Shown here: piece after piece, positions 1-43,449 of the stretch
How the letters are laid out: every line of letters starts with the position of its first letter
Position numbering within the stretch: position 1 is the stretch's first letter
Virus record (IMG/VR): IMGVR_UViG_3300046006_004189
Coordinates: 1-43,449 of that record
Origin: a virus
Reading direction: 5' to 3' (one strand)
DNA: 43,449 nucleotides
Made by a program: the position numbers and the translations under genes
The notes under the pieces: model-generated
Database searches by the model: none
What the model was told of the DNA's origin: nothing
What the model saw: the letters and a program-made list of their open reading frames with translations, nothing else

Positions 1-410
1 TTGGGTTTAATCAAAGAACTAAATGGCACAAGCATAGTTTATTAGACCATTGTTTAGCTACTTATGAAGAAATAAAAAAAGGAACAACTAATAAACCTTT
101 ACTTGTGGCAGCAATAATACATGATTTTGGAAAATTATACACAGGAAAACAAAAAGAAGATGGTGACTATTGTTATTATTCACATGAGAATGTAGGAACA
201 TATCATTTATTACAGAATTTAGATTTATTTGGATTAAATAATGTTGATGATGTTTTAGAATGTTTGTTCTATGTTAACTACCACATGTTACCATTTTCTC
301 TTAATAATAATAAAACTCATCTAAAATACAAAACTTTATTTGGTGAAAAGTTATATGATAATTTAATATTTTTTAATGAGTGTGATAAAATAGCAAGTGG
401 CACTGAGTAG
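1..410 (+). CDS. HD-domain phosphohydrolase, C-terminal part (5' end outside window)
   Basis: The frame is open from the first bases, so the gene starts before the window. A GTG at 105 gives an apparent start, but the frame continues upstream with conserved HD-type residues (HSLLDH, then AAIIHDFGK, then SHENVGTYHLL). These fit the metal-binding His/Asp pattern of HD phosphohydrolases. The layout resembles the HD domain of CCA-adding enzymes, such as the one encoded at 9060-10430. The substrate cannot be told from this fragment; a nucleotide or RNA 2',3'-cyclic phosphate is possible. The stop codon overlaps a terminator hairpin at 409-437. Confidence 0.7.
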   Translation, partial: GFNQRTKWHKHSLLDHCLATYEEIKKGTTNKPLLVAAIIHDFGKLYTGKQKEDGDYCYYSHENVGTYHLLQNLDLFGLNNVDDVLECLFYVNYHMLPFSLNNNKTHLKYKTLFGEKLYDNLIFFNECDKIASGTE

Positions 411-437
411 ATAAAAAATATATTTTATCTTTTTTTA
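409..437 (+). terminator. Intrinsic terminator after the HD gene
   Basis: An 8-bp stem AGATAAAA (409-416) pairs with TTTTATCT (423-430), and seven T follow. It separates the leftmost gene from the promoter at 447. It is also the most terminator-like copy of a hairpin that recurs between genes across the window. Confidence 0.7.
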
Positions 438-446
438 ATAAAACTA

Positions 447-475
447 TTGACAAATTAACAGAAGTGTGTTATAAT
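447..475 (+). promoter_or_regulatory. Sigma-70-type promoter, extended -10
   Basis: TTGACA (447-452), 17-bp spacer, TATAAT (470-475) preceded by TGT. It lies just after a terminator and drives the genes from 506 onward. It is the first of ten near-identical promoters. Confidence 0.85.
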
Positions 476-505
476 GCACTTATTAAAAAGATTAGAGGAA
501 TAAAA

Positions 506-883
506 ATGAAAGAAGTAAAGAATTTCATATTAATGGAAGTAGCAATTACTCCTAATGGGGTTGAAATAACAAGTAAGATGATAGAAAATTCATTATCTAC
601 ATTTGCTAATAAACCTATTGTTTATAATAAACAAGAAAAATTAAAAGACTATAGAGATGATGAAATTGTTAAAAGTTTTAATGAAGAATTTTGTATTGGT
701 TATATACAAGATGATGTTGTATTTGAAAATAATATAGTAACTGCAACTGTATTCTTTTTGGATGATTTGTTTGAAAATATAATTGATAGTTCTGTTTTTG
801 AAAAAAATGGAAAAGACAATTGGCAAATCATAGTAAATGAGAATGGAAAAGGTTTTGTATATGCAGCTTGTGAGTTATTTTAA
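506..883 (+). CDS. Hypothetical phage protein
   Basis: 125 aa from ATG 506, preceded by AGAGGA. An upstream in-frame GTG at 464 is rejected because it lies inside the promoter (-10 at 470-475). The middle reads like the start of phage prohead-protease or DUF2213-type proteins (ITPNGVEIT, then NKPIVYNK, then GYIQDDV), but it is too short for a protease and I see no catalytic motif. Function unknown; the resemblance is weak. First gene of its unit. Confidence 0.75.
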   Translation: MKEVKNFILMEVAITPNGVEITSKMIENSLSTFANKPIVYNKQEKLKDYRDDEIVKSFNEEFCIGYIQDDVVFENNIVTATVFFLDDLFENIIDSSVFEKNGKDNWQIIVNENGKGFVYAACELF

Positions 884-926
884 AAAGCAGAAAACATTGT
901 TTTTATAATATAAGGAGAGATATTAA

Positions 927-1193
927 ATGAATAAAAGAAATTTTGAAGAAAATGAAATGGTTAAAGAAATCACTGGTGCTGAATTTAGAGATAGTGGAGC
1001 ATTATGGTTTGTAAATTCTATCTTACACTTATTTGGGATGGCTATAACTTGGAATCCAGATACTGATGAATTAAAAGCATCAATAGTTAAATTTAGAGGA
1101 TTTGATGAAAAAACTACAACTAATGGTTATTTAAAATTATCTAAATATTTAAAAGAAAATGCAGATAGTCTAATTAAAGATTGTGATGAATAA
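927..1193 (+). CDS. Hypothetical protein
   Basis: 88 aa, ATG preceded by AAGGAGAGA at good spacing. Contains a hydrophobic stretch near residues 24-40 (GALWFVNSILHLFGMAITW) flanked by charged segments. It is more likely a buried amphipathic core than a membrane span, because charged residues occur on both sides without a signal pattern. No family recognised. Confidence 0.75.
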   Translation: MNKRNFEENEMVKEITGAEFRDSGALWFVNSILHLFGMAITWNPDTDELKASIVKFRGFDEKTTTNGYLKLSKYLKENADSLIKDCDE

Positions 1194-1201
1194 AAAAAAG
1201 G

Positions 1202-1219
1202 ATAGAACCATTGTTTTAT
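1202..1219 (+). promoter_or_regulatory. Intercistronic hairpin
   Basis: ATAGAAC (1202-1208) pairs with GTTTTAT (1213-1219) through one G-T pair, with a 4-nt loop. It lies between a stop codon and the next Shine-Dalgarno site, like other hairpins in the window, and no T-run follows. Confidence 0.4.
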
Positions 1220-1238
1220 AGTGTGAGAGGAAATTTGA

Positions 1239-1487
1239 ATGAAAACATTTGAACAAAAAATTAAAGAAGAAATTAAGTCAACTCAAAAACTACTTAAAAT
1301 AGATAAATACAATTCTTGTTTAAAACATTGTCCTTTTTGTAATGGAAAAGTAAGTTTATATGCGTCTTGGAATGAAGAAGAGTGGGCAGTTTATTGTGAA
1401 AAATGCAATACTACAAGTCCTAAATATAAAAAAACAATAGAAAATGCAGCTGAATATTGGAATACTAGATATAAGGGAAAGGAATAA
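1239..1487 (+). CDS. Lar-like restriction alleviation / zinc-ribbon protein
   Basis: 82 aa. CPFCNGK and YCEKCNT supply two CxxC knuckles (about residues 31-34 and 56-59), and the C-terminus ends with ENAAEYWNTRY. This matches the Lar-type zinc ribbon, whose hallmark is the final A..WN.R motif. In lambdoid phages Lar/Ral modulates type I restriction-modification. Here that role is only inferred from the fold, since many phage members of this family are untested. RBS GAGAGGA precedes the ATG. Confidence 0.7.
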   Translation: MKTFEQKIKEEIKSTQKLLKIDKYNSCLKHCPFCNGKVSLYASWNEEEWAVYCEKCNTTSPKYKKTIENAAEYWNTRYKGKE

Positions 1488-1490
1488 ATT

Positions 1491-1838
1491 ATGAAAAAAA
1501 AGTATAATGTAATAACACTATGTGGTAGCACTAAATTTAAAGATGAATATATTAAAGCACAACAAGATTTAACATTACAAGGAAATATAGTAATCTCAGT
1601 TGGATTATTTGGACATACTGATATGCCTGAAATTATGGATACAGAAACAAAAGAAATGCTTGATGATTTACATAAAGCTAAAATAGATATGGCTGATGAG
1701 ATATTTGTTATTAATGTTGGTGGCTACATAGGTAGTAGTACAAAATCAGAAATAGAGTATGCGCATTTAATTGGAAAGAAAGTATCTTATTTATATAAGG
1801 AGAATAATAATGAAAATGAAAACAATTATAACAAATGA
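1491..1838 (+). CDS. Nucleoside 2-deoxyribosyltransferase-like (DUF4406-type) protein
   Basis: 115 aa. LCGSTKF near the N-terminus, then LHKAKIDMADEIFVIN and GGYIGSSTKSEIEYA, form the Rossmann-like nucleoside deoxyribosyltransferase/SLOG pattern. The family cleaves or senses nucleotides, and phage copies are mostly uncharacterised. In this NAD- and nucleotide-rich window, a role in nucleotide salvage or ligand sensing is plausible. It starts 3 nt after the upstream gene. Its last codons overlap the next gene's start (1810), suggesting translational coupling. Confidence 0.75.
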   Translation: MKKKYNVITLCGSTKFKDEYIKAQQDLTLQGNIVISVGLFGHTDMPEIMDTETKEMLDDLHKAKIDMADEIFVINVGGYIGSSTKSEIEYAHLIGKKVSYLYKENNNENENNYNK

Positions 1839-2187
1839 TATAAAAGATTTATATTATTATATTGCACTAGATTTTGATGGCACTTTAGTTGAACACTGTT
1901 TCCCTGAGATAGGATTTATAAGACTAGATACAATAGAAAAGTTAAAAAAAAGAATAGAATATATAAAATCAAAAGGACTTATTGTTATACTATTATTATG
2001 GACTTGTAGAGTAAACTTACCAGGTAGAAATTATTTAGATGAAGCTGTTGAATGGTGTAAAGAAAATGGTATTGAAATAGAAGAAAATGGGATTAATAAT
2101 AATCCTTATGTTAATTTTGGCCATCCAGAATTGGTTAAAAAAATATATGCAGATGAATATTGGGATGATAAAGCAGTAGGGTGTTAA
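1810..2187 (+). CDS. HAD-superfamily hydrolase-like phage protein
   Basis: 125 aa from ATG 1810 with RBS AAGGAG; a longer reading from TTG 1771 is not supported by an RBS. ALDFDGTLVEH is HAD motif I, WTCR is motif II, and the C-terminal ADEYWDDKAVG supplies the acidic motif IV. It fits the short phage HAD phosphatases. The phosphorylated substrate is unknown. It overlaps the previous gene by 29 nt. Confidence 0.8.
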   Translation: MKMKTIITNDIKDLYYYIALDFDGTLVEHCFPEIGFIRLDTIEKLKKRIEYIKSKGLIVILLLWTCRVNLPGRNYLDEAVEWCKENGIEIEENGINNNPYVNFGHPELVKKIYADEYWDDKAVGC

Positions 2188-2197
2188 GGAGAAAAAT

Positions 2198-2464
2198 ATG
2201 AGTAAAGCAGTATTAGTTCAAGCAGATGATTGGGAAGGATTATTTATTGATGGAAAACTTGTTAGAGAGGGGCATACCTTAAATCAAGGATCTAGTCGAA
2301 TTAAATATTTTATTAAATTGGCAGAAAAATATGATTTTGATATTAAAGAATTAGAAGAGGGATATGTGACCGAAGATTTTGATGAGAATTATTTAGAGGA
2401 ATGTGGTCATTTCCCAAAATCATTATCAGAAGTTGAATATGAAGTTGAAGAAGATGAAAATTAG
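2198..2464 (+). CDS. Hypothetical acidic protein
   Basis: 88 aa with a strongly acidic C-terminus (EVEYEVEEDEN). RBS AAGGAG sits 6 nt before the ATG. Contains ADDWEGLFIDGKLVREGH, a pattern I have seen in small phage orphans, but I cannot name a family. An intercistronic hairpin follows. Confidence 0.75.
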   Translation: MSKAVLVQADDWEGLFIDGKLVREGHTLNQGSSRIKYFIKLAEKYDFDIKELEEGYVTEDFDENYLEECGHFPKSLSEVEYEVEEDEN

Positions 2465-2467
2465 ATA

Positions 2468-2494
2468 AGATAAAATATTTATTTTATCTGTTTT
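2468..2494 (+). terminator. Intercistronic hairpin with short U-tract
   Basis: AGATAAAAT (2468-2476) pairs with ATTTTATCT (2481-2489), then G and four T. It could be a weak terminator or an RNA-stability element. It is a close match to the hairpins at 409 and 11266. Confidence 0.5.
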
Positions 2495-2508
2495 AAAAGG
2501 AGTAAATT

Positions 2509-2736
2509 ATGAAAGAAACTGAAATAAATAATATAGTTAGAGTTATTGTTAATACAGCATGTTTTTTTGAATCAAAAAGATGTGTAGAAGAAAATTCTAC
2601 AAATTTATTTAAAAAAATATCTCATAAATATGGAACATCAATTTGGCAAGCTCTTCTTTTCCCTAAAAAATACACTAAGGCATTTAAAGAATATTATCAA
2701 TTAGCATTAATGTTGCATAATAAACATAACATATAA
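2509..2736 (+). CDS. Hypothetical protein
   Basis: 75 aa, RBS AAGGAG 7 nt before the ATG. Basic protein with a predicted helical C-terminus (FKEYYQLALMLHNKHN). No recognisable motif or membrane segment. Only gene context supports it. Confidence 0.7.
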   Translation: MKETEINNIVRVIVNTACFFESKRCVEENSTNLFKKISHKYGTSIWQALLFPKKYTKAFKEYYQLALMLHNKHNI

Positions 2737-2753
2737 GGAAGGGACAGTGAGTT

Positions 2754-3035
2754 ATGAAAGAATATTTTAGTCATTTATTGGCTAATTGGAAAGTTGCACT
2801 ACATAGTCTAAATGATTTTGCTGAACATTTTATTCATGGGTTGTTTCCTTTTATAAGTTGGAAACATTATGAGAGAAATTCTGGAAAATATTATGATTAT
2901 AGAACTGTAACAGGTAAAGCTGCTAAAGATTTATGGAAAAAAGTTCATAAAATTCCATCTCCTGAAAGACAAGCACAAATTGATGCAGGGTATGAAATAT
3001 TAAAAAAACAATTTGAGGGTAAAATAAAATATTAA
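2754..3035 (+). CDS. Hypothetical phage protein
   Basis: 93 aa. Aromatic- and His-rich N-terminal half (SHLLANWKVALHSLNDFAEH, then GLFPFISWKHYE) followed by a basic half. The pattern resembles a widespread small phage protein of unknown function, possibly membrane-associated. RBS GGAAGGGA lies rather far (about 10 nt) from the ATG. The structured RNA at 3037-3342 starts 1 nt after its stop codon. Confidence 0.7.
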   Translation: MKEYFSHLLANWKVALHSLNDFAEHFIHGLFPFISWKHYERNSGKYYDYRTVTGKAAKDLWKKVHKIPSPERQAQIDAGYEILKKQFEGKIKY

Positions 3036-3036
3036 A

Positions 3037-3342
3037 TAATTAAAATATTAGTAGACAAAGATAAAGTCAGAGCAAGAAAATACTCTACTCTCGTGAATTT
3101 GTAGAAGCAATGTAAGACCTGTGGGCTTACTGTTTGATAGAACGGAAAACTATCCTATATTGTTAGTGATGCACTAAATAGTCGGCTACAAGACAATAAA
3201 CATAATTTGATGGGTAATTGCTCATTATGAATACCGTTGGGAGGCAAGATTTAAGCCTGTTTCAAATATCCCAAATGGGTAGTGAGTTAAACCATGCAAG
3301 AGTGCTACAGTAGGTGAAAAGCCTTGTCTAATATTTTAATTA
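3037..3342 (+). ncRNA. Large structured RNA element (~300 nt), unrecognised
   Basis: No ORF, and visibly richer in G+C than its surroundings. The ends are complementary: 3037-3050 pairs perfectly over 14 bp with 3329-3342, and GACAA (3054-3058) pairs with TTGTC (3324-3328) after a 3-nt bulge. Inside are further hairpins: GTAAG/CTTAC near 3113-3131, GATAG/CTATC near 3136-3154, TTAGTG/CACTAA around an ATG loop near 3161-3175, and AGGC/GCCT near 3242-3258 enclosed by TTGGGA/TCCCAA. I find no RNase P, tmRNA, T-box, cobalamin-riboswitch or group I core signature. It lies just upstream of a vWA gene. Confidence 0.65.
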
Positions 3343-3375
3343 AAAATAATTAATAAAATAAAAAGGAGAAAGAAA

Positions 3376-3993
3376 ATGAAAGAAAACTTAACAGAAATAG
3401 TATTTATACTTGATCGAAGTGGCTCAATGTCTGGATTAGTAAATGATACAATTGGCGGGTTTAACTCATTAATTGAAAGTCAAAAAAAAGAAGATGGTGA
3501 TGCTTTTGTCACAACTGTTCTTTTTGATCATATGTATGAAATATTACATAATGGTGTAGATTTAAAAGAAATACAACCTCTTACTAATAAAGAATATTTC
3601 CCTAGAGGTATGACAGCATTATTAGATGCAATTGGAAAAACAATTAATACTGTTGGTGAAAGATTAAATAATACTGAAGAATCAGAAAAACCATCTAAAG
3701 TTATATTTGTGATTTCTACAGATGGACAGGAAAACTCAAGTAAAGAATTCAATCAAAAGCAAATTAAAGAAATGATTGAAAAACAGACTAATGTATACAA
3801 TTGGAAATTCTTATTCTTAGGTGCAAATATTGATGCAATTGCAACTGCAAGTAATTATGGTATAACATATGCTTCAAACTATACAGCCAGTGCACAAGGT
3901 GTTGCATCACATTATGAGGGAGTTTCTAAAGCAGTTTCTAGTGTTAGAGGTGGAGATGGTATTCAAGTAAATTGGAATAGTGAAATTGTTTAA
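3376..3993 (+). CDS. von Willebrand factor A (vWA) domain protein
   Basis: 205 aa, essentially a single vWA domain. MIDAS motif DRSGSMSG (D13, S15, S17), the conserved Thr region PRGMTALLDAIG, and STDGQENS as the second metal-binding Asp loop. Close in layout to YegL/TerY-type cytoplasmic vWA proteins, which act as metal-dependent protein-binding modules. No signal peptide. RBS AAAGGAGAAAG. Directly downstream of the structured RNA, so it could be regulated by it or work with it; that is inference. Confidence 0.85.
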   Translation: MKENLTEIVFILDRSGSMSGLVNDTIGGFNSLIESQKKEDGDAFVTTVLFDHMYEILHNGVDLKEIQPLTNKEYFPRGMTALLDAIGKTINTVGERLNNTEESEKPSKVIFVISTDGQENSSKEFNQKQIKEMIEKQTNVYNWKFLFLGANIDAIATASNYGITYASNYTASAQGVASHYEGVSKAVSSVRGGDGIQVNWNSEIV

Positions 3994-4024
3994 AAAAATA
4001 ATTTGAAAATATTTCATAAAACAC

Positions 4025-4053
4025 TTGACAAATAATTAAAAGTATGCTATAAT
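4025..4053 (+). promoter_or_regulatory. Sigma-70-type promoter, extended -10
   Basis: TTGACA (4025-4030), 17 bp, TATAAT (4048-4053) in the context AAAAGTATGCTATAAT. Drives the unit that runs from 4139 to about 10430. The leader is about 80 nt. Confidence 0.88.
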
Positions 4054-4138
4054 AGAATAAATCAGAAAGATAGGGAAATTGAGTTTTTGATTTCCATATA
4101 ATTATAATAAAAAGGAAATAAAAGGAGAATTTTATCTT

Positions 4139-4456
4139 ATGAAAAAATTTAAATGCACAGTAACAAAAAATTATGATTATGAAATTGAAATTGATGAGAA
4201 TGTTTGGACAGATGAAAATATAAAAAGATGGGCAAGTGTTTTTGAAGAAGCTGAAACTTTAGAAGATTTAGTAGCAATAATAGCAGAAAGAAAAACCAAA
4301 TATAATACAGGAGAATTTATTGAGGGATTTGGTTTTGTAAAGATAAATGGTAAAAATCCTTTTGCAATAGAACCAAATGCAATATGTGAACATATTAATA
4401 TTAATTTAGAAGATGAATATTGTGATGTAGAAGTTGAAGAAATTGAGGGAGAATAA
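4139..4456 (+). CDS. Hypothetical protein
   Basis: 105 aa, RBS AAAGGAG about 11 nt upstream of the ATG. Acidic C-terminus; alternating charged and aromatic residues at the N-terminus (FKCTVTKNYDYEIEID) suggest a small beta-rich fold. First gene of its promoter unit, two bases before the exonuclease gene. Family not recognised. Confidence 0.75.
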   Translation: MKKFKCTVTKNYDYEIEIDENVWTDENIKRWASVFEEAETLEDLVAIIAERKTKYNTGEFIEGFGFVKINGKNPFAIEPNAICEHININLEDEYCDVEVEEIEGE

Positions 4457-4458
4457 AA

Positions 4459-5004
4459 ATGAAAATATATTTTGATTGTGAGTTTACAGGGTTAGATAAA
4501 AATGCTGAATTAATCAGCATAGGAATGGTTGCTGAAAATGGCAAACAAATTTATGTAGAGTTTGATGATATTAGTTTATCTGATCTAGACCCTTGGATTT
4601 GGGATAATGTTATTTCTAATTTGATTTGGTTTAAAAGTGGAAGTGAGTTTGTAGAAAATTATTGTTACACTTCTAAAACTTCTGCATGTATAACTATTAT
4701 AACCTGGTTAAAACAATTTGATACTGTTGAATGGGTCTCTGATGTATGCCATTATGATTTTGTACTATTGATTGATTTGTTATATGGAAATGCATTAGCT
4801 ATTCCAGACAATCATTCTAGGGTGTGTTATGATATTAATAATGATATAGCTTTTTCTAAACATATTACTTCAGATAAAGCATTTGATTTATCTAGAGAAG
4901 ATTTAGTAGAAGAGTTGGATATGGTTATTACTGGAGAAAAACATAATGCTCTTTATGAGGCTAAAGTTATAAAAGCAATATATGATGGAATAGATATATT
5001 ATGA
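4459..5004 (+). CDS. DEDDh-type 3'-5' exonuclease (Rv2179c-like exoribonuclease fold)
   Basis: 181 aa. Exo I motif YFDCEFTG (D6, E8), Exo II Asp in CHYDFVLL (D100), Exo III KHNALYEA (H162). Family members usually carry Asp five residues after this His; here it is E167, a conservative change that may alter metal binding. Closest by pattern to the phage and actinobacterial 3'-5' exoribonuclease family. Likely a role in RNA or oligonucleotide turnover. Its stop codon overlaps the start of the homing-endonuclease gene. Confidence 0.75.
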   Translation: MKIYFDCEFTGLDKNAELISIGMVAENGKQIYVEFDDISLSDLDPWIWDNVISNLIWFKSGSEFVENYCYTSKTSACITIITWLKQFDTVEWVSDVCHYDFVLLIDLLYGNALAIPDNHSRVCYDINNDIAFSKHITSDKAFDLSREDLVEELDMVITGEKHNALYEAKVIKAIYDGIDIL

Positions 5005-6050
5005 AATATTTTATTGATAAAACTTTTTTTGACAATATAAATACTCAAGAAAAATCTTATATTCTTGGTTTTTTATATGCAGATGGGTACAATTATGAGA
5101 AAAAAGGTTCTATAAAAATTAGATTACATATACAGGATGAAGAGTTATTATTAAAATTCAGAGATATAATATATATAAATAATGAAAGACCATTATATTA
5201 TATGAATAATTATTGTGAATTAGTTATTGATAATGTGTATATGTCTAAACAATTAGCAAAATTAGGATGTCACCAAGCAAAAAGCAAGTCTTTATCATTC
5301 CCAAAATTTTTAAATGAAGATTTAATTTCTCATTTTATTAGAGGTGTATTTGATGGGGATGGCTGCATATCTTTAAATAAACTTAAAAATGGTACAAAAA
5401 AAACATTATTTTCAATTATAGGTTATCGTCCTTTTATTTCTGCAATAAATGAAATTATTACTAATAAATGTAATTTAAATTGCAATAAATTAATTGATTA
5501 TAAAAATAAATCTTCAGATATTGCAACACTTGCATATAGTGGGTGTAGACAAAATATGAAAATTAGAGAATATCTTTATAAAGATGCTAAAATTTATTTA
5601 AAACGTAAATATAATAAATTTATCAAATTAGGAACAGAAGAATGGAATACATATAAAAAACCTTGTTGTTGTAAAATGTGTGAAAAAAGATTAACTACAA
5701 AATTTGAACATAAAAACGAATTTTATTGTTATAAATGTTTTATGAATAATTTTTACATTTCAAAAACTAATAAGTCAAATAATATAATTATATATAATGA
5801 ATATTGCATATTATATATAAAAGATAAAAACATTTATTTTGACATTGAAGATATTGATAAGGTGAATCAATATAAATGGAATATTGAAAAAAAGTATATT
5901 ATTTCAAGAACAAGATATCCAAAAAAAGGTATATATTTACAAAGATTAATTTTAAATTTAACAGAAAATCAATATATTAGATTTAAAGACGGAGATCCTT
6001 ATAACTGTAGAAAATTAAATTTGGAGGTATATGAAAAAAATGAAAATTAA
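5001..6050 (+). CDS. LAGLIDADG homing endonuclease with C-terminal zinc ribbon and AP2/HNH-like domain
   Basis: 349 aa. Two LAGLIDADG motifs (ILGFLYADG at about 21-29 and FIRGVFDGDG at about 112-121) give a single-chain endonuclease. A Cys-rich patch (CCCKMCEKR, then YCYKC; about 223-245) follows. The C-terminal 80 residues resemble the DNA-binding segment usually joined to HNH homing enzymes (EYCILYIKDKNIYFDIED, then YLQRLILNL, then NCRKLNLEVYE). It starts inside the exonuclease stop (ATGA) and overlaps the next gene by 20 nt, so it is wedged between two operon genes without an intron. Probably a selfish free-standing element. Confidence 0.85.
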   Translation: MKYFIDKTFFDNINTQEKSYILGFLYADGYNYEKKGSIKIRLHIQDEELLLKFRDIIYINNERPLYYMNNYCELVIDNVYMSKQLAKLGCHQAKSKSLSFPKFLNEDLISHFIRGVFDGDGCISLNKLKNGTKKTLFSIIGYRPFISAINEIITNKCNLNCNKLIDYKNKSSDIATLAYSGCRQNMKIREYLYKDAKIYLKRKYNKFIKLGTEEWNTYKKPCCCKMCEKRLTTKFEHKNEFYCYKCFMNNFYISKTNKSNNIIIYNEYCILYIKDKNIYFDIEDIDKVNQYKWNIEKKYIISRTRYPKKGIYLQRLILNLTENQYIRFKDGDPYNCRKLNLEVYEKNEN

Positions 6051-7083
6051 AAATATTATAGATAGGTCAGAATATAATTTTATTAGAGAAAATCATCATT
6101 TAAAATCAAATATAATTCTTCTTGCTTTAGGTGGTTCTTATGCATATGGATTAAATCAAAAAAATAGCGATATCGATCTTAGAGGCTTTGCTTTTAATAA
6201 ACCAAATGAGATTATTGGAAGAACTCCTGATTTTGAACAAGTTGTTGATACTAATACTGATACAACTGTATATAGTTTAAAGAAAATGATAGAATTGTTA
6301 GTTTCTAACAATCCAAATTGCTTAGAAATTATAGGATGTAAACCAGAACATTACTTAATTTTCAATCAAATAGGACAACAATTAATTGATAATAAAAAAC
6401 TGTTTATATCTCAAAAATCAATTTATACATTTGGTGGTTATTCAAATGCACAATTAAGACGATTACAAGCTTCTTTGGCAAGAGATTATCCTCAATCAGA
6501 AAAAGAACAACATATTATGCAAAGTATAAATCATGCAATGGTTGATTTCCATAGAAGATATGAGGATTTTGACAATGGTGCAATAAAATTATATATAGAT
6601 AAATCAAGAAATGAAGATTTAGAAAATGAAATTTTTATTGATGTTAATTTAAAACATTATCCTTTAAGAGATTATAAAAATATGCAAAGTGATATGAATA
6701 ATATTGTTAAAGATTATCAAAAACTAACTGGAAGAAACAAAAAGAAAGATGATTTGCATCTTAATAAGCATATCCAACATCTTTTTAGATTAAATTTAAT
6801 GTTATTTGATATCCTAGAAAAAGAAGAATTAAATACTTATAGAGAGAATGACAAAGATTTTTTATTACAAATTAGGAATGGTTTATTTATGGATGAAGAA
6901 AAAAGGCAATTAAATCAAGGATTTTATGATTTATTAAATGAACATGAAAAAAGATTAGAATATGCTAAAAAACATACTTGCCTACAACTTGAACCAGATT
7001 ATGTTAAAATAGAAGAAATATTAATGGATGCAAATGAATATATAGTAAATAAAGATAAAGAAATATATATGACTATTTATTAA
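6031..7083 (+). CDS. YcgL/RlaP-type nucleotidyltransferase
   Basis: 350 aa. ALGGSYAYGL (GGS at 34-36) followed by NSDIDLRG (DID at 47-49) is the pol-beta nucleotidyltransferase signature. The later pattern (YTFGGYSNAQLRRL, then HAMVDFHRR) matches COG3541/RlaP proteins, found next to RNA ligases. A likely role is nucleotide addition in RNA repair or modification, but the substrate is unknown. Two in-frame ATGs (6031 and 6040) compete: GGAGG at 6023-6027 is very close to the first and 12 nt from the second. Confidence 0.8.
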   Translation: MKKMKIKNIIDRSEYNFIRENHHLKSNIILLALGGSYAYGLNQKNSDIDLRGFAFNKPNEIIGRTPDFEQVVDTNTDTTVYSLKKMIELLVSNNPNCLEIIGCKPEHYLIFNQIGQQLIDNKKLFISQKSIYTFGGYSNAQLRRLQASLARDYPQSEKEQHIMQSINHAMVDFHRRYEDFDNGAIKLYIDKSRNEDLENEIFIDVNLKHYPLRDYKNMQSDMNNIVKDYQKLTGRNKKKDDLHLNKHIQHLFRLNLMLFDILEKEELNTYRENDKDFLLQIRNGLFMDEEKRQLNQGFYDLLNEHEKRLEYAKKHTCLQLEPDYVKIEEILMDANEYIVNKDKEIYMTIY

Positions 7084-7095
7084 AAGGAGAAGATT

Positions 7096-7629
7096 ATGGC
7101 TATAACAAAATTTAGAGATGTTTATGATTTCTTAAGTAGTTTTTATGTTTCAGATGTTCTGTATGATGGAATTTTATATAGAAGTTCAGAATCAGCTTAT
7201 CAAGCTCAAAAGACATTGGATATAGAAGAAAGAAAGTTTTTTGCAAATAGAAGTGCTGATGCATCTAAATTTGAGGGAAGACAGTTGGATATTAGAGAGG
7301 ATTGGGAAGATGTTAAGCTGAAATATATGTATGAAATTGTAAAAGCTAAATTTACTCAAAATGAAAGTTTAAAAAGAATGTTATTAAATACTAAATATGA
7401 AACTTTAATTGAGATTAATTGGTGGCATGATAATTTTTACGGAAACTGTAACTGTATTAAATGTCAAAATGAATTTGGACATAATCACTTGGGTGAAATA
7501 TTAATGAAAGTAAGATCTGAAATAAGAAAATCAGAAAAAGATAAACCTCGTATTTTAGGAATAGATTTAGCATCAGATCAATGGGGTAGAGGTTTATATC
7601 AATGTACATCAATAAAAAAGGAGAAATAA
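7096..7629 (+). CDS. NADAR (YbiA-like) family protein
   Basis: 177 aa. FRDVYDFLSSFYVSDVLYDG, SSESAYQAQKT, RSADASKFEGR, DWEDVKLKYMYEIVKAKF, and WWHDNFYGNC with NHLGEILMKVR are the ordered motifs of the NADAR/YbiA fold. Family members hydrolyse N-glycosidic bonds, including ADP-ribose removal from guanine in DarT-type systems. A C-terminal tail from about residue 147 (PRILGIDLASDQWG) lies beyond the usual domain. RBS AAAAGGAGAAG. Near a second NADAR-like gene (8593) and the CCA enzyme. Confidence 0.88.
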   Translation: MAITKFRDVYDFLSSFYVSDVLYDGILYRSSESAYQAQKTLDIEERKFFANRSADASKFEGRQLDIREDWEDVKLKYMYEIVKAKFTQNESLKRMLLNTKYETLIEINWWHDNFYGNCNCIKCQNEFGHNHLGEILMKVRSEIRKSEKDKPRILGIDLASDQWGRGLYQCTSIKKEK

Positions 7630-7631
7630 AA

Positions 7632-8600
7632 ATGCAACTTTCAAATCAATTAAAAAAGAGATTTTGTAGCAATTATAATATACCTATTAAAATTTTTTCA
7701 GAACCTTGTTTTACATCAAGAATAGAATTGTATGATACTTATTTTGATACAAAAAACAAACTTAATGAATTTATAAATGATGTTAATAAGTATAGTAATG
7801 AAGAAGATTATTTTGCAGAAGATAATAAAATTATGCAAACAATTATTGATCATATTAGGGGTAAAGATGGATATGTTTATTTTAATAATATGGATATGAA
7901 AAGATTTGAAACTAGATATAATTTCCCCTCATCTGATATTTGGAAAGAAAATAATGTTGACAAAGTTGTTTTTAGTATTGATTTGAAAAAAGCAAATTTT
8001 CAAGCATTAAATAATTTTACTAAAAACATATTTGATAATAAAAAAGATTGGGAAACTTTTATTGAACAATTTACTGATGAAAAATCTAAAATATCATCAA
8101 AACATCTTAGACAGATCATATTTGGTTCAATTTCTCCAAAAAGGCAAACAATATATCAAAGATATTTAATGGAAACTATATTAGATGAATTATTTAAAGT
8201 ATCTCCTCATTGGGATAAAAATATTTTATCACTTTCAAATGATGAAATTGTTATTGATGTTACCCCAATAATGTCTTGGAATGGTAAAATGAGTATGGAT
8301 TATCCATTTCTTATGGAGGTTAGAAATAAATTAGAAACAATTTGTGATCAATTAAATTTAAACTGCCATATTGATTGTTTTCAAATAAAGAGTATTGGAA
8401 AAGATATGTATAAAAAGGATTTTCTTTTATCAAGTTCTTCTACTGATGTTTTTAAGAAAGTAAACCATTTAATGATGCCTTTTGTTATTAGAAAAGAATT
8501 AGGAATATATCCAGAACCTGAAGATTATGTTTTTTTCAATGAGGGACATTTGTGTAAGTTTTTAAATAATCCATTGTTAGGAGAGGATATAAATGATTAA
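7632..8600 (+). CDS. Unidentified protein with polymerase-palm-like motifs (speculative)
   Basis: 322 aa from ATG 7632 with RBS AAAAAGGAG; an in-frame ATG at 7602 lies inside the upstream gene and has no RBS. No family recognised with confidence. Three stretches are spaced like family A polymerase motifs: FSIDLKKANFQAL (about 114-126), KHLRQIIFG followed by PKRQTIYQRY (about 158-178), and LSLSNDEIVIDV (about 199-210, compare HDE). The protein is far too short for a complete family A polymerase. It sits between two NADAR-like genes. Confidence 0.6.
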   Translation: MQLSNQLKKRFCSNYNIPIKIFSEPCFTSRIELYDTYFDTKNKLNEFINDVNKYSNEEDYFAEDNKIMQTIIDHIRGKDGYVYFNNMDMKRFETRYNFPSSDIWKENNVDKVVFSIDLKKANFQALNNFTKNIFDNKKDWETFIEQFTDEKSKISSKHLRQIIFGSISPKRQTIYQRYLMETILDELFKVSPHWDKNILSLSNDEIVIDVTPIMSWNGKMSMDYPFLMEVRNKLETICDQLNLNCHIDCFQIKSIGKDMYKKDFLLSSSSTDVFKKVNHLMMPFVIRKELGIYPEPEDYVFFNEGHLCKFLNNPLLGEDIND

Positions 8601-9057
8601 TCCAAAAAAAGATGGAATAACTCATATAAATATTTATTCACAAGCAAAAACAGAACTTGGGCAAATGTTAAGTAATTTCTGTAGAGAATTTATAGATACA
8701 CCTGATGGTAAATTCCTTTCAGTAGAGGGGTATTGGTATTGGTTAAGCATTGAAGATTGTGAAGAAAAAGAAGTGTTAAAAACAAGTTTTGGTCATAATG
8801 CAAAGACTTTAGGAAAAAAAATATTACAATCAAAAGAAAAAAGATTTGATAATGATTTTGAAAAAAAAATAACAGATGCTATTTGGTGTAAGTTTTCTAA
8901 AAATAAAAATTTACTCTTACCTAAATATTACAATATTCCATTTGAACATTATTATAATTATAATGGAACAATAGTTGATGTTAAAGATAAGTACAAGTGG
9001 ATGATGGATGCAATAGATAATATGAGAAATAAAATAATAGAAGAAAGGAAACAGTAA
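8593..9057 (+). CDS. NADAR-superfamily-like protein
   Basis: 154 aa. ITHINIYSQAKTELGQMLSN, then SVEGYWYWLSIE, then GHNAKTLGKKIL, and the C-terminal PFEHYYNYNGTIVD, parallel the order of NADAR motifs (N-terminal nucleotide loop, E-G-Y-W helix, terminal Y-x-G strand) in a shorter version. I assign it to the NADAR-like phage group by pattern only. It overlaps the upstream stop by 8 nt and ends 2 nt before the CCA-enzyme gene. Confidence 0.6.
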   Translation: MINPKKDGITHINIYSQAKTELGQMLSNFCREFIDTPDGKFLSVEGYWYWLSIEDCEEKEVLKTSFGHNAKTLGKKILQSKEKRFDNDFEKKITDAIWCKFSKNKNLLLPKYYNIPFEHYYNYNGTIVDVKDKYKWMMDAIDNMRNKIIEERKQ

Positions 9058-9059
9058 TA

Positions 9060-10430
9060 ATGATAGATAATATACAACTTAATATACCTTCAGATGTTTC
9101 CTTTATTTTGGATTTATTAAATTCATCAAGATATAAATCTTACATTGTTGGAGGCTGTGTTCGTGACATATTACTAGATAAAGAACCAAAAGATTGGGAT
9201 ATAACTACTGATGCAACTCCAACTCAAGTAATAGAAGTTTTTAATAATTTTAGAGTTATTGAAACAGGAATCCAGCATGGAACAGTTTCAGTTTTAATTA
9301 ATGATGTAATTTATGAAGTTACAAGCTTTAGAATTGATGGTGAATATACTGATAATAGAAGACCAAATTCTGTAGAATTTACAAGCAATTTAGAGGATGA
9401 TTTAAAGAGACGTGACTTTACTATTAATGCAATGGCATATAACCCAACTGAGGGTTTAATAGATTTATTTAATGGTCAAGAAGATTTAAATAATGAAATA
9501 ATTAGATGTGTAGGTATTCCAAATGAAAGATTTAATGAAGATGGTCTTAGAATTTTAAGAGCATTAAGATTTGCAAGTGTACTATGTTTTGAAATTGAAA
9601 AAGAAACAAGTATATCAGTTTTTTATAATAGAGATTTGTTAAGGAATATTTCTAAAGAAAGAATAGCTGTTGAGTTTAATAAAATACTTATGGCAGAAAA
9701 CTCTTATGATATATTAATGGAGTTTAAAGAAGTTTTTTCTGTTTTTATTTCTGAATTAATTCCAACATTTGACTTTAATCAAAACAACCCTTATCATACT
9801 TTAGATATTTATGAGCATATGTGTGTTAGCACTTATAATGTACAACAAGATTTAGTTTTAAAATTAACTATGTTTCTACATGATATTGGTAAGCCTTTAT
9901 GTTATACAGAAACTTTTAATGATGAGTTAAATAAAAACATAGGTCACTTTTATGGGCATGCTAAAATTAGTTCAGAAATAGTAGAAGTTATTTTAAGAAG
10001 ATTAAAATATGATAATGATACTATTAGAAATGTAGTACAATTAGTTTTTTATCATGATATTTTGTTTATAAACACTGAAACTTATATAAAAAAACTATTA
10101 AATAAAATATCAGAAAAAACTTTTAGACAATTAATTAAAGTTAGAATAGCTGATATAGAAGCTCAGAATCCTATATATTCAGATGAAAGAATTAATAAAG
10201 TTTTAGAAGTTGAAAAAACTTTAAATAAAGTTATTTCTGAGCAGCAATGTTTTTGTTTAAAAGAACTTACAATTAATGGTGATATATTAATTGAAATTGG
10301 ATTTAAAGGTGTTGAAATAGGTAATATTCTAAAAGATATTTTGGATAAAGTTATTAATGATGAATTAAATAATATAGAAGAAGATTTAATTTTATATGCA
10401 AAAAATATTTATTTTCAAAAAAAGTATTGA
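9060..10430 (+). CDS. cca: CCA tRNA nucleotidyltransferase (class II, with HD domain)
   Basis: 456 aa. IVGGCVRDILL (31-36 core), KDWDITT with catalytic DxD (D45, D47), HGTVSVLI, RRPNSVEF, and DLKRRDFTINAMAYNP give the complete class II CCA-adding head. The neck motif NERFNEDGLRILRALRFA selects the base. An HD domain follows (YHTLDIYEHM, then FLHDIGKP, then GHAKISSEIV). It adds or repairs 3'-CCA on tRNAs, useful for phage tRNAs or tRNA-like RNAs lacking encoded CCA (see 26101-26270). Its stop codon is part of the next promoter's -35. Confidence 0.93.
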   Translation: MIDNIQLNIPSDVSFILDLLNSSRYKSYIVGGCVRDILLDKEPKDWDITTDATPTQVIEVFNNFRVIETGIQHGTVSVLINDVIYEVTSFRIDGEYTDNRRPNSVEFTSNLEDDLKRRDFTINAMAYNPTEGLIDLFNGQEDLNNEIIRCVGIPNERFNEDGLRILRALRFASVLCFEIEKETSISVFYNRDLLRNISKERIAVEFNKILMAENSYDILMEFKEVFSVFISELIPTFDFNQNNPYHTLDIYEHMCVSTYNVQQDLVLKLTMFLHDIGKPLCYTETFNDELNKNIGHFYGHAKISSEIVEVILRRLKYDNDTIRNVVQLVFYHDILFINTETYIKKLLNKISEKTFRQLIKVRIADIEAQNPIYSDERINKVLEVEKTLNKVISEQQCFCLKELTINGDILIEIGFKGVEIGNILKDILDKVINDELNNIEEDLILYAKNIYFQKKY

Positions 10431-10455
10431 CAAAAATTCAAAAGTATGATATAAT
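10427..10455 (+). promoter_or_regulatory. Sigma-70-type promoter overlapping a stop codon
   Basis: TTGACA (10427-10432) includes the TGA stop of the CCA gene (10428-10430). 17 bp to TATAAT (10450-10455), preceded by GTATGA. Starts the unit from 10490 to 15945. Confidence 0.85.
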
Positions 10456-10489
10456 AGAGAAAAACAAAAAATGAGAGGAAATAAAAAAT

Positions 10490-11050
10490 ATGGGCATGAA
10501 TACAGGGTACTTAACATCAAATAGAACAGCATCAGGAGACGAGGTAATAACACCTTTCTTAGCAGTTATTCCATTATTAAAATATATACCAAAAAATAAA
10601 ATAATTTGGTGTTCTTGTGATGAGGATTGGTCAGCATATGTTCAATTATTTAGAGAAAATGGATATAAGGTAATTAATAGTTGTTTGAAAAATGGCCAAG
10701 ATTTTTTTGAGTATGAACCAGATGAACAATGGGATATATTAATTACTAATCCACCTTTTTCACTAAAAGATAAATGGTTAGAAAGATGTTATGGATTTAA
10801 TAAACCTTTTGCTTTATTATTACCAATGAATAGTTTACAAGGACAAAAGAGATATAAACTTTTCAAGCAAGGAATTGAATTATTAGCATTTGATAAAAGA
10901 GTTGATTATCATACTAATGGTAATTATCAAAGTACAACAAAAGGAAATCATTTTGCAAGTGCGTATTATTGTAGAGATTTTTTGCCAGAAAAACTAATAC
11001 TAGAAGAATTGACAAAATTTGAAAGACCATTAGTTGCTGCTGAGGATTAA
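10490..11050 (+). CDS. N6-adenine methyltransferase-like protein
   Basis: 186 aa. ITNPPFSLKDKWLERC holds the NPPF catalytic motif of N6-adenine methyltransferases. The N-terminal TPFLAVIPLLKYIPK and IIWCSCDEDWSAYV fit the family annotated in phages as tRNA (adenine-N6) or DNA adenine methyltransferase. It is short and lacks a clear glycine-rich SAM loop, so target and activity are open. ATG 10490 or 10496 could start; GAGAGGA is 11-17 nt upstream. Confidence 0.7.
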   Translation: MGMNTGYLTSNRTASGDEVITPFLAVIPLLKYIPKNKIIWCSCDEDWSAYVQLFRENGYKVINSCLKNGQDFFEYEPDEQWDILITNPPFSLKDKWLERCYGFNKPFALLLPMNSLQGQKRYKLFKQGIELLAFDKRVDYHTNGNYQSTTKGNHFASAYYCRDFLPEKLILEELTKFERPLVAAED

Positions 11051-11052
11051 AT

Positions 11053-11262
11053 ATGAAAATAAAAAAAATGGTAAAAGATTTGCATAAAGTAATTAGTATT
11101 TTAATTGTAAAACCAACAGATGAAGATATTAAAAATGCAGTAAAAAAACTTATAAAAATTGCAGAAAAATTAAATGAACTAGATGAAGATATTGAGAATT
11201 TTTTTAAGAATTTTAATGATATGTCTGAAGTTGAATTGCTTGATGGTTCAAACAAACTATAA
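11053..11262 (+). CDS. Small charged helical protein, hypothetical
   Basis: 69 aa, starts 3 nt after the upstream stop. Heptad-like charged residues (DEDIKNAVKKLIKIAEKLNE) suggest a coiled-coil helix. No known family. An intercistronic hairpin immediately follows the stop. Confidence 0.65.
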   Translation: MKIKKMVKDLHKVISILIVKPTDEDIKNAVKKLIKIAEKLNELDEDIENFFKNFNDMSEVELLDGSNKL

Positions 11263-11265
11263 AAG

Positions 11266-11293
11266 AGATAAAAGTATCATTTTATCTGGTTTT
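11266..11293 (+). terminator. Intercistronic hairpin with U-tract
   Basis: AGATAAAA (11266-11273) pairs with TTTTATCT (11280-11287), then GG and four T. It resembles the hairpins at 409 and 2468. Two more small hairpins follow before the next gene: AGGTAGT/ACTACTT around 11301-11317 and GAGC/GCTC around 11341-11355. This 110-nt leader may therefore be regulatory. Confidence 0.5.
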
Positions 11294-11371
11294 ACAATGA
11301 GGTAGTATAACTACTTAGGTAAGTTCAAAAATCAATTACAGAGCCTTGTGTGCTCAGAAAGGATACATATA

Positions 11372-12193
11372 ATGAGTTATAAAAATTATAAAATAGGTGA
11401 TAAAGTTAAATTGAAAAAAGATTTAATTAATTGGAAAAAATATGGTGAACAAAGTTTTGTATCAGAAATGCTAGAATTTAAAGATAAGGAATTAACAATA
11501 AAAGATATTGTTTATAGTGATTATAGTGGTGGTTATTGGCTAGATGGTTGCAGAGGTTATTTTTTCACTGATGAAATGCTTGAACCATTTAGTTATTTTG
11601 ATAATATGAATTATTCAACAGGATACTTTTTTAAACAAATTGAAAAAAAAATACAAGAACTTTATTCATCTAAAGAATTAGATAGAAAATGTATTCAATG
11701 TGGAAGTGAAGATTATCTAATTGAATTACAAGATGGTAAATTTGGTTGTAAAGATTGTTTGAATAAAATTGGGCAAGAACAAAAAGAATTATTGGAAACA
11801 ATAGAATCTTGTTTTGAAAAACATAAGATAGATAATGTCCAACATCAGATAACTGCTTTAGAATCAATTATTTTACATATAAAAAATGAAAATTTGTTAC
11901 TAGATATTCATGAAACTTATAATATAAAAAAAGAATATGGAAAACAAATGGAAGCAATAATTAATGTGTGTGATAATTGTGAATATGCTTTAAAAGGATC
12001 TCCTAATTTTCCAACAGATATAGTTTGTGGATGTGAAGATAGTGATTACCTAACTGATTTTGTAAACAAAGGACATTCATGTGATTTTTTTAGAAATCAA
12101 ACAAAAAAATTGTGCAATAAAAAAGTAGGTAGAAGATGTATTGGATGTGAGTATGAAACTTGGAGTGATAGTGTTCCAAGATGTGGGTTGTAA
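11372..12193 (+). CDS. SH3-like-module protein with multiple zinc knuckles
   Basis: 273 aa from ATG 11372 (RBS GAAAGGA); the upstream in-frame GTG 11348 lies in a hairpin. The N-terminal module (YKIGDKVKLKKDL, then EMLEFKDKELTI, ending FTDEMLEPF) recurs in the proteins at 26887 and 32972. It is followed by a CxxC zinc ribbon (CIQCGSED, then FGCKDCL), a helical region, and C-terminal Cys clusters (CDNCEYAL, CGCEDSDY, CIGCEYET, RCGL). Likely a nucleic-acid or protein-binding adaptor; function unknown. Confidence 0.75.
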   Translation: MSYKNYKIGDKVKLKKDLINWKKYGEQSFVSEMLEFKDKELTIKDIVYSDYSGGYWLDGCRGYFFTDEMLEPFSYFDNMNYSTGYFFKQIEKKIQELYSSKELDRKCIQCGSEDYLIELQDGKFGCKDCLNKIGQEQKELLETIESCFEKHKIDNVQHQITALESIILHIKNENLLLDIHETYNIKKEYGKQMEAIINVCDNCEYALKGSPNFPTDIVCGCEDSDYLTDFVNKGHSCDFFRNQTKKLCNKKVGRRCIGCEYETWSDSVPRCGL

Positions 12194-12237
12194 AAAAAAA
12201 ATATATATATAAACATAAAAAAGAAAGGAAATAATAA

Positions 12238-12765
12238 ATGAACAAATTTGAAAAAGTAACTTTTGAAGAATATTCAAAACATATGGATGATGGATACACT
12301 AGTGGTCGTCTTGATAAAGAATATAATGATATTAAAATACCTTGTAGAGCAACTAAACATTCTGCAGGATATGATTTTTATTCACCACTAGATTTTTATT
12401 TAGATGTTGGGGATACAATAACAATTAATACTGGTATTAAGTGTCAATTAGATCCAGATAAGTTTTTAGCAATATACCCTAGAAGTGGGTTAGGATTTAA
12501 GTATAGACTACAATTAGACAATACTGTGGGCTGTATTGATGCGGATTATTATAATAATGTAAAAAATGAAGGCCTTATATTTCTTAAAATATCTAACTGT
12601 GGATTAAATGATGAACCAGATAACCTAGAAAACCTTTTGTTTGTAAAAAAAGGAGATGCTTTTGCTCAAGGAATTATAACTCAATATTTTGTAACAGATG
12701 ATGATTTCTCTGATAAAACTAGAGAAGGTGGAATAGGCAGCACTACTCCAACTGAAGGTGAATAA
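12238..12765 (+). CDS. dut: dUTP diphosphatase
   Basis: 175 aa. All five trimeric dUTPase motifs appear in order: ATKHSAGYDF (1), PRSGLGFKY (2), GCIDADYYNNVKNEG (3), GDAFAQGII (4) and REGGIGST (5, slightly altered from the usual RGxxGFGST). It hydrolyses dUTP to dUMP and PPi, keeping uracil out of phage DNA and supplying dUMP. A 30-residue N-terminal extension precedes motif 1. RBS AAAGGA. It ends next to an exonuclease gene and lies upstream of NrdJ, forming a dNTP-supply block. Confidence 0.92.
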   Translation: MNKFEKVTFEEYSKHMDDGYTSGRLDKEYNDIKIPCRATKHSAGYDFYSPLDFYLDVGDTITINTGIKCQLDPDKFLAIYPRSGLGFKYRLQLDNTVGCIDADYYNNVKNEGLIFLKISNCGLNDEPDNLENLLFVKKGDAFAQGIITQYFVTDDDFSDKTREGGIGSTTPTEGE

Positions 12766-13343
12766 TGGAAAAATTAACATTTTTAGATTTTGAAACAACA
12801 GGGTTTAAGGAAAATAGAGCAGTTTCATTTGCTCTAATACATATTTGTGATAATAAAGTAGTTAAGAAAAAATATACTTTAGTTCATCCTATGACAGAAA
12901 TTGAAGTTGGTGCTTATAAAATACATAAAATTGGTTTTGCTCAAATTAGAAATGAAAAGAATTTCAAACAAATATGGGCAGAAATTAGAGAATATATTGA
13001 GGGATGTAAAGTTATAGCTCATAATGTAAAATATGATTTAAAGGTATTGTTAGGTGAGTTAGATAGGCATGATTTAGAGTGTGGTGAATTCCAAACTATA
13101 TGTACTTGTGAAAATGCCAAAAGATTAATTACTGATTCAGAAAATCATAAATTAAACACCTTATGTACATATTTTAATTTAACATTAGACAATCATCATA
13201 ATGCAAAAGATGATACTATTGCTTGTAAAAATATATATTATAAACTGCTTGAATTAGGAGAATTAGTTGAGAAAAAAGTAGCTGGTAGGAAAAAATATGA
13301 TACAGATGAATCTGTAATAGATGAAAATCAAAGGCATTTTTAG
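12765..13343 (+). CDS. DnaQ-like DEDDh 3'-5' exonuclease
   Basis: 192 aa. Exo I FLDFETTGF (D8, E10), Exo II IAHNVKYDL (H86, D91), Exo III NHHNAKDDTIAC (H145, D150): the full DEDDh set of the PolC/epsilon proofreading family. Stand-alone, so it may proofread in trans or degrade DNA or RNA. It overlaps the dUTPase stop by one base. Confidence 0.9.
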   Translation: MEKLTFLDFETTGFKENRAVSFALIHICDNKVVKKKYTLVHPMTEIEVGAYKIHKIGFAQIRNEKNFKQIWAEIREYIEGCKVIAHNVKYDLKVLLGELDRHDLECGEFQTICTCENAKRLITDSENHKLNTLCTYFNLTLDNHHNAKDDTIACKNIYYKLLELGELVEKKVAGRKKYDTDESVIDENQRHF

Positions 13344-13485
13344 TAATAAAAAGATAAAACATAAAGGTAAATAAAAACAACATTTTATTGGATTTTTCAG
13401 TTAAAAAATAACCTTGTAAACTAATGGTTTTTATAAATTGAAAAATTCAATGAAATTTTAATAAAACAAAGATTGGAGACAAAAT
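13344..13485 (+). promoter_or_regulatory. 142-nt leader before the ribonucleotide reductase
   Basis: No ORF. It holds two small hairpins: AATAAAA/TTTTATT around 13371-13390, of the recurring intercistronic type, and ATTGAA/TTCAAT around 13437-13451. It is too short for, and lacks the motifs of, a cobalamin riboswitch. Possible attenuation or mRNA processing site; nothing more certain is visible. Confidence 0.35.
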
Positions 13486-15945
13486 ATGGGATTTAAATTT
13501 ACAAATGAAATTTTAGAAAATATATGGAAAGATAGATATAGTAAAAATGATAATATTGTAGAAAATAATTTTAAAAGAGTTGCAAAATATTGTGCTCAAA
13601 ATGAAGAGGATGAAAATGAATTCTATGAAGTAATGTCAAATGTATTATTTTTACCAGGCGGAAGAACTATGAGTAATAGTGGAATAGGTAAAGACTTAAC
13701 TTTAAATAATTGCTTTACTGCTCCATTAATAAAAGATGATCTTACTGATATATTTCAAAAAGTTGCATTAGGTGCAAAAACACATCAAAAAGGTGGCGGG
13801 ATAGGATATAACTTTTCTCAATTAAGACCTAAAGGAAGTACAACTTCTAATAATGCTATTGCAAGTGGTGCAGTTTCATTTATGGATGTTTTTAATGCCC
13901 AAACTGCAACAATATTACAAGGAAATAGACGAGGTGCTAATATGGGATTAATGTCTGTTTACAATATGGATATTGAAGATTTTATAAATGCAAAGTCTTA
14001 TGAAGAAAATAAATTAAATCATTTCAATATAACTGTAATGGTAGATGATGATTTTATAAATGCAGTTAAAGAAAATAAAAATATTTTATTACATTATCCA
14101 GTTTATGATGATAATGGATTTATATTAAAAGATGAAACTAAATGGATATATCAAAAAGAAGTTAGTGCTAAATATTTATGGGATTTAATTATAAAAAAAG
14201 CTTATGAAAATGGTGAACCAGGAATAGGATTCACAGATACAATGAATAAAGATAATAATTTATGGTATATTGAGAATATAGTTGCAACAAATCCATGTTT
14301 TGAGTATTTGTCAGGAACAGTATATGGTAAAAATCCTAAAACAGGAGAGGTATTAGATTCTAATGAATATGGTGGAGCATGCAATTTAGGTAGTTTGTTC
14401 TTGCATAATTTTGTAAAAAATCCTTTTACTAACAAAGCATCTTTAGATTATCACAAACTAAAAAAGACAATAAAAATTGCAATTAAGTTTTTAGATAATA
14501 TAATTGATATAAATAAATTTCCAGATAAGATATATGAAAATTATCAAAAATCTTTTAGAACAATTGGCATGGGAGTAACAGGACTTTCTGACATGTTATG
14601 TATGTTAGGATACAAATATAACTCTAAAGAAGCACAAGACTTGGTAGACAGTTTAATGAATTTTATTTCTTTAAATGCCTATAAATCATCTATTAGTTTA
14701 GCAATAGAAAAAGGAGAATTTCCATTCTTAGATAAAGAAAAGTATATTCAAAGTGGTTATCTTCAAAAACATTTAAAATTAGATAGTCAATGGCAAGAAG
14801 TTATAGATGGTATTATGAAACATGGAATAAGAAATTCAAAAATGATTTCAATTGCACCAACTGGCACTTTGTCTTTAACATTTGGAAACAATTGTTCTTC
14901 TGGAATTGAACCTATTTTTAGTTTATCTTATGATAGAAAAGTTAAAATGGGTGGGCAATCTGAAGAAGATATTAAAATAGTAAAAATGGAAGATTATGCT
15001 TACTACTTATGGAAAAACACTTTGGAAGATAATGTTGTAAAAGAAGATGTTTTTGTAACAGCTATGGATATGACAGTTGATGAACATATTGATATGCTTA
15101 AAAGAATAGCATTTCATGTTGATATGAGTGTTTCTAAAACAATAAATGTACCATCAGATTATTCTTTTGAAGAAACAAAAAATATTTATTTAAAATGTTT
15201 TGATAGTAAAATTAAAGGTTGTACTATTTTTAGACCAAATGAAATTAGAAAAGGTATTTTAATATCAAATGAAGAAAAAAATAAAAATATAGAAATAGTA
15301 AAAGAAGCAAAACAATATAAAACTAATTTAAAACGTGGAGATATATTATTAGTAAATGATGATTTATTAAGTGCTAAAAGGACAATTGTTAATGGATGTG
15401 GTAAGTTTTATATTCATTCTGACTTTGATGAAGATACAGGAGAACAATTAGAAACATTTATTGAAGTTGGATCTGGTGGAGGTTGTGAGAGGAATTTACA
15501 ATTCATTTCAAGATTAATCTCTTTACTATTAAGAAGTGGTGTATCTGTTGATACAATTATAGATCAATCTATGAGTATAAGACCTTGTAAAGCATATACT
15601 GATAGAACTAAAGCTAATGGAGATACTTCTAAAGGAACATCTTGTCCATCTGCTATAGGATATGCTTTGAAAGATTTAAATAAAAAAATTCAAGAGAGAT
15701 GTTTTATGGATATTGATTTAGAAGAAGATGATGAGCTAGAAGATATTTGTTTAAATGAGGGTTGCTCTAGTTGTGAAAATAAATCTTCTTGTCAAAATAT
15801 TTCAGATAAACCAGATGAAATAGATGAAATACAAGATCATGGTATTTGTCCTGAGTGTGGTGCTAAATTAAGTTTTCAAGGTGGATGTAACATCTGCATT
15901 GGAGATGAAAATAACAGTGGATGTGGTTGGAGTAAATGTTCATAA
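13486..15945 (+). CDS. nrdJ: Adenosylcobalamin-dependent (class II) ribonucleotide reductase
   Basis: 819 aa. NNCFTAP (C76) and GACNLGS (C299) form the redox Cys pair, and TNPCFEY supplies N269, thiyl-radical C271 and E273. GGGIGYNFSQLRP and IAPTGTLSLTFG are typical of class II enzymes. The C-terminus carries a zinc-ribbon-like module (CPECGAKL, CNICIG, GCGWSKC). It reduces ribonucleotides with B12 as radical source and needs no oxygen, which suits an anaerobic host with cobalamin. No small subunit is nearby, as expected for class II. RBS ATTGGAGA. A strong terminator follows. Confidence 0.93.
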   Translation: MGFKFTNEILENIWKDRYSKNDNIVENNFKRVAKYCAQNEEDENEFYEVMSNVLFLPGGRTMSNSGIGKDLTLNNCFTAPLIKDDLTDIFQKVALGAKTHQKGGGIGYNFSQLRPKGSTTSNNAIASGAVSFMDVFNAQTATILQGNRRGANMGLMSVYNMDIEDFINAKSYEENKLNHFNITVMVDDDFINAVKENKNILLHYPVYDDNGFILKDETKWIYQKEVSAKYLWDLIIKKAYENGEPGIGFTDTMNKDNNLWYIENIVATNPCFEYLSGTVYGKNPKTGEVLDSNEYGGACNLGSLFLHNFVKNPFTNKASLDYHKLKKTIKIAIKFLDNIIDINKFPDKIYENYQKSFRTIGMGVTGLSDMLCMLGYKYNSKEAQDLVDSLMNFISLNAYKSSISLAIEKGEFPFLDKEKYIQSGYLQKHLKLDSQWQEVIDGIMKHGIRNSKMISIAPTGTLSLTFGNNCSSGIEPIFSLSYDRKVKMGGQSEEDIKIVKMEDYAYYLWKNTLEDNVVKEDVFVTAMDMTVDEHIDMLKRIAFHVDMSVSKTINVPSDYSFEETKNIYLKCFDSKIKGCTIFRPNEIRKGILISNEEKNKNIEIVKEAKQYKTNLKRGDILLVNDDLLSAKRTIVNGCGKFYIHSDFDEDTGEQLETFIEVGSGGGCERNLQFISRLISLLLRSGVSVDTIIDQSMSIRPCKAYTDRTKANGDTSKGTSCPSAIGYALKDLNKKIQERCFMDIDLEEDDELEDICLNEGCSSCENKSSCQNISDKPDEIDEIQDHGICPECGAKLSFQGGCNICIGDENNSGCGWSKCS

Positions 15946-15953
15946 TATAAAAT

Positions 15954-15981
15954 AAAAGAGAGGGGATTTCCTCTCTTTTTT
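15954..15981 (+). terminator. Bidirectional intrinsic terminator
   Basis: AAAAGAGAGG (15954-15963) pairs with CCTCTCTTTT (15970-15979) over 10 bp with a 6-nt loop. A-rich and T-rich flanks let it serve both nrdJ and the convergent gene at 16001-16228. Confidence 0.9.
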
Positions 15982-16000
15982 ATGGCTAACTACAATTTAC

Positions 16001-16228
16001 TTATGATACTTTTTTAACATCAAGTAATTCAAAAATAGTATTTATTGAAATATTATTTGTTTCTAGTAATTCATATAAAGACATAATATCTTGAGTTTTC
16101 TTAGCCTCAGTAAGTTCAATTAGTTTTTCTTTTAAACACTCTAATTTTAAAGTACATTTGTTGATATGGTTTTCAATTGCAAAGATTTCCTCTTCATAAT
16201 TAATTTGTTTTTTAACTCCTCTTGCCAT
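16001..16228 (-). CDS. Small coiled-coil protein on the opposite strand
   Basis: 75 aa, the only convincing minus-strand gene. It has a minus-strand RBS (AAAAAGGAG 8 nt before ATG) and stops at the shared terminator. MARGVKKQINYEEEI, then a long charged helix (NHINKCTLKLECLKEKLIEL), then a short C-terminal globule: this recalls small phage proteins sometimes annotated FliJ-like, without functional support. A TATAAT on the minus strand (16279-16284) may be its -10. Being oppositely transcribed, it could be a regulator; that is inference. Confidence 0.75.
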   Translation of the reverse strand: MARGVKKQINYEEEIFAIENHINKCTLKLECLKEKLIELTEAKKTQDIMSLYELLETNNISINTIFELLDVKKVS

Positions 16229-16367
16229 TTTAATATTCTCCTTTTTCTTTTTAAATTATATTTGTTTTTTATAATATCATTATAACCTATTTTAAAAGAT
16301 ATATACATTTTATTTAAAAAATATTTTACTATTTTAGAAAATTTTTATTTTTTTTTAGTAAAAAGTA

Positions 16368-16396
16368 TTGACAAATAATTAAAAGTATGCTATACT
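16368..16396 (+). promoter_or_regulatory. Sigma-70-type promoter, extended -10
   Basis: TTGACA (16368-16373), 17 bp, TATACT (16391-16396) in AAAAGTATGCTATACT. Preceded by about 130 nt of AT-rich non-coding DNA between divergent genes. Drives 16431-17114. Confidence 0.87.
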
Positions 16397-16430
16397 ATGT
16401 CTACAATAAAGAAAAGAGAGGAATAATACA

Positions 16431-17114
16431 ATGTACTTAATTAAAAATGAAAATGATCATTACTTAAAAATATCTAAAAATAATATCATAACAGTGGTTG
16501 AAAATGTTAAAAATGCTACTACTTTTGATAATTTTTTTACTCCACAAAATGTAGTTAAAAATAATTTAAAAAAGAGATTAGCTTTATTTCAATGGGATAT
16601 TATACAAAAACCAATAGAAGAAATACATCCACCTATAAAACACCCTATTGTTACTATGAAATCTGATTGTAAAATAGAGTGTAAAACTGAAAATATAAAT
16701 TCAACAGAGGAAACTTCTTTTAATTTAGATATTCATTGGTTTGACAAAGTTAGGGATTTAAAGAATTTTCAAGAAGAAACACAAATTAAATTAGAAGAAA
16801 TGATTCAAAAACATTCTAATATAGACTTAGAACTAAGTGATATATATCATTTTGTAAAAGACAATAATCCCCCAGCACATGTGAGAACAAAAGTTTATTC
16901 AATACAACAAGAAAAATTAAAACAAAGAGAATTAATAAAACATGAAATAAGTTTGATACAAACAACATTATCTGTTTTTAATGCTAATATGAAAAATGGA
17001 ACTGTTTTTACAAATCTTAAACAAATAGAGTTACAACCTTATAAAAAAAGAACAGAGGTATATGACCAGTTGTCTGATTTACTTACTCCACAAACAAGAA
17101 AAAAAAAATGTTAA
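16431..17114 (+). CDS. Hypothetical protein
   Basis: 227 aa, with its own promoter and RBS (GAGAGGA). An N-terminal 60 residues looks like a small folded domain (YLIKNENDHYLKISKNNI), then a Pro/His linker (IHPPIKHP) and a helical C-terminal half (residues about 110-200). Basic tail QTRKKKC. No signal peptide and no family recognised. Transcribed alone between two promoters, so it is probably expressed independently. Confidence 0.75.
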   Translation: MYLIKNENDHYLKISKNNIITVVENVKNATTFDNFFTPQNVVKNNLKKRLALFQWDIIQKPIEEIHPPIKHPIVTMKSDCKIECKTENINSTEETSFNLDIHWFDKVRDLKNFQEETQIKLEEMIQKHSNIDLELSDIYHFVKDNNPPAHVRTKVYSIQQEKLKQRELIKHEISLIQTTLSVFNANMKNGTVFTNLKQIELQPYKKRTEVYDQLSDLLTPQTRKKKC

Positions 17115-17157
17115 AACTAAATAATATAAAAAAATAAAAAAATATTACTTGAAATGC

Positions 17158-17186
17158 TTGACATTTTAGCAAAAGTATGTTATAAT
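17158..17186 (+). promoter_or_regulatory. Sigma-70-type promoter, extended -10
   Basis: TTGACA (17158-17163), 17 bp, TATAAT (17181-17186) after GTATGT. Drives the wall-hydrolase unit. Confidence 0.87.
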
Positions 17187-17272
17187 AGTGTAGAAGTTAT
17201 ATTTATTGAAAAATAACAGATATAATTTCATAGTAAAGTAAAAATAATTTGCAAAATAATGGGAGGAAAATT

Positions 17273-17983
17273 TTGAGAAATAAAACTAATGTAATTAAAA
17301 ATATTTTACTTATAGTAATGTTTGCATTTATCATATTTGCAGCATATCAATTAAATACTTATGAGATAAAATATTCTCAGTTACAAAAAACACAAAAAGA
17401 AATGGTTCAAAAGATAGAAGAGAGAGAAAGAAGAGTTACAGATCTATCTAATGCATATGAAGAAGTTAGAGTTCAACTAGGTGAAAAAAACAATTTAATA
17501 GATTCATTACAGAAAAGAACATTTCAAAAAACAAATTCATATCAAAAATCAAATATCAGTAGTAGAAGTGGATTTGTTAGGTCTGGCATAATTTTAGAAA
17601 ATAATATTAAACCAACTCATTTAGTTAATGAAATAAAGGTAACTAATGAAGAATTTAATTTATTATGTAAAGTAATATATGCTGAGGCTACTGAGACCAC
17701 AGAGAATAAAGAGTTAGATAATCTTTTAGTTGGGAATGTAATTCTTAACAGAATATTAGATGAAAGATTAGGAAATAGTATAAAGTCTGTTATATATAGA
17801 AAAGGACAGTATGCTTGTCTAACTAGTTCAAAGTTCAAACAAGAACCTAGTGAATTAGCAATAAATAGTGCAAAAAGACTTTTAGCAGGAGAAAGATTTT
17901 GTCCTACAAATGTAATTTGGCAATCACAATCAATACAAGGAAAGATCTTTAAGAAAGTTGGGAAACATTATTATTGTTATTAA
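17273..17983 (+). CDS. Membrane-anchored SleB-type cell-wall hydrolase, TTG start
   Basis: 236 aa from TTG 17273, chosen because GGGAGGA (17261-17267) lies 5 nt upstream; no ATG in frame has an RBS. Order: short basic N-terminus, one membrane span (about residues 9-25), coiled coil (about 30-85), linker, then a Hydrolase_2/SleB domain (about 127-236) with LLCKVIYAEA (candidate catalytic E138), LLVGNVILNR and FCPTNVIWQ. It would cleave peptidoglycan outside the membrane. Possible host-lysis or wall-remodelling enzyme. Low-efficiency TTG may limit its dose. Confidence 0.85.
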   Translation: MRNKTNVIKNILLIVMFAFIIFAAYQLNTYEIKYSQLQKTQKEMVQKIEERERRVTDLSNAYEEVRVQLGEKNNLIDSLQKRTFQKTNSYQKSNISSRSGFVRSGIILENNIKPTHLVNEIKVTNEEFNLLCKVIYAEATETTENKELDNLLVGNVILNRILDERLGNSIKSVIYRKGQYACLTSSKFKQEPSELAINSAKRLLAGERFCPTNVIWQSQSIQGKIFKKVGKHYYCY

Positions 17984-18060
17984 AATGTACTTAATAAAAT
18001 TTAATAAATAATAATAAAATAACAGTTCTTAACTTAAGGCAAATTATTTTTTACTTTACT

Positions 18061-18110
18061 AACATATAATAACATATACTAACATATAATAATATATAAT
18101 AACATATAAT
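18061..18110 (+). repeat. Tandem 10-bp repeat, five copies
   Basis: Five head-to-tail copies of AACATATAAT; copy 2 is AACATATACT and copy 4 AATATATAAT. It lies in a 158-nt gap without ORFs, just upstream of the GIY-YIG/vWA gene. Each unit contains a TATAAT-like hexamer. The 10-bp period is close to one helical turn, so protein binding on one face, or replication slippage, are both possible. Confidence 0.85.
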
Positions 18111-18141
18111 AGATAACAATTAAAAATGGAGGAATTTAAGT

Positions 18142-20601
18142 ATGCAGTATATTTACAAGTTTTATAATAAAAATGATGAATGTTTGTATGTGGGTAAAAC
18201 AAACAGATTGTCAAGTAGATTTTCACAGCACAAAAGAGATAAGCTTTGGTTTAAAGAAATTGAATATATTATGACAGCACAATGCTTAAAAGAGTTTATG
18301 ATAGATATGTATGAGTTATATTATATCAATACTTTAAGTCCAAAACATAATAGGAAAGATATAAACATTAAACATGTAGACTTTTATCATGAAGAATTAA
18401 TATTTAAAAAATATAAAAATTTTAAGAAAGAGGACAATCAAATGAAAACAATTATTGGAAAGGCACAATTGCCATTTTCAGAAACACAAGCAAAGAATGT
18501 AACAATAGTAGAACTTAAAACAGAAGAAAAAATTAAAGATGGAGTTAGCCATCATATCCTATTAGCAGACTGTTCAGGAAGTATGAGCAGTAATCTTTCT
18601 AAATTAAAAACTCAAATTAAGAGTGTTATGGAAACTTTATTGCAAATTCCAAATTCTTATGTATCTGTTATCACATATTCAGGACATAAGGAAAGTAAAA
18701 GAATATTAAGTGCAATTAAATGTGATGATATGACTTATAAAATGAATGATGTATATTCTATTCTTGACAAAGAAATTTACATCAAAGGGGTTACAGTAAT
18801 GTCAGAACCATTAGAAATGTCAATTGATATTTGTAAATCATTAGTTGGAATATGTGATAAAAATCATATTGCTTTATTTACAGATGGATGCCTTGTCCCT
18901 TGGGATTGGTCTACTTCAGAAGAAGAAAAGAAATGTTTTGCTGTTGCTGAAATTTGCAAGAAAGAAAATATTTTCTTAAATGCAATTGGATTTGGTCAGT
19001 ATTATGATAGAAGATTCCTGACTAAATTAATTGAAGTAGCTGGGAATGGTGATGTATTGCATATTGATAATATTAATAGCTATTATGATGTTATTATAAA
19101 TACTATTAGAAAAATTGATGATATTGAATTAATTGCTACAAAAGTTGTTGTTTCTAGTATGTGTTTAGATTTGAAAACAGGTAATATAGGAACAGAATTA
19201 ACTTTATATGGTGTAGAAAATTTTATTGCAATTATAGACAATGGATCTAGTGAAGTTTATATTAATGATGAATTATTAGATTTACAAACTTCTAAAACAA
19301 TTCCACAAGATTATATTAATGATTATTATTATGCAATATCTAAATATCATTTATCAGAAGAGGATATTGATAGTTATGAATATATAATTAAAAATCTTGG
19401 AGATGTAAACTTATATAGTAAAACATCTAATTGTTATTCTTTTATTGAAAAAGGAAATGCTTTAAACTTAGTTAATTCAATGTTACAAGATAAGTCTTTA
19501 AGATTTGAAAAAGGGTATCAAGTATTTAAATTAGATGATATAAATGAACCTTTATGTGCATTAGAAATATTATCTAAGATTATATTAGATGAAAACAGTC
19601 AAATCTATTGGGACTTAAATACTCCTTATAATAGAATTACTCAAAAAACAAATACAGTTGAAGATAATATTGCTTTTAAAAGACAAGAGAGTGGATTAAT
19701 TCCAGTATATGATTTAAGTATTGGTAGTGAGAAACTTAATATTGGAATTAAGGTTGGAATTCCTGGTGTTGTTTCTGATTCTATTAGTAGACTATCAGCA
19801 GATGCTAAGATTTTTAGAGATTATAATGTAATTAATGGTGGTAATATAAATGTTCCTTATTTAAATGCAAAATTATCTCCTGCTTTAGTTCAAGAATTGT
19901 CTGAAATGGGCATAATTGAAAAGAATGTTCAATTTAGTTTTGTTGGTGGTATTGAAATTTACAAGATTAATTTAGTTGGTATAAAGTCAGCAAACAAAAG
20001 ATTGTTGAAATCAATGAAATTGTCTGAAATCAAAACCACATTAAAAAGAATTGCTGAATTAAAATGTGAACAATGGGCAGTTAATAAAAGAATCAAAGAA
20101 ATTGTTGGAGATAATGATAAACTTGATTTTGCAACAAATTTATCTTTTGAAGAAATTGAAATTAGAAAAGCATTAAGAATAGATGAAAAAGGTATATATC
20201 AACCATTAGCAGTTGAAAAAGATACTGAATCTAAATTTGATGTATATCCTGCAATTTTCTTAACTTGGGACATTAAGTATTCAGAGAAAAAAGGAAAAGA
20301 TGCTTGTTGGGCAATAGTTGAAACTGAAACTGATTTAATTGGTTTAAAATCAAGATTAGAAGCTGTTAGAAAAGAAAAGAGAGAACTTGATACAAAAGTA
20401 AATACTGTTAGAATAGCATCTGGTGTAATTAATAAATCTGCAATGTTATTTGATACAGAGTTAGAGAAAGAAAAAACTGTAACAGATAAAATTCTTGGAA
20501 TTAATACTGTTGTAAATGGTAGAATTAAAGAGTTTAAAAAGGTTGTAGATGAAGACATTATCACTCAACAAAAATGGTTACAGATGATAAAATGTAATTA
20601 A
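18142..20601 (+). CDS. GIY-YIG nuclease domain fused to a large vWA protein
   Basis: 819 aa. Residues 1-75: a GIY-YIG domain (YIYKF, ECLYVGKT, RLSSRFSQHKR, catalytic Glu in MYELYYIN, terminal SPKHN). From about residue 101: a vWA domain with MIDAS LADCSGSMSS (D143, S145, S147), GVTVMSEPLEMS, and FTDGCLVPWD, then about 480 residues of unrecognised sequence with a charged helical C-terminus. M101 (18442) has its own RBS (AGAAAGAGGA, 8 nt), so a separate 719-aa vWA protein may also be made. Likely a homing nuclease gene fused to a vWA gene. Cytoplasmic; partner unknown. Confidence 0.8.
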   Translation: MQYIYKFYNKNDECLYVGKTNRLSSRFSQHKRDKLWFKEIEYIMTAQCLKEFMIDMYELYYINTLSPKHNRKDINIKHVDFYHEELIFKKYKNFKKEDNQMKTIIGKAQLPFSETQAKNVTIVELKTEEKIKDGVSHHILLADCSGSMSSNLSKLKTQIKSVMETLLQIPNSYVSVITYSGHKESKRILSAIKCDDMTYKMNDVYSILDKEIYIKGVTVMSEPLEMSIDICKSLVGICDKNHIALFTDGCLVPWDWSTSEEEKKCFAVAEICKKENIFLNAIGFGQYYDRRFLTKLIEVAGNGDVLHIDNINSYYDVIINTIRKIDDIELIATKVVVSSMCLDLKTGNIGTELTLYGVENFIAIIDNGSSEVYINDELLDLQTSKTIPQDYINDYYYAISKYHLSEEDIDSYEYIIKNLGDVNLYSKTSNCYSFIEKGNALNLVNSMLQDKSLRFEKGYQVFKLDDINEPLCALEILSKIILDENSQIYWDLNTPYNRITQKTNTVEDNIAFKRQESGLIPVYDLSIGSEKLNIGIKVGIPGVVSDSISRLSADAKIFRDYNVINGGNINVPYLNAKLSPALVQELSEMGIIEKNVQFSFVGGIEIYKINLVGIKSANKRLLKSMKLSEIKTTLKRIAELKCEQWAVNKRIKEIVGDNDKLDFATNLSFEEIEIRKALRIDEKGIYQPLAVEKDTESKFDVYPAIFLTWDIKYSEKKGKDACWAIVETETDLIGLKSRLEAVRKEKRELDTKVNTVRIASGVINKSAMLFDTELEKEKTVTDKILGINTVVNGRIKEFKKVVDEDIITQQKWLQMIKCN

Positions 20602-20615
20602 AATTAATTAGGATA

Positions 20616-20660
20616 AAATCCCCTTGGTAGAAATAGAAATTATTCATATTAAGGGGATTT
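20616..20660 (+). promoter_or_regulatory. 10-bp hairpin before rnhA
   Basis: AAATCCCCTT (20616-20625) pairs perfectly with AAGGGGATTT (20651-20660) around a 25-nt loop. The 3' flank is A-rich, not T-rich, so it is not a classical terminator for the plus strand. Likely an mRNA processing or stability element. Confidence 0.5.
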
Positions 20661-20682
20661 AAATAAGAGGAGAAATAATAAA

Positions 20683-21138
20683 ATGCAAAATAAAATTAAA
20701 TTATACTGTGATGGTGGTTGTAGAGGAAATCAATTTGATGAAAATATTGGTGGTTGGGGTGTATATGCATTAGAAGAAAATTGGGATATTGGATTCTATG
20801 GAAATGCAAAGAATACAACAAATAATATTATGGAATTAACCTCTTGTATACAGGGATTAAAATTTGTTGCAGATAAGAAAAATTCACCTATTGAAGTGAT
20901 TATGGATAGTCAATATGTAGTTAAAGGTATGAATGAATGGATACAAGGGTGGATTAAAAAGGGGTGGAAAAACTCAAAAAAAGAACTTGTTGCTAATAAA
21001 GAACTATGGATTGAGTTAAACAACTTAAGAAATCAATTTACAAATCTTACTTTTATTCAATGTAAAGGTCACTCTGATAATGTTGGAAATAATAAAGCAG
21101 ATTTATTAGCTAATGAAGCTATGGATGAATTAGAATAA
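20683..21138 (+). CDS. rnhA: Ribonuclease H1
   Basis: 151 aa. KLYCDGGCRGN (D10), TTNNIMELTS (E51), VIMDSQYVVKG (D75) and CKGHSDNVGNNKADLLAN (H130, D140) are the complete type 1 active site and handle region. It removes RNA from RNA-DNA hybrids such as Okazaki primers. Fits with LigA downstream in the same unit as a lagging-strand maturation pair. Confidence 0.95.
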   Translation: MQNKIKLYCDGGCRGNQFDENIGGWGVYALEENWDIGFYGNAKNTTNNIMELTSCIQGLKFVADKKNSPIEVIMDSQYVVKGMNEWIQGWIKKGWKNSKKELVANKELWIELNNLRNQFTNLTFIQCKGHSDNVGNNKADLLANEAMDELE

Positions 21139-21145
21139 TAGGGTA

Positions 21146-21163
21146 ATAAAACTGATGTTTTAT
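21146..21163 (+). promoter_or_regulatory. Intercistronic hairpin
   Basis: ATAAAAC (21146-21152) pairs with GTTTTAT (21157-21163) around TGAT, followed by CTGGTGG. Same class as the hairpins at 2468, 11266 and 37384. Confidence 0.5.
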
Positions 21164-21189
21164 CTGGTGGTGAAATTTAGGAGATTATT

Positions 21190-21591
21190 ATGGAAGAGAA
21201 ATATTTAAAAACAATTAATCAACTTAAAATGGAAAACTTAAAATTAAAACAGGAAATTTATGACTTAAAAATTATTGAATTTGAAAAAGAGTCTGAAAAA
21301 ATAATCAAAGAACTTAAAAATTTTGTACTTTTCCCAAATAAAGAAGAAAAAGAAAGATGGAATGAGGATTCTTTTGTTGCAGAAACCATTGGTGAAAAAT
21401 TAGATTTTGTTAATAGTTTTTTTGAATTAGTAAAACAAAATGAAAATAATTTAGAACTAATTTCTTTTGTTCTTGAAAGTTGTAAAAATCATTTGGATGA
21501 AAACCCTAAAAATAATTTGGATGGAGTTCCAGAATTTATAGATGTTTTTTTAAAAAAGAATTATAAAAATAATAAGAAAGAGGAAATATAA
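21190..21591 (+). CDS. Hypothetical coiled-coil protein
   Basis: 133 aa. Residues 1-45 form a strongly charged heptad-like helix (KTINQLKMENLKLKQEIYDL), followed by a mixed domain (FVAETIGEKLDFVNSFFEL). RBS TAGGAGAT. It ends one base before the next gene. Probably an oligomerising adaptor; no family recognised. Confidence 0.75.
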   Translation: MEEKYLKTINQLKMENLKLKQEIYDLKIIEFEKESEKIIKELKNFVLFPNKEEKERWNEDSFVAETIGEKLDFVNSFFELVKQNENNLELISFVLESCKNHLDENPKNNLDGVPEFIDVFLKKNYKNNKKEEI

Positions 21592-21592
21592 A

Positions 21593-22024
21593 ATGATTAC
21601 AAAAGAAAAAGTAATTGAGGAAACAATAGTCCACAAAAAAGATGTTACTCAAGCAATGCAAATATGCAAGGCAATATTAAACCATAGAGCAAAAATTCAT
21701 GACAATGATAAATTAATACCAGAAAATGCACAAGTATTAGCTGAGGCCATTAATACTAAAGATTTTGAGAAGTGGAATGTTATTCATATGGAAACTCAAA
21801 GACATCATATTGATTGTTTTACAAAATTGCCAGATGCAAATCTTTTTGATTTACTGGAAAATGTTGAGGATGGTTGTGTTGCTAATTTAAGAAGAACAGG
21901 AATAAAAGGTACTTATGAAAGTCAAATAGAGTTCTATCAAAGAAAAGGCTTTGATGAAAATATGAGTAAAATTCTAACAAATACATTTATGATAATTCAA
22001 GATTTGATTAATTTAGAGGAGTAA
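21593..22024 (+). CDS. HD-like/DUF5662-related protein
   Basis: 143 aa. ILNHRAKIHDNDKLIPENA and WNVIHMETQRHHIDCF resemble the DUF5662 pattern (R..HD.SKL, later N-HH or H..HH), a small helical His/Asp-rich phage family. The protein at 34028 looks like the same broad group. Possible metal binding by H33, D34, D36 and the RHH pair. No activity is known. Confidence 0.6.
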   Translation: MITKEKVIEETIVHKKDVTQAMQICKAILNHRAKIHDNDKLIPENAQVLAEAINTKDFEKWNVIHMETQRHHIDCFTKLPDANLFDLLENVEDGCVANLRRTGIKGTYESQIEFYQRKGFDENMSKILTNTFMIIQDLINLEE

Positions 22025-22025
22025 T

Positions 22026-22472
22026 ATGAACAAACAAATGAAAGTATGTGCCAGTGTTGCTGATGTTTTTGTTGATAAAAATATAATTGGTAAAACATTA
22101 ATCTCTTGCAACTTTGGTTATGATCCTTTAAATGCAATTTTTGATAATATTAGAGTTGATTTAATAAATGGAACACAAGAATGTGAAGATTTAAAAGAAA
22201 AAGAAATTTTATTGTTTATTCCTGTTTTTTGTTATAAAATTTCAGAAAATAATAGATTGGAATTTAATAAGATAAATGGATTTTATAAAATAACTGGTGT
22301 TGTAGATAATATATTTGGACAATCTAATACATCAAAAGATATTACTGTAAAAAATTCTTTAATTAAATATATAAATTTTACTAAAAATACTAACTTAGAT
22401 AAATTTCCAAACAGTCATATAGTGGAAGTAGTAAATAAATTAACAAAACAAAAAGGAGTATGTATAATATGA
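22026..22472 (+). CDS. Hypothetical protein
   Basis: 148 aa, starts 1 nt after the previous stop (RBS GAGGAG inside the preceding gene) and ends inside the LigA start region. Mixed alpha/beta composition and no motif. The tight coupling to ligA suggests co-expression only. Confidence 0.75.
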   Translation: MNKQMKVCASVADVFVDKNIIGKTLISCNFGYDPLNAIFDNIRVDLINGTQECEDLKEKEILLFIPVFCYKISENNRLEFNKINGFYKITGVVDNIFGQSNTSKDITVKNSLIKYINFTKNTNLDKFPNSHIVEVVNKLTKQKGVCII

Positions 22473-24442
22473 ATAAAATTGAAAGAATAAAAGAATTAAC
22501 AAAAGAATTACAACAGCATTGTTTAGCTTATTATAAATATGATAAACCTATAATATCTGACAGAGAATATGATAAACTATATGATGAACTTGAAACATTA
22601 GAGCAAGAAACTGGATTTATTTTAAATAATTCTCCTACTCAAAAGGTTCAAGGTGAGGTATTAGATAAATTAACTAAAGTTGCACATACAACAGAAATGC
22701 TTTCTGCAAAAAAGACAAAAGATATAAATGAGATTATTAGTTTTGCTAATGATAAGGTAGTTGTAAATTCTTTTAAACTTGATGGATTAACTATTGTTGT
22801 AAAATATAAAGATGGTAAATTTTATCAAGCTATTACTAGAGGGTCAGGAACACTTGGAGAAGACATTACTCATAATATGCAATTCTGTATATCACTTCCA
22901 AAACAAATTGAACATAAAGGGTATTTAGAGTTACGTGGAGAAGGTGTTATTAGTTGGTCAAATTTTAATTTAATTAATAATGAATTAACTGTTGATGAAC
23001 AATATGCTCATCCAAGAAATCTTGCATCTGGAAGTGTTAGACAATTAAACTCAAATATATTTAAAGATAGGTTAGTTGATTTTGTTGCCTTTAATATAGT
23101 TGAATGTGATATTAATTTTAAACTTAAACAAGAACAATTATTTTGGTTAATTAATCAAGGATTTAAAGTAGTTGATTATGTTATTGGTGATTCTCAAACT
23201 ATAGAAGATATTTTTAACAGAAAGTTAGTAAGAGAAAACTATGAGTTTCCAACAGATGGTAGAATTGTAGAATATGATGATTTAGATTATTCAAAATCAC
23301 TTGGAGCAACAAGTCATCATTGTAATAATTTAATGGCTTTTAAAGATACAGATGACACTGTAGAGACAAAGTTTTTAGGAATAGATGTAAAGACTAGCAG
23401 AAATGGAATAGTGTCTTTAACTGCTATTTTTGAACCTTGTACACTTGATAACACTGTAATTGAAAGAGCATCTGTTCATAATGTTGATATTTTTGAATCA
23501 TATGAATTTGGTGTAGGAGATATTATTACTATTTATAAGGCTAATTCAATAATTCCCCAAATCAGTGAAAATTTAACAAAAAGTGGAACATATCAATTAC
23601 CAACACATTGTCCATCTTGTGGAGAAGAATTAGTTATAGAGAGACCAAATAAAACAAGAGTTTTATGCTGTAGAAATGAAGAATGCCCATCTAAAATATT
23701 AGGTCAATTTGTTCATTTTGTAGGAAAAAATGGTGCAAACATAGATGGTTTATCTGAAGCAACATTAGAAGTGTTTTTAAAAAAGGGTTGGGTCAAAACT
23801 TTTAAAGATTTATTTTACTTAGATAGATTTAAATCTCAAATTATTAATACAGATGGTTTTGGAGAAAGAAGTTATTCTAAATTAATAGAGTCAATTGAAA
23901 ACTCAAGAAATATAAAGTTAGAAAATTATTTAGTTTCATTAGGTATCCCTAACATAGGAAGAACAGCAAGTAAAACAATAAGTAAATATTTTAATGGAGG
24001 TTATTATAAATTTATTCAAAGTTGTGAAGATGGATTTGATTTTACAACATTAGATGATTTTGGAACAACAATGAATGATAGTATTAAAAATTGGTATAAA
24101 CAAAATGGTTTAGATTATAATTTATGGACAGAATTTAAATTTATAATAGAAGAAAAATCTGAAGAACCAATTGATGATAATATTTTCAAAGGAAAAACAT
24201 TTTGTGTTACTGGAAGTTTTTCAATTGGAAGTAGAGATTATATAAAAGAACTTGTTGAAAAAATGGGTGGAAAATTTGTATCTTCTGTTTCAAAGAAAAC
24301 TGATATGTTGTTAATGGGTCAGAAAGCAGGGAGTAAACATCAAAAAGCTTTAGATTGTGGTGTAAGAATTATTGAAGAGGAAGAGTTTGTTGAAATATTT
24401 GCAACAGAATGGCTAAATCAATTTTTAAATAGACAGAGGTAA
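22469..24442 (+). CDS. ligA: NAD+-dependent DNA ligase
   Basis: About 657 aa from ATG 22469. ATG 22460 is only 1 nt from GGAG, so the later one is preferred. Domain Ia helix (YYKYDKPIISDREYDKLY) binds the NMN moiety. Adenylation motif FKLDG (K103); TRGSGTLGEDIT; OB region; four-Cys zinc finger (CPSCGEEL, then CCRNEECPSK); HhH region (GIPNIGRTASKTI); C-terminal BRCT (GKTFCVTGSFS to about 650). It seals nicks using NAD+ and releases NMN, tying replication to the NAD genes at 32398-42918. Confidence 0.95.
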   Translation: MNKIERIKELTKELQQHCLAYYKYDKPIISDREYDKLYDELETLEQETGFILNNSPTQKVQGEVLDKLTKVAHTTEMLSAKKTKDINEIISFANDKVVVNSFKLDGLTIVVKYKDGKFYQAITRGSGTLGEDITHNMQFCISLPKQIEHKGYLELRGEGVISWSNFNLINNELTVDEQYAHPRNLASGSVRQLNSNIFKDRLVDFVAFNIVECDINFKLKQEQLFWLINQGFKVVDYVIGDSQTIEDIFNRKLVRENYEFPTDGRIVEYDDLDYSKSLGATSHHCNNLMAFKDTDDTVETKFLGIDVKTSRNGIVSLTAIFEPCTLDNTVIERASVHNVDIFESYEFGVGDIITIYKANSIIPQISENLTKSGTYQLPTHCPSCGEELVIERPNKTRVLCCRNEECPSKILGQFVHFVGKNGANIDGLSEATLEVFLKKGWVKTFKDLFYLDRFKSQIINTDGFGERSYSKLIESIENSRNIKLENYLVSLGIPNIGRTASKTISKYFNGGYYKFIQSCEDGFDFTTLDDFGTTMNDSIKNWYKQNGLDYNLWTEFKFIIEEKSEEPIDDNIFKGKTFCVTGSFSIGSRDYIKELVEKMGGKFVSSVSKKTDMLLMGQKAGSKHQKALDCGVRIIEEEEFVEIFATEWLNQFLNRQR

Positions 24443-24446
24443 TATA

Positions 24447-24893
24447 ATGAGTAGTAATTTAACAAACAGTGATAAAGACCATATTTACTCTGATAAGTTT
24501 ATTGAGTTTTATGAGAAATTTTCTGAATTTAATAAATGTAAAGGTTGTGGAAAGTGTTGTGCTAATATATTAATGTTGCATTCAAAAGAAATAGATGCTA
24601 TTAAAAAGTATATTAGTAAAAACAATATTAAACCAATAAATAGGAATAATGTTTTTCAAACAGTTAATGTTTGTCCTTTCTTATCTGAGAACAATAAATG
24701 TTTAATATATCCAGTAAGATCAGAAATGTGTCAAAAGTTTTCTTGTGACAAATCTGAACAAGAAGAATTAAATTACAAAGGAATAAAAGCAATTAATATG
24801 TTATTAACATTTTTTCCTAATGAATATTGTTCTAATCCACCAGATTTAACAGAGATAAATGATAGAATAAAAAAATTAGTTAAAAAAATATAA
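24447..24893 (+). CDS. YkgJ-type cysteine-cluster (zinc/iron-chelating) protein
   Basis: 148 aa. KCKGCGKCCANI is the CxxCxxCC signature, followed by CPFLSENNKCLIYPVRSEMC and FSC. Such domains bind a metal cluster; the role is undefined, possibly redox or metal handling. Starts 4 nt after the ligA stop. A shorter relative is encoded at 26307. Confidence 0.8.
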   Translation: MSSNLTNSDKDHIYSDKFIEFYEKFSEFNKCKGCGKCCANILMLHSKEIDAIKKYISKNNIKPINRNNVFQTVNVCPFLSENNKCLIYPVRSEMCQKFSCDKSEQEELNYKGIKAINMLLTFFPNEYCSNPPDLTEINDRIKKLVKKI

Positions 24894-24921
24894 AAATAAA
24901 AAGAATAATAGGATAAAAATT

Positions 24922-26028
24922 ATGAATAAAAAATTCAATTATAGGAAATTTGAGGATACATCATTAAATAATTTAGTTGATAATTTAAATAATTTAACAG
25001 AAAAAAGTATTAATAAGTTAAATAATGAAAATGAATATGAATCATTAAATAAGAATTTTAATATCGAGTTTATTAAAAAAATAACAGAATTATCAAATTT
25101 AATATGGGTAGATTTAGACACAATATTAAAAGATAATATTTATAAAAATGATTTGTTTAAAAATAATCTTATTTTATTATTAACTCAGGCAATTAGTTTT
25201 GGAGTACCAACTGTTTTAAAAGCGAAGTCTACTGACATAATTGAAATTGAACAAATAGGATTTGGGGATTGTGCAAGATATTTATTAACTAAAGAAAATT
25301 TAAGTATTTTTAATGAGGGATATGATGAAAAAATATTATCATATAATAATTTAAATGAATGTGTTGAATTTCCAGAGTATAATGAATATGCTATTAAAAC
25401 ATTAAAAAAATCAGTTTTTTGTACTATTGATTGGAAAAAAGTAAGTGAGAGTAAGTTTGATTGGGGGAAACTAATAGAACAAATAGCAATGTTATATGCT
25501 AACCAATATTTAAATCCTTATGCACAAAAAGTATTTAATTTAATTTTACAAAATAAAGATTTTGATTTTATAAATGAAAAAGAAATTAAACATATTTATA
25601 TATCAGATATTGTTAAAAAAATTAAAATTAACAATTCTTGTGGATTAGCTATTGCTAATTTTGGTAAATTTAATAAATATTTTGTAGATGCTTATTGGAG
25701 AAAACATACGGTTGTTGATAATAATGATTATTTAAATAGATTTGGAAGAGATTATTTTGAATACAATATTTTCCAAGATCCTGGATTTATGACTTATGGT
25801 CATTCTCAATTAGTTGAAACAAATATAACAAATTTAAACAATCAATATGTTTATGTAATAGAAACAATAGAAAAACCATTTAAAATAGTTATTGAGGGAG
25901 ATAGTACAGATGTAAAAGAAAACACAACTCAAAAAAATGAAATACTTTTAACATTAGATATTAATATGAGAATTGGAATGGATATAATATTAGGAAATAA
26001 TATAGAAGTATTTTCAGCAATTAGATAA
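24922..26028 (+). CDS. Unidentified 368-aa protein; capsid-like features possible
   Basis: N-terminal 60 residues are Asn/Leu-rich and helical (LNNLVDNLNNLTEKS), like a scaffold or coiled-coil segment. The rest is mixed alpha/beta, and the end (PFKIVIEGDSTD, then LTLDINMRIGMDIILG) recalls the C-terminal strands of HK97-type coat proteins. I cannot confirm this and the neighbours are not virion genes. Last gene before the promoter at 26066. RBS weak (AATAGGAT). Confidence 0.65.
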   Translation: MNKKFNYRKFEDTSLNNLVDNLNNLTEKSINKLNNENEYESLNKNFNIEFIKKITELSNLIWVDLDTILKDNIYKNDLFKNNLILLLTQAISFGVPTVLKAKSTDIIEIEQIGFGDCARYLLTKENLSIFNEGYDEKILSYNNLNECVEFPEYNEYAIKTLKKSVFCTIDWKKVSESKFDWGKLIEQIAMLYANQYLNPYAQKVFNLILQNKDFDFINEKEIKHIYISDIVKKIKINNSCGLAIANFGKFNKYFVDAYWRKHTVVDNNDYLNRFGRDYFEYNIFQDPGFMTYGHSQLVETNITNLNNQYVYVIETIEKPFKIVIEGDSTDVKENTTQKNEILLTLDINMRIGMDIILGNNIEVFSAIR

Positions 26029-26065
26029 AAATAAAAAAAAATATAAAAAATATTTCCAAAAACTA

Positions 26066-26094
26066 TTGACAAAATAACAAAAGTATGCTATACT
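26066..26094 (+). promoter_or_regulatory. Sigma-70-type promoter placed at the 5' end of a structured RNA
   Basis: TTGACA (26066-26071), 17 bp, TATACT (26089-26094) in AAAAGTATGCTATACT. The predicted start (about 26101) is 3 nt before the tRNA-like acceptor strand. Confidence 0.88.
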
Positions 26095-26100
26095 ATGCTT

Positions 26101-26270
26101 ACAGCTTGAGATAACAATTAATTTTAGGTTGTGAGCATATTTTTTATTAAGGGAAGTAGTTATAAATTAAGCAGGAACTACACACTGTCTCATTTTGGGG
26201 TTAGGGGCAGACGAGTTAGATTAGGAAAATAACAGAGATGTTAAATTGGTTCAAGTCCAATTTCTAGCAT
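26101..26270 (+). ncRNA. tRNA-like RNA with a ~100-nt insertion at the anticodon arm
   Basis: No ORF. T-arm ATTGG-TTCAAGT-CCAAT (26245-26261) is canonical. The next seven bases TTCTAGC (26262-26268) pair with GCTTGAG (26104-26110) except for one T-T mismatch, with A as discriminator. A D-arm ACAA/TTGT (26114-26117 with 26129-26132) has an 11-nt loop. AGCAT (26134-26138) pairs with ATGTT (26238-26242) as an anticodon-position stem enclosing 99 nt. That insertion holds GTAGTT/AACTAC (26156-26161 with 26176-26181), TGTCT/AGACG (26186-26190 with 26209-26213) around a G-rich loop, and GTTA/TAAC. CCA is not encoded. The 2-nt variable region is too short for a normal tRNA. Confidence 0.6.
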
Positions 26271-26306
26271 ATTTAAAAGAAATTACTTAAAGGAGAAAAT
26301 AAAATT

Positions 26307-26531
26307 ATGTTATGTGTAAGATGTGGAGATTGCTGTATAAGATTTGAAATACCAGAATTAAATAAAAGAGCAGGAGTAAGATGTCAACATTTAACTGAAA
26401 ATAATTTATGCAAATTATGGGATAAACCTGAAAGACCAAAAGTTTGCAATAACCATGATTATCCTGCTAGTATATGCCCTATTGGAATTAATAAATTAAA
26501 GGAGTTTAAAAATGAAAGCTGTATTTTATAA
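26307..26531 (+). CDS. Short cysteine-cluster protein (YkgJ-like)
   Basis: 74 aa. VRCGDCCIRF (CxxCC), then RCQHLTENNLCKLWDKP, and VCNNH with ASICP: the order of Cys residues mirrors the YkgJ-type protein at 24447 in a compact form. Probable metal-binding protein. RBS AAAGGAG. It is the first gene after the tRNA-like RNA and overlaps the next gene by 20 nt. Confidence 0.75.
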   Translation: MLCVRCGDCCIRFEIPELNKRAGVRCQHLTENNLCKLWDKPERPKVCNNHDYPASICPIGINKLKEFKNESCIL

Positions 26532-26832
26532 TAAAAAAACATATCAGTCAATAGATATTGATATTTTTAAAGAGTATCAGATGATTACATTAGAATTATG
26601 GGATGGAAAAGGAAATGTAACAAGGAGTGATTATTCTTTGTCTGATTTATTTCAATCTTCAGATTTTGAATTCATATATTCAAATAAAGATGATCTTAAT
26701 TGGGAAGATTATTTAAAATTATATCATATTGTCAAAGATGAAAAAAAATATTGTGATGAAAAAGATAAAGTGTTACTATTAGATAAGTTATCAATAAAAC
26801 TAGACAACTTAGAAAAAATAAAAACCAGATAA
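26512..26832 (+). CDS. Hypothetical protein
   Basis: 106 aa, RBS AAGGAG inside the preceding gene. The N-terminal half is beta-like (MKAVFYNKKTYQSIDIDIF), and the C-terminal half is a charged helix (KDKVLLLDKLSIKLDNLEK). Unknown family. An intercistronic hairpin (26825-26849) begins inside its last codons. Confidence 0.7.
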   Translation: MKAVFYNKKTYQSIDIDIFKEYQMITLELWDGKGNVTRSDYSLSDLFQSSDFEFIYSNKDDLNWEDYLKLYHIVKDEKKYCDEKDKVLLLDKLSIKLDNLEKIKTR

Positions 26833-26849
26833 ATTAGTATTTTTATAGG
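26825..26849 (+). promoter_or_regulatory. Intercistronic hairpin (CCAGATAAA class)
   Basis: CCAGATAAA at the gene end, with ATAAA (26829-26833) pairing to TTTAT (26842-26846). A short stem; included because the same CCAGATAAA start occurs at 27674, 37384 and 39597. Confidence 0.4.
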
Positions 26850-26886
26850 GTCAAAAATAAATTATAAATATTAAAGGAGAAATAAA

Positions 26887-27666
26887 ATGAGTGCAAAGAG
26901 ATTTAAAGCAGGAGATAAAGTTAAGGTTAAAGATAATTTAGTTGTTGATAACAATTATGATAAAACATTGTTTGTATCATTTATGGAACAATACAAAGGA
27001 AAAACTTATGAAATAGAGAGAGTTAATAATAATTCATATTATCTTTCAAATTGTAATTATTGGTGTTTTTCAGATGAAATGCTTGAACCAATAAAAACTC
27101 CTTTTAAAATGGGTGATAAAGTTAAATGTATAGATGATACTATCTATATGCTTATCAAAAAAGATAAAAATTATACTATAAGAGCTATATCTTCAGACAA
27201 AGAAACAGTCAAATTAGAGGAAATTGGTGATGGTTATTGGTATGAGGTAGAAAGATTTGAATTAGTAGATGAATATTTTGAACAAACAACAAATTGTTTA
27301 GATACAGTTTTAGAAAAATTAGGACTACAATTAGAAGAAGAATTTTTAAATAATGGTGAGTTTTTTAGCTTTACTGATATTGTGCATCATTATTTAAATC
27401 ATTTAATAATTGGTCAAATTAAATACAGAAAAATCAAACCAATGCCAGCACCAACAAAAGAAGAACAAAAGGTATTGGATGCAGCTAAAGTATTAGGAAT
27501 AAAATGGGTTGCTAAAGATGAAAATGCAGAAGTATATTTTTATACAATAATGCCTTCTAAAAATCAGTTTTGTTGGTCAGTTGAAAATGAGAGTTCTTAT
27601 ATTGATGCTTGTATGGATTTTAGTTTTTTGTCATGGGAAGATGAAGAACCATATGAGATTAAGTAA
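26887..27666 (+). CDS. Two-SH3-like-module protein, paralogue of the 32972 gene
   Basis: 259 aa. Two tandem modules start with FKAGDKVKVKDNL and FKMGDKVKCIDDT, the first closing with FSDEMLEP. A linker (TTNCLDTVLEKLGLQLEEEF) follows, then a C-terminal domain (EEQKVLDAAKVLGIKWVAKD to SFLSWEDEEPYEIK). The whole layout matches the protein at 32972, and the first module also occurs at 11372. Likely a phage-specific binding protein. RBS AAAGGAG. Confidence 0.78.
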   Translation: MSAKRFKAGDKVKVKDNLVVDNNYDKTLFVSFMEQYKGKTYEIERVNNNSYYLSNCNYWCFSDEMLEPIKTPFKMGDKVKCIDDTIYMLIKKDKNYTIRAISSDKETVKLEEIGDGYWYEVERFELVDEYFEQTTNCLDTVLEKLGLQLEEEFLNNGEFFSFTDIVHHYLNHLIIGQIKYRKIKPMPAPTKEEQKVLDAAKVLGIKWVAKDENAEVYFYTIMPSKNQFCWSVENESSYIDACMDFSFLSWEDEEPYEIK

Positions 27667-27673
27667 AGTAAAA

Positions 27674-27698
27674 CCAGATAAATTGTATATTTTATTGG
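27674..27698 (+). promoter_or_regulatory. Intercistronic hairpin (CCAGATAAA class)
   Basis: CCA (27674-27676) pairs with TGG (27696-27698) and ATAAA (27678-27682) with TTTAT (27691-27695), one G bulged. Lies between a stop codon and the next RBS. Confidence 0.45.
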
Positions 27699-27721
27699 GT
27701 GGAAAAGAAAGGGATTAAATT

Positions 27722-28096
27722 ATGTTGTTAAAGAAATTTCCTATTACAGATAATGGGAAACAATATTTGGTTGAAATTTATACAAGTGAAACATATGCTG
27801 ACACTTGGTGTGTAAAAATAAATACAATTGTAGAAAAAAATATTGGTGTTTTAAAATATAAAGGGAAAAATGAGGAATGGAATGAAATTTTTAGTTTAAA
27901 AACTGAGCATTGTCTTATGAGAGATTTTTTCACAACTATTAAGAAAGTTGATTTTATTGAAATGGTTAAAACTTCATTTTATAATTATAATGAACATTTA
28001 AAAACAATAGAAGTAGAAAATTTAGAAAAAAAATTAAAAGAAATTATAATAAATGATTCTATGTTAGAACTTGAAAAATGGGATGGAAAAATTTAA
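27722..28096 (+). CDS. Hypothetical protein
   Basis: 124 aa, last gene before the promoter at 28119. The N-terminal half is beta-rich (KFPITDNGKQYLVEIYTSE) and the C-terminal third is a charged helix (EVENLEKKLKEIIIND). RBS AAAGGGA. Family unknown. Confidence 0.7.
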   Translation: MLLKKFPITDNGKQYLVEIYTSETYADTWCVKINTIVEKNIGVLKYKGKNEEWNEIFSLKTEHCLMRDFFTTIKKVDFIEMVKTSFYNYNEHLKTIEVENLEKKLKEIIINDSMLELEKWDGKI

Positions 28097-28118
28097 TTAT
28101 TTTATTTTTATAAAAGTA

Positions 28119-28147
28119 TTGACAAATTAAATAAAGTATGTTATACT
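28119..28147 (+). promoter_or_regulatory. Sigma-70-type promoter, extended -10
   Basis: TTGACA (28119-28124), 17 bp, TATACT (28142-28147) after GTATGT. Drives 28184-33814, including dcm and the nicotinamidase gene. Confidence 0.87.
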
Positions 28148-28183
28148 TACTTCAGTTACAAAAAAAACAGAAAGGAAACAATT

Positions 28184-28528
28184 ATGATTTGTAAAAACTG
28201 CAAAGACAAAGTAACTTCTAAGCTTCTAAAAAAGAAAGAATGTTTTATATGTGGTGAAGATAAAATAATCCATGTTGATTATCGTGCAATTTGCCAAGGC
28301 TGTTCTAATACTAATAACATCTGCCAAATGTGTGGTGAAAAAACAATTAATACAGAAAATAGTGAAGTTGATAATTCACTTGATGATGTTCACCCTATTA
28401 AAAAACTACAAATTCAAAGGCAAAGTTTAATTAAAGAAAAAGAAAGTTTATTTAAATTATTAGATAAAAATTATCAAATAGAAATTGATAGCATAGATAA
28501 ACAAATAGAAGAATTATTACAAAAATAA
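28184..28528 (+). CDS. Zinc-ribbon and coiled-coil protein
   Basis: 114 aa. Four CxxC pairs in the first 60 residues (CKNC, CFICG, CQGC, CQMCG) suggest two zinc sites, followed by a long charged helix (residues about 70-112, IQRQSLIKEKESLFKLLDKN). Resembles small phage or plasmid adaptor proteins. Function unknown. First gene of its promoter unit, so strongly expressed if the promoter is active. RBS GAAAGGA. Confidence 0.75.
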   Translation: MICKNCKDKVTSKLLKKKECFICGEDKIIHVDYRAICQGCSNTNNICQMCGEKTINTENSEVDNSLDDVHPIKKLQIQRQSLIKEKESLFKLLDKNYQIEIDSIDKQIEELLQK

Positions 28529-28564
28529 CTAAAAATAAAAACTTAAATATAAGGGAGAAAAATA

Positions 28565-28888
28565 ATGAGTGAAATTAAATTGACAGTAGAAGAAATAACT
28601 TGGTTAAAAGAACAAGTTAAAAAGAAAAAAGAAGAAGATTTTAAAAACAATAACAAAGGTCATTTTTGCCAAATGTGTGGGTTGACACAAATAATTAATG
28701 TAGAAAATGATCCTTTTAATGTTGAGGAAAACCAATGGCATCATTTAACAAGACAAGAATCTCTAATAGTAGGATATGGAAGTAAATTAGATGGAACAGT
28801 TATTGACTTTGAACTTTGTGATACTTGTTTAAATAATTTAATAAAAAGCTTTAGATTTCCTTTGGATGATGAGGATTTTCTCATATGA
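28565..28888 (+). CDS. Small zinc-binding protein
   Basis: 107 aa. FCQMCGLTQ, WHHLTRQE and CDTCLNNL supply Cys and His residues of a treble-clef-like or zinc-ribbon fold (CxxC-HH-CxxC). N-terminal charged helix (LKEQVKKKKEEDFK). Overlaps the phosphoesterase start by 4 nt. Possible nucleic-acid binding, uncertain. Confidence 0.72.
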   Translation: MSEIKLTVEEITWLKEQVKKKKEEDFKNNNKGHFCQMCGLTQIINVENDPFNVEENQWHHLTRQESLIVGYGSKLDGTVIDFELCDTCLNNLIKSFRFPLDDEDFLI

Positions 28889-29580
28889 GATTATTTATAA
28901 CAGGGGATAAGCATGCAAATTTCTATCCAATTCATGAATTTTGCAGAGAGTTTAAACCTAAAAAAGATGATGTTATGATTATTTTAGGTGATGTTGGTGT
29001 TAATTTTTTTCTTAATAAATATGATACAACTAGCAAAAGAGATTTATTAACACACAACAAACTAACATTCTTTTGTTTGAATGGTAATCACGACTATAGG
29101 GCAAGTAATATTGCTTCTTATGAAGAAGTAGAAATGTTTGGTGGTATAGTCTATCAACAAAAATCTTTCCCTAGAATTATCTTTGCCAAGAATGGTGAGG
29201 TTTATACAATAAATGATAAAACTTTTTTAACAATTGATGGTGCTTACTCTGTTGATAAACCTAATAGATTATTAAAAGGAATGCATTGGTTTCCAGATGA
29301 GCAGATATCAGAAGAGGATAAGATTAAAGTAGAAGAAGCAATTAAAAAAGTAAAAAAAGTTGATTATATATTATCTCATACCTGTCCTTTTTACTATGAA
29401 CCGATAGAAGTGTTTCTTGGTGGTATAGATCAATCCACAGTAGACCATAGTCAAGAGATTTGGCTAGATGGTATTAAGGATATGGTTGAATATAAACAAT
29501 GGTTTATAGGTCATTATCACACATCTAAGGTTATAGATAAAATGCAGTTTTTATATGATGATATAATTGAATTAACTTAA
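28885..29580 (+). CDS. Calcineurin-like metallophosphoesterase
   Basis: 231 aa. FITGDKHANF (D8, H10), ILGDVGVN (D36), LNGNHDYR (N68, H69), ILSHTCP and FIGHYHTS are the five blocks of the metallophosphoesterase active site in order. Close in layout to small phage phosphoesterases. Substrates could be nucleotides, cyclic nucleotides or phosphoproteins. It could process NAD-derived nucleotides, but nothing in the sequence proves that. Starts by ATGA overlap with the upstream gene. Confidence 0.9.
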   Translation: MRLFITGDKHANFYPIHEFCREFKPKKDDVMIILGDVGVNFFLNKYDTTSKRDLLTHNKLTFFCLNGNHDYRASNIASYEEVEMFGGIVYQQKSFPRIIFAKNGEVYTINDKTFLTIDGAYSVDKPNRLLKGMHWFPDEQISEEDKIKVEEAIKKVKKVDYILSHTCPFYYEPIEVFLGGIDQSTVDHSQEIWLDGIKDMVEYKQWFIGHYHTSKVIDKMQFLYDDIIELT

Positions 29581-29601
29581 ATAAAAAAATAGGAGAATAA
29601 A

Positions 29602-31011
29602 ATGAAAAAATATGATTATATATTTATAGGAGCAGGTATAGCATCTTTAATGGCAGTATATCAAATAAAACAAACAACACCTAATGCTACAATATGTATT
29701 TTAGAAAAAGGAAATAATTTAGATGATAGAAAATGTCCTTTATTAAATAATAAAGTTGATAAATGTGTAAAATGCAGTCCTTGTAATGTGGTTTCCGGAG
29801 AGGCTGGTTCAGGGTGTTTTAATGATGGCAAGACCATAAAAGCAACAAAAGATACTAAGGATTATGGTGGGTGGCTTGATGAATATATTGGGCAAGATAA
29901 ATTAATTAAATATACTAATCAAGTGGATGAAATACTTTCAGATTTGATTGAAGAAAAATATCCTCTATATTATCCATCAGTAGATTTTAAAAAAGAATGT
30001 TTGAAATATGATTTGCATAATCACCAAGCAATTATTAGACATAATGGATCAGATGGAAATTTAAAGATAATGACAGCATTAATTAAATTATTAAAAGAAC
30101 AAGGGGTAGAAATATTTTGCAATATTAAAATACAAAATATTTCTATTAAAGATAAACTTATAAAATATCATGATAAATGGTTTCTTGAAGAGCATTTAAA
30201 TTATGATAAATTAATTATTGCTGTAGGCAGAACAGGAACATCTTGGTTTGTTGAATTTTGTAAAAACAACAATATTCCCCTTGAAAATAATAGGGTTGAT
30301 ATAGGTGTTAGAGTTGAAGTTGATTCCAATATATGTAGTGATATTGCTAAAACAATTTATGAACCAAAAATATGGGTAAAAACAAAACCTTATGGAGATA
30401 TTGTTAGAACATTTTGTTGGAACAATGGTAATGCAAAGGTTTGTGTTGAAAATAATGATGGAGTATTATCTGTAAATGGATTTGCTAATAGTGAAAAAGG
30501 AAATGACACTGGGAATTCAAATTTTGCATTACTTTCTTCTATTAAATTTTCAACACCATTTGATAAGCCTACTGAATATGCAAGATATGTAGCATCTTTG
30601 TCAAATATGATTGCTGGGAACAATGTTTTAGTCCAAAAATTTGGAGATTTAATATCCGGGAAGAGAAGTACAAAGCATAGATTATCTCAAAGTACAGTGA
30701 TTCCAACATTACCAAGTGCAGAGGCAGGTGATTTATCTTTAGCTCTTCCTAAAAGAATTTTAGATAATATTATTGATTCAATATATCAACTTAATAATAT
30801 TATTCCAGGAATTTCAAACTATGATACATTATTATATTCTCCTGAAATTAAAATGTATTCTTCAAGACCACAATTTTTAAATGATAAATTTGAAATATTA
30901 AAAGATGTGTTTTCAATTGGAGATTGTAGTGGAGTAACAAGATCTGTTTCACAAGCAGGCGGTATGGGATTGTACCTAATTGACCAAATATTAGAAAAGG
31001 AGAAAATATAA
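29602..31011 (+). CDS. FAD-dependent dehydrogenase of the COG2509 type
   Basis: 469 aa. IFIGAGIASLMAVY (dinucleotide loop, residues 8-21) with ILEKG after the second strand. A Cys-rich segment KCPLLNNKVDKCVKCSPC follows (about 49-67), then SGEAGSGCFNDGKT, the family hallmark. C-terminal IGDCSGVTRSVSQAGGMGLY closes the FAD site. Family members are uncharacterised flavoproteins, and a phage copy is unusual. Possibly linked to NAD(P)H redox. It overlaps the next gene by one base. Confidence 0.82.
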   Translation: MKKYDYIFIGAGIASLMAVYQIKQTTPNATICILEKGNNLDDRKCPLLNNKVDKCVKCSPCNVVSGEAGSGCFNDGKTIKATKDTKDYGGWLDEYIGQDKLIKYTNQVDEILSDLIEEKYPLYYPSVDFKKECLKYDLHNHQAIIRHNGSDGNLKIMTALIKLLKEQGVEIFCNIKIQNISIKDKLIKYHDKWFLEEHLNYDKLIIAVGRTGTSWFVEFCKNNNIPLENNRVDIGVRVEVDSNICSDIAKTIYEPKIWVKTKPYGDIVRTFCWNNGNAKVCVENNDGVLSVNGFANSEKGNDTGNSNFALLSSIKFSTPFDKPTEYARYVASLSNMIAGNNVLVQKFGDLISGKRSTKHRLSQSTVIPTLPSAEAGDLSLALPKRILDNIIDSIYQLNNIIPGISNYDTLLYSPEIKMYSSRPQFLNDKFEILKDVFSIGDCSGVTRSVSQAGGMGLYLIDQILEKEKI

Positions 31012-31520
31012 TGGCAATTTTTAATAAGCCAACATATAGGTGGATATACTTTTGGAAAAACTTAAATGGATTTAGATTAGATATTTATTATGCTTGGCAA
31101 AGAGCAAATAAAGGATATTGTGATCAAGACACTTGGGATATTAGTCAATGGTTTTTAAATACAATTCCTCAAATATTAACTCAATTCAAAGATAATTTGC
31201 ATAGCTATCATCCTGAATTAACTTATGAAGAATGGATAGTTATAATTGAAAGAATGATATATTGTTTTAAAGAAGGTAATGAGGAAACTTGCTCTTTAAC
31301 TAATCAATATTCGGGAACTTTTCCTTTAGGATTTAATTTTGAGGAAGATAAGGATAATCCTAATTTCCATCGCTTAATTGAATTACCTATGACAGATGAA
31401 GAAAAGAAAAATAAAGAACTTTGGCATAAAGAAATTGTTAAAATATCAGAATATCAAGAGAAAATGAAAAAAGAGGGATTAGAATTGTTTGTAAAATATT
31501 TTAATCATCTATGGGATTAA
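31011..31520 (+). CDS. Hypothetical phage protein
   Basis: 169 aa. Aromatic-rich N-terminus (RWIYFWKNLNGFRLDIYYAW) and C-terminal helix. The pattern W-x-[FL]-N-T-I-P-x-[IM]-L (WFLNTIPQIL) occurs in small phage proteins of unknown function. No membrane span that I trust. Coupled to the flavoprotein gene upstream. Confidence 0.75.
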   Translation: MAIFNKPTYRWIYFWKNLNGFRLDIYYAWQRANKGYCDQDTWDISQWFLNTIPQILTQFKDNLHSYHPELTYEEWIVIIERMIYCFKEGNEETCSLTNQYSGTFPLGFNFEEDKDNPNFHRLIELPMTDEEKKNKELWHKEIVKISEYQEKMKKEGLELFVKYFNHLWD

Positions 31521-31529
31521 GGAGAAAAA

Positions 31530-32378
31530 ATGAATATATTAAGTGTTTGTGATGGAATTAGTTGTGGTCAAGTTGCTTTTGAAAGAAGTAATATTAAAGT
31601 TGACAAATATTATGCTAGTGAAATTGATAATTTTGCAATTCAAATTACTCAAAAGAATTATCCTAATACAATTCAAGTTGGAGATATAACAAAATGGAGA
31701 GAATGGGACATTGATTGGAACAGTATTGATATTTTAATTGGAGGAACTCCTTGTCAAGGGTTTACTTTTGCAGGAAAACAATTGAATTTTGAAGATCCAA
31801 GAAGTAAATTATTTTTTGATTATGTTGATATTTTAAATCATTTAAAGTCAATTAATCCTAATATAATTTTTCTTTTAGAAAATGTAAAAATGTCAAAAGA
31901 AAATCAAGATATAATTACATCTTTTGTTGGTGTTGAACCAATTAAAATAAATTCAAATTTGGTTTCTGCTCAAAATAGACAAAGATTATATTGGACAAAT
32001 ATTCCAAATATCCAATTACCTCAAGATAAAGGAACAATATTAAAAGATATAATTAGAACTGAAGATAATAATTTATATCATTTGTCAAAGAAACATCATA
32101 GTGGATTTTTAAAATCTTATAATTGGAAACATTCTGAATTAAATGGAAAAGCAAAGCCAATACTGGCATCATATTATAAACAGCCACCACATTGCCCTTA
32201 TATCCCTTGTGAAGAATCAGAAAGTGGATTTAGAATGTTATCACCTATTGAAGCAGAAAGATGTCAAACATTGCCTGATAATTACACTGATGGAATAAGT
32301 AAAACACAAAGATTTAAGTGTATTGGAAATGGATGGACAGTTGATATAATTTCACATATTTTAAATTATATTAAATAG
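31530..32378 (+). CDS. DNA cytosine-5 methyltransferase
   Basis: 282 aa. Motif I SVCDGISCGQ, motif IV GGTPCQGF (catalytic C75), motif VI LENVK (117-119), motif VIII QNRQRLYW, and motif X GNGWTVDIISHIL. The target-recognition region is short, as in orphan phage enzymes related to the Dnmt3-like branch. It methylates cytosine in an unknown site and probably protects phage DNA from host restriction. No cognate nuclease nearby. RBS AAGGAG 6 nt upstream. Confidence 0.93.
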   Translation: MNILSVCDGISCGQVAFERSNIKVDKYYASEIDNFAIQITQKNYPNTIQVGDITKWREWDIDWNSIDILIGGTPCQGFTFAGKQLNFEDPRSKLFFDYVDILNHLKSINPNIIFLLENVKMSKENQDIITSFVGVEPIKINSNLVSAQNRQRLYWTNIPNIQLPQDKGTILKDIIRTEDNNLYHLSKKHHSGFLKSYNWKHSELNGKAKPILASYYKQPPHCPYIPCEESESGFRMLSPIEAERCQTLPDNYTDGISKTQRFKCIGNGWTVDIISHILNYIK

Positions 32379-32397
32379 TTAAAGAGGAGAAAATAAA

Positions 32398-32949
32398 ATG
32401 AAAAAAAACAAGATACTTATTTGTATAGACTTACAAGAAGACTTTTTCACTGGAAGTCTTAAGAACCAAATGGCAATAGATATTATTCCCAATATAATTG
32501 ACAAAATCAAGGATGCAAAAGATAATAAACAAAGCATTATGTTTACACTAGATACTCATAGTGAGAATTATTTAAAAACTCAAGAGGGCAAGAATCTTCC
32601 AATTTCTCATTGTATAGAGGGAACACCTGGTCATCAAATTATTAGTCAAATTAGAAAAAGTGTTAGTCTTAGTGAAGATTGGTCATTTGAAAAAAATACT
32701 TTTGGAAGTTTAGATTTAGCTAATTATTTAACTGGAATTAATACTATTACACCTATTGATGAAATAGAACTTATAGGGGTAGTGTCTTCAATATGTGTTG
32801 TAAGTAATGCTTTGTTAATTAAAGCACATATGCCTGAAGTAAAAATAACAGTAGATGCAAGTTGTTGTGCAGGACTAAGTGAAGAGGATCAAAAAGCAGC
32901 AATGATTGTAATGAAAATGTGTCAAATAAATATTATAAATAATTATTAA
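32398..32949 (+). CDS. pncA: Nicotinamidase / isochorismatase-family hydrolase
   Basis: 183 aa. ICIDLQEDF (D11), WSFEKNTFGS (K99) and VVSSICVVSNA (C133) form the Asp-Lys-Cys catalytic triad. TLDTHSE with SHCIEG supplies metal ligands D52, H54 and H71, typical of nicotinamidases. It would hydrolyse nicotinamide to nicotinic acid, the entry step of the Preiss-Handler route, followed by the NAPRT at 34560. Pattern alone cannot exclude another amidase substrate, but the neighbours support this one. RBS AGAGGAG. Confidence 0.85.
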   Translation: MKKNKILICIDLQEDFFTGSLKNQMAIDIIPNIIDKIKDAKDNKQSIMFTLDTHSENYLKTQEGKNLPISHCIEGTPGHQIISQIRKSVSLSEDWSFEKNTFGSLDLANYLTGINTITPIDEIELIGVVSSICVVSNALLIKAHMPEVKITVDASCCAGLSEEDQKAAMIVMKMCQINIINNY

Positions 32950-32971
32950 TAAAAGAATAAGGAGAAATAAA

Positions 32972-33814
32972 ATGAATGTAAATAAATTTAAAATTGGAGA
33001 TAAGGTTAAGGTAATAGATAATATTGAAGTAGAGACAAAAATATATGGAGATATATATTTTGTATCAGATATGGAACAATACAAATCTAAAACATTAACA
33101 ATAGTAGATATAGCTAAAGATTGGGTTGGTGATGAATTTTATAGGATCAAAGAAGATGATCAAAGATGGTTTTGGGATGATACTATGATTGAATTAGTTG
33201 AAAAAAGTATTAAACTAGGTGATAAAGTAAAATGTATAAATAGTTCAAATTGTGGATTAATATATGAAGATAGAATTTATACTGTAAGTTTAATATCCTC
33301 TGAATTAGATGCAATTAAATTAGAAGAGATAGATATTGACTACTATTATTGTATTGAAGATTTTGAGTTAGTAGATGATTATGAGGGAAAAACTACAAAT
33401 TGTCTTGATGTAATATTGGATAAATTAGGTATAGAATTAGAAGAAGAGTTTGAAGTTAAAACTTTATATGGCAATAATTGGGAAAAATTTAAGATGAAAG
33501 AAAATGGTTTATGTTATAGTAATGGTGGTAGAGATAGTGTAGAGTTTGCAAATTTATTAACTGGGCAAACTGAATACAGAAAAATCAAACCAATTCCACA
33601 ACCTTCAGCAGAGGAACAAAAGGTTTTAGATGCTGCTAAGGTATTAGGATATAATTGGGTTTCAAAAGATGAAAATGGTAAATGTTTCTTTTATGTAATT
33701 AAACCTACTAAAATCCTTGATATGTGGAGTAGTGCTAATGGTAATCATTCAGAATCAATGTTTGACTTTAAATTTCTAAATTGGAAAGACCAAAACCCAT
33801 ATGAAATTAAGTAA
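32972..33814 (+). CDS. Two-SH3-like-module protein, paralogue of the 26887 gene
   Basis: 280 aa. Modules FKIGDKVKVIDNI and IKLGDKVKCINSS are followed by TTNCLDVILDKLGIELEEEF and a C-terminal domain EEQKVLDAAKVLGYNWVSKD to NWKDQNPYEIK. It is about 20 residues longer than the 26887 paralogue, with an insert near residues 155-190. The second halves of the two genes are also similar in DNA, so they probably duplicated recently. RBS AAGGAG. Confidence 0.78.
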   Translation: MNVNKFKIGDKVKVIDNIEVETKIYGDIYFVSDMEQYKSKTLTIVDIAKDWVGDEFYRIKEDDQRWFWDDTMIELVEKSIKLGDKVKCINSSNCGLIYEDRIYTVSLISSELDAIKLEEIDIDYYYCIEDFELVDDYEGKTTNCLDVILDKLGIELEEEFEVKTLYGNNWEKFKMKENGLCYSNGGRDSVEFANLLTGQTEYRKIKPIPQPSAEEQKVLDAAKVLGYNWVSKDENGKCFFYVIKPTKILDMWSSANGNHSESMFDFKFLNWKDQNPYEIK

Positions 33815-33829
33815 AAAATAATAAGATAG

Positions 33830-33847
33830 ATAAAATCCCAATTTTAT
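33830..33847 (+). promoter_or_regulatory. Intercistronic hairpin
   Basis: ATAAAAT (33830-33836) pairs with ATTTTAT (33841-33847) around CCCA. Recurring class; precedes a strong terminator. Confidence 0.45.
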
Positions 33848-33855
33848 TTGGTGAA

Positions 33856-33913
33856 AAAACACAACATATAGTAGTAGATCATAAATTAAAACACTATATG
33901 TTGTGTTTTGTAT
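33856..33913 (+). terminator. Strong intrinsic terminator
   Basis: A perfect 17-bp inverted repeat: 33856-33872 pairs with 33893-33909 around a 20-nt loop, and a T-rich tract follows. It closes the 28119 unit about 50 nt before the next promoter. Confidence 0.88.
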
Positions 33914-33963
33914 TTTTATCAAATTTTTACTCAAATATTTTAAGAAAATTTTACTAAAAACTA

Positions 33964-33992
33964 TTGACATTTAACTAAAAGTATGCTATACT
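33964..33992 (+). promoter_or_regulatory. Sigma-70-type promoter, extended -10
   Basis: TTGACA (33964-33969), 17 bp, TATACT (33987-33992) in AAAAGTATGCTATACT; the bases after the -10 match those at 26095-26100. Drives the pncB unit. Confidence 0.88.
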
Positions 33993-34027
33993 ATGCTTAC
34001 AAAACAAACAAGAAAGAGAGAGTTTAA

Positions 34028-34549
34028 ATGATTAAAGGTATTTTAAAACAAATAAGACAAATTCTTATTCATAAATGGTATGTATTTGAGATTTGCTGTA
34101 AGTTAGGTATCCCATTACAAGGATTATTCCATGACTTATCTAAGTTTTCTTTTGCTGAGTTAATAGAAGGTTCAAAATATTATAGAGGTGATGTTTCTCC
34201 TCATGTTGAATCTAGAAAACAAATAGGATATTCTTTAGCTTGGATTAATCATAAAGCAAAAAATAAACATCATTGGGAAATGTGGTTAGATATAAATGCA
34301 GATGGAGAATTTATTCCTGCTCCAATGCCAAATAAATACATTAAAGAAATGCTTGCAGATAGAATAAGTGCATGTAAAGCATATGAGGGTAAAAATTGGA
34401 ATCATTCTTCTGCTTTAAACTATTACAATAAAAATAAAGACAAATATATAATGCATGAAGATACTAAAGAAAAAATACTTACTTGCTTAACATTAGTTAA
34501 AGAGCAAAAAGAATTATCATTCAAACAAATTAAAAAAATATTAAAATAG
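34028..34549 (+). CDS. DUF5662-like protein
   Basis: 173 aa. GLFHDLSKFSFAEL and SLAWINHKAKNKHHWEMW are the two His/Asp motifs of DUF5662, a small all-helical phage and bacterial family. PMPNKYIKEMLADRISACKA follows. The repeated His/Asp pairs suggest a metal site, possibly HD-like. First gene of the unit that continues with pncB, 10 nt downstream. Activity is unknown. Confidence 0.75.
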   Translation: MIKGILKQIRQILIHKWYVFEICCKLGIPLQGLFHDLSKFSFAELIEGSKYYRGDVSPHVESRKQIGYSLAWINHKAKNKHHWEMWLDINADGEFIPAPMPNKYIKEMLADRISACKAYEGKNWNHSSALNYYNKNKDKYIMHEDTKEKILTCLTLVKEQKELSFKQIKKILK

Positions 34550-34559
34550 GAGAATTATT

Positions 34560-35975
34560 ATGAATTACAATCTTACAATGCTTACTGACCTTTACCAATT
34601 AACAATGGCCTATGGTTATTTTAAATCAAAAAAACAAAACAATCAAGCAGTATTTGATTTGTTTTATAGAAAGCATCCAGAAAGTCCTTTTGTTGTTGTT
34701 GCTGGAATAGAACAAGCAATCAAATATGTTGAAAGTTTAAAATTTACAACAGAAGATATAGAATATTTAAGAGGACAAAAATTATTTGATGAAGATTTTC
34801 TGAACTTTTTATTAACAATTAGGTTTAATGGAAAGATATATGCTATGGATGAGGGTACTATTGCATTTCCTCATGAACCTATCTTAAGAATAGAAGGAAA
34901 TTTAATAGAAGTTCAACTAATAGAAACAACTCTGTTAAATATAATTAATCATCAAACTTTAATTGCAACAAAAGCTAATAGAATAGTTAGAGCATCCTAC
35001 CCTAATCTTGTTATGGAATTTGGTTTGAGAAGAGCACAAGGTAATGATGCAGGTTTATTTGGTTCTAGAGCGTCTTATATAGGTGGATGTTCAAGTACAA
35101 GCAATGTATTAGCTGGAAAAGAATTTGGTATTCCAATTCAAGGAACACATGCTCATAGTTGGATTATGTCTTTTGAAACAGAATTAAAAGCATTTCAAGT
35201 TTATGCTCATAACTTCCCAAATAATTGTGTTTTACTAGTTGACACTTATGATGTTTTAAATAGTGGTATTCCTAATGCTATAAAAGTGTTTAATGAACTT
35301 AGGGTACAAGGATATAGACCAATAGGAATAAGATTAGATAGTGGAGATTTAGCTTATTTATCTAAGAAGGCAAGGATTATGTTAGATGAGGCTGGTTTCT
35401 CATATACTAAAATATTTGCAACAAATGATTTAGATGAATATACTATCCAAAATTTACAACAGCAAGGTGCTAAAATTGACGTTTATGGTGTAGGTACAAA
35501 ACTAATAACCAGTTATAATGTTCCAGCTTTAGGTGGGGTTTATAAGCTATCTGAACTAGATGGGACACCTAAGATGAAACTTTCTGAGAATATTGAAAAA
35601 ACTACAAATCCTTGTAAGAAAATGGTTTATAGATTGTTTGATAAGATAACTAAAAAAGCAGTTGCTGATTTAATTACATTAGATAATGAAGTAATTGATG
35701 AAAGTAAACCTTTAACAATTTATCATTCAATAGAAACTTACAAGAAATTAGTGCTTGAAAATATTTATGCAATACCTTTATTATCATTATATTATGATCA
35801 AGTTACTTGTAAAGAGTTCCCTAGTTTGATACAAATAAGAACTAATACTAAACAAAATTTAGATGCATTTTGGGAAGAATATTTAAGATTAAATAATCCT
35901 CAAGAATACAAGGTTGACATATCTGATAAACTTTATGATTTGAAGAAAGAACTTATTCATAAGTATAAGGGGTAA
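34560..35975 (+). CDS. pncB: Nicotinate phosphoribosyltransferase
   Basis: 471 aa, typical of the Gram-positive-type NAPRT. LTMLTDLYQLTMAYGY at the N-terminus, EFGLRRAQGNDAG (about 153-165), GTHAHSW (195-201, with the His that is phosphorylated in this family), VDTYDVLNSG, RLDSGDL (258-264) and YGVGTKLITS. It makes nicotinate mononucleotide from nicotinic acid and PRPP with ATP. Together with the nicotinamidase at 32398 and NadE at 40320 it gives the Preiss-Handler core. RBS TAGGAG. Confidence 0.93.
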   Translation: MNYNLTMLTDLYQLTMAYGYFKSKKQNNQAVFDLFYRKHPESPFVVVAGIEQAIKYVESLKFTTEDIEYLRGQKLFDEDFLNFLLTIRFNGKIYAMDEGTIAFPHEPILRIEGNLIEVQLIETTLLNIINHQTLIATKANRIVRASYPNLVMEFGLRRAQGNDAGLFGSRASYIGGCSSTSNVLAGKEFGIPIQGTHAHSWIMSFETELKAFQVYAHNFPNNCVLLVDTYDVLNSGIPNAIKVFNELRVQGYRPIGIRLDSGDLAYLSKKARIMLDEAGFSYTKIFATNDLDEYTIQNLQQQGAKIDVYGVGTKLITSYNVPALGGVYKLSELDGTPKMKLSENIEKTTNPCKKMVYRLFDKITKKAVADLITLDNEVIDESKPLTIYHSIETYKKLVLENIYAIPLLSLYYDQVTCKEFPSLIQIRTNTKQNLDAFWEEYLRLNNPQEYKVDISDKLYDLKKELIHKYKG

Positions 35976-35980
35976 TTAAT

Positions 35981-36175
35981 ATGACAGTAGGACAATTAAA
36001 ATCTAAATTAAAAGATTACCATGATGATTTTGAATTAATTGCAACATATTCATTTATAGATGAAACAAAAAGTGGATATGCTGCATTATGTAGTGAGAAT
36101 TATATAGTTGTAGATCTTGGTGATATAGGATATAGTGATAAAGTAATTTTGCTTGAATTAAAGACAAGGGAATAA
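35981..36175 (+). CDS. Small phage protein, hypothetical
   Basis: 64 aa. The start MTVGQLKSKLKDYHDDFEL resembles a common class of short phage proteins (MTV-x-L-x-x-L-x-x-Y-D). The C-terminus is a beta-strand pair (YIVVDLGDIGYSD). Starts 5 nt after the pncB stop. A hairpin (36172-36189) overlaps its stop. Confidence 0.7.
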   Translation: MTVGQLKSKLKDYHDDFELIATYSFIDETKSGYAALCSENYIVVDLGDIGYSDKVILLELKTRE

Positions 36176-36189
36176 AAGACATATTTTAT
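36172..36189 (+). promoter_or_regulatory. Hairpin overlapping a stop codon
   Basis: ATAAAA (36172-36177) pairs with TTTTAT (36184-36189) around GACATA. It lies between the 35981 gene and the 36238 promoter and could weaken read-through. Confidence 0.4.
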
Positions 36190-36237
36190 CACTTCAACTA
36201 TATTTATAAAAAAAATTATTTATTTTACAAAAAAGTA

Positions 36238-36266
36238 TTGACAAATAAATGAAAGTGTGCTATACT
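36238..36266 (+). promoter_or_regulatory. Sigma-70-type promoter, extended -10
   Basis: TTGACA (36238-36243), 17 bp, TATACT (36261-36266) after GTGTGC. Drives a long unit ending at the 43322 terminator and including nadE, pnuC and nadR. Confidence 0.87.
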
Positions 36267-36294
36267 ATTCCTATAATAACAAAAGGAGATAATT

Positions 36295-36549
36295 ATGGAT
36301 ATAAATTCAAAAACAATAAATGAAGATAATTATGAGGAAATGATATCTTGTTTAATTTGTCATAAAAAACACAGAGAAGATAAATATGAGGAAAAATACA
36401 CTCAATATGTTTGTAATAAGTGTGCAGAAAATTTAAGGAAAAAATATAGATTAATAATGAAAAGTAATTTTAATATAACTGAATTAGAATTTATTCTTGA
36501 AAACTTAGATCTTCATGAGCCACTTTATAAAACATTCAAAATACAATAA
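36295..36549 (+). CDS. Small zinc-ribbon protein
   Basis: 84 aa. CLICHKKH and YVCNKCAENL are two CxxC knuckles about 25 residues apart (a single zinc site), followed by a helix. RBS AAAGGAG. First gene of its promoter unit. Probably nucleic-acid or protein binding; no family recognised. Confidence 0.72.
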   Translation: MDINSKTINEDNYEEMISCLICHKKHREDKYEEKYTQYVCNKCAENLRKKYRLIMKSNFNITELEFILENLDLHEPLYKTFKIQ

Positions 36550-36561
36550 AAGGATATTATT

Positions 36562-36783
36562 ATGAATATAAAAAAATTTGTTAAATTCTGTGAGAAAAAC
36601 AATCACACATTTCTATTAGAAAGCACTTATTGTTGGGGATTGAAATTAAAACACATTCATGATGGTGAATATACTTTTTATAAAACTGATGGAAAATTAA
36701 AACCATTATTGAAAAAAGGAATCAAGTACATTAATGAAAGGGATTTAAATCCCTTGTTAGATGAAGTGAGGAGAAAATTATGA
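36562..36783 (+). CDS. Hypothetical protein
   Basis: 73 aa, RBS AAAGGAT. Basic; contains YCWGLKLKHIHDG. It overlaps the next gene by 4 nt (ATGA). No family recognised. Confidence 0.68.
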   Translation: MNIKKFVKFCEKNNHTFLLESTYCWGLKLKHIHDGEYTFYKTDGKLKPLLKKGIKYINERDLNPLLDEVRRKL

Positions 36784-37097
36784 TAGAGGGAATTACAGTT
36801 TTAAATCAAATTCCAGTTATGGGAGCAAGTACATTGACTGCAATAGGTGTTTTAATAATTATATTTGGATTATTTATTTTAACTGTGTCAGTGCTAGGTG
36901 ATGAAGGCATAGGTATTACAATAAGTATTGTTATAATAATATTTGGATTAATTTTTACAAAAGATAAAGAAATAAAACCTAATCAATATACTTACCAAGT
37001 TACAATCTCAGATACTATTAAGATGAAAGAATTTAATGATAAGTATATTATAATACAGCAAAATGGTCAAATTTACACAATAAAAGAAAGAGAGTAA
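36780..37097 (+). CDS. Small membrane protein (tandem paralogue 1)
   Basis: 105 aa. IEGITVLNQIPVMGAS, then two hydrophobic spans (about 17-38 and 43-61), then a soluble tail YQVTISDTIKMKEFNDKY with GQIYTIKE. The next gene has the same beginning and end. Two-span hairpin topology is likely. This pair resembles a widespread small phage membrane protein. No function known. Confidence 0.75.
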   Translation: MIEGITVLNQIPVMGASTLTAIGVLIIIFGLFILTVSVLGDEGIGITISIVIIIFGLIFTKDKEIKPNQYTYQVTISDTIKMKEFNDKYIIIQQNGQIYTIKERE

Positions 37098-37101
37098 AAT
37101 T

Positions 37102-37383
37102 ATGATAGATGGAATTACAGTTTTAAATCAAATACCTATACAAGAGGTAAATTATATAATAAAATTAGGTGTAACATTATTCATATTAGGATTTGTATCA
37201 TTTATAATATCTGTTTTGGTAATTATTGCAGGTGGATATATCCTTTCAACTGGAAAACCAATAATAACAGGATATAAATATCAAGTTACAATTAGTGACA
37301 CTATTGAATTAACAGATTTTAATCAAAAATATGACATTATTAGTCAAAAAGGTCAAATTTACACAATAAGAGAAAAGGAATAA
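37102..37383 (+). CDS. Small membrane protein (tandem paralogue 2)
   Basis: 93 aa. IDGITVLNQIPIQEVN, a hydrophobic region (about 18-50), then YQVTISDTIELTDFNQKY and GQIYTIRE. Both ends are nearly identical to the preceding protein and the membrane part differs, so it is a tandem duplication whose membrane part has diverged or shortened. Starts 4 nt after the upstream stop. Confidence 0.75.
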   Translation: MIDGITVLNQIPIQEVNYIIKLGVTLFILGFVSFIISVLVIIAGGYILSTGKPIITGYKYQVTISDTIELTDFNQKYDIISQKGQIYTIREKE

Positions 37384-37413
37384 CCAGATAAAATTTAGTT
37401 TTTATCAGATTGG
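37384..37413 (+). promoter_or_regulatory. Intercistronic hairpin (CCAGATAAA class)
   Basis: GATAAAA (37387-37393) pairs with TTTTATC (37400-37406), and CCA (37384-37386) with TGG (37411-37413) after a bulge. It lies on top of the next RBS (TTGGAGA), so it could mask translation of 37421. Confidence 0.5.
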
Positions 37414-37420
37414 AGAAAAT

Positions 37421-37936
37421 ATGGAAAATACACAAATTACAAAGCATAGTATCTTTAAAATTCAAGTTTATAAAAAAACTCATAAGTTTTATATAAATAA
37501 ATCAATGAAGAGTTCTGTAGGATATAACATTTTTTATAATACAGGAATTTATTCTGAGGAAAAATTAATTAAAACAAAAATATTTAAAGAAGTTAATATC
37601 TCTATGCCACTTTTAAATGTGGGTGATAGTTTTTATTTTGAAGATGAAGATAAGGAAATTGTGATACAAGATGTTATTAGAACTGACAAAGATAATGTTT
37701 TATATATTGTAAATAAAGAAATTATTGAGGATAAAGAATCTTTAAAAAATGCTAAGGAAATGCAAAATATATTTACAAATGAATCATTAGAAAAAATTCG
37801 CAAAGCTGATGAATTGAAATTAAGTCATGATGGTTTGAAAAATGCTTATGAAAATTTAAAAACTGAATATGATAACTATAAATCATCTAGTTGGGTAAAT
37901 AAAATATTTGGTAATAATAAAAAGGGACAAATATGA
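37421..37936 (+). CDS. Hypothetical protein with C-terminal coiled coil
   Basis: 171 aa. The N-terminal domain is beta-rich with a GDSFYFEDEDKEIVI strand pair; the C-terminal helix (about 115-155) is charged, with a short basic tail. RBS TTGGAGA. Directly upstream of the tnpB gene. No family recognised. Confidence 0.72.
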   Translation: MENTQITKHSIFKIQVYKKTHKFYINKSMKSSVGYNIFYNTGIYSEEKLIKTKIFKEVNISMPLLNVGDSFYFEDEDKEIVIQDVIRTDKDNVLYIVNKEIIEDKESLKNAKEMQNIFTNESLEKIRKADELKLSHDGLKNAYENLKTEYDNYKSSSWVNKIFGNNKKGQI

Positions 37937-37998
37937 CAGTAGGAGAAAATGATATATTTAATGAAACAATACAGAACAGAAACCCATATTATAAATAA
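37933..37998 (+). pseudogene. Possible remnant start of an interrupted gene (21 codons)
   Basis: ATG 37933, preceded by AAAGGGA, reads MTVGENDIFNETIQNRNP and stops at 37998 inside tnpB in another frame. The first residues resemble other short phage genes starting MTVG (for example 35981). It could be the 5' scrap of a gene cut by the tnpB element, or chance. Confidence 0.25.
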
Positions 37999-39187
37999 AA
38001 ATCATAACTTATATAGTTATTGTGATAATATGTGCTTTAAATCTAAAACCCTTTATAACTATACTAATTATATCATTAGACAAGAATTTATTAATAATAA
38101 GAAAATCATAAGTGCTGTGGATTTAAATAAATCATTAAAAACAGAAGAAGTTTTTCAACAATTCCCATCTAAAACTTCTCAATTGATAATTCTTCAATTA
38201 AGCAATAATTGGAAATCATTTTTCAAAAGTGTTAAAAGATGGAATACAAATAAAAATGGATATTGTGGAATGCCTAAACTACCTAAATATAAAGATAAAA
38301 ATGGAAGAAACATTGTTTTATTTGACTATATGCAAGGAAAATTTAAAGATAATAAATATTATTTTGCAAATAAGATTGTAGATGGAAAAGTTATTCATAT
38401 TGAATATATAGACACAAAAGTAAAAAAAGAAAATTTTGTAATATGTAGAATAGTTCCATATGGTTCTTGTTATAAAATAGAAATGGTATATAAAGTAGAA
38501 ATTGAAGATAAAACTAAATTTAATAATAATTATTTAGCAATTGATTTAGGAATAAATAATCTTGCTACATTAACTAATAACATAGGGTTACAACCTATTG
38601 TTGTAAATGGCAAAATATTAAAGTCAATAAATAATTATTATAATAAATTAATATCACAAGCAAGATCTTATGTTGGTAAAAAAACATCAAAAAGAATACA
38701 AAGAATAGGTCTTAAAAGAAATAATATTATAAATACCCATACACATAAAATAAGCAGATGGATTATTAATTATTGTTTAGAAAATAATATTGAAAACATA
38801 GTCATTGGAAGAAATAAAGATTGGCAGAGAAATAGTAATATAGGAAATAAAAACAATCAAAGTTTTACACAAATACCATTTGAAAGATTAATTGATAAAA
38901 TTAAATACAAAGGACTAGAAAATGGAATAAAAGTAGACATTATAGAAGAACAATACACAAGTAAATCAAGTTTTATAGATAATGATATTTTACCAACAAA
39001 ATTTGGAGATTATAAATTTAGTGGAAATAGGGTAAAAAGAGGATTATATAAATCTAAAGATGGAAAATTAATTAATGCAGATGTAAATGGAAGTTATAAT
39101 ATATTAAGAAAAGGTAATACTGAATTTAAGTATAATGACAGTATAAAGGGTATTTCATTGTACCCAATTAAGATAAATATATCTTAA
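37949..39187 (+). CDS. tnpB: TnpB (IS200/IS605 OrfB) RNA-guided nuclease-like protein, no zinc finger
   Basis: 412 aa. RuvC-I YLAIDLGINNLATL (D199), RuvC-II IIEEQYTSKSSFID (E334), RuvC-III NADVNGSYNILRK (D378) give an intact nuclease triad. The usual CxxC zinc knuckles between RuvC-II and -III are absent; KFGDYKFSGNRVKRGLYKS stands there instead, as in the known zinc-less OrfB branch. TnpB enzymes cut DNA guided by an RNA from the element's right end. No tnpA is nearby. Start uncertain: ATG 37949 or 37961. Confidence 0.88.
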   Translation: MIYLMKQYRTETHIINKNHNLYSYCDNMCFKSKTLYNYTNYIIRQEFINNKKIISAVDLNKSLKTEEVFQQFPSKTSQLIILQLSNNWKSFFKSVKRWNTNKNGYCGMPKLPKYKDKNGRNIVLFDYMQGKFKDNKYYFANKIVDGKVIHIEYIDTKVKKENFVICRIVPYGSCYKIEMVYKVEIEDKTKFNNNYLAIDLGINNLATLTNNIGLQPIVVNGKILKSINNYYNKLISQARSYVGKKTSKRIQRIGLKRNNIINTHTHKISRWIINYCLENNIENIVIGRNKDWQRNSNIGNKNNQSFTQIPFERLIDKIKYKGLENGIKVDIIEEQYTSKSSFIDNDILPTKFGDYKFSGNRVKRGLYKSKDGKLINADVNGSYNILRKGNTEFKYNDSIKGISLYPIKINIS

Positions 39188-39240
39188 TAAAGTTTAAAAA
39201 ACATAATGAAAGATTGATTTTATTGGGGGAAAGGTAAGAG
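39148..39240 (+). ncRNA. Candidate right-end hairpins / omega-RNA region
   Basis: Two hairpins lie at the 3' end of tnpB: GGGTA/TACCC (39148-39152 with 39161-39165) and AAGATA/TATCTT (39170-39175 with 39180-39185). IS605-type elements encode guide RNA across the tnpB end, so this is the place to look for the scaffold and guide. Element boundary and guide are not determined. Confidence 0.3.
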
Positions 39241-39250
39241 GTATATAAAA

Positions 39251-39484
39251 ATGATAATAAGAAGTCAAGATAGAAAGACAATTGTAAATTTTGATAAAAT
39301 TACAGCTTTAAGTTTAATGGGAAAGGACATTTGTGCACATTATAATTCATCTGAAGAATGTTATAACTTAGGCAATTATAAAACAGATGTTGATGCAAGG
39401 AAAGTTTTTGATTATATTCAAAAATGTTATTTAGATGATTGTAAAATTTATGAGATGCCATCATATTATTTTGGCATTGATTAA
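39251..39484 (+). CDS. Small phage protein, hypothetical
   Basis: 77 aa. MIIRSQDRKTIVNFDKITAL and a C-terminal YEMPSYYF, with GNYKTDVDARKVFDYIQ between. This order is familiar from short phage and mobile-element proteins that start MIIRSQDK, of unknown role. RBS GTAAGAGG lies about 9 nt before the ATG. The first gene after tnpB. Confidence 0.72.
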   Translation: MIIRSQDRKTIVNFDKITALSLMGKDICAHYNSSEECYNLGNYKTDVDARKVFDYIQKCYLDDCKIYEMPSYYFGID

Positions 39485-39545
39485 GGAAATAAAGAAAGTA
39501 GTTACTAATGTGAAAACAAAAGTAATAGAGGTTATAGATTTATAG

Positions 39546-39578
39546 CCAGTGCATATATTTTAATATAGCACAAACTGG
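39546..39578 (+). promoter_or_regulatory. Hairpin in the 39485-39648 gap
   Basis: GTGC (39549-39552) pairs with GCAC (39568-39571), TATAT with ATATA inside, and CCA/TGG (39546-39548 with 39576-39578) outside. The 164-nt gap has no ORF; this is the main structure. A CCAGATAAA-class hairpin (39597-39622) follows. Confidence 0.45.
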
Positions 39579-39596
39579 AATTGTTTAACAATAAAA

Positions 39597-39622
39597 CCAG
39601 ATAAATTAATTCTTTTATATGG
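39597..39622 (+). promoter_or_regulatory. Intercistronic hairpin (CCAGATAAA class)
   Basis: CCA (39597-39599) pairs with TGG (39620-39622), and ATAAA (39601-39605) with TTTAT (39614-39618). Same design as at 27674 and 37384. Confidence 0.45.
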
Positions 39623-39648
39623 AATTTAAAATAAGAAAGGTAATACTT

Positions 39649-40065
39649 ATGATTATAAGAATGACTGTTAAAGACAATGATTTTTCTGTATTGTTAGAAC
39701 AATTTGCTGAAAATTTAGTTGTTAATGTATATCCAAAAACACCATCAAAAAGACCAAGTATGTTAGAAGAAATTGATATTCAGAATAGTACAGATTGGTT
39801 TGAAACTTTTTATAGATTAAAAAAGATATTAAATGATGATGATAATGATATACTTAAAAACAAGGATGATTATAACTTTCTTGCAAATTGTATTAAAAAA
39901 TCTTTTGAAAATTTCTTAAATGAAAAAACTAAAAGAACAAATGATACAAAAGAATATTTATTAAAGAACTTTGAAGTAAAATTACAATATCAATTTAAAG
40001 ACAAATGGGAAAATGGTGAAGTTGTTTATTACTTTACTACTAATAATAAGTTTATTTCACAGTAA
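39649..40065 (+). CDS. Hypothetical protein
   Basis: 138 aa from ATG 39649 with RBS AAGAAAGG; the in-frame ATG at 39619 sits in a hairpin and is rejected. Charged, mixed alpha/beta protein with no recognised motif. Precedes a small membrane protein. Confidence 0.7.
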   Translation: MIIRMTVKDNDFSVLLEQFAENLVVNVYPKTPSKRPSMLEEIDIQNSTDWFETFYRLKKILNDDDNDILKNKDDYNFLANCIKKSFENFLNEKTKRTNDTKEYLLKNFEVKLQYQFKDKWENGEVVYYFTTNNKFISQ

Positions 40066-40076
40066 AAGGAGAAAAT

Positions 40077-40307
40077 ATGTTAAATTTTATTTTACCAGTA
40101 ATCACTTGTACAATTGCAGTTCTTATAGCACCATTTATAAAAGACCAAACTACATTAGTTGTAACTTCATTTATAATTGGTCAATTAACAGTAGGTGTTG
40201 TTCTTGCTATTCAAGAGTGGTATTTAAATTATAGAAAAAAACAAATAGATGCAGAACTTGAAATATACAGACAAGAACAAATAAATAAAATTAATAAAGA
40301 AAGATAA
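40077..40307 (+). CDS. Small membrane protein with cytoplasmic coiled coil
   Basis: 76 aa. Two hydrophobic stretches (residues about 2-20 and 27-46) followed by a charged helix (YRKKQIDAELEIYRQEQI). RBS AAAGGAG. Resembles holin-like topology but has no holin signature. Twelve nt before nadE. Role unknown. Confidence 0.7.
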   Translation: MLNFILPVITCTIAVLIAPFIKDQTTLVVTSFIIGQLTVGVVLAIQEWYLNYRKKQIDAELEIYRQEQINKINKER

Positions 40308-40319
40308 GAGGGTAATAAA

Positions 40320-41087
40320 ATGAGTTTTTTATTGGATAGCTTTGATGCTAAAAAAGTTAAAAATAAAATGGTTGAATGGATTAGAAATTGGTTTGATAAA
40401 AATGGAAAAGATGCTAAAGCTATTATTGGAATTTCAGGTGGAAAAGATTCAAGTGTTGTGGCTGCACTTTGTGTTGAGGCTCTTGGAGTAGATAGAGTAT
40501 ATGGTGTTTTAATGCCACAGGGACAACAATCTGATATAGATTATAGTTATGATTTATGCAGATATTTAGATATTAATTTTTCTAAAATAAACATTGGTTT
40601 TGTAGTTGATGAGTTATTACAAACCATATCATCTGACTTATGTCCAGTATTTAGAAAAGATTTAAGTTCTCAAACAAAAATTAACACTCCTGCAAGAATT
40701 AGAATGACAACTTTATATGCAATTGCAGGTACTTTGAATGGAAGAGTAGCAAACACCTGTAACCTAAGCGAGGATTTTGTTGGATTTGCAACCAAATATG
40801 GTGATGGGGCTGGCGATTTCAGTCCATTATCAGAATTAACTGTAAGTGAAGTTAAAGCAATTGGTAGAGAATTAGGATTACCATCTAAATTTGTAGATAA
40901 AACTCCAATTGATGGATTGTGCGGATCAACAGATGAAGAAGCTTTAGGATTTACTTATGATGTATTAGATAAATATATTAGGACAGGTGTTTGTGATAAT
41001 TTAGAAACTATGTCAAAAATTGATATAATGTATATAAAAAATAGACATAAATTAGAAACAATACCTGCTTACAAACTAGGGAAGTAA
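40320..41087 (+). CDS. nadE: NH3-dependent NAD+ synthetase
   Basis: 255 aa, full length for the ammonia-dependent form. GISGGKDSSVVAAL (ATP PP-loop, residues 39-45), GVLMPQGQQSD, NTPARIRMTTLYAIA, NTCNLSEDFVGFATKYGDGAGDFSP and LPSKFVDKTPIDGL in canonical order. It amidates nicotinate adenine dinucleotide to NAD+ using ATP and NH3, with no glutaminase domain. It completes the Preiss-Handler route from the phage NAPRT. RBS AAGAGGG. Followed by pnuC and nadR. Confidence 0.95.
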   Translation: MSFLLDSFDAKKVKNKMVEWIRNWFDKNGKDAKAIIGISGGKDSSVVAALCVEALGVDRVYGVLMPQGQQSDIDYSYDLCRYLDINFSKINIGFVVDELLQTISSDLCPVFRKDLSSQTKINTPARIRMTTLYAIAGTLNGRVANTCNLSEDFVGFATKYGDGAGDFSPLSELTVSEVKAIGRELGLPSKFVDKTPIDGLCGSTDEEALGFTYDVLDKYIRTGVCDNLETMSKIDIMYIKNRHKLETIPAYKLGK

Positions 41088-41129
41088 ATAATATTTTAAT
41101 ATAAAAGAAAGATTAAGAGGAAAATAATT

Positions 41130-41882
41130 ATGTCAAATTTATCAAGTGCAAGAAAAAATTGTGCAGTTTATGATGAGGCTGGTAAGATACCAAAAAAATC
41201 AAAGTTTACACTATTTGAAACAATTCTTATAGTATTAAATATACTTATTGGATTAGGTTTCTTAGTAATGGGTAAAGATTACTCATTAATGCCACTATTA
41301 GGATTTACTGCAAGTGTTAGTAATACACTATGTGTTATACTTGTTGCAAAAAGACAAATTAGTAATTATTGGTGGGGTATTTTAGGCACACTTACTTATG
41401 GTATTGTTGCTTTTAATGCAGCTAATACAGGAGAATGGACTTTAAACTTTCTATATTATTTGCCTATGAATTTTATAGGTTGGTATATGTGGAATAAAAA
41501 TTCAGAAGACAAAAAAGAAGTTAAAAGTAAAAGCTTAAGTTTAAAACAATCTGTTTTAATATTTAGTTTAACTGCTGTTTTAGTTTTTGCATTTGCTTAT
41601 TTAATGGCATTACCACAAGTTCAAATGTTTTTATATGGTGAAGTTTCTACTTTAGGTTTTATAAAATATTTAACAGATAGTCTTTCTACAGTATTATCAA
41701 TTGTTGCTATGATTTTAATGGTTAAATGTTATAGAGAACAATGGATTTTATGGATTGTAGTAAATATTGCAAGTATCATTCTTTGGTGTTTTACTTTTGA
41801 TTTAATGATGATATTACTATGGTCAACACTATTAGTTAATTCAGTTTATGGTTATATTAAGTGGAAAACAGAGGAAGTTTAG
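41130..41882 (+). CDS. pnuC: PnuC-family nicotinamide riboside transporter
   Basis: 250 aa with about seven hydrophobic spans (about 29-48, 52-74, 80-97, 105-121, 141-162, 185-200, 204-240). YWWGILGTLTYGIVAF and NFIGWYMW (WxxW motif, W118 and W121) are PnuC hallmarks. It would import nicotinamide riboside through the host membrane for phosphorylation by the NadR kinase encoded next, which traps it inside the cell. RBS AGAGGA. It ends 1 nt before the nadR start. Confidence 0.92.
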   Translation: MSNLSSARKNCAVYDEAGKIPKKSKFTLFETILIVLNILIGLGFLVMGKDYSLMPLLGFTASVSNTLCVILVAKRQISNYWWGILGTLTYGIVAFNAANTGEWTLNFLYYLPMNFIGWYMWNKNSEDKKEVKSKSLSLKQSVLIFSLTAVLVFAFAYLMALPQVQMFLYGEVSTLGFIKYLTDSLSTVLSIVAMILMVKCYREQWILWIVVNIASIILWCFTFDLMMILLWSTLLVNSVYGYIKWKTEEV

Positions 41883-41883
41883 T

Positions 41884-42918
41884 ATGTATAATATAGGAGT
41901 ATTTCCTGGTAAATTTAGTCCGCCACATAGAGGTCATTTAAATGCTATTTTACAGGCGTCAACTCAATGTGAATTACTATATGTGGTTGTTTCTTTTAAC
42001 CAATGTTTAGAAGAAGAAATGTATAGTAAATGTACTTATAAAATGCCAACAATGAAAAAAAGGGGAAAATGGTTGTCTATTGAATTATCTAATTTTGATC
42101 ATATCAAAGTAGTAATGTTAAATGAAGATAATATTCCTATGTATCCAAATGGGTGGGAAGAATGGAGCAAGACATTAAAAAATCTAATTCCCTATGATAT
42201 TGATGTTATTTTTGGTGGAGAAGAACAGTATGCAGATGAGGGATATACTAAATATTTTCCTCAAACTAAGTATGAAGTTTATGATACTGATAGGACTGAA
42301 TATCCAATTAGTGCTACAGAAATTAGAAATAATCCTTACAAACATTGGGATTATATTTTAGGAAGTGCTAGGACACACTTTGTTAAAAAGGTGTTAATAA
42401 TTGGTACTGAAAGTACAGCTAAAACTACTTTAACTAAAATGTTAGCAAAGATATTTAATACATCTTGGGCAGAAGAAGAGGGTAGATATTACTCTGAAAA
42501 ATACTTAGGTAAAAATGAAGATGTATTTGAATTAGATGATTTTTATAATATTACTTTAAAGCAAAGAGAATTAGAAGATATTGCTGTAAAAAATGCTAAT
42601 AAGATTGTTTTCTTAGATACTGATGCAACTATCACACAATATTATTGTAATATGTATTTAGGAGAAATAAATCCTAAAATAGAAACAATGATAGATCCTA
42701 GTAGATATGATTTAGTATTATATTTAAAACCCGATGTAAAATGGGTAGATGATGGTTTGAGATTCTCTGGAGAGCAAAAACTAAGAGATGAATTAGATGA
42801 AAAATTAATAAATATGTTTTATGATAGAGGGTTTAATAATATCCAAATAATTAGTGGAGATTATCATACTAGATTAAATAAAGCAATAAGCATATGTAAG
42901 GGAGAAATAAATGGATAG
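41884..42918 (+). CDS. nadR: NadR-type NMN adenylyltransferase and ribosylnicotinamide kinase (no HTH)
   Basis: 344 aa from ATG 41884; an upstream in-frame ATG (41848) lies inside pnuC. VFPGKFSPPHRGHL (nucleotidyltransferase motif) and PISATEIRNN (141-150) define the NMNAT domain. Walker A GTESTAKTTL (174-183) starts the kinase domain, with FLDTDAT downstream. The N-terminal repressor HTH of enteric NadR is absent, so it acts only as enzyme. It makes NMN from NR and NAD+ from NMN. It could also adenylate NaMN if specificity is relaxed, since no separate NadD is seen here. Confidence 0.93.
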   Translation: MYNIGVFPGKFSPPHRGHLNAILQASTQCELLYVVVSFNQCLEEEMYSKCTYKMPTMKKRGKWLSIELSNFDHIKVVMLNEDNIPMYPNGWEEWSKTLKNLIPYDIDVIFGGEEQYADEGYTKYFPQTKYEVYDTDRTEYPISATEIRNNPYKHWDYILGSARTHFVKKVLIIGTESTAKTTLTKMLAKIFNTSWAEEEGRYYSEKYLGKNEDVFELDDFYNITLKQRELEDIAVKNANKIVFLDTDATITQYYCNMYLGEINPKIETMIDPSRYDLVLYLKPDVKWVDDGLRFSGEQKLRDELDEKLINMFYDRGFNNIQIISGDYHTRLNKAISICKGEING

Positions 42919-43315
42919 TTTTTTTGATAATAAAATACAATTAGATGTACTTAAAGAACAATATAAAAAGTATGGTAAGTTAGTAGTGGCTTATGATTTT
43001 GATGATACTGTACATCCCTTCAGAGGAACAGATTGTTCAATGGTACAACAATTAATAAGAGATTTGGAACAATACTGTACTTTGATTGTTTTCACAGCAA
43101 GAGATACAACAGATGATAAACAATACAAGTATGTTGAAAATTACTTAATAGAGAACAATATTCCTTTTAATTATATTAATAAGGATTTTGATGGAAGTGA
43201 GATAAAAGGATTTAAGCCACTTTATAATCAGTTTTTAGATGATAAAACTGGACTTTATAGTTCATATATAATCTTAAGATTATTCTTAAATTGGGTAAGA
43301 AAAACAACAAATTAA
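42911..43315 (+). CDS. HAD-superfamily phosphatase-like protein
   Basis: 134 aa. VAYDFDDTVHPF (motif I, DxDxT), FTARDTT (motif II), and C-terminal FLDDKTGL (motif IV) without a cap domain. Similar to the HAD-like protein at 1810. It overlaps nadR by 8 nt, so it may belong to the NAD operon, for example to remove phosphate from nucleotides, but no substrate is evident. RBS GGGAGAAAT within nadR. Confidence 0.85.
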   Translation: MDSFFDNKIQLDVLKEQYKKYGKLVVAYDFDDTVHPFRGTDCSMVQQLIRDLEQYCTLIVFTARDTTDDKQYKYVENYLIENNIPFNYINKDFDGSEIKGFKPLYNQFLDDKTGLYSSYIILRLFLNWVRKTTN

Positions 43316-43321
43316 ATAATA

Positions 43322-43371
43322 AAAAGGTGCAATGAATTTAACTAAAAATCTTCTTTGCACCTTTTGTAAAA
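43322..43371 (+). terminator. Intrinsic terminator closing the NAD operon
   Basis: AAAAGGTGCA (43322-43331) pairs with TGCACCTTTT (43356-43365) over 10 bp around a 24-nt loop, with a T-tract at the stem end. Sits between the HAD gene and the last promoter. Confidence 0.85.
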
Positions 43372-43398
43372 ATATTTTATTTATTTTAATAAAAAGAC

Positions 43399-43427
43399 TT
43401 GACAAAAATAAAAAAATATGCTATACT
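43399..43427 (+). promoter_or_regulatory. Sigma-70-type promoter, last in window
   Basis: TTGACA (43399-43404), 17 bp, TATACT (43422-43427) after ATATGC. Its genes lie outside the window. Confidence 0.85.
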
Positions 43428-43449
43428 TAAGAAAAACAAAGATTTGTAG

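Follow-up and report, generated by a model that had tools for sequence, protein, structure and literature searches.

A GC-rich non-coding element closed by an end-to-end stem in a phage operon, a candidate structured RNA

What is the 306-nt non-coding block that lies between a small gene and a vWA-like gene at 3037-3342 in this AT-rich virus? We analysed the block in its setting in the whole 43.4-kb record (hereafter, the window; G+C 0.254). The reading that we tentatively favour, judging from the sequence, is that the element is a structured non-coding RNA module embedded in a phage operon, whose end stem would form its boundary and possibly an RNase III site. The element is an orphan of interest rather than a demonstrated new RNA class. 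The features of the region are listed in Table 1.

Table 1 Features of the element and its surroundings (positions in the window; z scores relative to dinucleotide shuffles).
Feature	Position	Strand	Details
Operon promoter upstream of the element	447-475	+	Consensus sigma-70 type
Upstream gene, 93 aa, no family	2754-3035	+	Stop codon ends 1 nt before the element
Closing stem, 5' arm, 14 bp	3037-3050	+	Pairs with 3329-3342; pair probability 0.85
Inner 5-bp stem, 5' arm, after a 3-nt TAG bulge	3054-3058	+	Pairs with 3324-3328; pair probability 0.61
GC-rich non-coding interior	3059-3323	+	Several predicted hairpins, no ORF
Small hairpin UUAGUG/CACUAA	3163-3177	+	Pair probability 0.58
Long irregular 3' hairpin domain, 104 nt	3201-3304	+	z -2.12 for 3200-3304
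Core helix of the 3' domain	3220-3228 with 3279-3287	+	Pair probability 0.99
Hairpin AGGU-GAAAA-GCCU adjoining the closing stem	3312-3324	+	Pair probability 0.82
3' arms of the 5-bp and 14-bp stems	3324-3342	+	
Downstream gene, 205 aa, vWA-like	3376-3993	+	phrog_7371; weak TerF-like vWA; start 33 nt after the element end
Consensus promoter of the next operon, directly past the vWA gene	4025-4053	+	

Setting, closing stem and composition of the element

The predicted genes used here are all on the + strand, on which ten perfect TTGACA-N16-18-TATA(A/C)T promoters were found in the window (0.2 expected). These ten near-identical extended -10 promoters, at sites from 447 to 43427, delimit the phage operons, and many of them have AAAGTATG ahead of the -10 box. 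The element would be read within an operon transcript, after the 93-aa gene and ahead of the vWA gene, since promoters stand at 447 and 4025 and the intervening genes run in the same direction. The 900 nt ahead of the element are free of near-consensus promoters (at least 10 of 12), and no terminator-like site with a U-tract was detected on the + strand of 1-5000. This also places the element within the operon, so that a discrete RNA could arise only by cutting of the operon transcript. A promoter-driven sRNA was rejected because no near-consensus promoter lies just upstream. One 10-of-12 promoter-like site falls inside the element (3134-3161), and such sites were no commoner in this region than in shuffles (39 found, 37 expected).

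The two ends of the element pair over 14 and 5 bp (19 bp in total), and the outer run becomes 15 bp with the adjoining G-C pair. The outer arm is AT-only, and the 3-nt bulge between the two stems is a repeated TAG. A perfect 15-bp arm pair at least 190 nt apart, scored as the perfect run only with the bulge left out of the count, occurred in 0 of 2000 dinucleotide shuffles of the spacer, in which the longest was 13 bp. Across the whole window there are 19 perfect arm pairs of at least 12 bp within 600 nt, and just one of them, a local hairpin at 33856, is longer than that of the element. The closing stem is beyond chance.

The base composition is also unusual. The interior has a G+C of 0.374 versus 0.254 for the window, a value reached by 0.02% of 270-nt windows. 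The spacer that bears the element (340 nt) is the longest of 52 promoterless spacers, the next having 158 nt. Among the 26 spacers of at least 30 nt it is the second-longest and the GC-richest (0.321; the other 25 have a mean of 0.200 and a maximum of 0.294). Subtracting the 306-nt element gives 34 nt, a spacer length usual in this genome. The longest stop-free frame that touches the element without running into the vWA gene encodes 40 aa. Eight stop-free frames from the element had no Pfam match, and the PHROG search of its stop-free frames returned a single chance-level match (E 0.18). With no ORF and these search results, a coding remnant was rejected. The preliminary description had given the block these same coordinates and the 14-bp plus 5-bp end-to-end stem, and had called it free of ORFs and unusual in composition, all of which our analysis bears out.

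Predicted fold and comparison with known RNA classes

Fold stability was expressed as z scores relative to dinucleotide shuffles. The whole element scored -2.2 on the + strand and -3.5 on the - strand, mostly due to the end stem, and 10 of 141 windows of 306 nt also reached -2.2 or lower. Its absolute fold energy is lower than that of all but one of the 141 windows, because of its base composition. For the interior, the z score was -0.40 on the + strand (63 of 200 shuffles as good) and -1.09 on the - strand (28 of 200). The five or more hairpins proposed for the interior are present in the MFE structure, but on the + strand the interior is no stabler than its shuffles.

The part of the predicted fold that appears best supported is the 3' domain (3200-3304), with a z score of -2.12 on the + strand (3 of 200 shuffles as good) versus -0.28 on the - strand; this domain was chosen after the fact, and 20 of 289 windows of 105 nt reach the same score. 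For the 5' domain (3097-3198) it is the - strand that gives the relatively better fold (z -1.71 versus -0.57 on the + strand). Judged by fold energy, the element may or may not be a structured RNA.

The covariance models of Rfam 15, whose families include GOLLD, ROOL, OLE, HEARO, group I/II introns, RNase P, tmRNA and riboswitches, gave no match at the gathering threshold. Nothing was found in the element at E<=5 when the whole window was searched, nor at E<=10 in 2950-3450, group I/II introns and HEARO included, in line with the earlier statement that no known class matches. A group I intron and HEARO were rejected on this basis. A tRNA or tmRNA was likewise rejected, since ARAGORN found neither in the 43-kb window. 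The single weak match elsewhere in the window, to RT-9 (27735-27829, E 1.8), is below gathering, lies in the predicted ORF 27722-28096 and was taken as chance.

Resemblances to several known systems are nevertheless instructive. The msr-msd RNA of retrons is closed by an a1/a2 stem between its ends and has a long hairpin towards its 3' end, and the element is alike in both respects. A retron was rejected because the neighbours are the 93-aa protein of no family and the vWA protein, with no reverse transcriptase. Like HEARO (the IscB omega-RNA, RF02033), which has ~200-300 nt and occurs in phage contigs, including one related by its vWA gene, the element is of about this size and phage-borne; unlike HEARO it has no Rfam match, and neither neighbour gene is HNH or IscB. 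With ROOL and GOLLD it shares being non-coding and phage-borne, with no known function and with an elaborate predicted fold. According to PMC12286853, many GOLLD RNAs exceed 800 nt, the ROOL structure numbering extends beyond 460 nt, and both are often near tRNA islands, with structures supported by covariance. The element differs in having ~300 nt, no tRNA in the window, no Rfam match and no homologue. GOLLD and ROOL belong to the few large phage RNAs to which no role has yet been assigned.

Searches for homologues

We searched for the element by sequence in phages, plasmids and bacterial genomes. Blastn (words of 11) gave three chance matches in phages (29-41 nt, E 1-5) and none in plasmids. 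Four scans of viral_contigs for exact element patterns returned 5, at least 120, 61 and 39 stretches. The 225 listed stretches were aligned by score to the element and all were judged chance, the alignments of the best 7 of the 225 being inspected by eye. The best alignment among the matches listed falls within an ORF of a contig with 53% GC and was rejected as chance. An element 20-mer had no occurrence in genome_contigs, and 16 loci that share the phage-promoter pattern had no shared proteins and no match to the element.

The neighbourhood was followed through related loci. The element was absent from the 450 nt upstream of the vWA gene in all 11 vWA relatives and from the rest of their records, in which 3 of the 11 had chance matches of 14-20 nt. 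Among 10 records related by ribonucleotide reductase, 5 had short matches (16-33 nt, E 0.01-0.4), none of which extended, and the upstream 93-aa gene as a query retrieved no relative. None of the stem-closed or GC-rich spacers examined in the relatives' records resembles the element; the identifiable ones were HEARO, tRNAs and a skipping-rope RNA. The HEARO RNA (107.8 bits) is at 2751-2959 of the vWA-related phage contig L054, which also has a long non-coding, intron-like stretch at 18898-19280 with a very weak group I match (11.3 bits, below gathering). The skipping-rope RNA (57.1 bits) fills part of a long non-coding gap at 10327-10467 on the - strand of L041, another related record.

No near relative of the phage was found in the collections searched, from which records very close to the window may be missing, and nine records that share the vWA or reductase gene hold just 2-5 of the 51 window ORFs of at least 90 aa. 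The only bacterial genome match of the reductase was one uncultured Clostridia MAG (52-56% identity). This single match guided the choice of bacterial genomes, which was therefore a guess, and the blank result of the searches as a whole is weak evidence of absence. Of 391 genomes in the class of the MAG, 6 had matches at E<=0.01, all of which were 20-40 nt chance matches once realigned, and the 398 genomes of its phylum had none at E<=1e-4. A single-sequence covariance model of 3197-3327 recovered itself alone in 1.0 Mb from a subset of the loci (57 sources) and nothing in 99 genomes at E<=0.1. A covariance model from one sequence is weak, and these blanks do not prove absence.

Structured RNA, mobile DNA, cis element or debris

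Several observations speak for a structured RNA: a stem beyond chance, a GC-rich interior, a long spacer, no coding potential, and an ordinary 34-nt spacer once the 306 nt are removed. The low energy of the 3' domain is confined to the + strand, as should be the case if it is the transcribed strand that counts. In PMC6429828 structured RNAs were sought by picking out long GC-rich spacers of AT-rich genomes, and the present element, non-coding, GC-rich and closed by a stem in a tightly spaced genome of 25% GC, fits this criterion. Of the spacers selected there, ~20% were strong structured-RNA candidates, ~40% known genes and about a quarter not classifiable. Like the orphans of that screen, the element occupies a long GC-rich spacer of a compact AT-rich genome and has no homologue in the searches; it differs in residing in a phage rather than a bacterial genome and in its clear end-to-end stem. 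Against a structured RNA stand the lack of any homologue in the searches, hence of covariation, and an interior that on the + strand folds no better than shuffles; the better scores of the 5' domain and of the full element on the - strand also fail to favour a + strand RNA.

The same features can be read differently. With known families and coding sequence excluded as far as tested, we place a structured RNA ahead of mobile DNA, a cis-acting element and debris, in that order. The preliminary description had not considered mobile DNA. A MITE-like non-autonomous element strikes us as rather unlikely; in this reading the 19-bp ends would be terminal inverted repeats, the transposase would be supplied elsewhere, and a 34-nt spacer of ordinary length would have taken up foreign, more GC-rich DNA as the interior. 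Such elements are short with inverted ends and foreign composition, as is this block of ~306 bp, which none of the 11 vWA relatives has ahead of that gene and whose interior fold potential is not beyond shuffles and is similar or better on the - strand. However, it is a single copy in a 43-kb record that may be a fragment, no second copy appeared in the collections searched, and the target duplication is unconvincing, being just AAA in an A-rich flank or TA within the palindrome. The sole transposase among the scanned proteins is a TnpB-like protein of IS605 type (37949-39187), whose elements are not known to have terminal inverted repeats. In PMC6429828, most of the remaining Thermovirga lienii motifs with homologues were classed as mobile or repeat candidates, a precedent for the mobile reading.

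That the structure acts only in cis, controlling the decay or relative expression of the upstream and vWA messages with no separate RNA function, we regard as unlikely. Its position exactly between two cistrons inside a promoter-delimited operon would suit this role. On the other hand, the ribosome-binding site of the vWA gene stays unpaired when 3037-3375 is folded, for which reason simple translational masking was rejected, the + strand of 1-5000 has no U-tract terminator, the element was not found at this place in the 11 vWA relatives, and the stem alone would presumably serve, the 265-nt GC-rich interior exceeding the need. Debris appears more improbable still: a decayed gene, intron or coding remnant from a GC-richer source, whose AT-rich flanks happened to yield the AT-only stem. 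The AT-only outer arm within AT-rich DNA and the shuffle-like stability of the interior are as this would predict, and about a quarter of the spacers selected in PMC6429828 likewise escaped classification. Yet no shuffle reached the closing stem, the stem and the GC-rich interior have the same boundaries, the stop-free frames had no Pfam match and a chance-level PHROG match at best, and no Rfam intron matched at E<=10.

If the element is a structured RNA, its place inside the operon would make nuclease excision at the end stem the natural route, and release from the operon transcript is plausible. The end-to-end stem may fold co-transcriptionally and isolate the module from the flanking messages, serving as a substrate of host RNase III or protecting the 3' end of the upstream message. 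An RNA of roughly 265-300 nt would be released via the stem, and its interior, with several hairpins and the 104-nt 3' domain, might act in trans, for instance on a phage or host protein or RNA to which it binds. The fuller proposal, a new class of end-closed, ~300-nt phage RNA that is cut from the operon message and works as a trans scaffold or decoy in infection, we consider doubtful. A compact operon-embedded RNA with a built-in excision stem, if true, would be a simpler system to test, and the present value of the element is as a single sequence with which to query larger metagenome sets.

Other features of the window were recorded. In an 819-aa protein (18142-20601), an N-terminal GIY-YIG nuclease domain precedes a vWA-like domain. 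A NAD+ salvage set (32398-32949, 34560-35975, 40320-42918 and 7096-7629) comprises an isochorismatase-like protein, nicotinamide phosphoribosyltransferase, NAD synthase, a PnuC-like transporter and NMN adenylyltransferase, plus a NADAR protein. A leader of ~210 nt separates the consensus promoter at 26066-26094 from the gene at 26307, and the region 26066-26306 had no Rfam or ARAGORN match. The leader has a 19-bp hairpin with a T-run behind it close to the start and a T-arm-like stem-loop close to the end, and the start sequence could pair alternatively with the 3' side of the hairpin or with the leader end, which makes this leader a candidate attenuator or second RNA.

Follow-up and report, generated by a model that had tools for sequence, protein, structure and literature searches.

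Introduction

The tRNA-like domain of tmRNA (RF00023) combines an acceptor stem with a T-arm; its D region is reduced and an anticodon is missing. T-arm-bearing tRNA mimicry is also known in a noncoding RNA, the bacterial Y RNA-like YrlA. In phages, tRNAs that bear introns have been reported, and called enigmatic, in a description of the Lak megaphages (PMC6784885).

Here we analyze a locus of a 43,449-base IMG/VR virus record (referred to as the window), a very A+T-rich phage fragment of 25% G+C, for which a preliminary description had proposed an RNA with tRNA acceptor, D and T arms and a 99-nt insertion at the anticodon arm. Our preferred reading, to which we assign a probability of roughly 0.45, is that the locus is not a tRNA gene but an mRNA leader that holds a small tRNA-like module, 3' of a promoter on which a terminator is superimposed; its anatomy is better supported than its function. 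The locus resembles bacterial tRNA (RF00005) and the Lak tRNAs in its canonical T-arm, its acceptor 3' strand with discriminator and the CCA enzyme encoded by the phage. It differs from them in that the leader is without D-arm invariants, an anticodon arm or an Rfam or ARAGORN call, and in that the 5' strands belong to a terminator-like hairpin. The acceptor, T-arm, reduced D region and missing anticodon are also those of the tmRNA domain; the leader, however, is far too short for a tmRNA, and no tag frame or pseudoknots were noticed. In agreement with the preliminary description, which saw no tmRNA features, ARAGORN (-m) gave no tmRNA call and Rfam no tmRNA match. The locus is similar to YrlA in its T-arm-bearing tRNA mimicry, whereas no match to YrlA or Y RNA was found in Rfam at E values up to 10 (region 25900-26500), and no TROVE/Ro60 domain was detected in the 40 of 77 listed window ORFs that were scanned with Pfam.

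Results and Discussion

Gene content and relatives of the phage fragment

The window was found to have 77 ORFs of at least 60 aa and to encode an NAD-dependent ligase, ribonucleotide reductase, NAD synthase, NAPRTase and a TnpB-like protein. The phage CCA enzyme anticipated by the preliminary description was located by protein match (CCA-adding enzyme/tRNA nucleotidyltransferase, 9060-10430, + strand), and an RlaP-like nucleotidyltransferase, assigned by Pfam to an RNA repair pathway, is encoded at 6031-7083 (+ strand). No close relatives of the window were found. The most similar records have single genes in common with it, at identities that reach about 59% along most of a gene and 66% in a single stretch of 71 residues, and scans of viral_contigs with three single window proteins gave no matches. 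Gene 24922, which flanks the gap under study, had no relatives in repeated searches. The gene on the other side, the first ORF 3' of the leader (26307-26531, + strand; 74 aa, with a CxxCxxCC-domain resemblance that is weak and below the Pfam cut-off), matched four records at 35-43% in one search and no relative in two others. Elsewhere in the window, the genes at 26887-27666 and 32972-33814 are paralogous (about 50% identical), both matching mainly PHROGs of unknown function, and an 819-aa protein encoded at 18142-20601 has a GIY-YIG domain and, C-terminal to it, a weak vWA match that is below the Pfam cut-off.

A promoter with an unusually long leader

The gap between these two genes (26029-26306, 278 nt) is the second largest noncoding gap in the ORF set examined. 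As the preliminary description had stated, a promoter lies 5' of the RNA: a sigma-70-type TTGACA-N17-TATACT with TG extension was identified at 26066-26094 on the + strand. A promoter pattern drawn from the copies in the window itself has 10 matches there at up to 3 mismatches, this promoter among them, where 0.01 would be expected by chance. The predicted transcription start is near 26101, 7 nt 3' of the -10 element, and would give a leader RNA of about 206 nt (26101-26306, + strand) 5' of ORF 26307. When the nine promoters with a following ORF were compared, seven of the others had leaders of 22-79 nt. For the remaining promoter 445 nt is listed, as its ORF's listed start sits upstream of the promoter end, and an in-frame ATG (506) is found about 24 nt downstream of the predicted start.

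The leader is richer in G+C (34% in 26101-26269 and 38% in 26147-26240) than the window, and a Shine-Dalgarno-like AGGAG is present at 26291-26295 (+ strand) 5' of ORF 26307. In the minimum free energy (MFE) fold, a small hairpin GUAGUU/AACUAC (26156-26181, + strand) is followed by a hairpin CUGUCUC/GGGGCAG with a G-rich loop (26185-26210, + strand). A small ORF inside the leader (33 aa, GTG start) was considered and judged by eye to be noncoding.

A terminator-like hairpin overlaps the start region

Sequence analysis and folding revealed a 19-pair hairpin with an 8-nt loop at 26094-26139 (+ strand), with a U6 run (26140-26145) directly after the stem; about 165 nt of the leader remain 3' of it. 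Its 19 pairs are uninterrupted when G-U is counted, and it is the longest perfect hairpin of the window on either strand (loops of 3-10 nt). Among 60 dinucleotide-shuffled windows, 3 had hairpins of at least 17 pairs (+ strand only) and none had such a hairpin with at least 4 G-C pairs. The hairpin is specific for the + strand, with an energy of -22.2 kcal/mol in full + strand RNA compared to -4.9 kcal/mol for the minus strand. The stable hairpin and the six T directly after it are like those of an intrinsic (Rho-independent) terminator. By contrast to such a terminator, the hairpin overlaps the start region of a promoter and only 4 of its 19 pairs are G-C. The hairpin and immediate U run by which intrinsic terminators are recognized are thus both present here, and termination is predicted from them.

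Because of this overlap, the full hairpin would form only in read-through RNA. Polymerase that arrives from the genes upstream would make the complete hairpin and stop at U6. An RNA that starts at 26101 is without the first 7 nt of the hairpin; it has 12 pairs left (-10.6 kcal/mol), the base of the stem is 7 nt from the U run, and transcription begun at the local promoter would be expected to continue into the downstream genes. The region 26096-26275 was found to fold better than shuffled sequence (z -3.95 and -3.46 in two runs). This excess stability is attributed to the 19-pair hairpin, since stability was weakly better than that of shuffles from 26101 (z -1.43 for 26101-26275) and no better from 26138 (z -0.61 for 26138-26275). 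The full leader, 26101-26306, was likewise weakly better (z -2.1).

A canonical T-arm and a compact tRNA-like domain

The T-arm of the preliminary description was confirmed. ATTGG-TTCAAGT-CCAAT at 26245-26261 (+ strand) has G53-C61, T54, T55, C56 and A58, its stem has a pair probability of 0.87-0.90, and no other strict T-arm is present on the two strands of the window. In 1000 shuffled windows, strict T-arms occurred at an average of 0.119, with at least one in 11.3%; the expectation is 0.0004 per 280-nt stretch of one strand, for a site that was chosen after the T-arm had been seen. Examination of other records (1.07 Mb of pieces from eight records) revealed that 14 of the 15 strict T-arms outside called tRNAs were on pieces that have called tRNAs.

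A tRNA covariance model (R1) was constructed from 55 intron-less tRNAs of distantly related phages, hand-chosen from called tRNAs. When the window was searched on both strands with filters off, the best match of R1 was a 55-nt domain at 26215-26269 on the + strand (17.4 bits, with a rough E value of 0.0069), and the next match scored 9.8 bits. The same domain was recovered with default filters over 26050-26320, and the MFE fold yields its closing stem independently of R1. The domain consists of an acceptor-like stem GUUAGAU/UUCUAGC (6 of 7 positions paired, with one U-U mismatch and one U-G pair), U8 and A9, GGAAAA, a hairpin UAACA-GAGA-UGUUA, the T-arm and a discriminator A; U8 is present and there is no D-arm. 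We envision that the acceptor-like stem would be stacked on the T-arm, with the GAGA-capped hairpin replacing the anticodon arm. CCA is not encoded after A26269, as had been noted before. The proposal of a tRNA mimic is retained in a reduced form, for this compact domain and not for a full mimic with a 99-nt insertion.

The 17.4 bits are not to be over-read, since in a control piece (L285 8550-9150; L numbers designate our loci) R1 with filters off gave 20.7 bits for a T-arm with a wrong acceptor and 14.9 bits for a T-arm alone; most of the score at 26215-26269 is likely that of the T-arm. Of 1000 shuffled windows, 1.8% had a T-arm with a compact acceptor and U8, and for the T-arm of the real window two compact acceptors are available (26215 and 26194). 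Together with the acceptor of the preliminary description (26104), these are candidates of 6 of 7 pairs, and a 6/7 match was found somewhere upstream by chance in 925 of 1000 cases.

A cloverleaf with a 99-nt insertion is not supported

The pairs of the proposed tRNA do exist as described. The acceptor strands 26104-26110 and 26262-26268 pair at 6 of 7 positions (one U-U mismatch, one G-U), the D stem is ACAA/UUGU, and a 5-bp stem AGCAU/AUGUU encloses 99 nt (26139-26237). The cloverleaf drawn from these pairs was not supported by folding, shuffling or R1. The acceptor 5' strand, D-arm and anticodon 5' strand (26104-26138) are all inside the 19-pair hairpin, which explains them better. The D loop is without the canonical GG, A14 and A21, U8 is missing and the variable region is 2 nt. 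The acceptor and D stem had pair probabilities of 0.000 and the anticodon stem did not exceed 0.006, and constraining the fold to the cloverleaf cost 9.1 kcal/mol relative to the minimum. With the T-arm kept in place, 218 of 2000 shufflings of the 150 nt upstream produced a long-insert architecture that was as good. Searches with ARAGORN and Rfam, which had been proposed as a check, came out negative: ARAGORN made no default tRNA call with or without introns, its 68 calls across the window at 80% thresholds are noise, and RF00005 had no match at E values up to 10. An Rfam search of region 25900-26500 at E up to 10 returned four sub-threshold matches, of E 1.1 or worse.

R1 was examined for its ability to span inserts by use of six ARAGORN-called tRNAs with inserts of at least 12 nt (seven pieces, default filters), none of which had a 99-nt insert. 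Four were spanned (L285 8915-9042, 53.7 bits; L285 8789-8906, 53.2; L285 8655-8780, 36.7; L153 4209-4328, 36.8), with inserts of 25-44 nt and scores of 36.7-53.7 bits. Two were missed: L304 7187-7306 was matched over 7222-7303 (16.9 bits) and L169 19127-19283 over 19160-19239 (35.9 bits). With filters off, none of the three L285 control tRNAs was spanned. At the locus under study, R1 did not span the 99-nt insert with default filters or with filters off; this miss is not conclusive alone, because two of the six controls were missed and no control had a 99-nt insert.

Searches for homologues of the leader RNA

No homologue was found when the RNA was compared to phages by blastn (best E 0.08 among the matches listed, for 20 of 47 records) or by local blastn over the fetched loci. 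Comparison of the RNA with nineteen chosen records gave short stretches (best E 0.016). Among the matches listed, viral_contigs loci with the promoter pattern aligned by local blastn mainly over the promoter, and a pattern search for the G-rich hairpin gave no match.

Interpretation of the locus

The reading as a leader with a terminator/promoter overlap and a tRNA-like module is favored by the length and strand specificity of the hairpin, the long and G+C-richer leader, the unique T-arm, the R1 score (17.4 versus 9.8 bits), the recovery of the same stem by MFE, the rarity of a T-arm with compact acceptor (1.8% of shuffles) and the presence of genes for a CCA enzyme and an RlaP-like protein. 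Against it are the lack of an RNA homologue and hence of covariation, flanking genes with no or distant relatives, a score that probably comes mostly from the T-arm, an acceptor-like stem that is imperfect, of a 6/7 quality common by chance and rivaled by the second acceptor at 26194, the weak or missing excess stability from 26101 on, and the 4 of 19 G-C pairs. The tRNA-like domain may be a handle for tRNA-processing enzymes (e.g., RNase P, RNase Z or the phage CCA enzyme) that would cut or protect the leader just 5' of the ribosome-binding site of ORF 26307, a role that we consider doubtful. It is a long shot that the module is a minimal tRNA mimic of a new kind, i.e., a minihelix of acceptor and T-arm in which the D-arm is missing and a hairpin with a GAGA cap replaces the anticodon arm. 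As such, it would serve the phage as a substrate for enzymes that act on tRNA, or as a decoy for them (RNase P, the CCA enzyme of the phage or tRNA nucleases of the host directed against phages), and would link tRNA attack or repair to expression of the downstream operon.

Of the other explanations, a plain leader with a terminator/promoter overlap, in which the T-arm is a coincidental hairpin, is possible although on balance improbable. The T-arm frequency of 11.3% in shuffled windows, the 1.8% for T-arm and compact acceptor together, and the shuffle-like folding of the remaining leader are compatible with coincidence. It is less readily reconciled with the position of the sole T-arm of the window on the transcribed strand of the second-largest noncoding gap (0.0004 expected per 280 nt, for a site picked post hoc) or with the R1 E value of 0.0069 for the window, itself rough. 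A relic of a tRNA gene or tRNA insert, decayed to the T-arm and acceptor 3' strand, is unlikely. Distantly related large phages do have tRNA arrays with truncated, interrupted and permuted tRNAs, and at least one array unit (L142 9518-9636) is directly 3' of a promoter; yet no acceptor 5' strand (acceptor-like 7-mer) was found within 80 nt 3' of the T-arm, which also led us to reject a circularly permuted tRNA. The ACAGCAA motif of such arrays is absent from the + strand of the leader, where ACAGC at 26101 is a chance-level occurrence, and the 3' half is, by eye, like the kin tRNAs mainly through the T-arm.

An intron-bearing tRNA, or a full tRNA mimic whose anticodon arm carries 99 inserted nt, is the reading to which we give least credence, and as a tRNA with a 99-nt intron it was rejected. 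That its pairs exist, that phage tRNA introns are on record in the Lak description (PMC6784885), that tRNAs of distantly related phages have inserts and that R1 missed two of six insert-bearing controls (including L304 7187-7306) speak for it, and the last of these points led us to raise its odds slightly. These points are set against the lack of an ARAGORN or RF00005 call, acceptor and D pair probabilities of 0.000, the 9.1 kcal/mol penalty, the missing D-loop invariants, the 2-nt variable region, a chance-level architecture (218 of 2000 shuffles as good) and the preference of R1 for another acceptor even though it spanned inserts of 25-44 nt in four of six controls.

If the terminator/promoter overlap of our preferred reading alone is real, the locus is a tidy but ordinary insulation device. 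If the module works as a tRNA mimic within an mRNA leader, a phage with genes for both a CCA enzyme and an RlaP-like repair protein would have one of its operons tied to the processing of tRNA or to defence that targets tRNA.

Candidate permuted tRNA genes and interrupted tRNAs in distantly related phages

Arrays of tRNAs were found in several large phage records that share with the window its promoter type or genes such as those for the ligase and the RlaP-like protein. In these arrays (L198-L274; e.g., L205 1004, L236, L237, L254 and L202 6132), a repeated, intron-like element AAGACNN-A(A/U)ACAGCAAYUU ... NNGUCUU brackets tRNA sequences. The 5' pattern of the element had 66 distinct matches in 77 loci, 61 of which were followed by enough sequence (at least 180 nt from the match start). 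Within 180 nt, 41 of these 61 had a closing hexamer complementary to their own dinucleotide, compared to an average of about 1.3 when a different dinucleotide was taken. Nine dinucleotide pairs occur, of which three are represented by a single copy. On the sequences compared, the stem of the bracket element covaries. Several of the remaining 5' pattern matches fall, by eye, in apparent coding sequence. Between the strands of the element, ordinary, truncated and circularly permuted tRNAs and anticodon-arm-like hairpins were recognized by eye. No bracket-type element was seen in the leader of the window.

Permuted tRNAs were searched for without use of this signature in 387 loci (4.87 Mb, overlaps included), by demanding acceptors with all 7 bp formed (G-U counted as a pair) and a linker length of 3-11 nt. 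By this approach, 19 distinct candidates were detected in large phages that are distantly related or have the promoter type of the window, in the order T-arm and acceptor 3' strand, linker (often GCCA...), acceptor 5' strand and D-arm. Their T-arms are at L142 8002 and 9620, L153 5322, L169 19043, L202 6183, L211 6050, L215 3440, L222 2918 and 11801 (-), L227 12286, L228 230 and 1189, L240 7515, L247 5069 and 5498 (-), L258 4807, L263 11464 (-), L264 1163 (-) and L308 13937, where (-) marks numbering along the reverse complement. C[AT]GCAA is found no more than 110 nt upstream of each of the 19, an association that is biased for 15 of them because their loci or records were fetched with that signature; the other four (L142 twice, L153 and L169) are in records fetched by promoter. 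None of the candidates listed came from the 80 loci (1.48 Mb) fetched by RlaP-like protein.

A similar hairpin is present as a small anticodon-arm insert in non-permuted tRNAs (e.g., L285 8652-8780 and L261 10319-10584). Anticodon-arm inserts of about 23-57 nt were found in tRNAs at L285 8652-9042 (-), L261 10114-10584 (-), L262 4536, L153 4208, L260 1387 and 1526 (-) and L237 970, and many such inserts hold a GUCU.../AGAC hairpin with C[AT]GCAA. ARAGORN made 25 distinct calls with inserts of at least 12 nt, some of them probably false or nested, and C[AT]GCAA was present in 14 and absent in 11. The anticodon-arm inserts may represent a small intron class.

The word 'phage' is absent from the main text of a 2014 review of circularly permuted tRNA genes (PMC3978253). 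Among the literature matches listed, titles and the beginnings of abstracts revealed nothing on phage-encoded permuted tRNAs, in a search whose scope did not extend to preprints and most subscription papers. The permuted tRNA genes of these phages are thus apparently undescribed. With permuted and interrupted tRNA genes in hand, many of them uncalled by ARAGORN, the unexplained problem of phage tRNA introns becomes testable, and it is in this side result on distantly related phages that the wider value of the analysis lies.

Other structured RNAs were observed next to these arrays and in the window. A tmRNA gene was identified by Rfam within a phage tRNA array (L142 9176-9465, 82.4 bits), and a ROOL RNA adjoins another (L169 357-980, 292 bits). 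The largest gap of the window (3036-3375; 340 nt, 32% G+C), 5' of a gene with a weak vWA match, had no Rfam match better than E 8 and was found to fold more stably than shuffled sequence (z -2.43), making it a second candidate structured RNA.

Follow-up and report, generated by a model that had tools for sequence, protein, structure and literature searches.

Genes for two putative NAD+ routes in a viral fragment and their nicotinate-routed relatives in phages and gut Clostridia

Introduction

The window analysed here is an entire linear IMG/VR record of 43,449 bases, probably a fragment, and it carries five genes assigned to NAD+ synthesis and import. Do these genes amount to routes to NAD+, how do they relate to the systems already described in phages, and what might a phage gain from them? 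Restoration of NAD+ against NADases is an established phage strategy (PMC12774641, PMC11559045, PMC13232231). The known forms, NARP1, NARP2 and salvage by NadV, NadM or NadR, all act on nicotinamide or its riboside.

From protein families, catalytic motifs, promoter repeats and conserved gene associations, which were observed directly, we infer the reactions in the window phage and their purpose. It is likely that the window holds two converging NAD+ routes, arranged in three units under one promoter type, as one form of a broadly distributed class of nicotinate-routed operons, and that they keep NAD+ available during infection.

Results

Five NAD+ genes

All five frames are open and lie on the + strand, no more than a few codons from the positions given in an earlier note on this DNA, and curated models and solved relatives place the products in the families that it had named:

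32398..32949, + strand: PncA, nicotinamidase (nicotinamide to nicotinate); D11, K99 and C133, with metal ligands D52/H54/H71
34560..35975, + strand: NAPRT (PncB, TIGR01513 type), nicotinate + PRPP to NaMN; NCBIfam model and solved relative
40320..41087, + strand: NadE, NH3-dependent NAD+ synthetase, NaAD to NAD+; TIGR00552 and PDB matches
41130..41882, + strand: PnuC, nicotinamide riboside transporter; TIGR01528
41848..42918, + strand: NadR without helix-turn-helix (HTH), N-terminal NMN adenylyltransferase and C-terminal ribosylnicotinamide kinase; PRK08099

NAPRT scores 662.8 bits on the NCBIfam nicotinate phosphoribosyltransferase model (cut-off 469), NadE 171 bits on TIGR00552 (cut-off 63.65), PnuC 120.5 bits on TIGR01528 (cut-off 42.45) and NadR 274 bits on PRK08099 (cut-off 201), with both NMNAT and kinase domains. 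Searches against structures returned solved relatives for all five products, for PncA also by Foldseek. The closest structures are E. faecalis NAPRT for NAPRT (E=7e-125) and PnuC 4QTN for PnuC; NadE matches NH3-dependent NAD synthetases in the PDB, and NadR matches solved NadR proteins. The E-values exclude a chance family assignment.

The claim that motifs are intact in all five proteins holds broadly. Motif residues SGG.DS and TDE of NadE are invariant, and the NadR adenylyltransferase domain carries HxGH and ISxTxxR (the latter reading ISATEIR). The claim was slightly too strong for the NadR kinase domain, which is present but whose P-loop (G186-TESTA191-K192-T) has Ala191 where relatives have Gly, a substitution that could weaken the kinase. 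No helix-turn-helix was found in NadR, and its start is likely an internal ATG at 41884.

Promoters and transcription units

A promoter repeat and one further gene delimit the units in which the five genes lie:

28119..28147, + strand: phage promoter copy TTGACA-N14-TGTTATACT (exact match), opening the unit that contains PncA
33964..33992, + strand: promoter copy before DUF5662-NAPRT
36238..36266, + strand: promoter copy opening the unit that ends NadE-PnuC-NadR-HAD
42911..43315, + strand: small HAD-like protein with a DFDDT motif, overlapping NadR; homologues in sister operons
43399..43427, + strand: the following promoter copy, marking where the NadE-PnuC-NadR-HAD unit ends

With at most two mismatches allowed, the promoter has 13 matches in the window against 0.8 expected, and none of 100 shuffles reached 13. 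A hairpin at ~43325-43365 precedes the copy at 43399. Read from the sequence, one promoter type would split the five genes into PncA, NAPRT and NadE-PnuC-NadR units, and the copies at 28119, 33964 and 36238 lend support to the three operons proposed earlier. A homologue of the HAD-like protein lies between the PRTase and NadE genes in phage Phass-1, and others occur in several sister operons.

Relatives in viruses and bacteria

Relatives were found in IMG/VR by alignment queries; single-sequence scans of IMG/VR with NAPRT, NadE and NadR gave no matches. The relatives number hundreds in IMG/VR and gut Clostridia, where they take two main forms: PncA-NAPRT-adenylyltransferase-NadE and PncA-Prs-PRTase-NadE. 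The window carries the NAPRT form. In IMG/VR, operons that reach NAD+ through nicotinate are widespread. Homologous PncA, NAPRT and NadE genes are found side by side again and again in unrelated phages, Bacillus phage G among them, and NadR-PnuC pairs are frequent in phages, with 426 and 375 records. PncA-NAPRT-NadD-NadE are contiguous in L013, which also holds a NadD-NadE open frame, and PncA and NAPRT are neighbours in L006. L084 and L088 join NadE-PnuC-NadR, as in the window, to PncA-Prs-PRTase, and in L107 a NadR-PnuC pair accompanies PncA-NAPRT-adenylyltransferase-NadE. Clostridia, too, have sister operons on their chromosomes. Matches labelled as Listeria, Staphylococcus and Enterococcus phages had bacterial-looking NAPRT or NadE and were left out, being probably host sequence within phage assemblies.

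The window set is not an isolated case, given the frequency of NadR-PnuC pairs, the complete Preiss-Handler set of Bacillus phage G and the spread of nicotinate-routed operons. The window belongs to a large and apparently undescribed class of viral and bacterial gene sets in which NAD+ is rebuilt by way of nicotinic acid; the literature searched gave no earlier account of phage NAD+ synthesis via nicotinate.

The commonest sister operon

PncA-Prs-PRTase-NadE is the commonest sister operon, and its PRTase is closest to the Namat of NARP1, which places the window PncA and NadE in a family that overlaps NARP1. The enzyme is nearer to Namat than to Nampt, with 9W5X/9W5W as top Foldseek matches; it has an aromatic residue at clamp position 3, absent in a few, and most members have an insertion before the TRD. 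The nicotinamide-binding Asp (Asp215 of SPbetaL1 Namat) is replaced by Ala or Ser in all 76 distinct viral sister-operon PRTases; stand-alone PRTases have Asp or Glu at this position (90 of 90). An adenylyltransferase, counted by Pfam PF01467 alone, is present in 5 of 30 PncA-Prs-PRTase-NadE records versus all 19 NAPRT-type viral records examined.

The loss of the Asp and the scarcity of adenylyltransferases together predict a nicotinate version of NARP1 that makes NaAD directly from ADP-ribose. Nicotinamide would be deamidated and ADP-ribose activated to ADPR-PP, a nicotinate ADP-ribose transferase would join nicotinate and ADPR-PP to NaAD, and NaAD would be amidated to NAD+. The NADase products would thereby be fully recycled, with neither adenylyltransferase nor PRPP needed. 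No description of nicotinate ADP-ribose transferase activity was found in the literature searched. Our reading, which we favour with some reserve, is that the main branch of the class, PncA-Adps-like-Namat-like (Asp215 to Ala/Ser)-NadE, is such a nicotinate NARP1, and that the window represents a NAPRT branch doing the same job via NaMN.

Identity of PncA and origin of the record

The window protein assigned as PncA matches Pfam Isochorismatase (E=5.5e-23). Its score on the curated nicotinamidase equivalog is low (15.7 bits; cut-off 174) and its fold is common to further amidases, both of which would fit a different amidase of the isochorismatase superfamily. This is very unlikely, given that the nearest solved structure is that of P. 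horikoshii nicotinamidase (E=3.6e-13) and that the best four Foldseek matches of its AlphaFold2 model (pLDDT 90.9) are all nicotinamidases. D11, D52, H54, H71 and C133 are invariant among phage relatives and K99 nearly so, and homologues repeatedly adjoin genes for NAPRT, Namat-like PRTase and NadE. It is just as improbable that a piece of bacterial or plasmid DNA was wrongly filed as viral, even though none of the window proteins scanned was identified as a capsid, portal, tail or terminase protein, chromosomes also hold sister operons, and a nucleotide-level search of phage records with the window gave no match, and thus no complete relative to supply the rest of the genome. IMG/VR classifies the record as viral, its small genes are densely packed on one strand, the RNR, LigA, RNase H, dUTPase and DNA polymerase exonuclease families that it encodes are of phage type, and the phage-like promoter is repeated.

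Discussion

In the first proposed route (Preiss-Handler), nicotinamide, which any NADase releases, would be converted to nicotinate by PncA, and NAPRT would combine nicotinate with PRPP to give NaMN. NadR, a host NadD or an unseen phage NadD would turn NaMN into NaAD, from which NadE would make NAD+. In the second, PnuC would import nicotinamide riboside, and NadR would phosphorylate it and then adenylylate NMN to NAD+. Both routes had been proposed earlier and stand on the family and structure matches. The first is incomplete as seen, because the 43-kb fragment encodes no PF01467 protein besides NadR, and no NadD was found in this possibly incomplete record. The gap noted earlier at NaMN adenylation is thus real; it had been left to NadR or the host, and a phage NadD beyond the fragment is also possible.

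Characterised NadR enzymes are specific for NMN over NaMN. NadD is near-universal in bacteria, which counts for the host enzyme. L107, moreover, has a full NadR and, between its NAPRT and NadE genes, a further short adenylyltransferase that is separate from it. The last two points, and the lack of another PF01467 protein in the fragment, make it fairly probable that NadR serves the riboside route only and that NaMN is adenylylated by host NadD or by a phage NadD outside the fragment. Against this, every NAPRT-type viral record examined brings an adenylyltransferase, so these phages seem not to rely on the host, and in several a NadR- or NadM-like protein adjoins NAPRT, where the fold probably serves NaMN. 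The window NadR is therefore a credible candidate for this step, with host NadD or an outlying phage NadD at least as possible. The matter touches one step alone and leaves the two-route explanation otherwise intact. As to purpose, it is plausible that the window phage rebuilds NAD+ after NAD+-depleting defences; the NAD+ kept available would be most useful then, and for the phage's own NAD+-dependent DNA ligase. A phage-specific counter-defence role for the whole set was rejected, as the four-gene sister operon also lies among ordinary chromosomal genes, and these chromosomal operons in Clostridia make a general metabolic use possible. An ordinary metabolic role in a large phage, supplying NAD+ to the DNA ligase and to redox chemistry and unconnected with counter-defence, would suit the phage-encoded ligase and ribonucleotide reductase, but we hold it to be a possible rather than a probable account: the first route begins at nicotinamide, which NADases release, the window also encodes a NADAR protein, and counter-defence is proven for the related NARP1 pair (PMC12774641, PMC11559045). 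One purpose need not exclude the other.

The window and its relatives suggest that many phages of gut bacteria restore NAD+ via nicotinate instead of nicotinamide or its riboside. The prediction is that a Namat homologue without the nicotinamide-binding Asp, acting between nicotinamidase and NAD synthetase, makes NaAD from ADP-ribose and nicotinate. If true, the reaction would be new, phages and gut Clostridia would have a new pathway of NAD+ salvage, and the change of substrate by a PRTase would amount to a natural experiment.

Comparison with known systems

A survey of phage NAD+ synthesis covering NadV, NadM and NadR (Iyer et al. 2022, PMC9503650) lists NadR; the words nicotinamidase, PncA, NadE and Preiss-Handler are absent from it. 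The window shares PncA, NAPRT and NadE, with conserved catalytic residues, with the Preiss-Handler pathway (PncA, NAPRT/PncB, NadD, NadE), but it is virus-borne, has its genes over three phage units and lacks NadD within the fragment. Bacillus phage G follows the same route with a complete set (gp275 isochorismatase, gp277 NAPRT, gp281 NadD, gp283 NadE). Its NAPRT is of the window type (52% identity), whereas PncA and NadE of phage G are only remotely similar (about 29-33% identity), and, unlike the window, it has no NadR-PnuC within the 20-kb stretch examined. Riboside salvage by NadR-PnuC in T5-like and other phages likewise has adjacent pnuC and HTH-less nadR, but the window pair shares its unit with NadE and occurs alongside a Preiss-Handler arm.

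The difference from NARP1 and NARP2 claimed earlier stands, although NARP1 is closer than had been thought, the sister-operon PRTase being closest to Namat. NARP2 (NAMPT + NMNAT) resembles the window in NMN adenylyltransferase (NadR) and in nicotinamide as ultimate substrate, but the window has no NAMPT, and its nicotinamide would be deamidated first. NARP1 (Adps + Namat), known from phages such as SPbeta-like ones, ICP1 and Bas62/63, restores NAD+ during infection from what NADases release, as the window set would, but with ADPR-PP and nicotinamide in place of PRPP and nicotinate. The window has no Prs match that could be Adps (a Prs-like ADPR-PP synthetase) and no Namat (Nampt-like, with GSX-aromatic...TRD clamp and NAM-binding Asp), its PRTase being NAPRT. 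The closest relatives of its PncA and NadE nevertheless lie in operons with an Adps/Namat-like pair.

The NAD+ genes of the window and their putative transcription units

The window is an entire IMG/VR record, linear and 43,449 bases long, and is probably a fragment. The nicotinamidase (PncA), NAPRT, NadE, PnuC and NadR genes described in the earlier note are all present as open frames on the + strand, and Pfam, NCBIfam and PHROGs returned isochorismatase/nicotinamidase, NAPRT, NadE, PnuC and NadR. Solved-structure matches, which that note had proposed as a check, agreed with the family assignment for all five (P. horikoshii nicotinamidase for PncA; E. faecalis NAPRT, E=7e-125; NH3-dependent NAD synthetases for NadE; PnuC 4QTN; NadR proteins for NadR). 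The chemistry ascribed to the set was judged sound. PncA is the weakest sequence match of the five; its AlphaFold2 model has a pLDDT of 90.9, and the four best PDB matches are all nicotinamidases. Kept across phage relatives are D52, H54 and H71, which we take from P. horikoshii PncA to be zinc ligands, and D11, K99 and C133, presumably catalytic by the same analogy. The claim of intact catalytic motifs in all five needs tempering only for the NadR kinase P-loop, which reads GTESTAKT in the window, with Ala191 where relatives have Gly.

A promoter search with TTGACA-N14-TGNTATACT, allowing up to 2 mismatches, gave 13 matches in the window against 0.8 expected, a number reached in 0 of 100 shuffles. 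Ten copies are clear, all on the + strand and at or between gene boundaries. This putative promoter motif divides the window into transcription units, and the copies at 28119, 33964 and 36238 would define three, carrying PncA, NAPRT and NadE-PnuC-NadR-HAD, in support of the three operons proposed earlier. The last unit closes with a hairpin (~43325-43365), beyond which another promoter copy comes next. Its NadE, PnuC, NadR and HAD-like genes overlap or are narrowly spaced, which suggests co-translation.

Features of the window outside the five NAD+ genes
447, 4025, 10427, 16368, 17158, 26066, 28119, 33964, 36238, 43399 (+): clear promoter copies, extended -10 motif TTGACA-N14-TGNTATA[AC]T
1491-1838 (+): frame without a Pfam match, by eye resembling a TIR-DrHyd-SLOG-class nucleoside deoxyribosyltransferase
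6031-7083 (+): RlaP-type RNA-repair nucleotidyltransferase
7096-7629 (+): NADAR-domain protein (Pfam E=4.9e-23)
9060-10430 (+): CCA-adding/poly(A)-polymerase-like protein
13486-15945 (+): ribonucleotide reductase with TSCPD domain
22460-24442 (+): phage-encoded NAD+-dependent DNA ligase
37949-39187 (+): TnpB/OrfB (IS605 family, TNB domain), between NAPRT and NadE
42911-43315 (+): small HAD-like protein, a recurrent neighbour of phage NAD+ genes

TnpB/OrfB has no obvious TnpA partner in the window, and its insertion may have separated once-adjacent NAD+ genes. The HAD-like protein, possibly a nucleotide phosphatase of the pathway, also lies beside NAD+ genes at nine compared loci (L003, L047, L051, L061, L099, L114, L117, L124, L255). 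NADAR is an ADP-ribose-related family reported in phages, and the protein here is possibly linked to NAD+ conflict. The RlaP-type and CCA-adding-like proteins suggest tRNA repair, despite the absence of tRNA genes from the fragment.

Relatives in phages and the source of NaMN adenylylation

NadR (426) and PnuC (375) are both common in phage records; fewer of the named ones carry NadE (46), NAPRT (31) or PncA (7). Bacillus phage G encodes an isochorismatase (gp275), NAPRT (gp277), NadD (gp281) and NadE (gp283) inside 6 kb, a full Preiss-Handler set, whereas the window fragment is without NadD. KptA RNA 2'-phosphotransferase, an NAD+-consuming enzyme, also lies within the phage G cluster (L002, 10036-10596).

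IMG/VR alignment searches gave at least 354 PncA and at least 494 NadE relatives, and among the matches listed the neighbourhoods take two main forms: PncA-Prs-PRTase-NadE (form I, the majority) and PncA-NAPRT-adenylyltransferase-NadE (form II). PnuC-NadR is joined to form I in the viral loci L084 and L088 and to form II in L107; L104 has PRTase-NadE-PnuC-NadR. In trees the window's PncA and NadE are placed among members of both forms. The window is a form-II variant, and its NAD+ set is not singular but represents one version of a broad class.

NadR is the only PF01467 adenylyltransferase-family protein of the fragment, so NaMN adenylation must come from NadR, the host or a gene beyond the fragment; the last adds a third source to the two named earlier. 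That the enzyme is a host's or lies outside the fragment, and is not NadR, is favoured by L107, which has a full NadR plus a separate short adenylyltransferase. On the other side, a PF01467 protein occurs in all 19 form-II viral records. It matches best a kinase-less NadR adenylyltransferase domain in L089 and L010, archaeal NadM in L062 and NadD in L013; these matches point to NadR-like adenylyltransferases occupying the NaMN position in other phages.

A Namat-like PRTase in form I

By both sequence and fold, the form-I PRTase lies nearest NARP1's Namat (9W5X), not Nampt. Form-I "Prs" proteins share 34-49% identity with the Prs-like partner of stand-alone, NARP1-type PRTases (182/182 match, median 179 bits); the best solved PRPP synthetase scored 70.8 bits with the one protein tested. 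Asp215 of SPbetaL1 Namat hydrogen-bonds nicotinamide (PMC12774641). In viral operons linked to PncA or NadE, the 76 distinct PRTases carry Ala (57) or Ser (19) here; the residue is acidic in the stand-alone PRTases of 10/10 named phages and 80/80 IMG/VR loci (71 Asp, 9 Glu), with PncA or NadE within 6 kb at none of these 80. The nine with Glu comprise L358 and seven or all of L332, L333 and L337-L342. Because form-I PRTases, deep-branching Phass-1 included, fall in one clade (local support 0.87), neither this comparison nor that of PF01467 proteins, found in 5/30 form-I against 19/19 form-II records (Fisher p=2.3e-9, descriptive), counts independent events.

F189, R192, R306 and R399 are retained in form-I PRTases wherever the sequence reaches them, and nearly all have a Namat-like aromatic at the third position of the clamp helix; since most carry an insertion before TRD, we infer, rather than read off, the use of ADPR-PP. 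If the form-I PRTase made NaMN, form-I phages would need the same adenylyltransferase as form II; if it made NaAD directly, none would be needed. We predict the latter, which would spare the PF01467 enzyme.

Genome assemblies of Lachnospiraceae, Ruminococcus and relatives contain form I as well, in the exact order at 64 of 80 loci and with Ala215 at all 80. These copies look chromosomal: EamA, histidine-kinase and iron-transport genes surround the one in Konateibacter massiliensis, and the last gene of the Pseudoruminococcus copy is a glutamine-dependent NadE. The PncA-Prs-PRTase(Ala215)-NadE operon of gut Clostridia chromosomes (assemblies L283, L242 and L281, and other loci) may be a route of bacterial NAD+ salvage not described before.

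A possible counter-defence role, and known systems

Being common to phages and gut bacteria, form I allows both metabolic and counter-defence use. A counter-defence role of the window's genes is plausible by analogy; the interpretation in the earlier note finds partial support. For phage NAD+ synthesis, a 2022 survey of viral NAD+/ADPr systems names the enzymes NadV, NadM and NadR; its text mentions neither nicotinamidase, PncA or NadE nor Preiss-Handler (PMC9503650). The literature searched, which did not take in the original NARP paper (Nature 2024), contains no description of a nicotinamidase in phages together with NAD synthetase, NaAD or a Preiss-Handler route. In NARP1, Adps and Namat work on nicotinamide (PMC12774641, PMC11559045, PMC13232231); the most valuable outcome of our analysis is the prediction, drawn from sequence comparison, that form I would be its nicotinate version.
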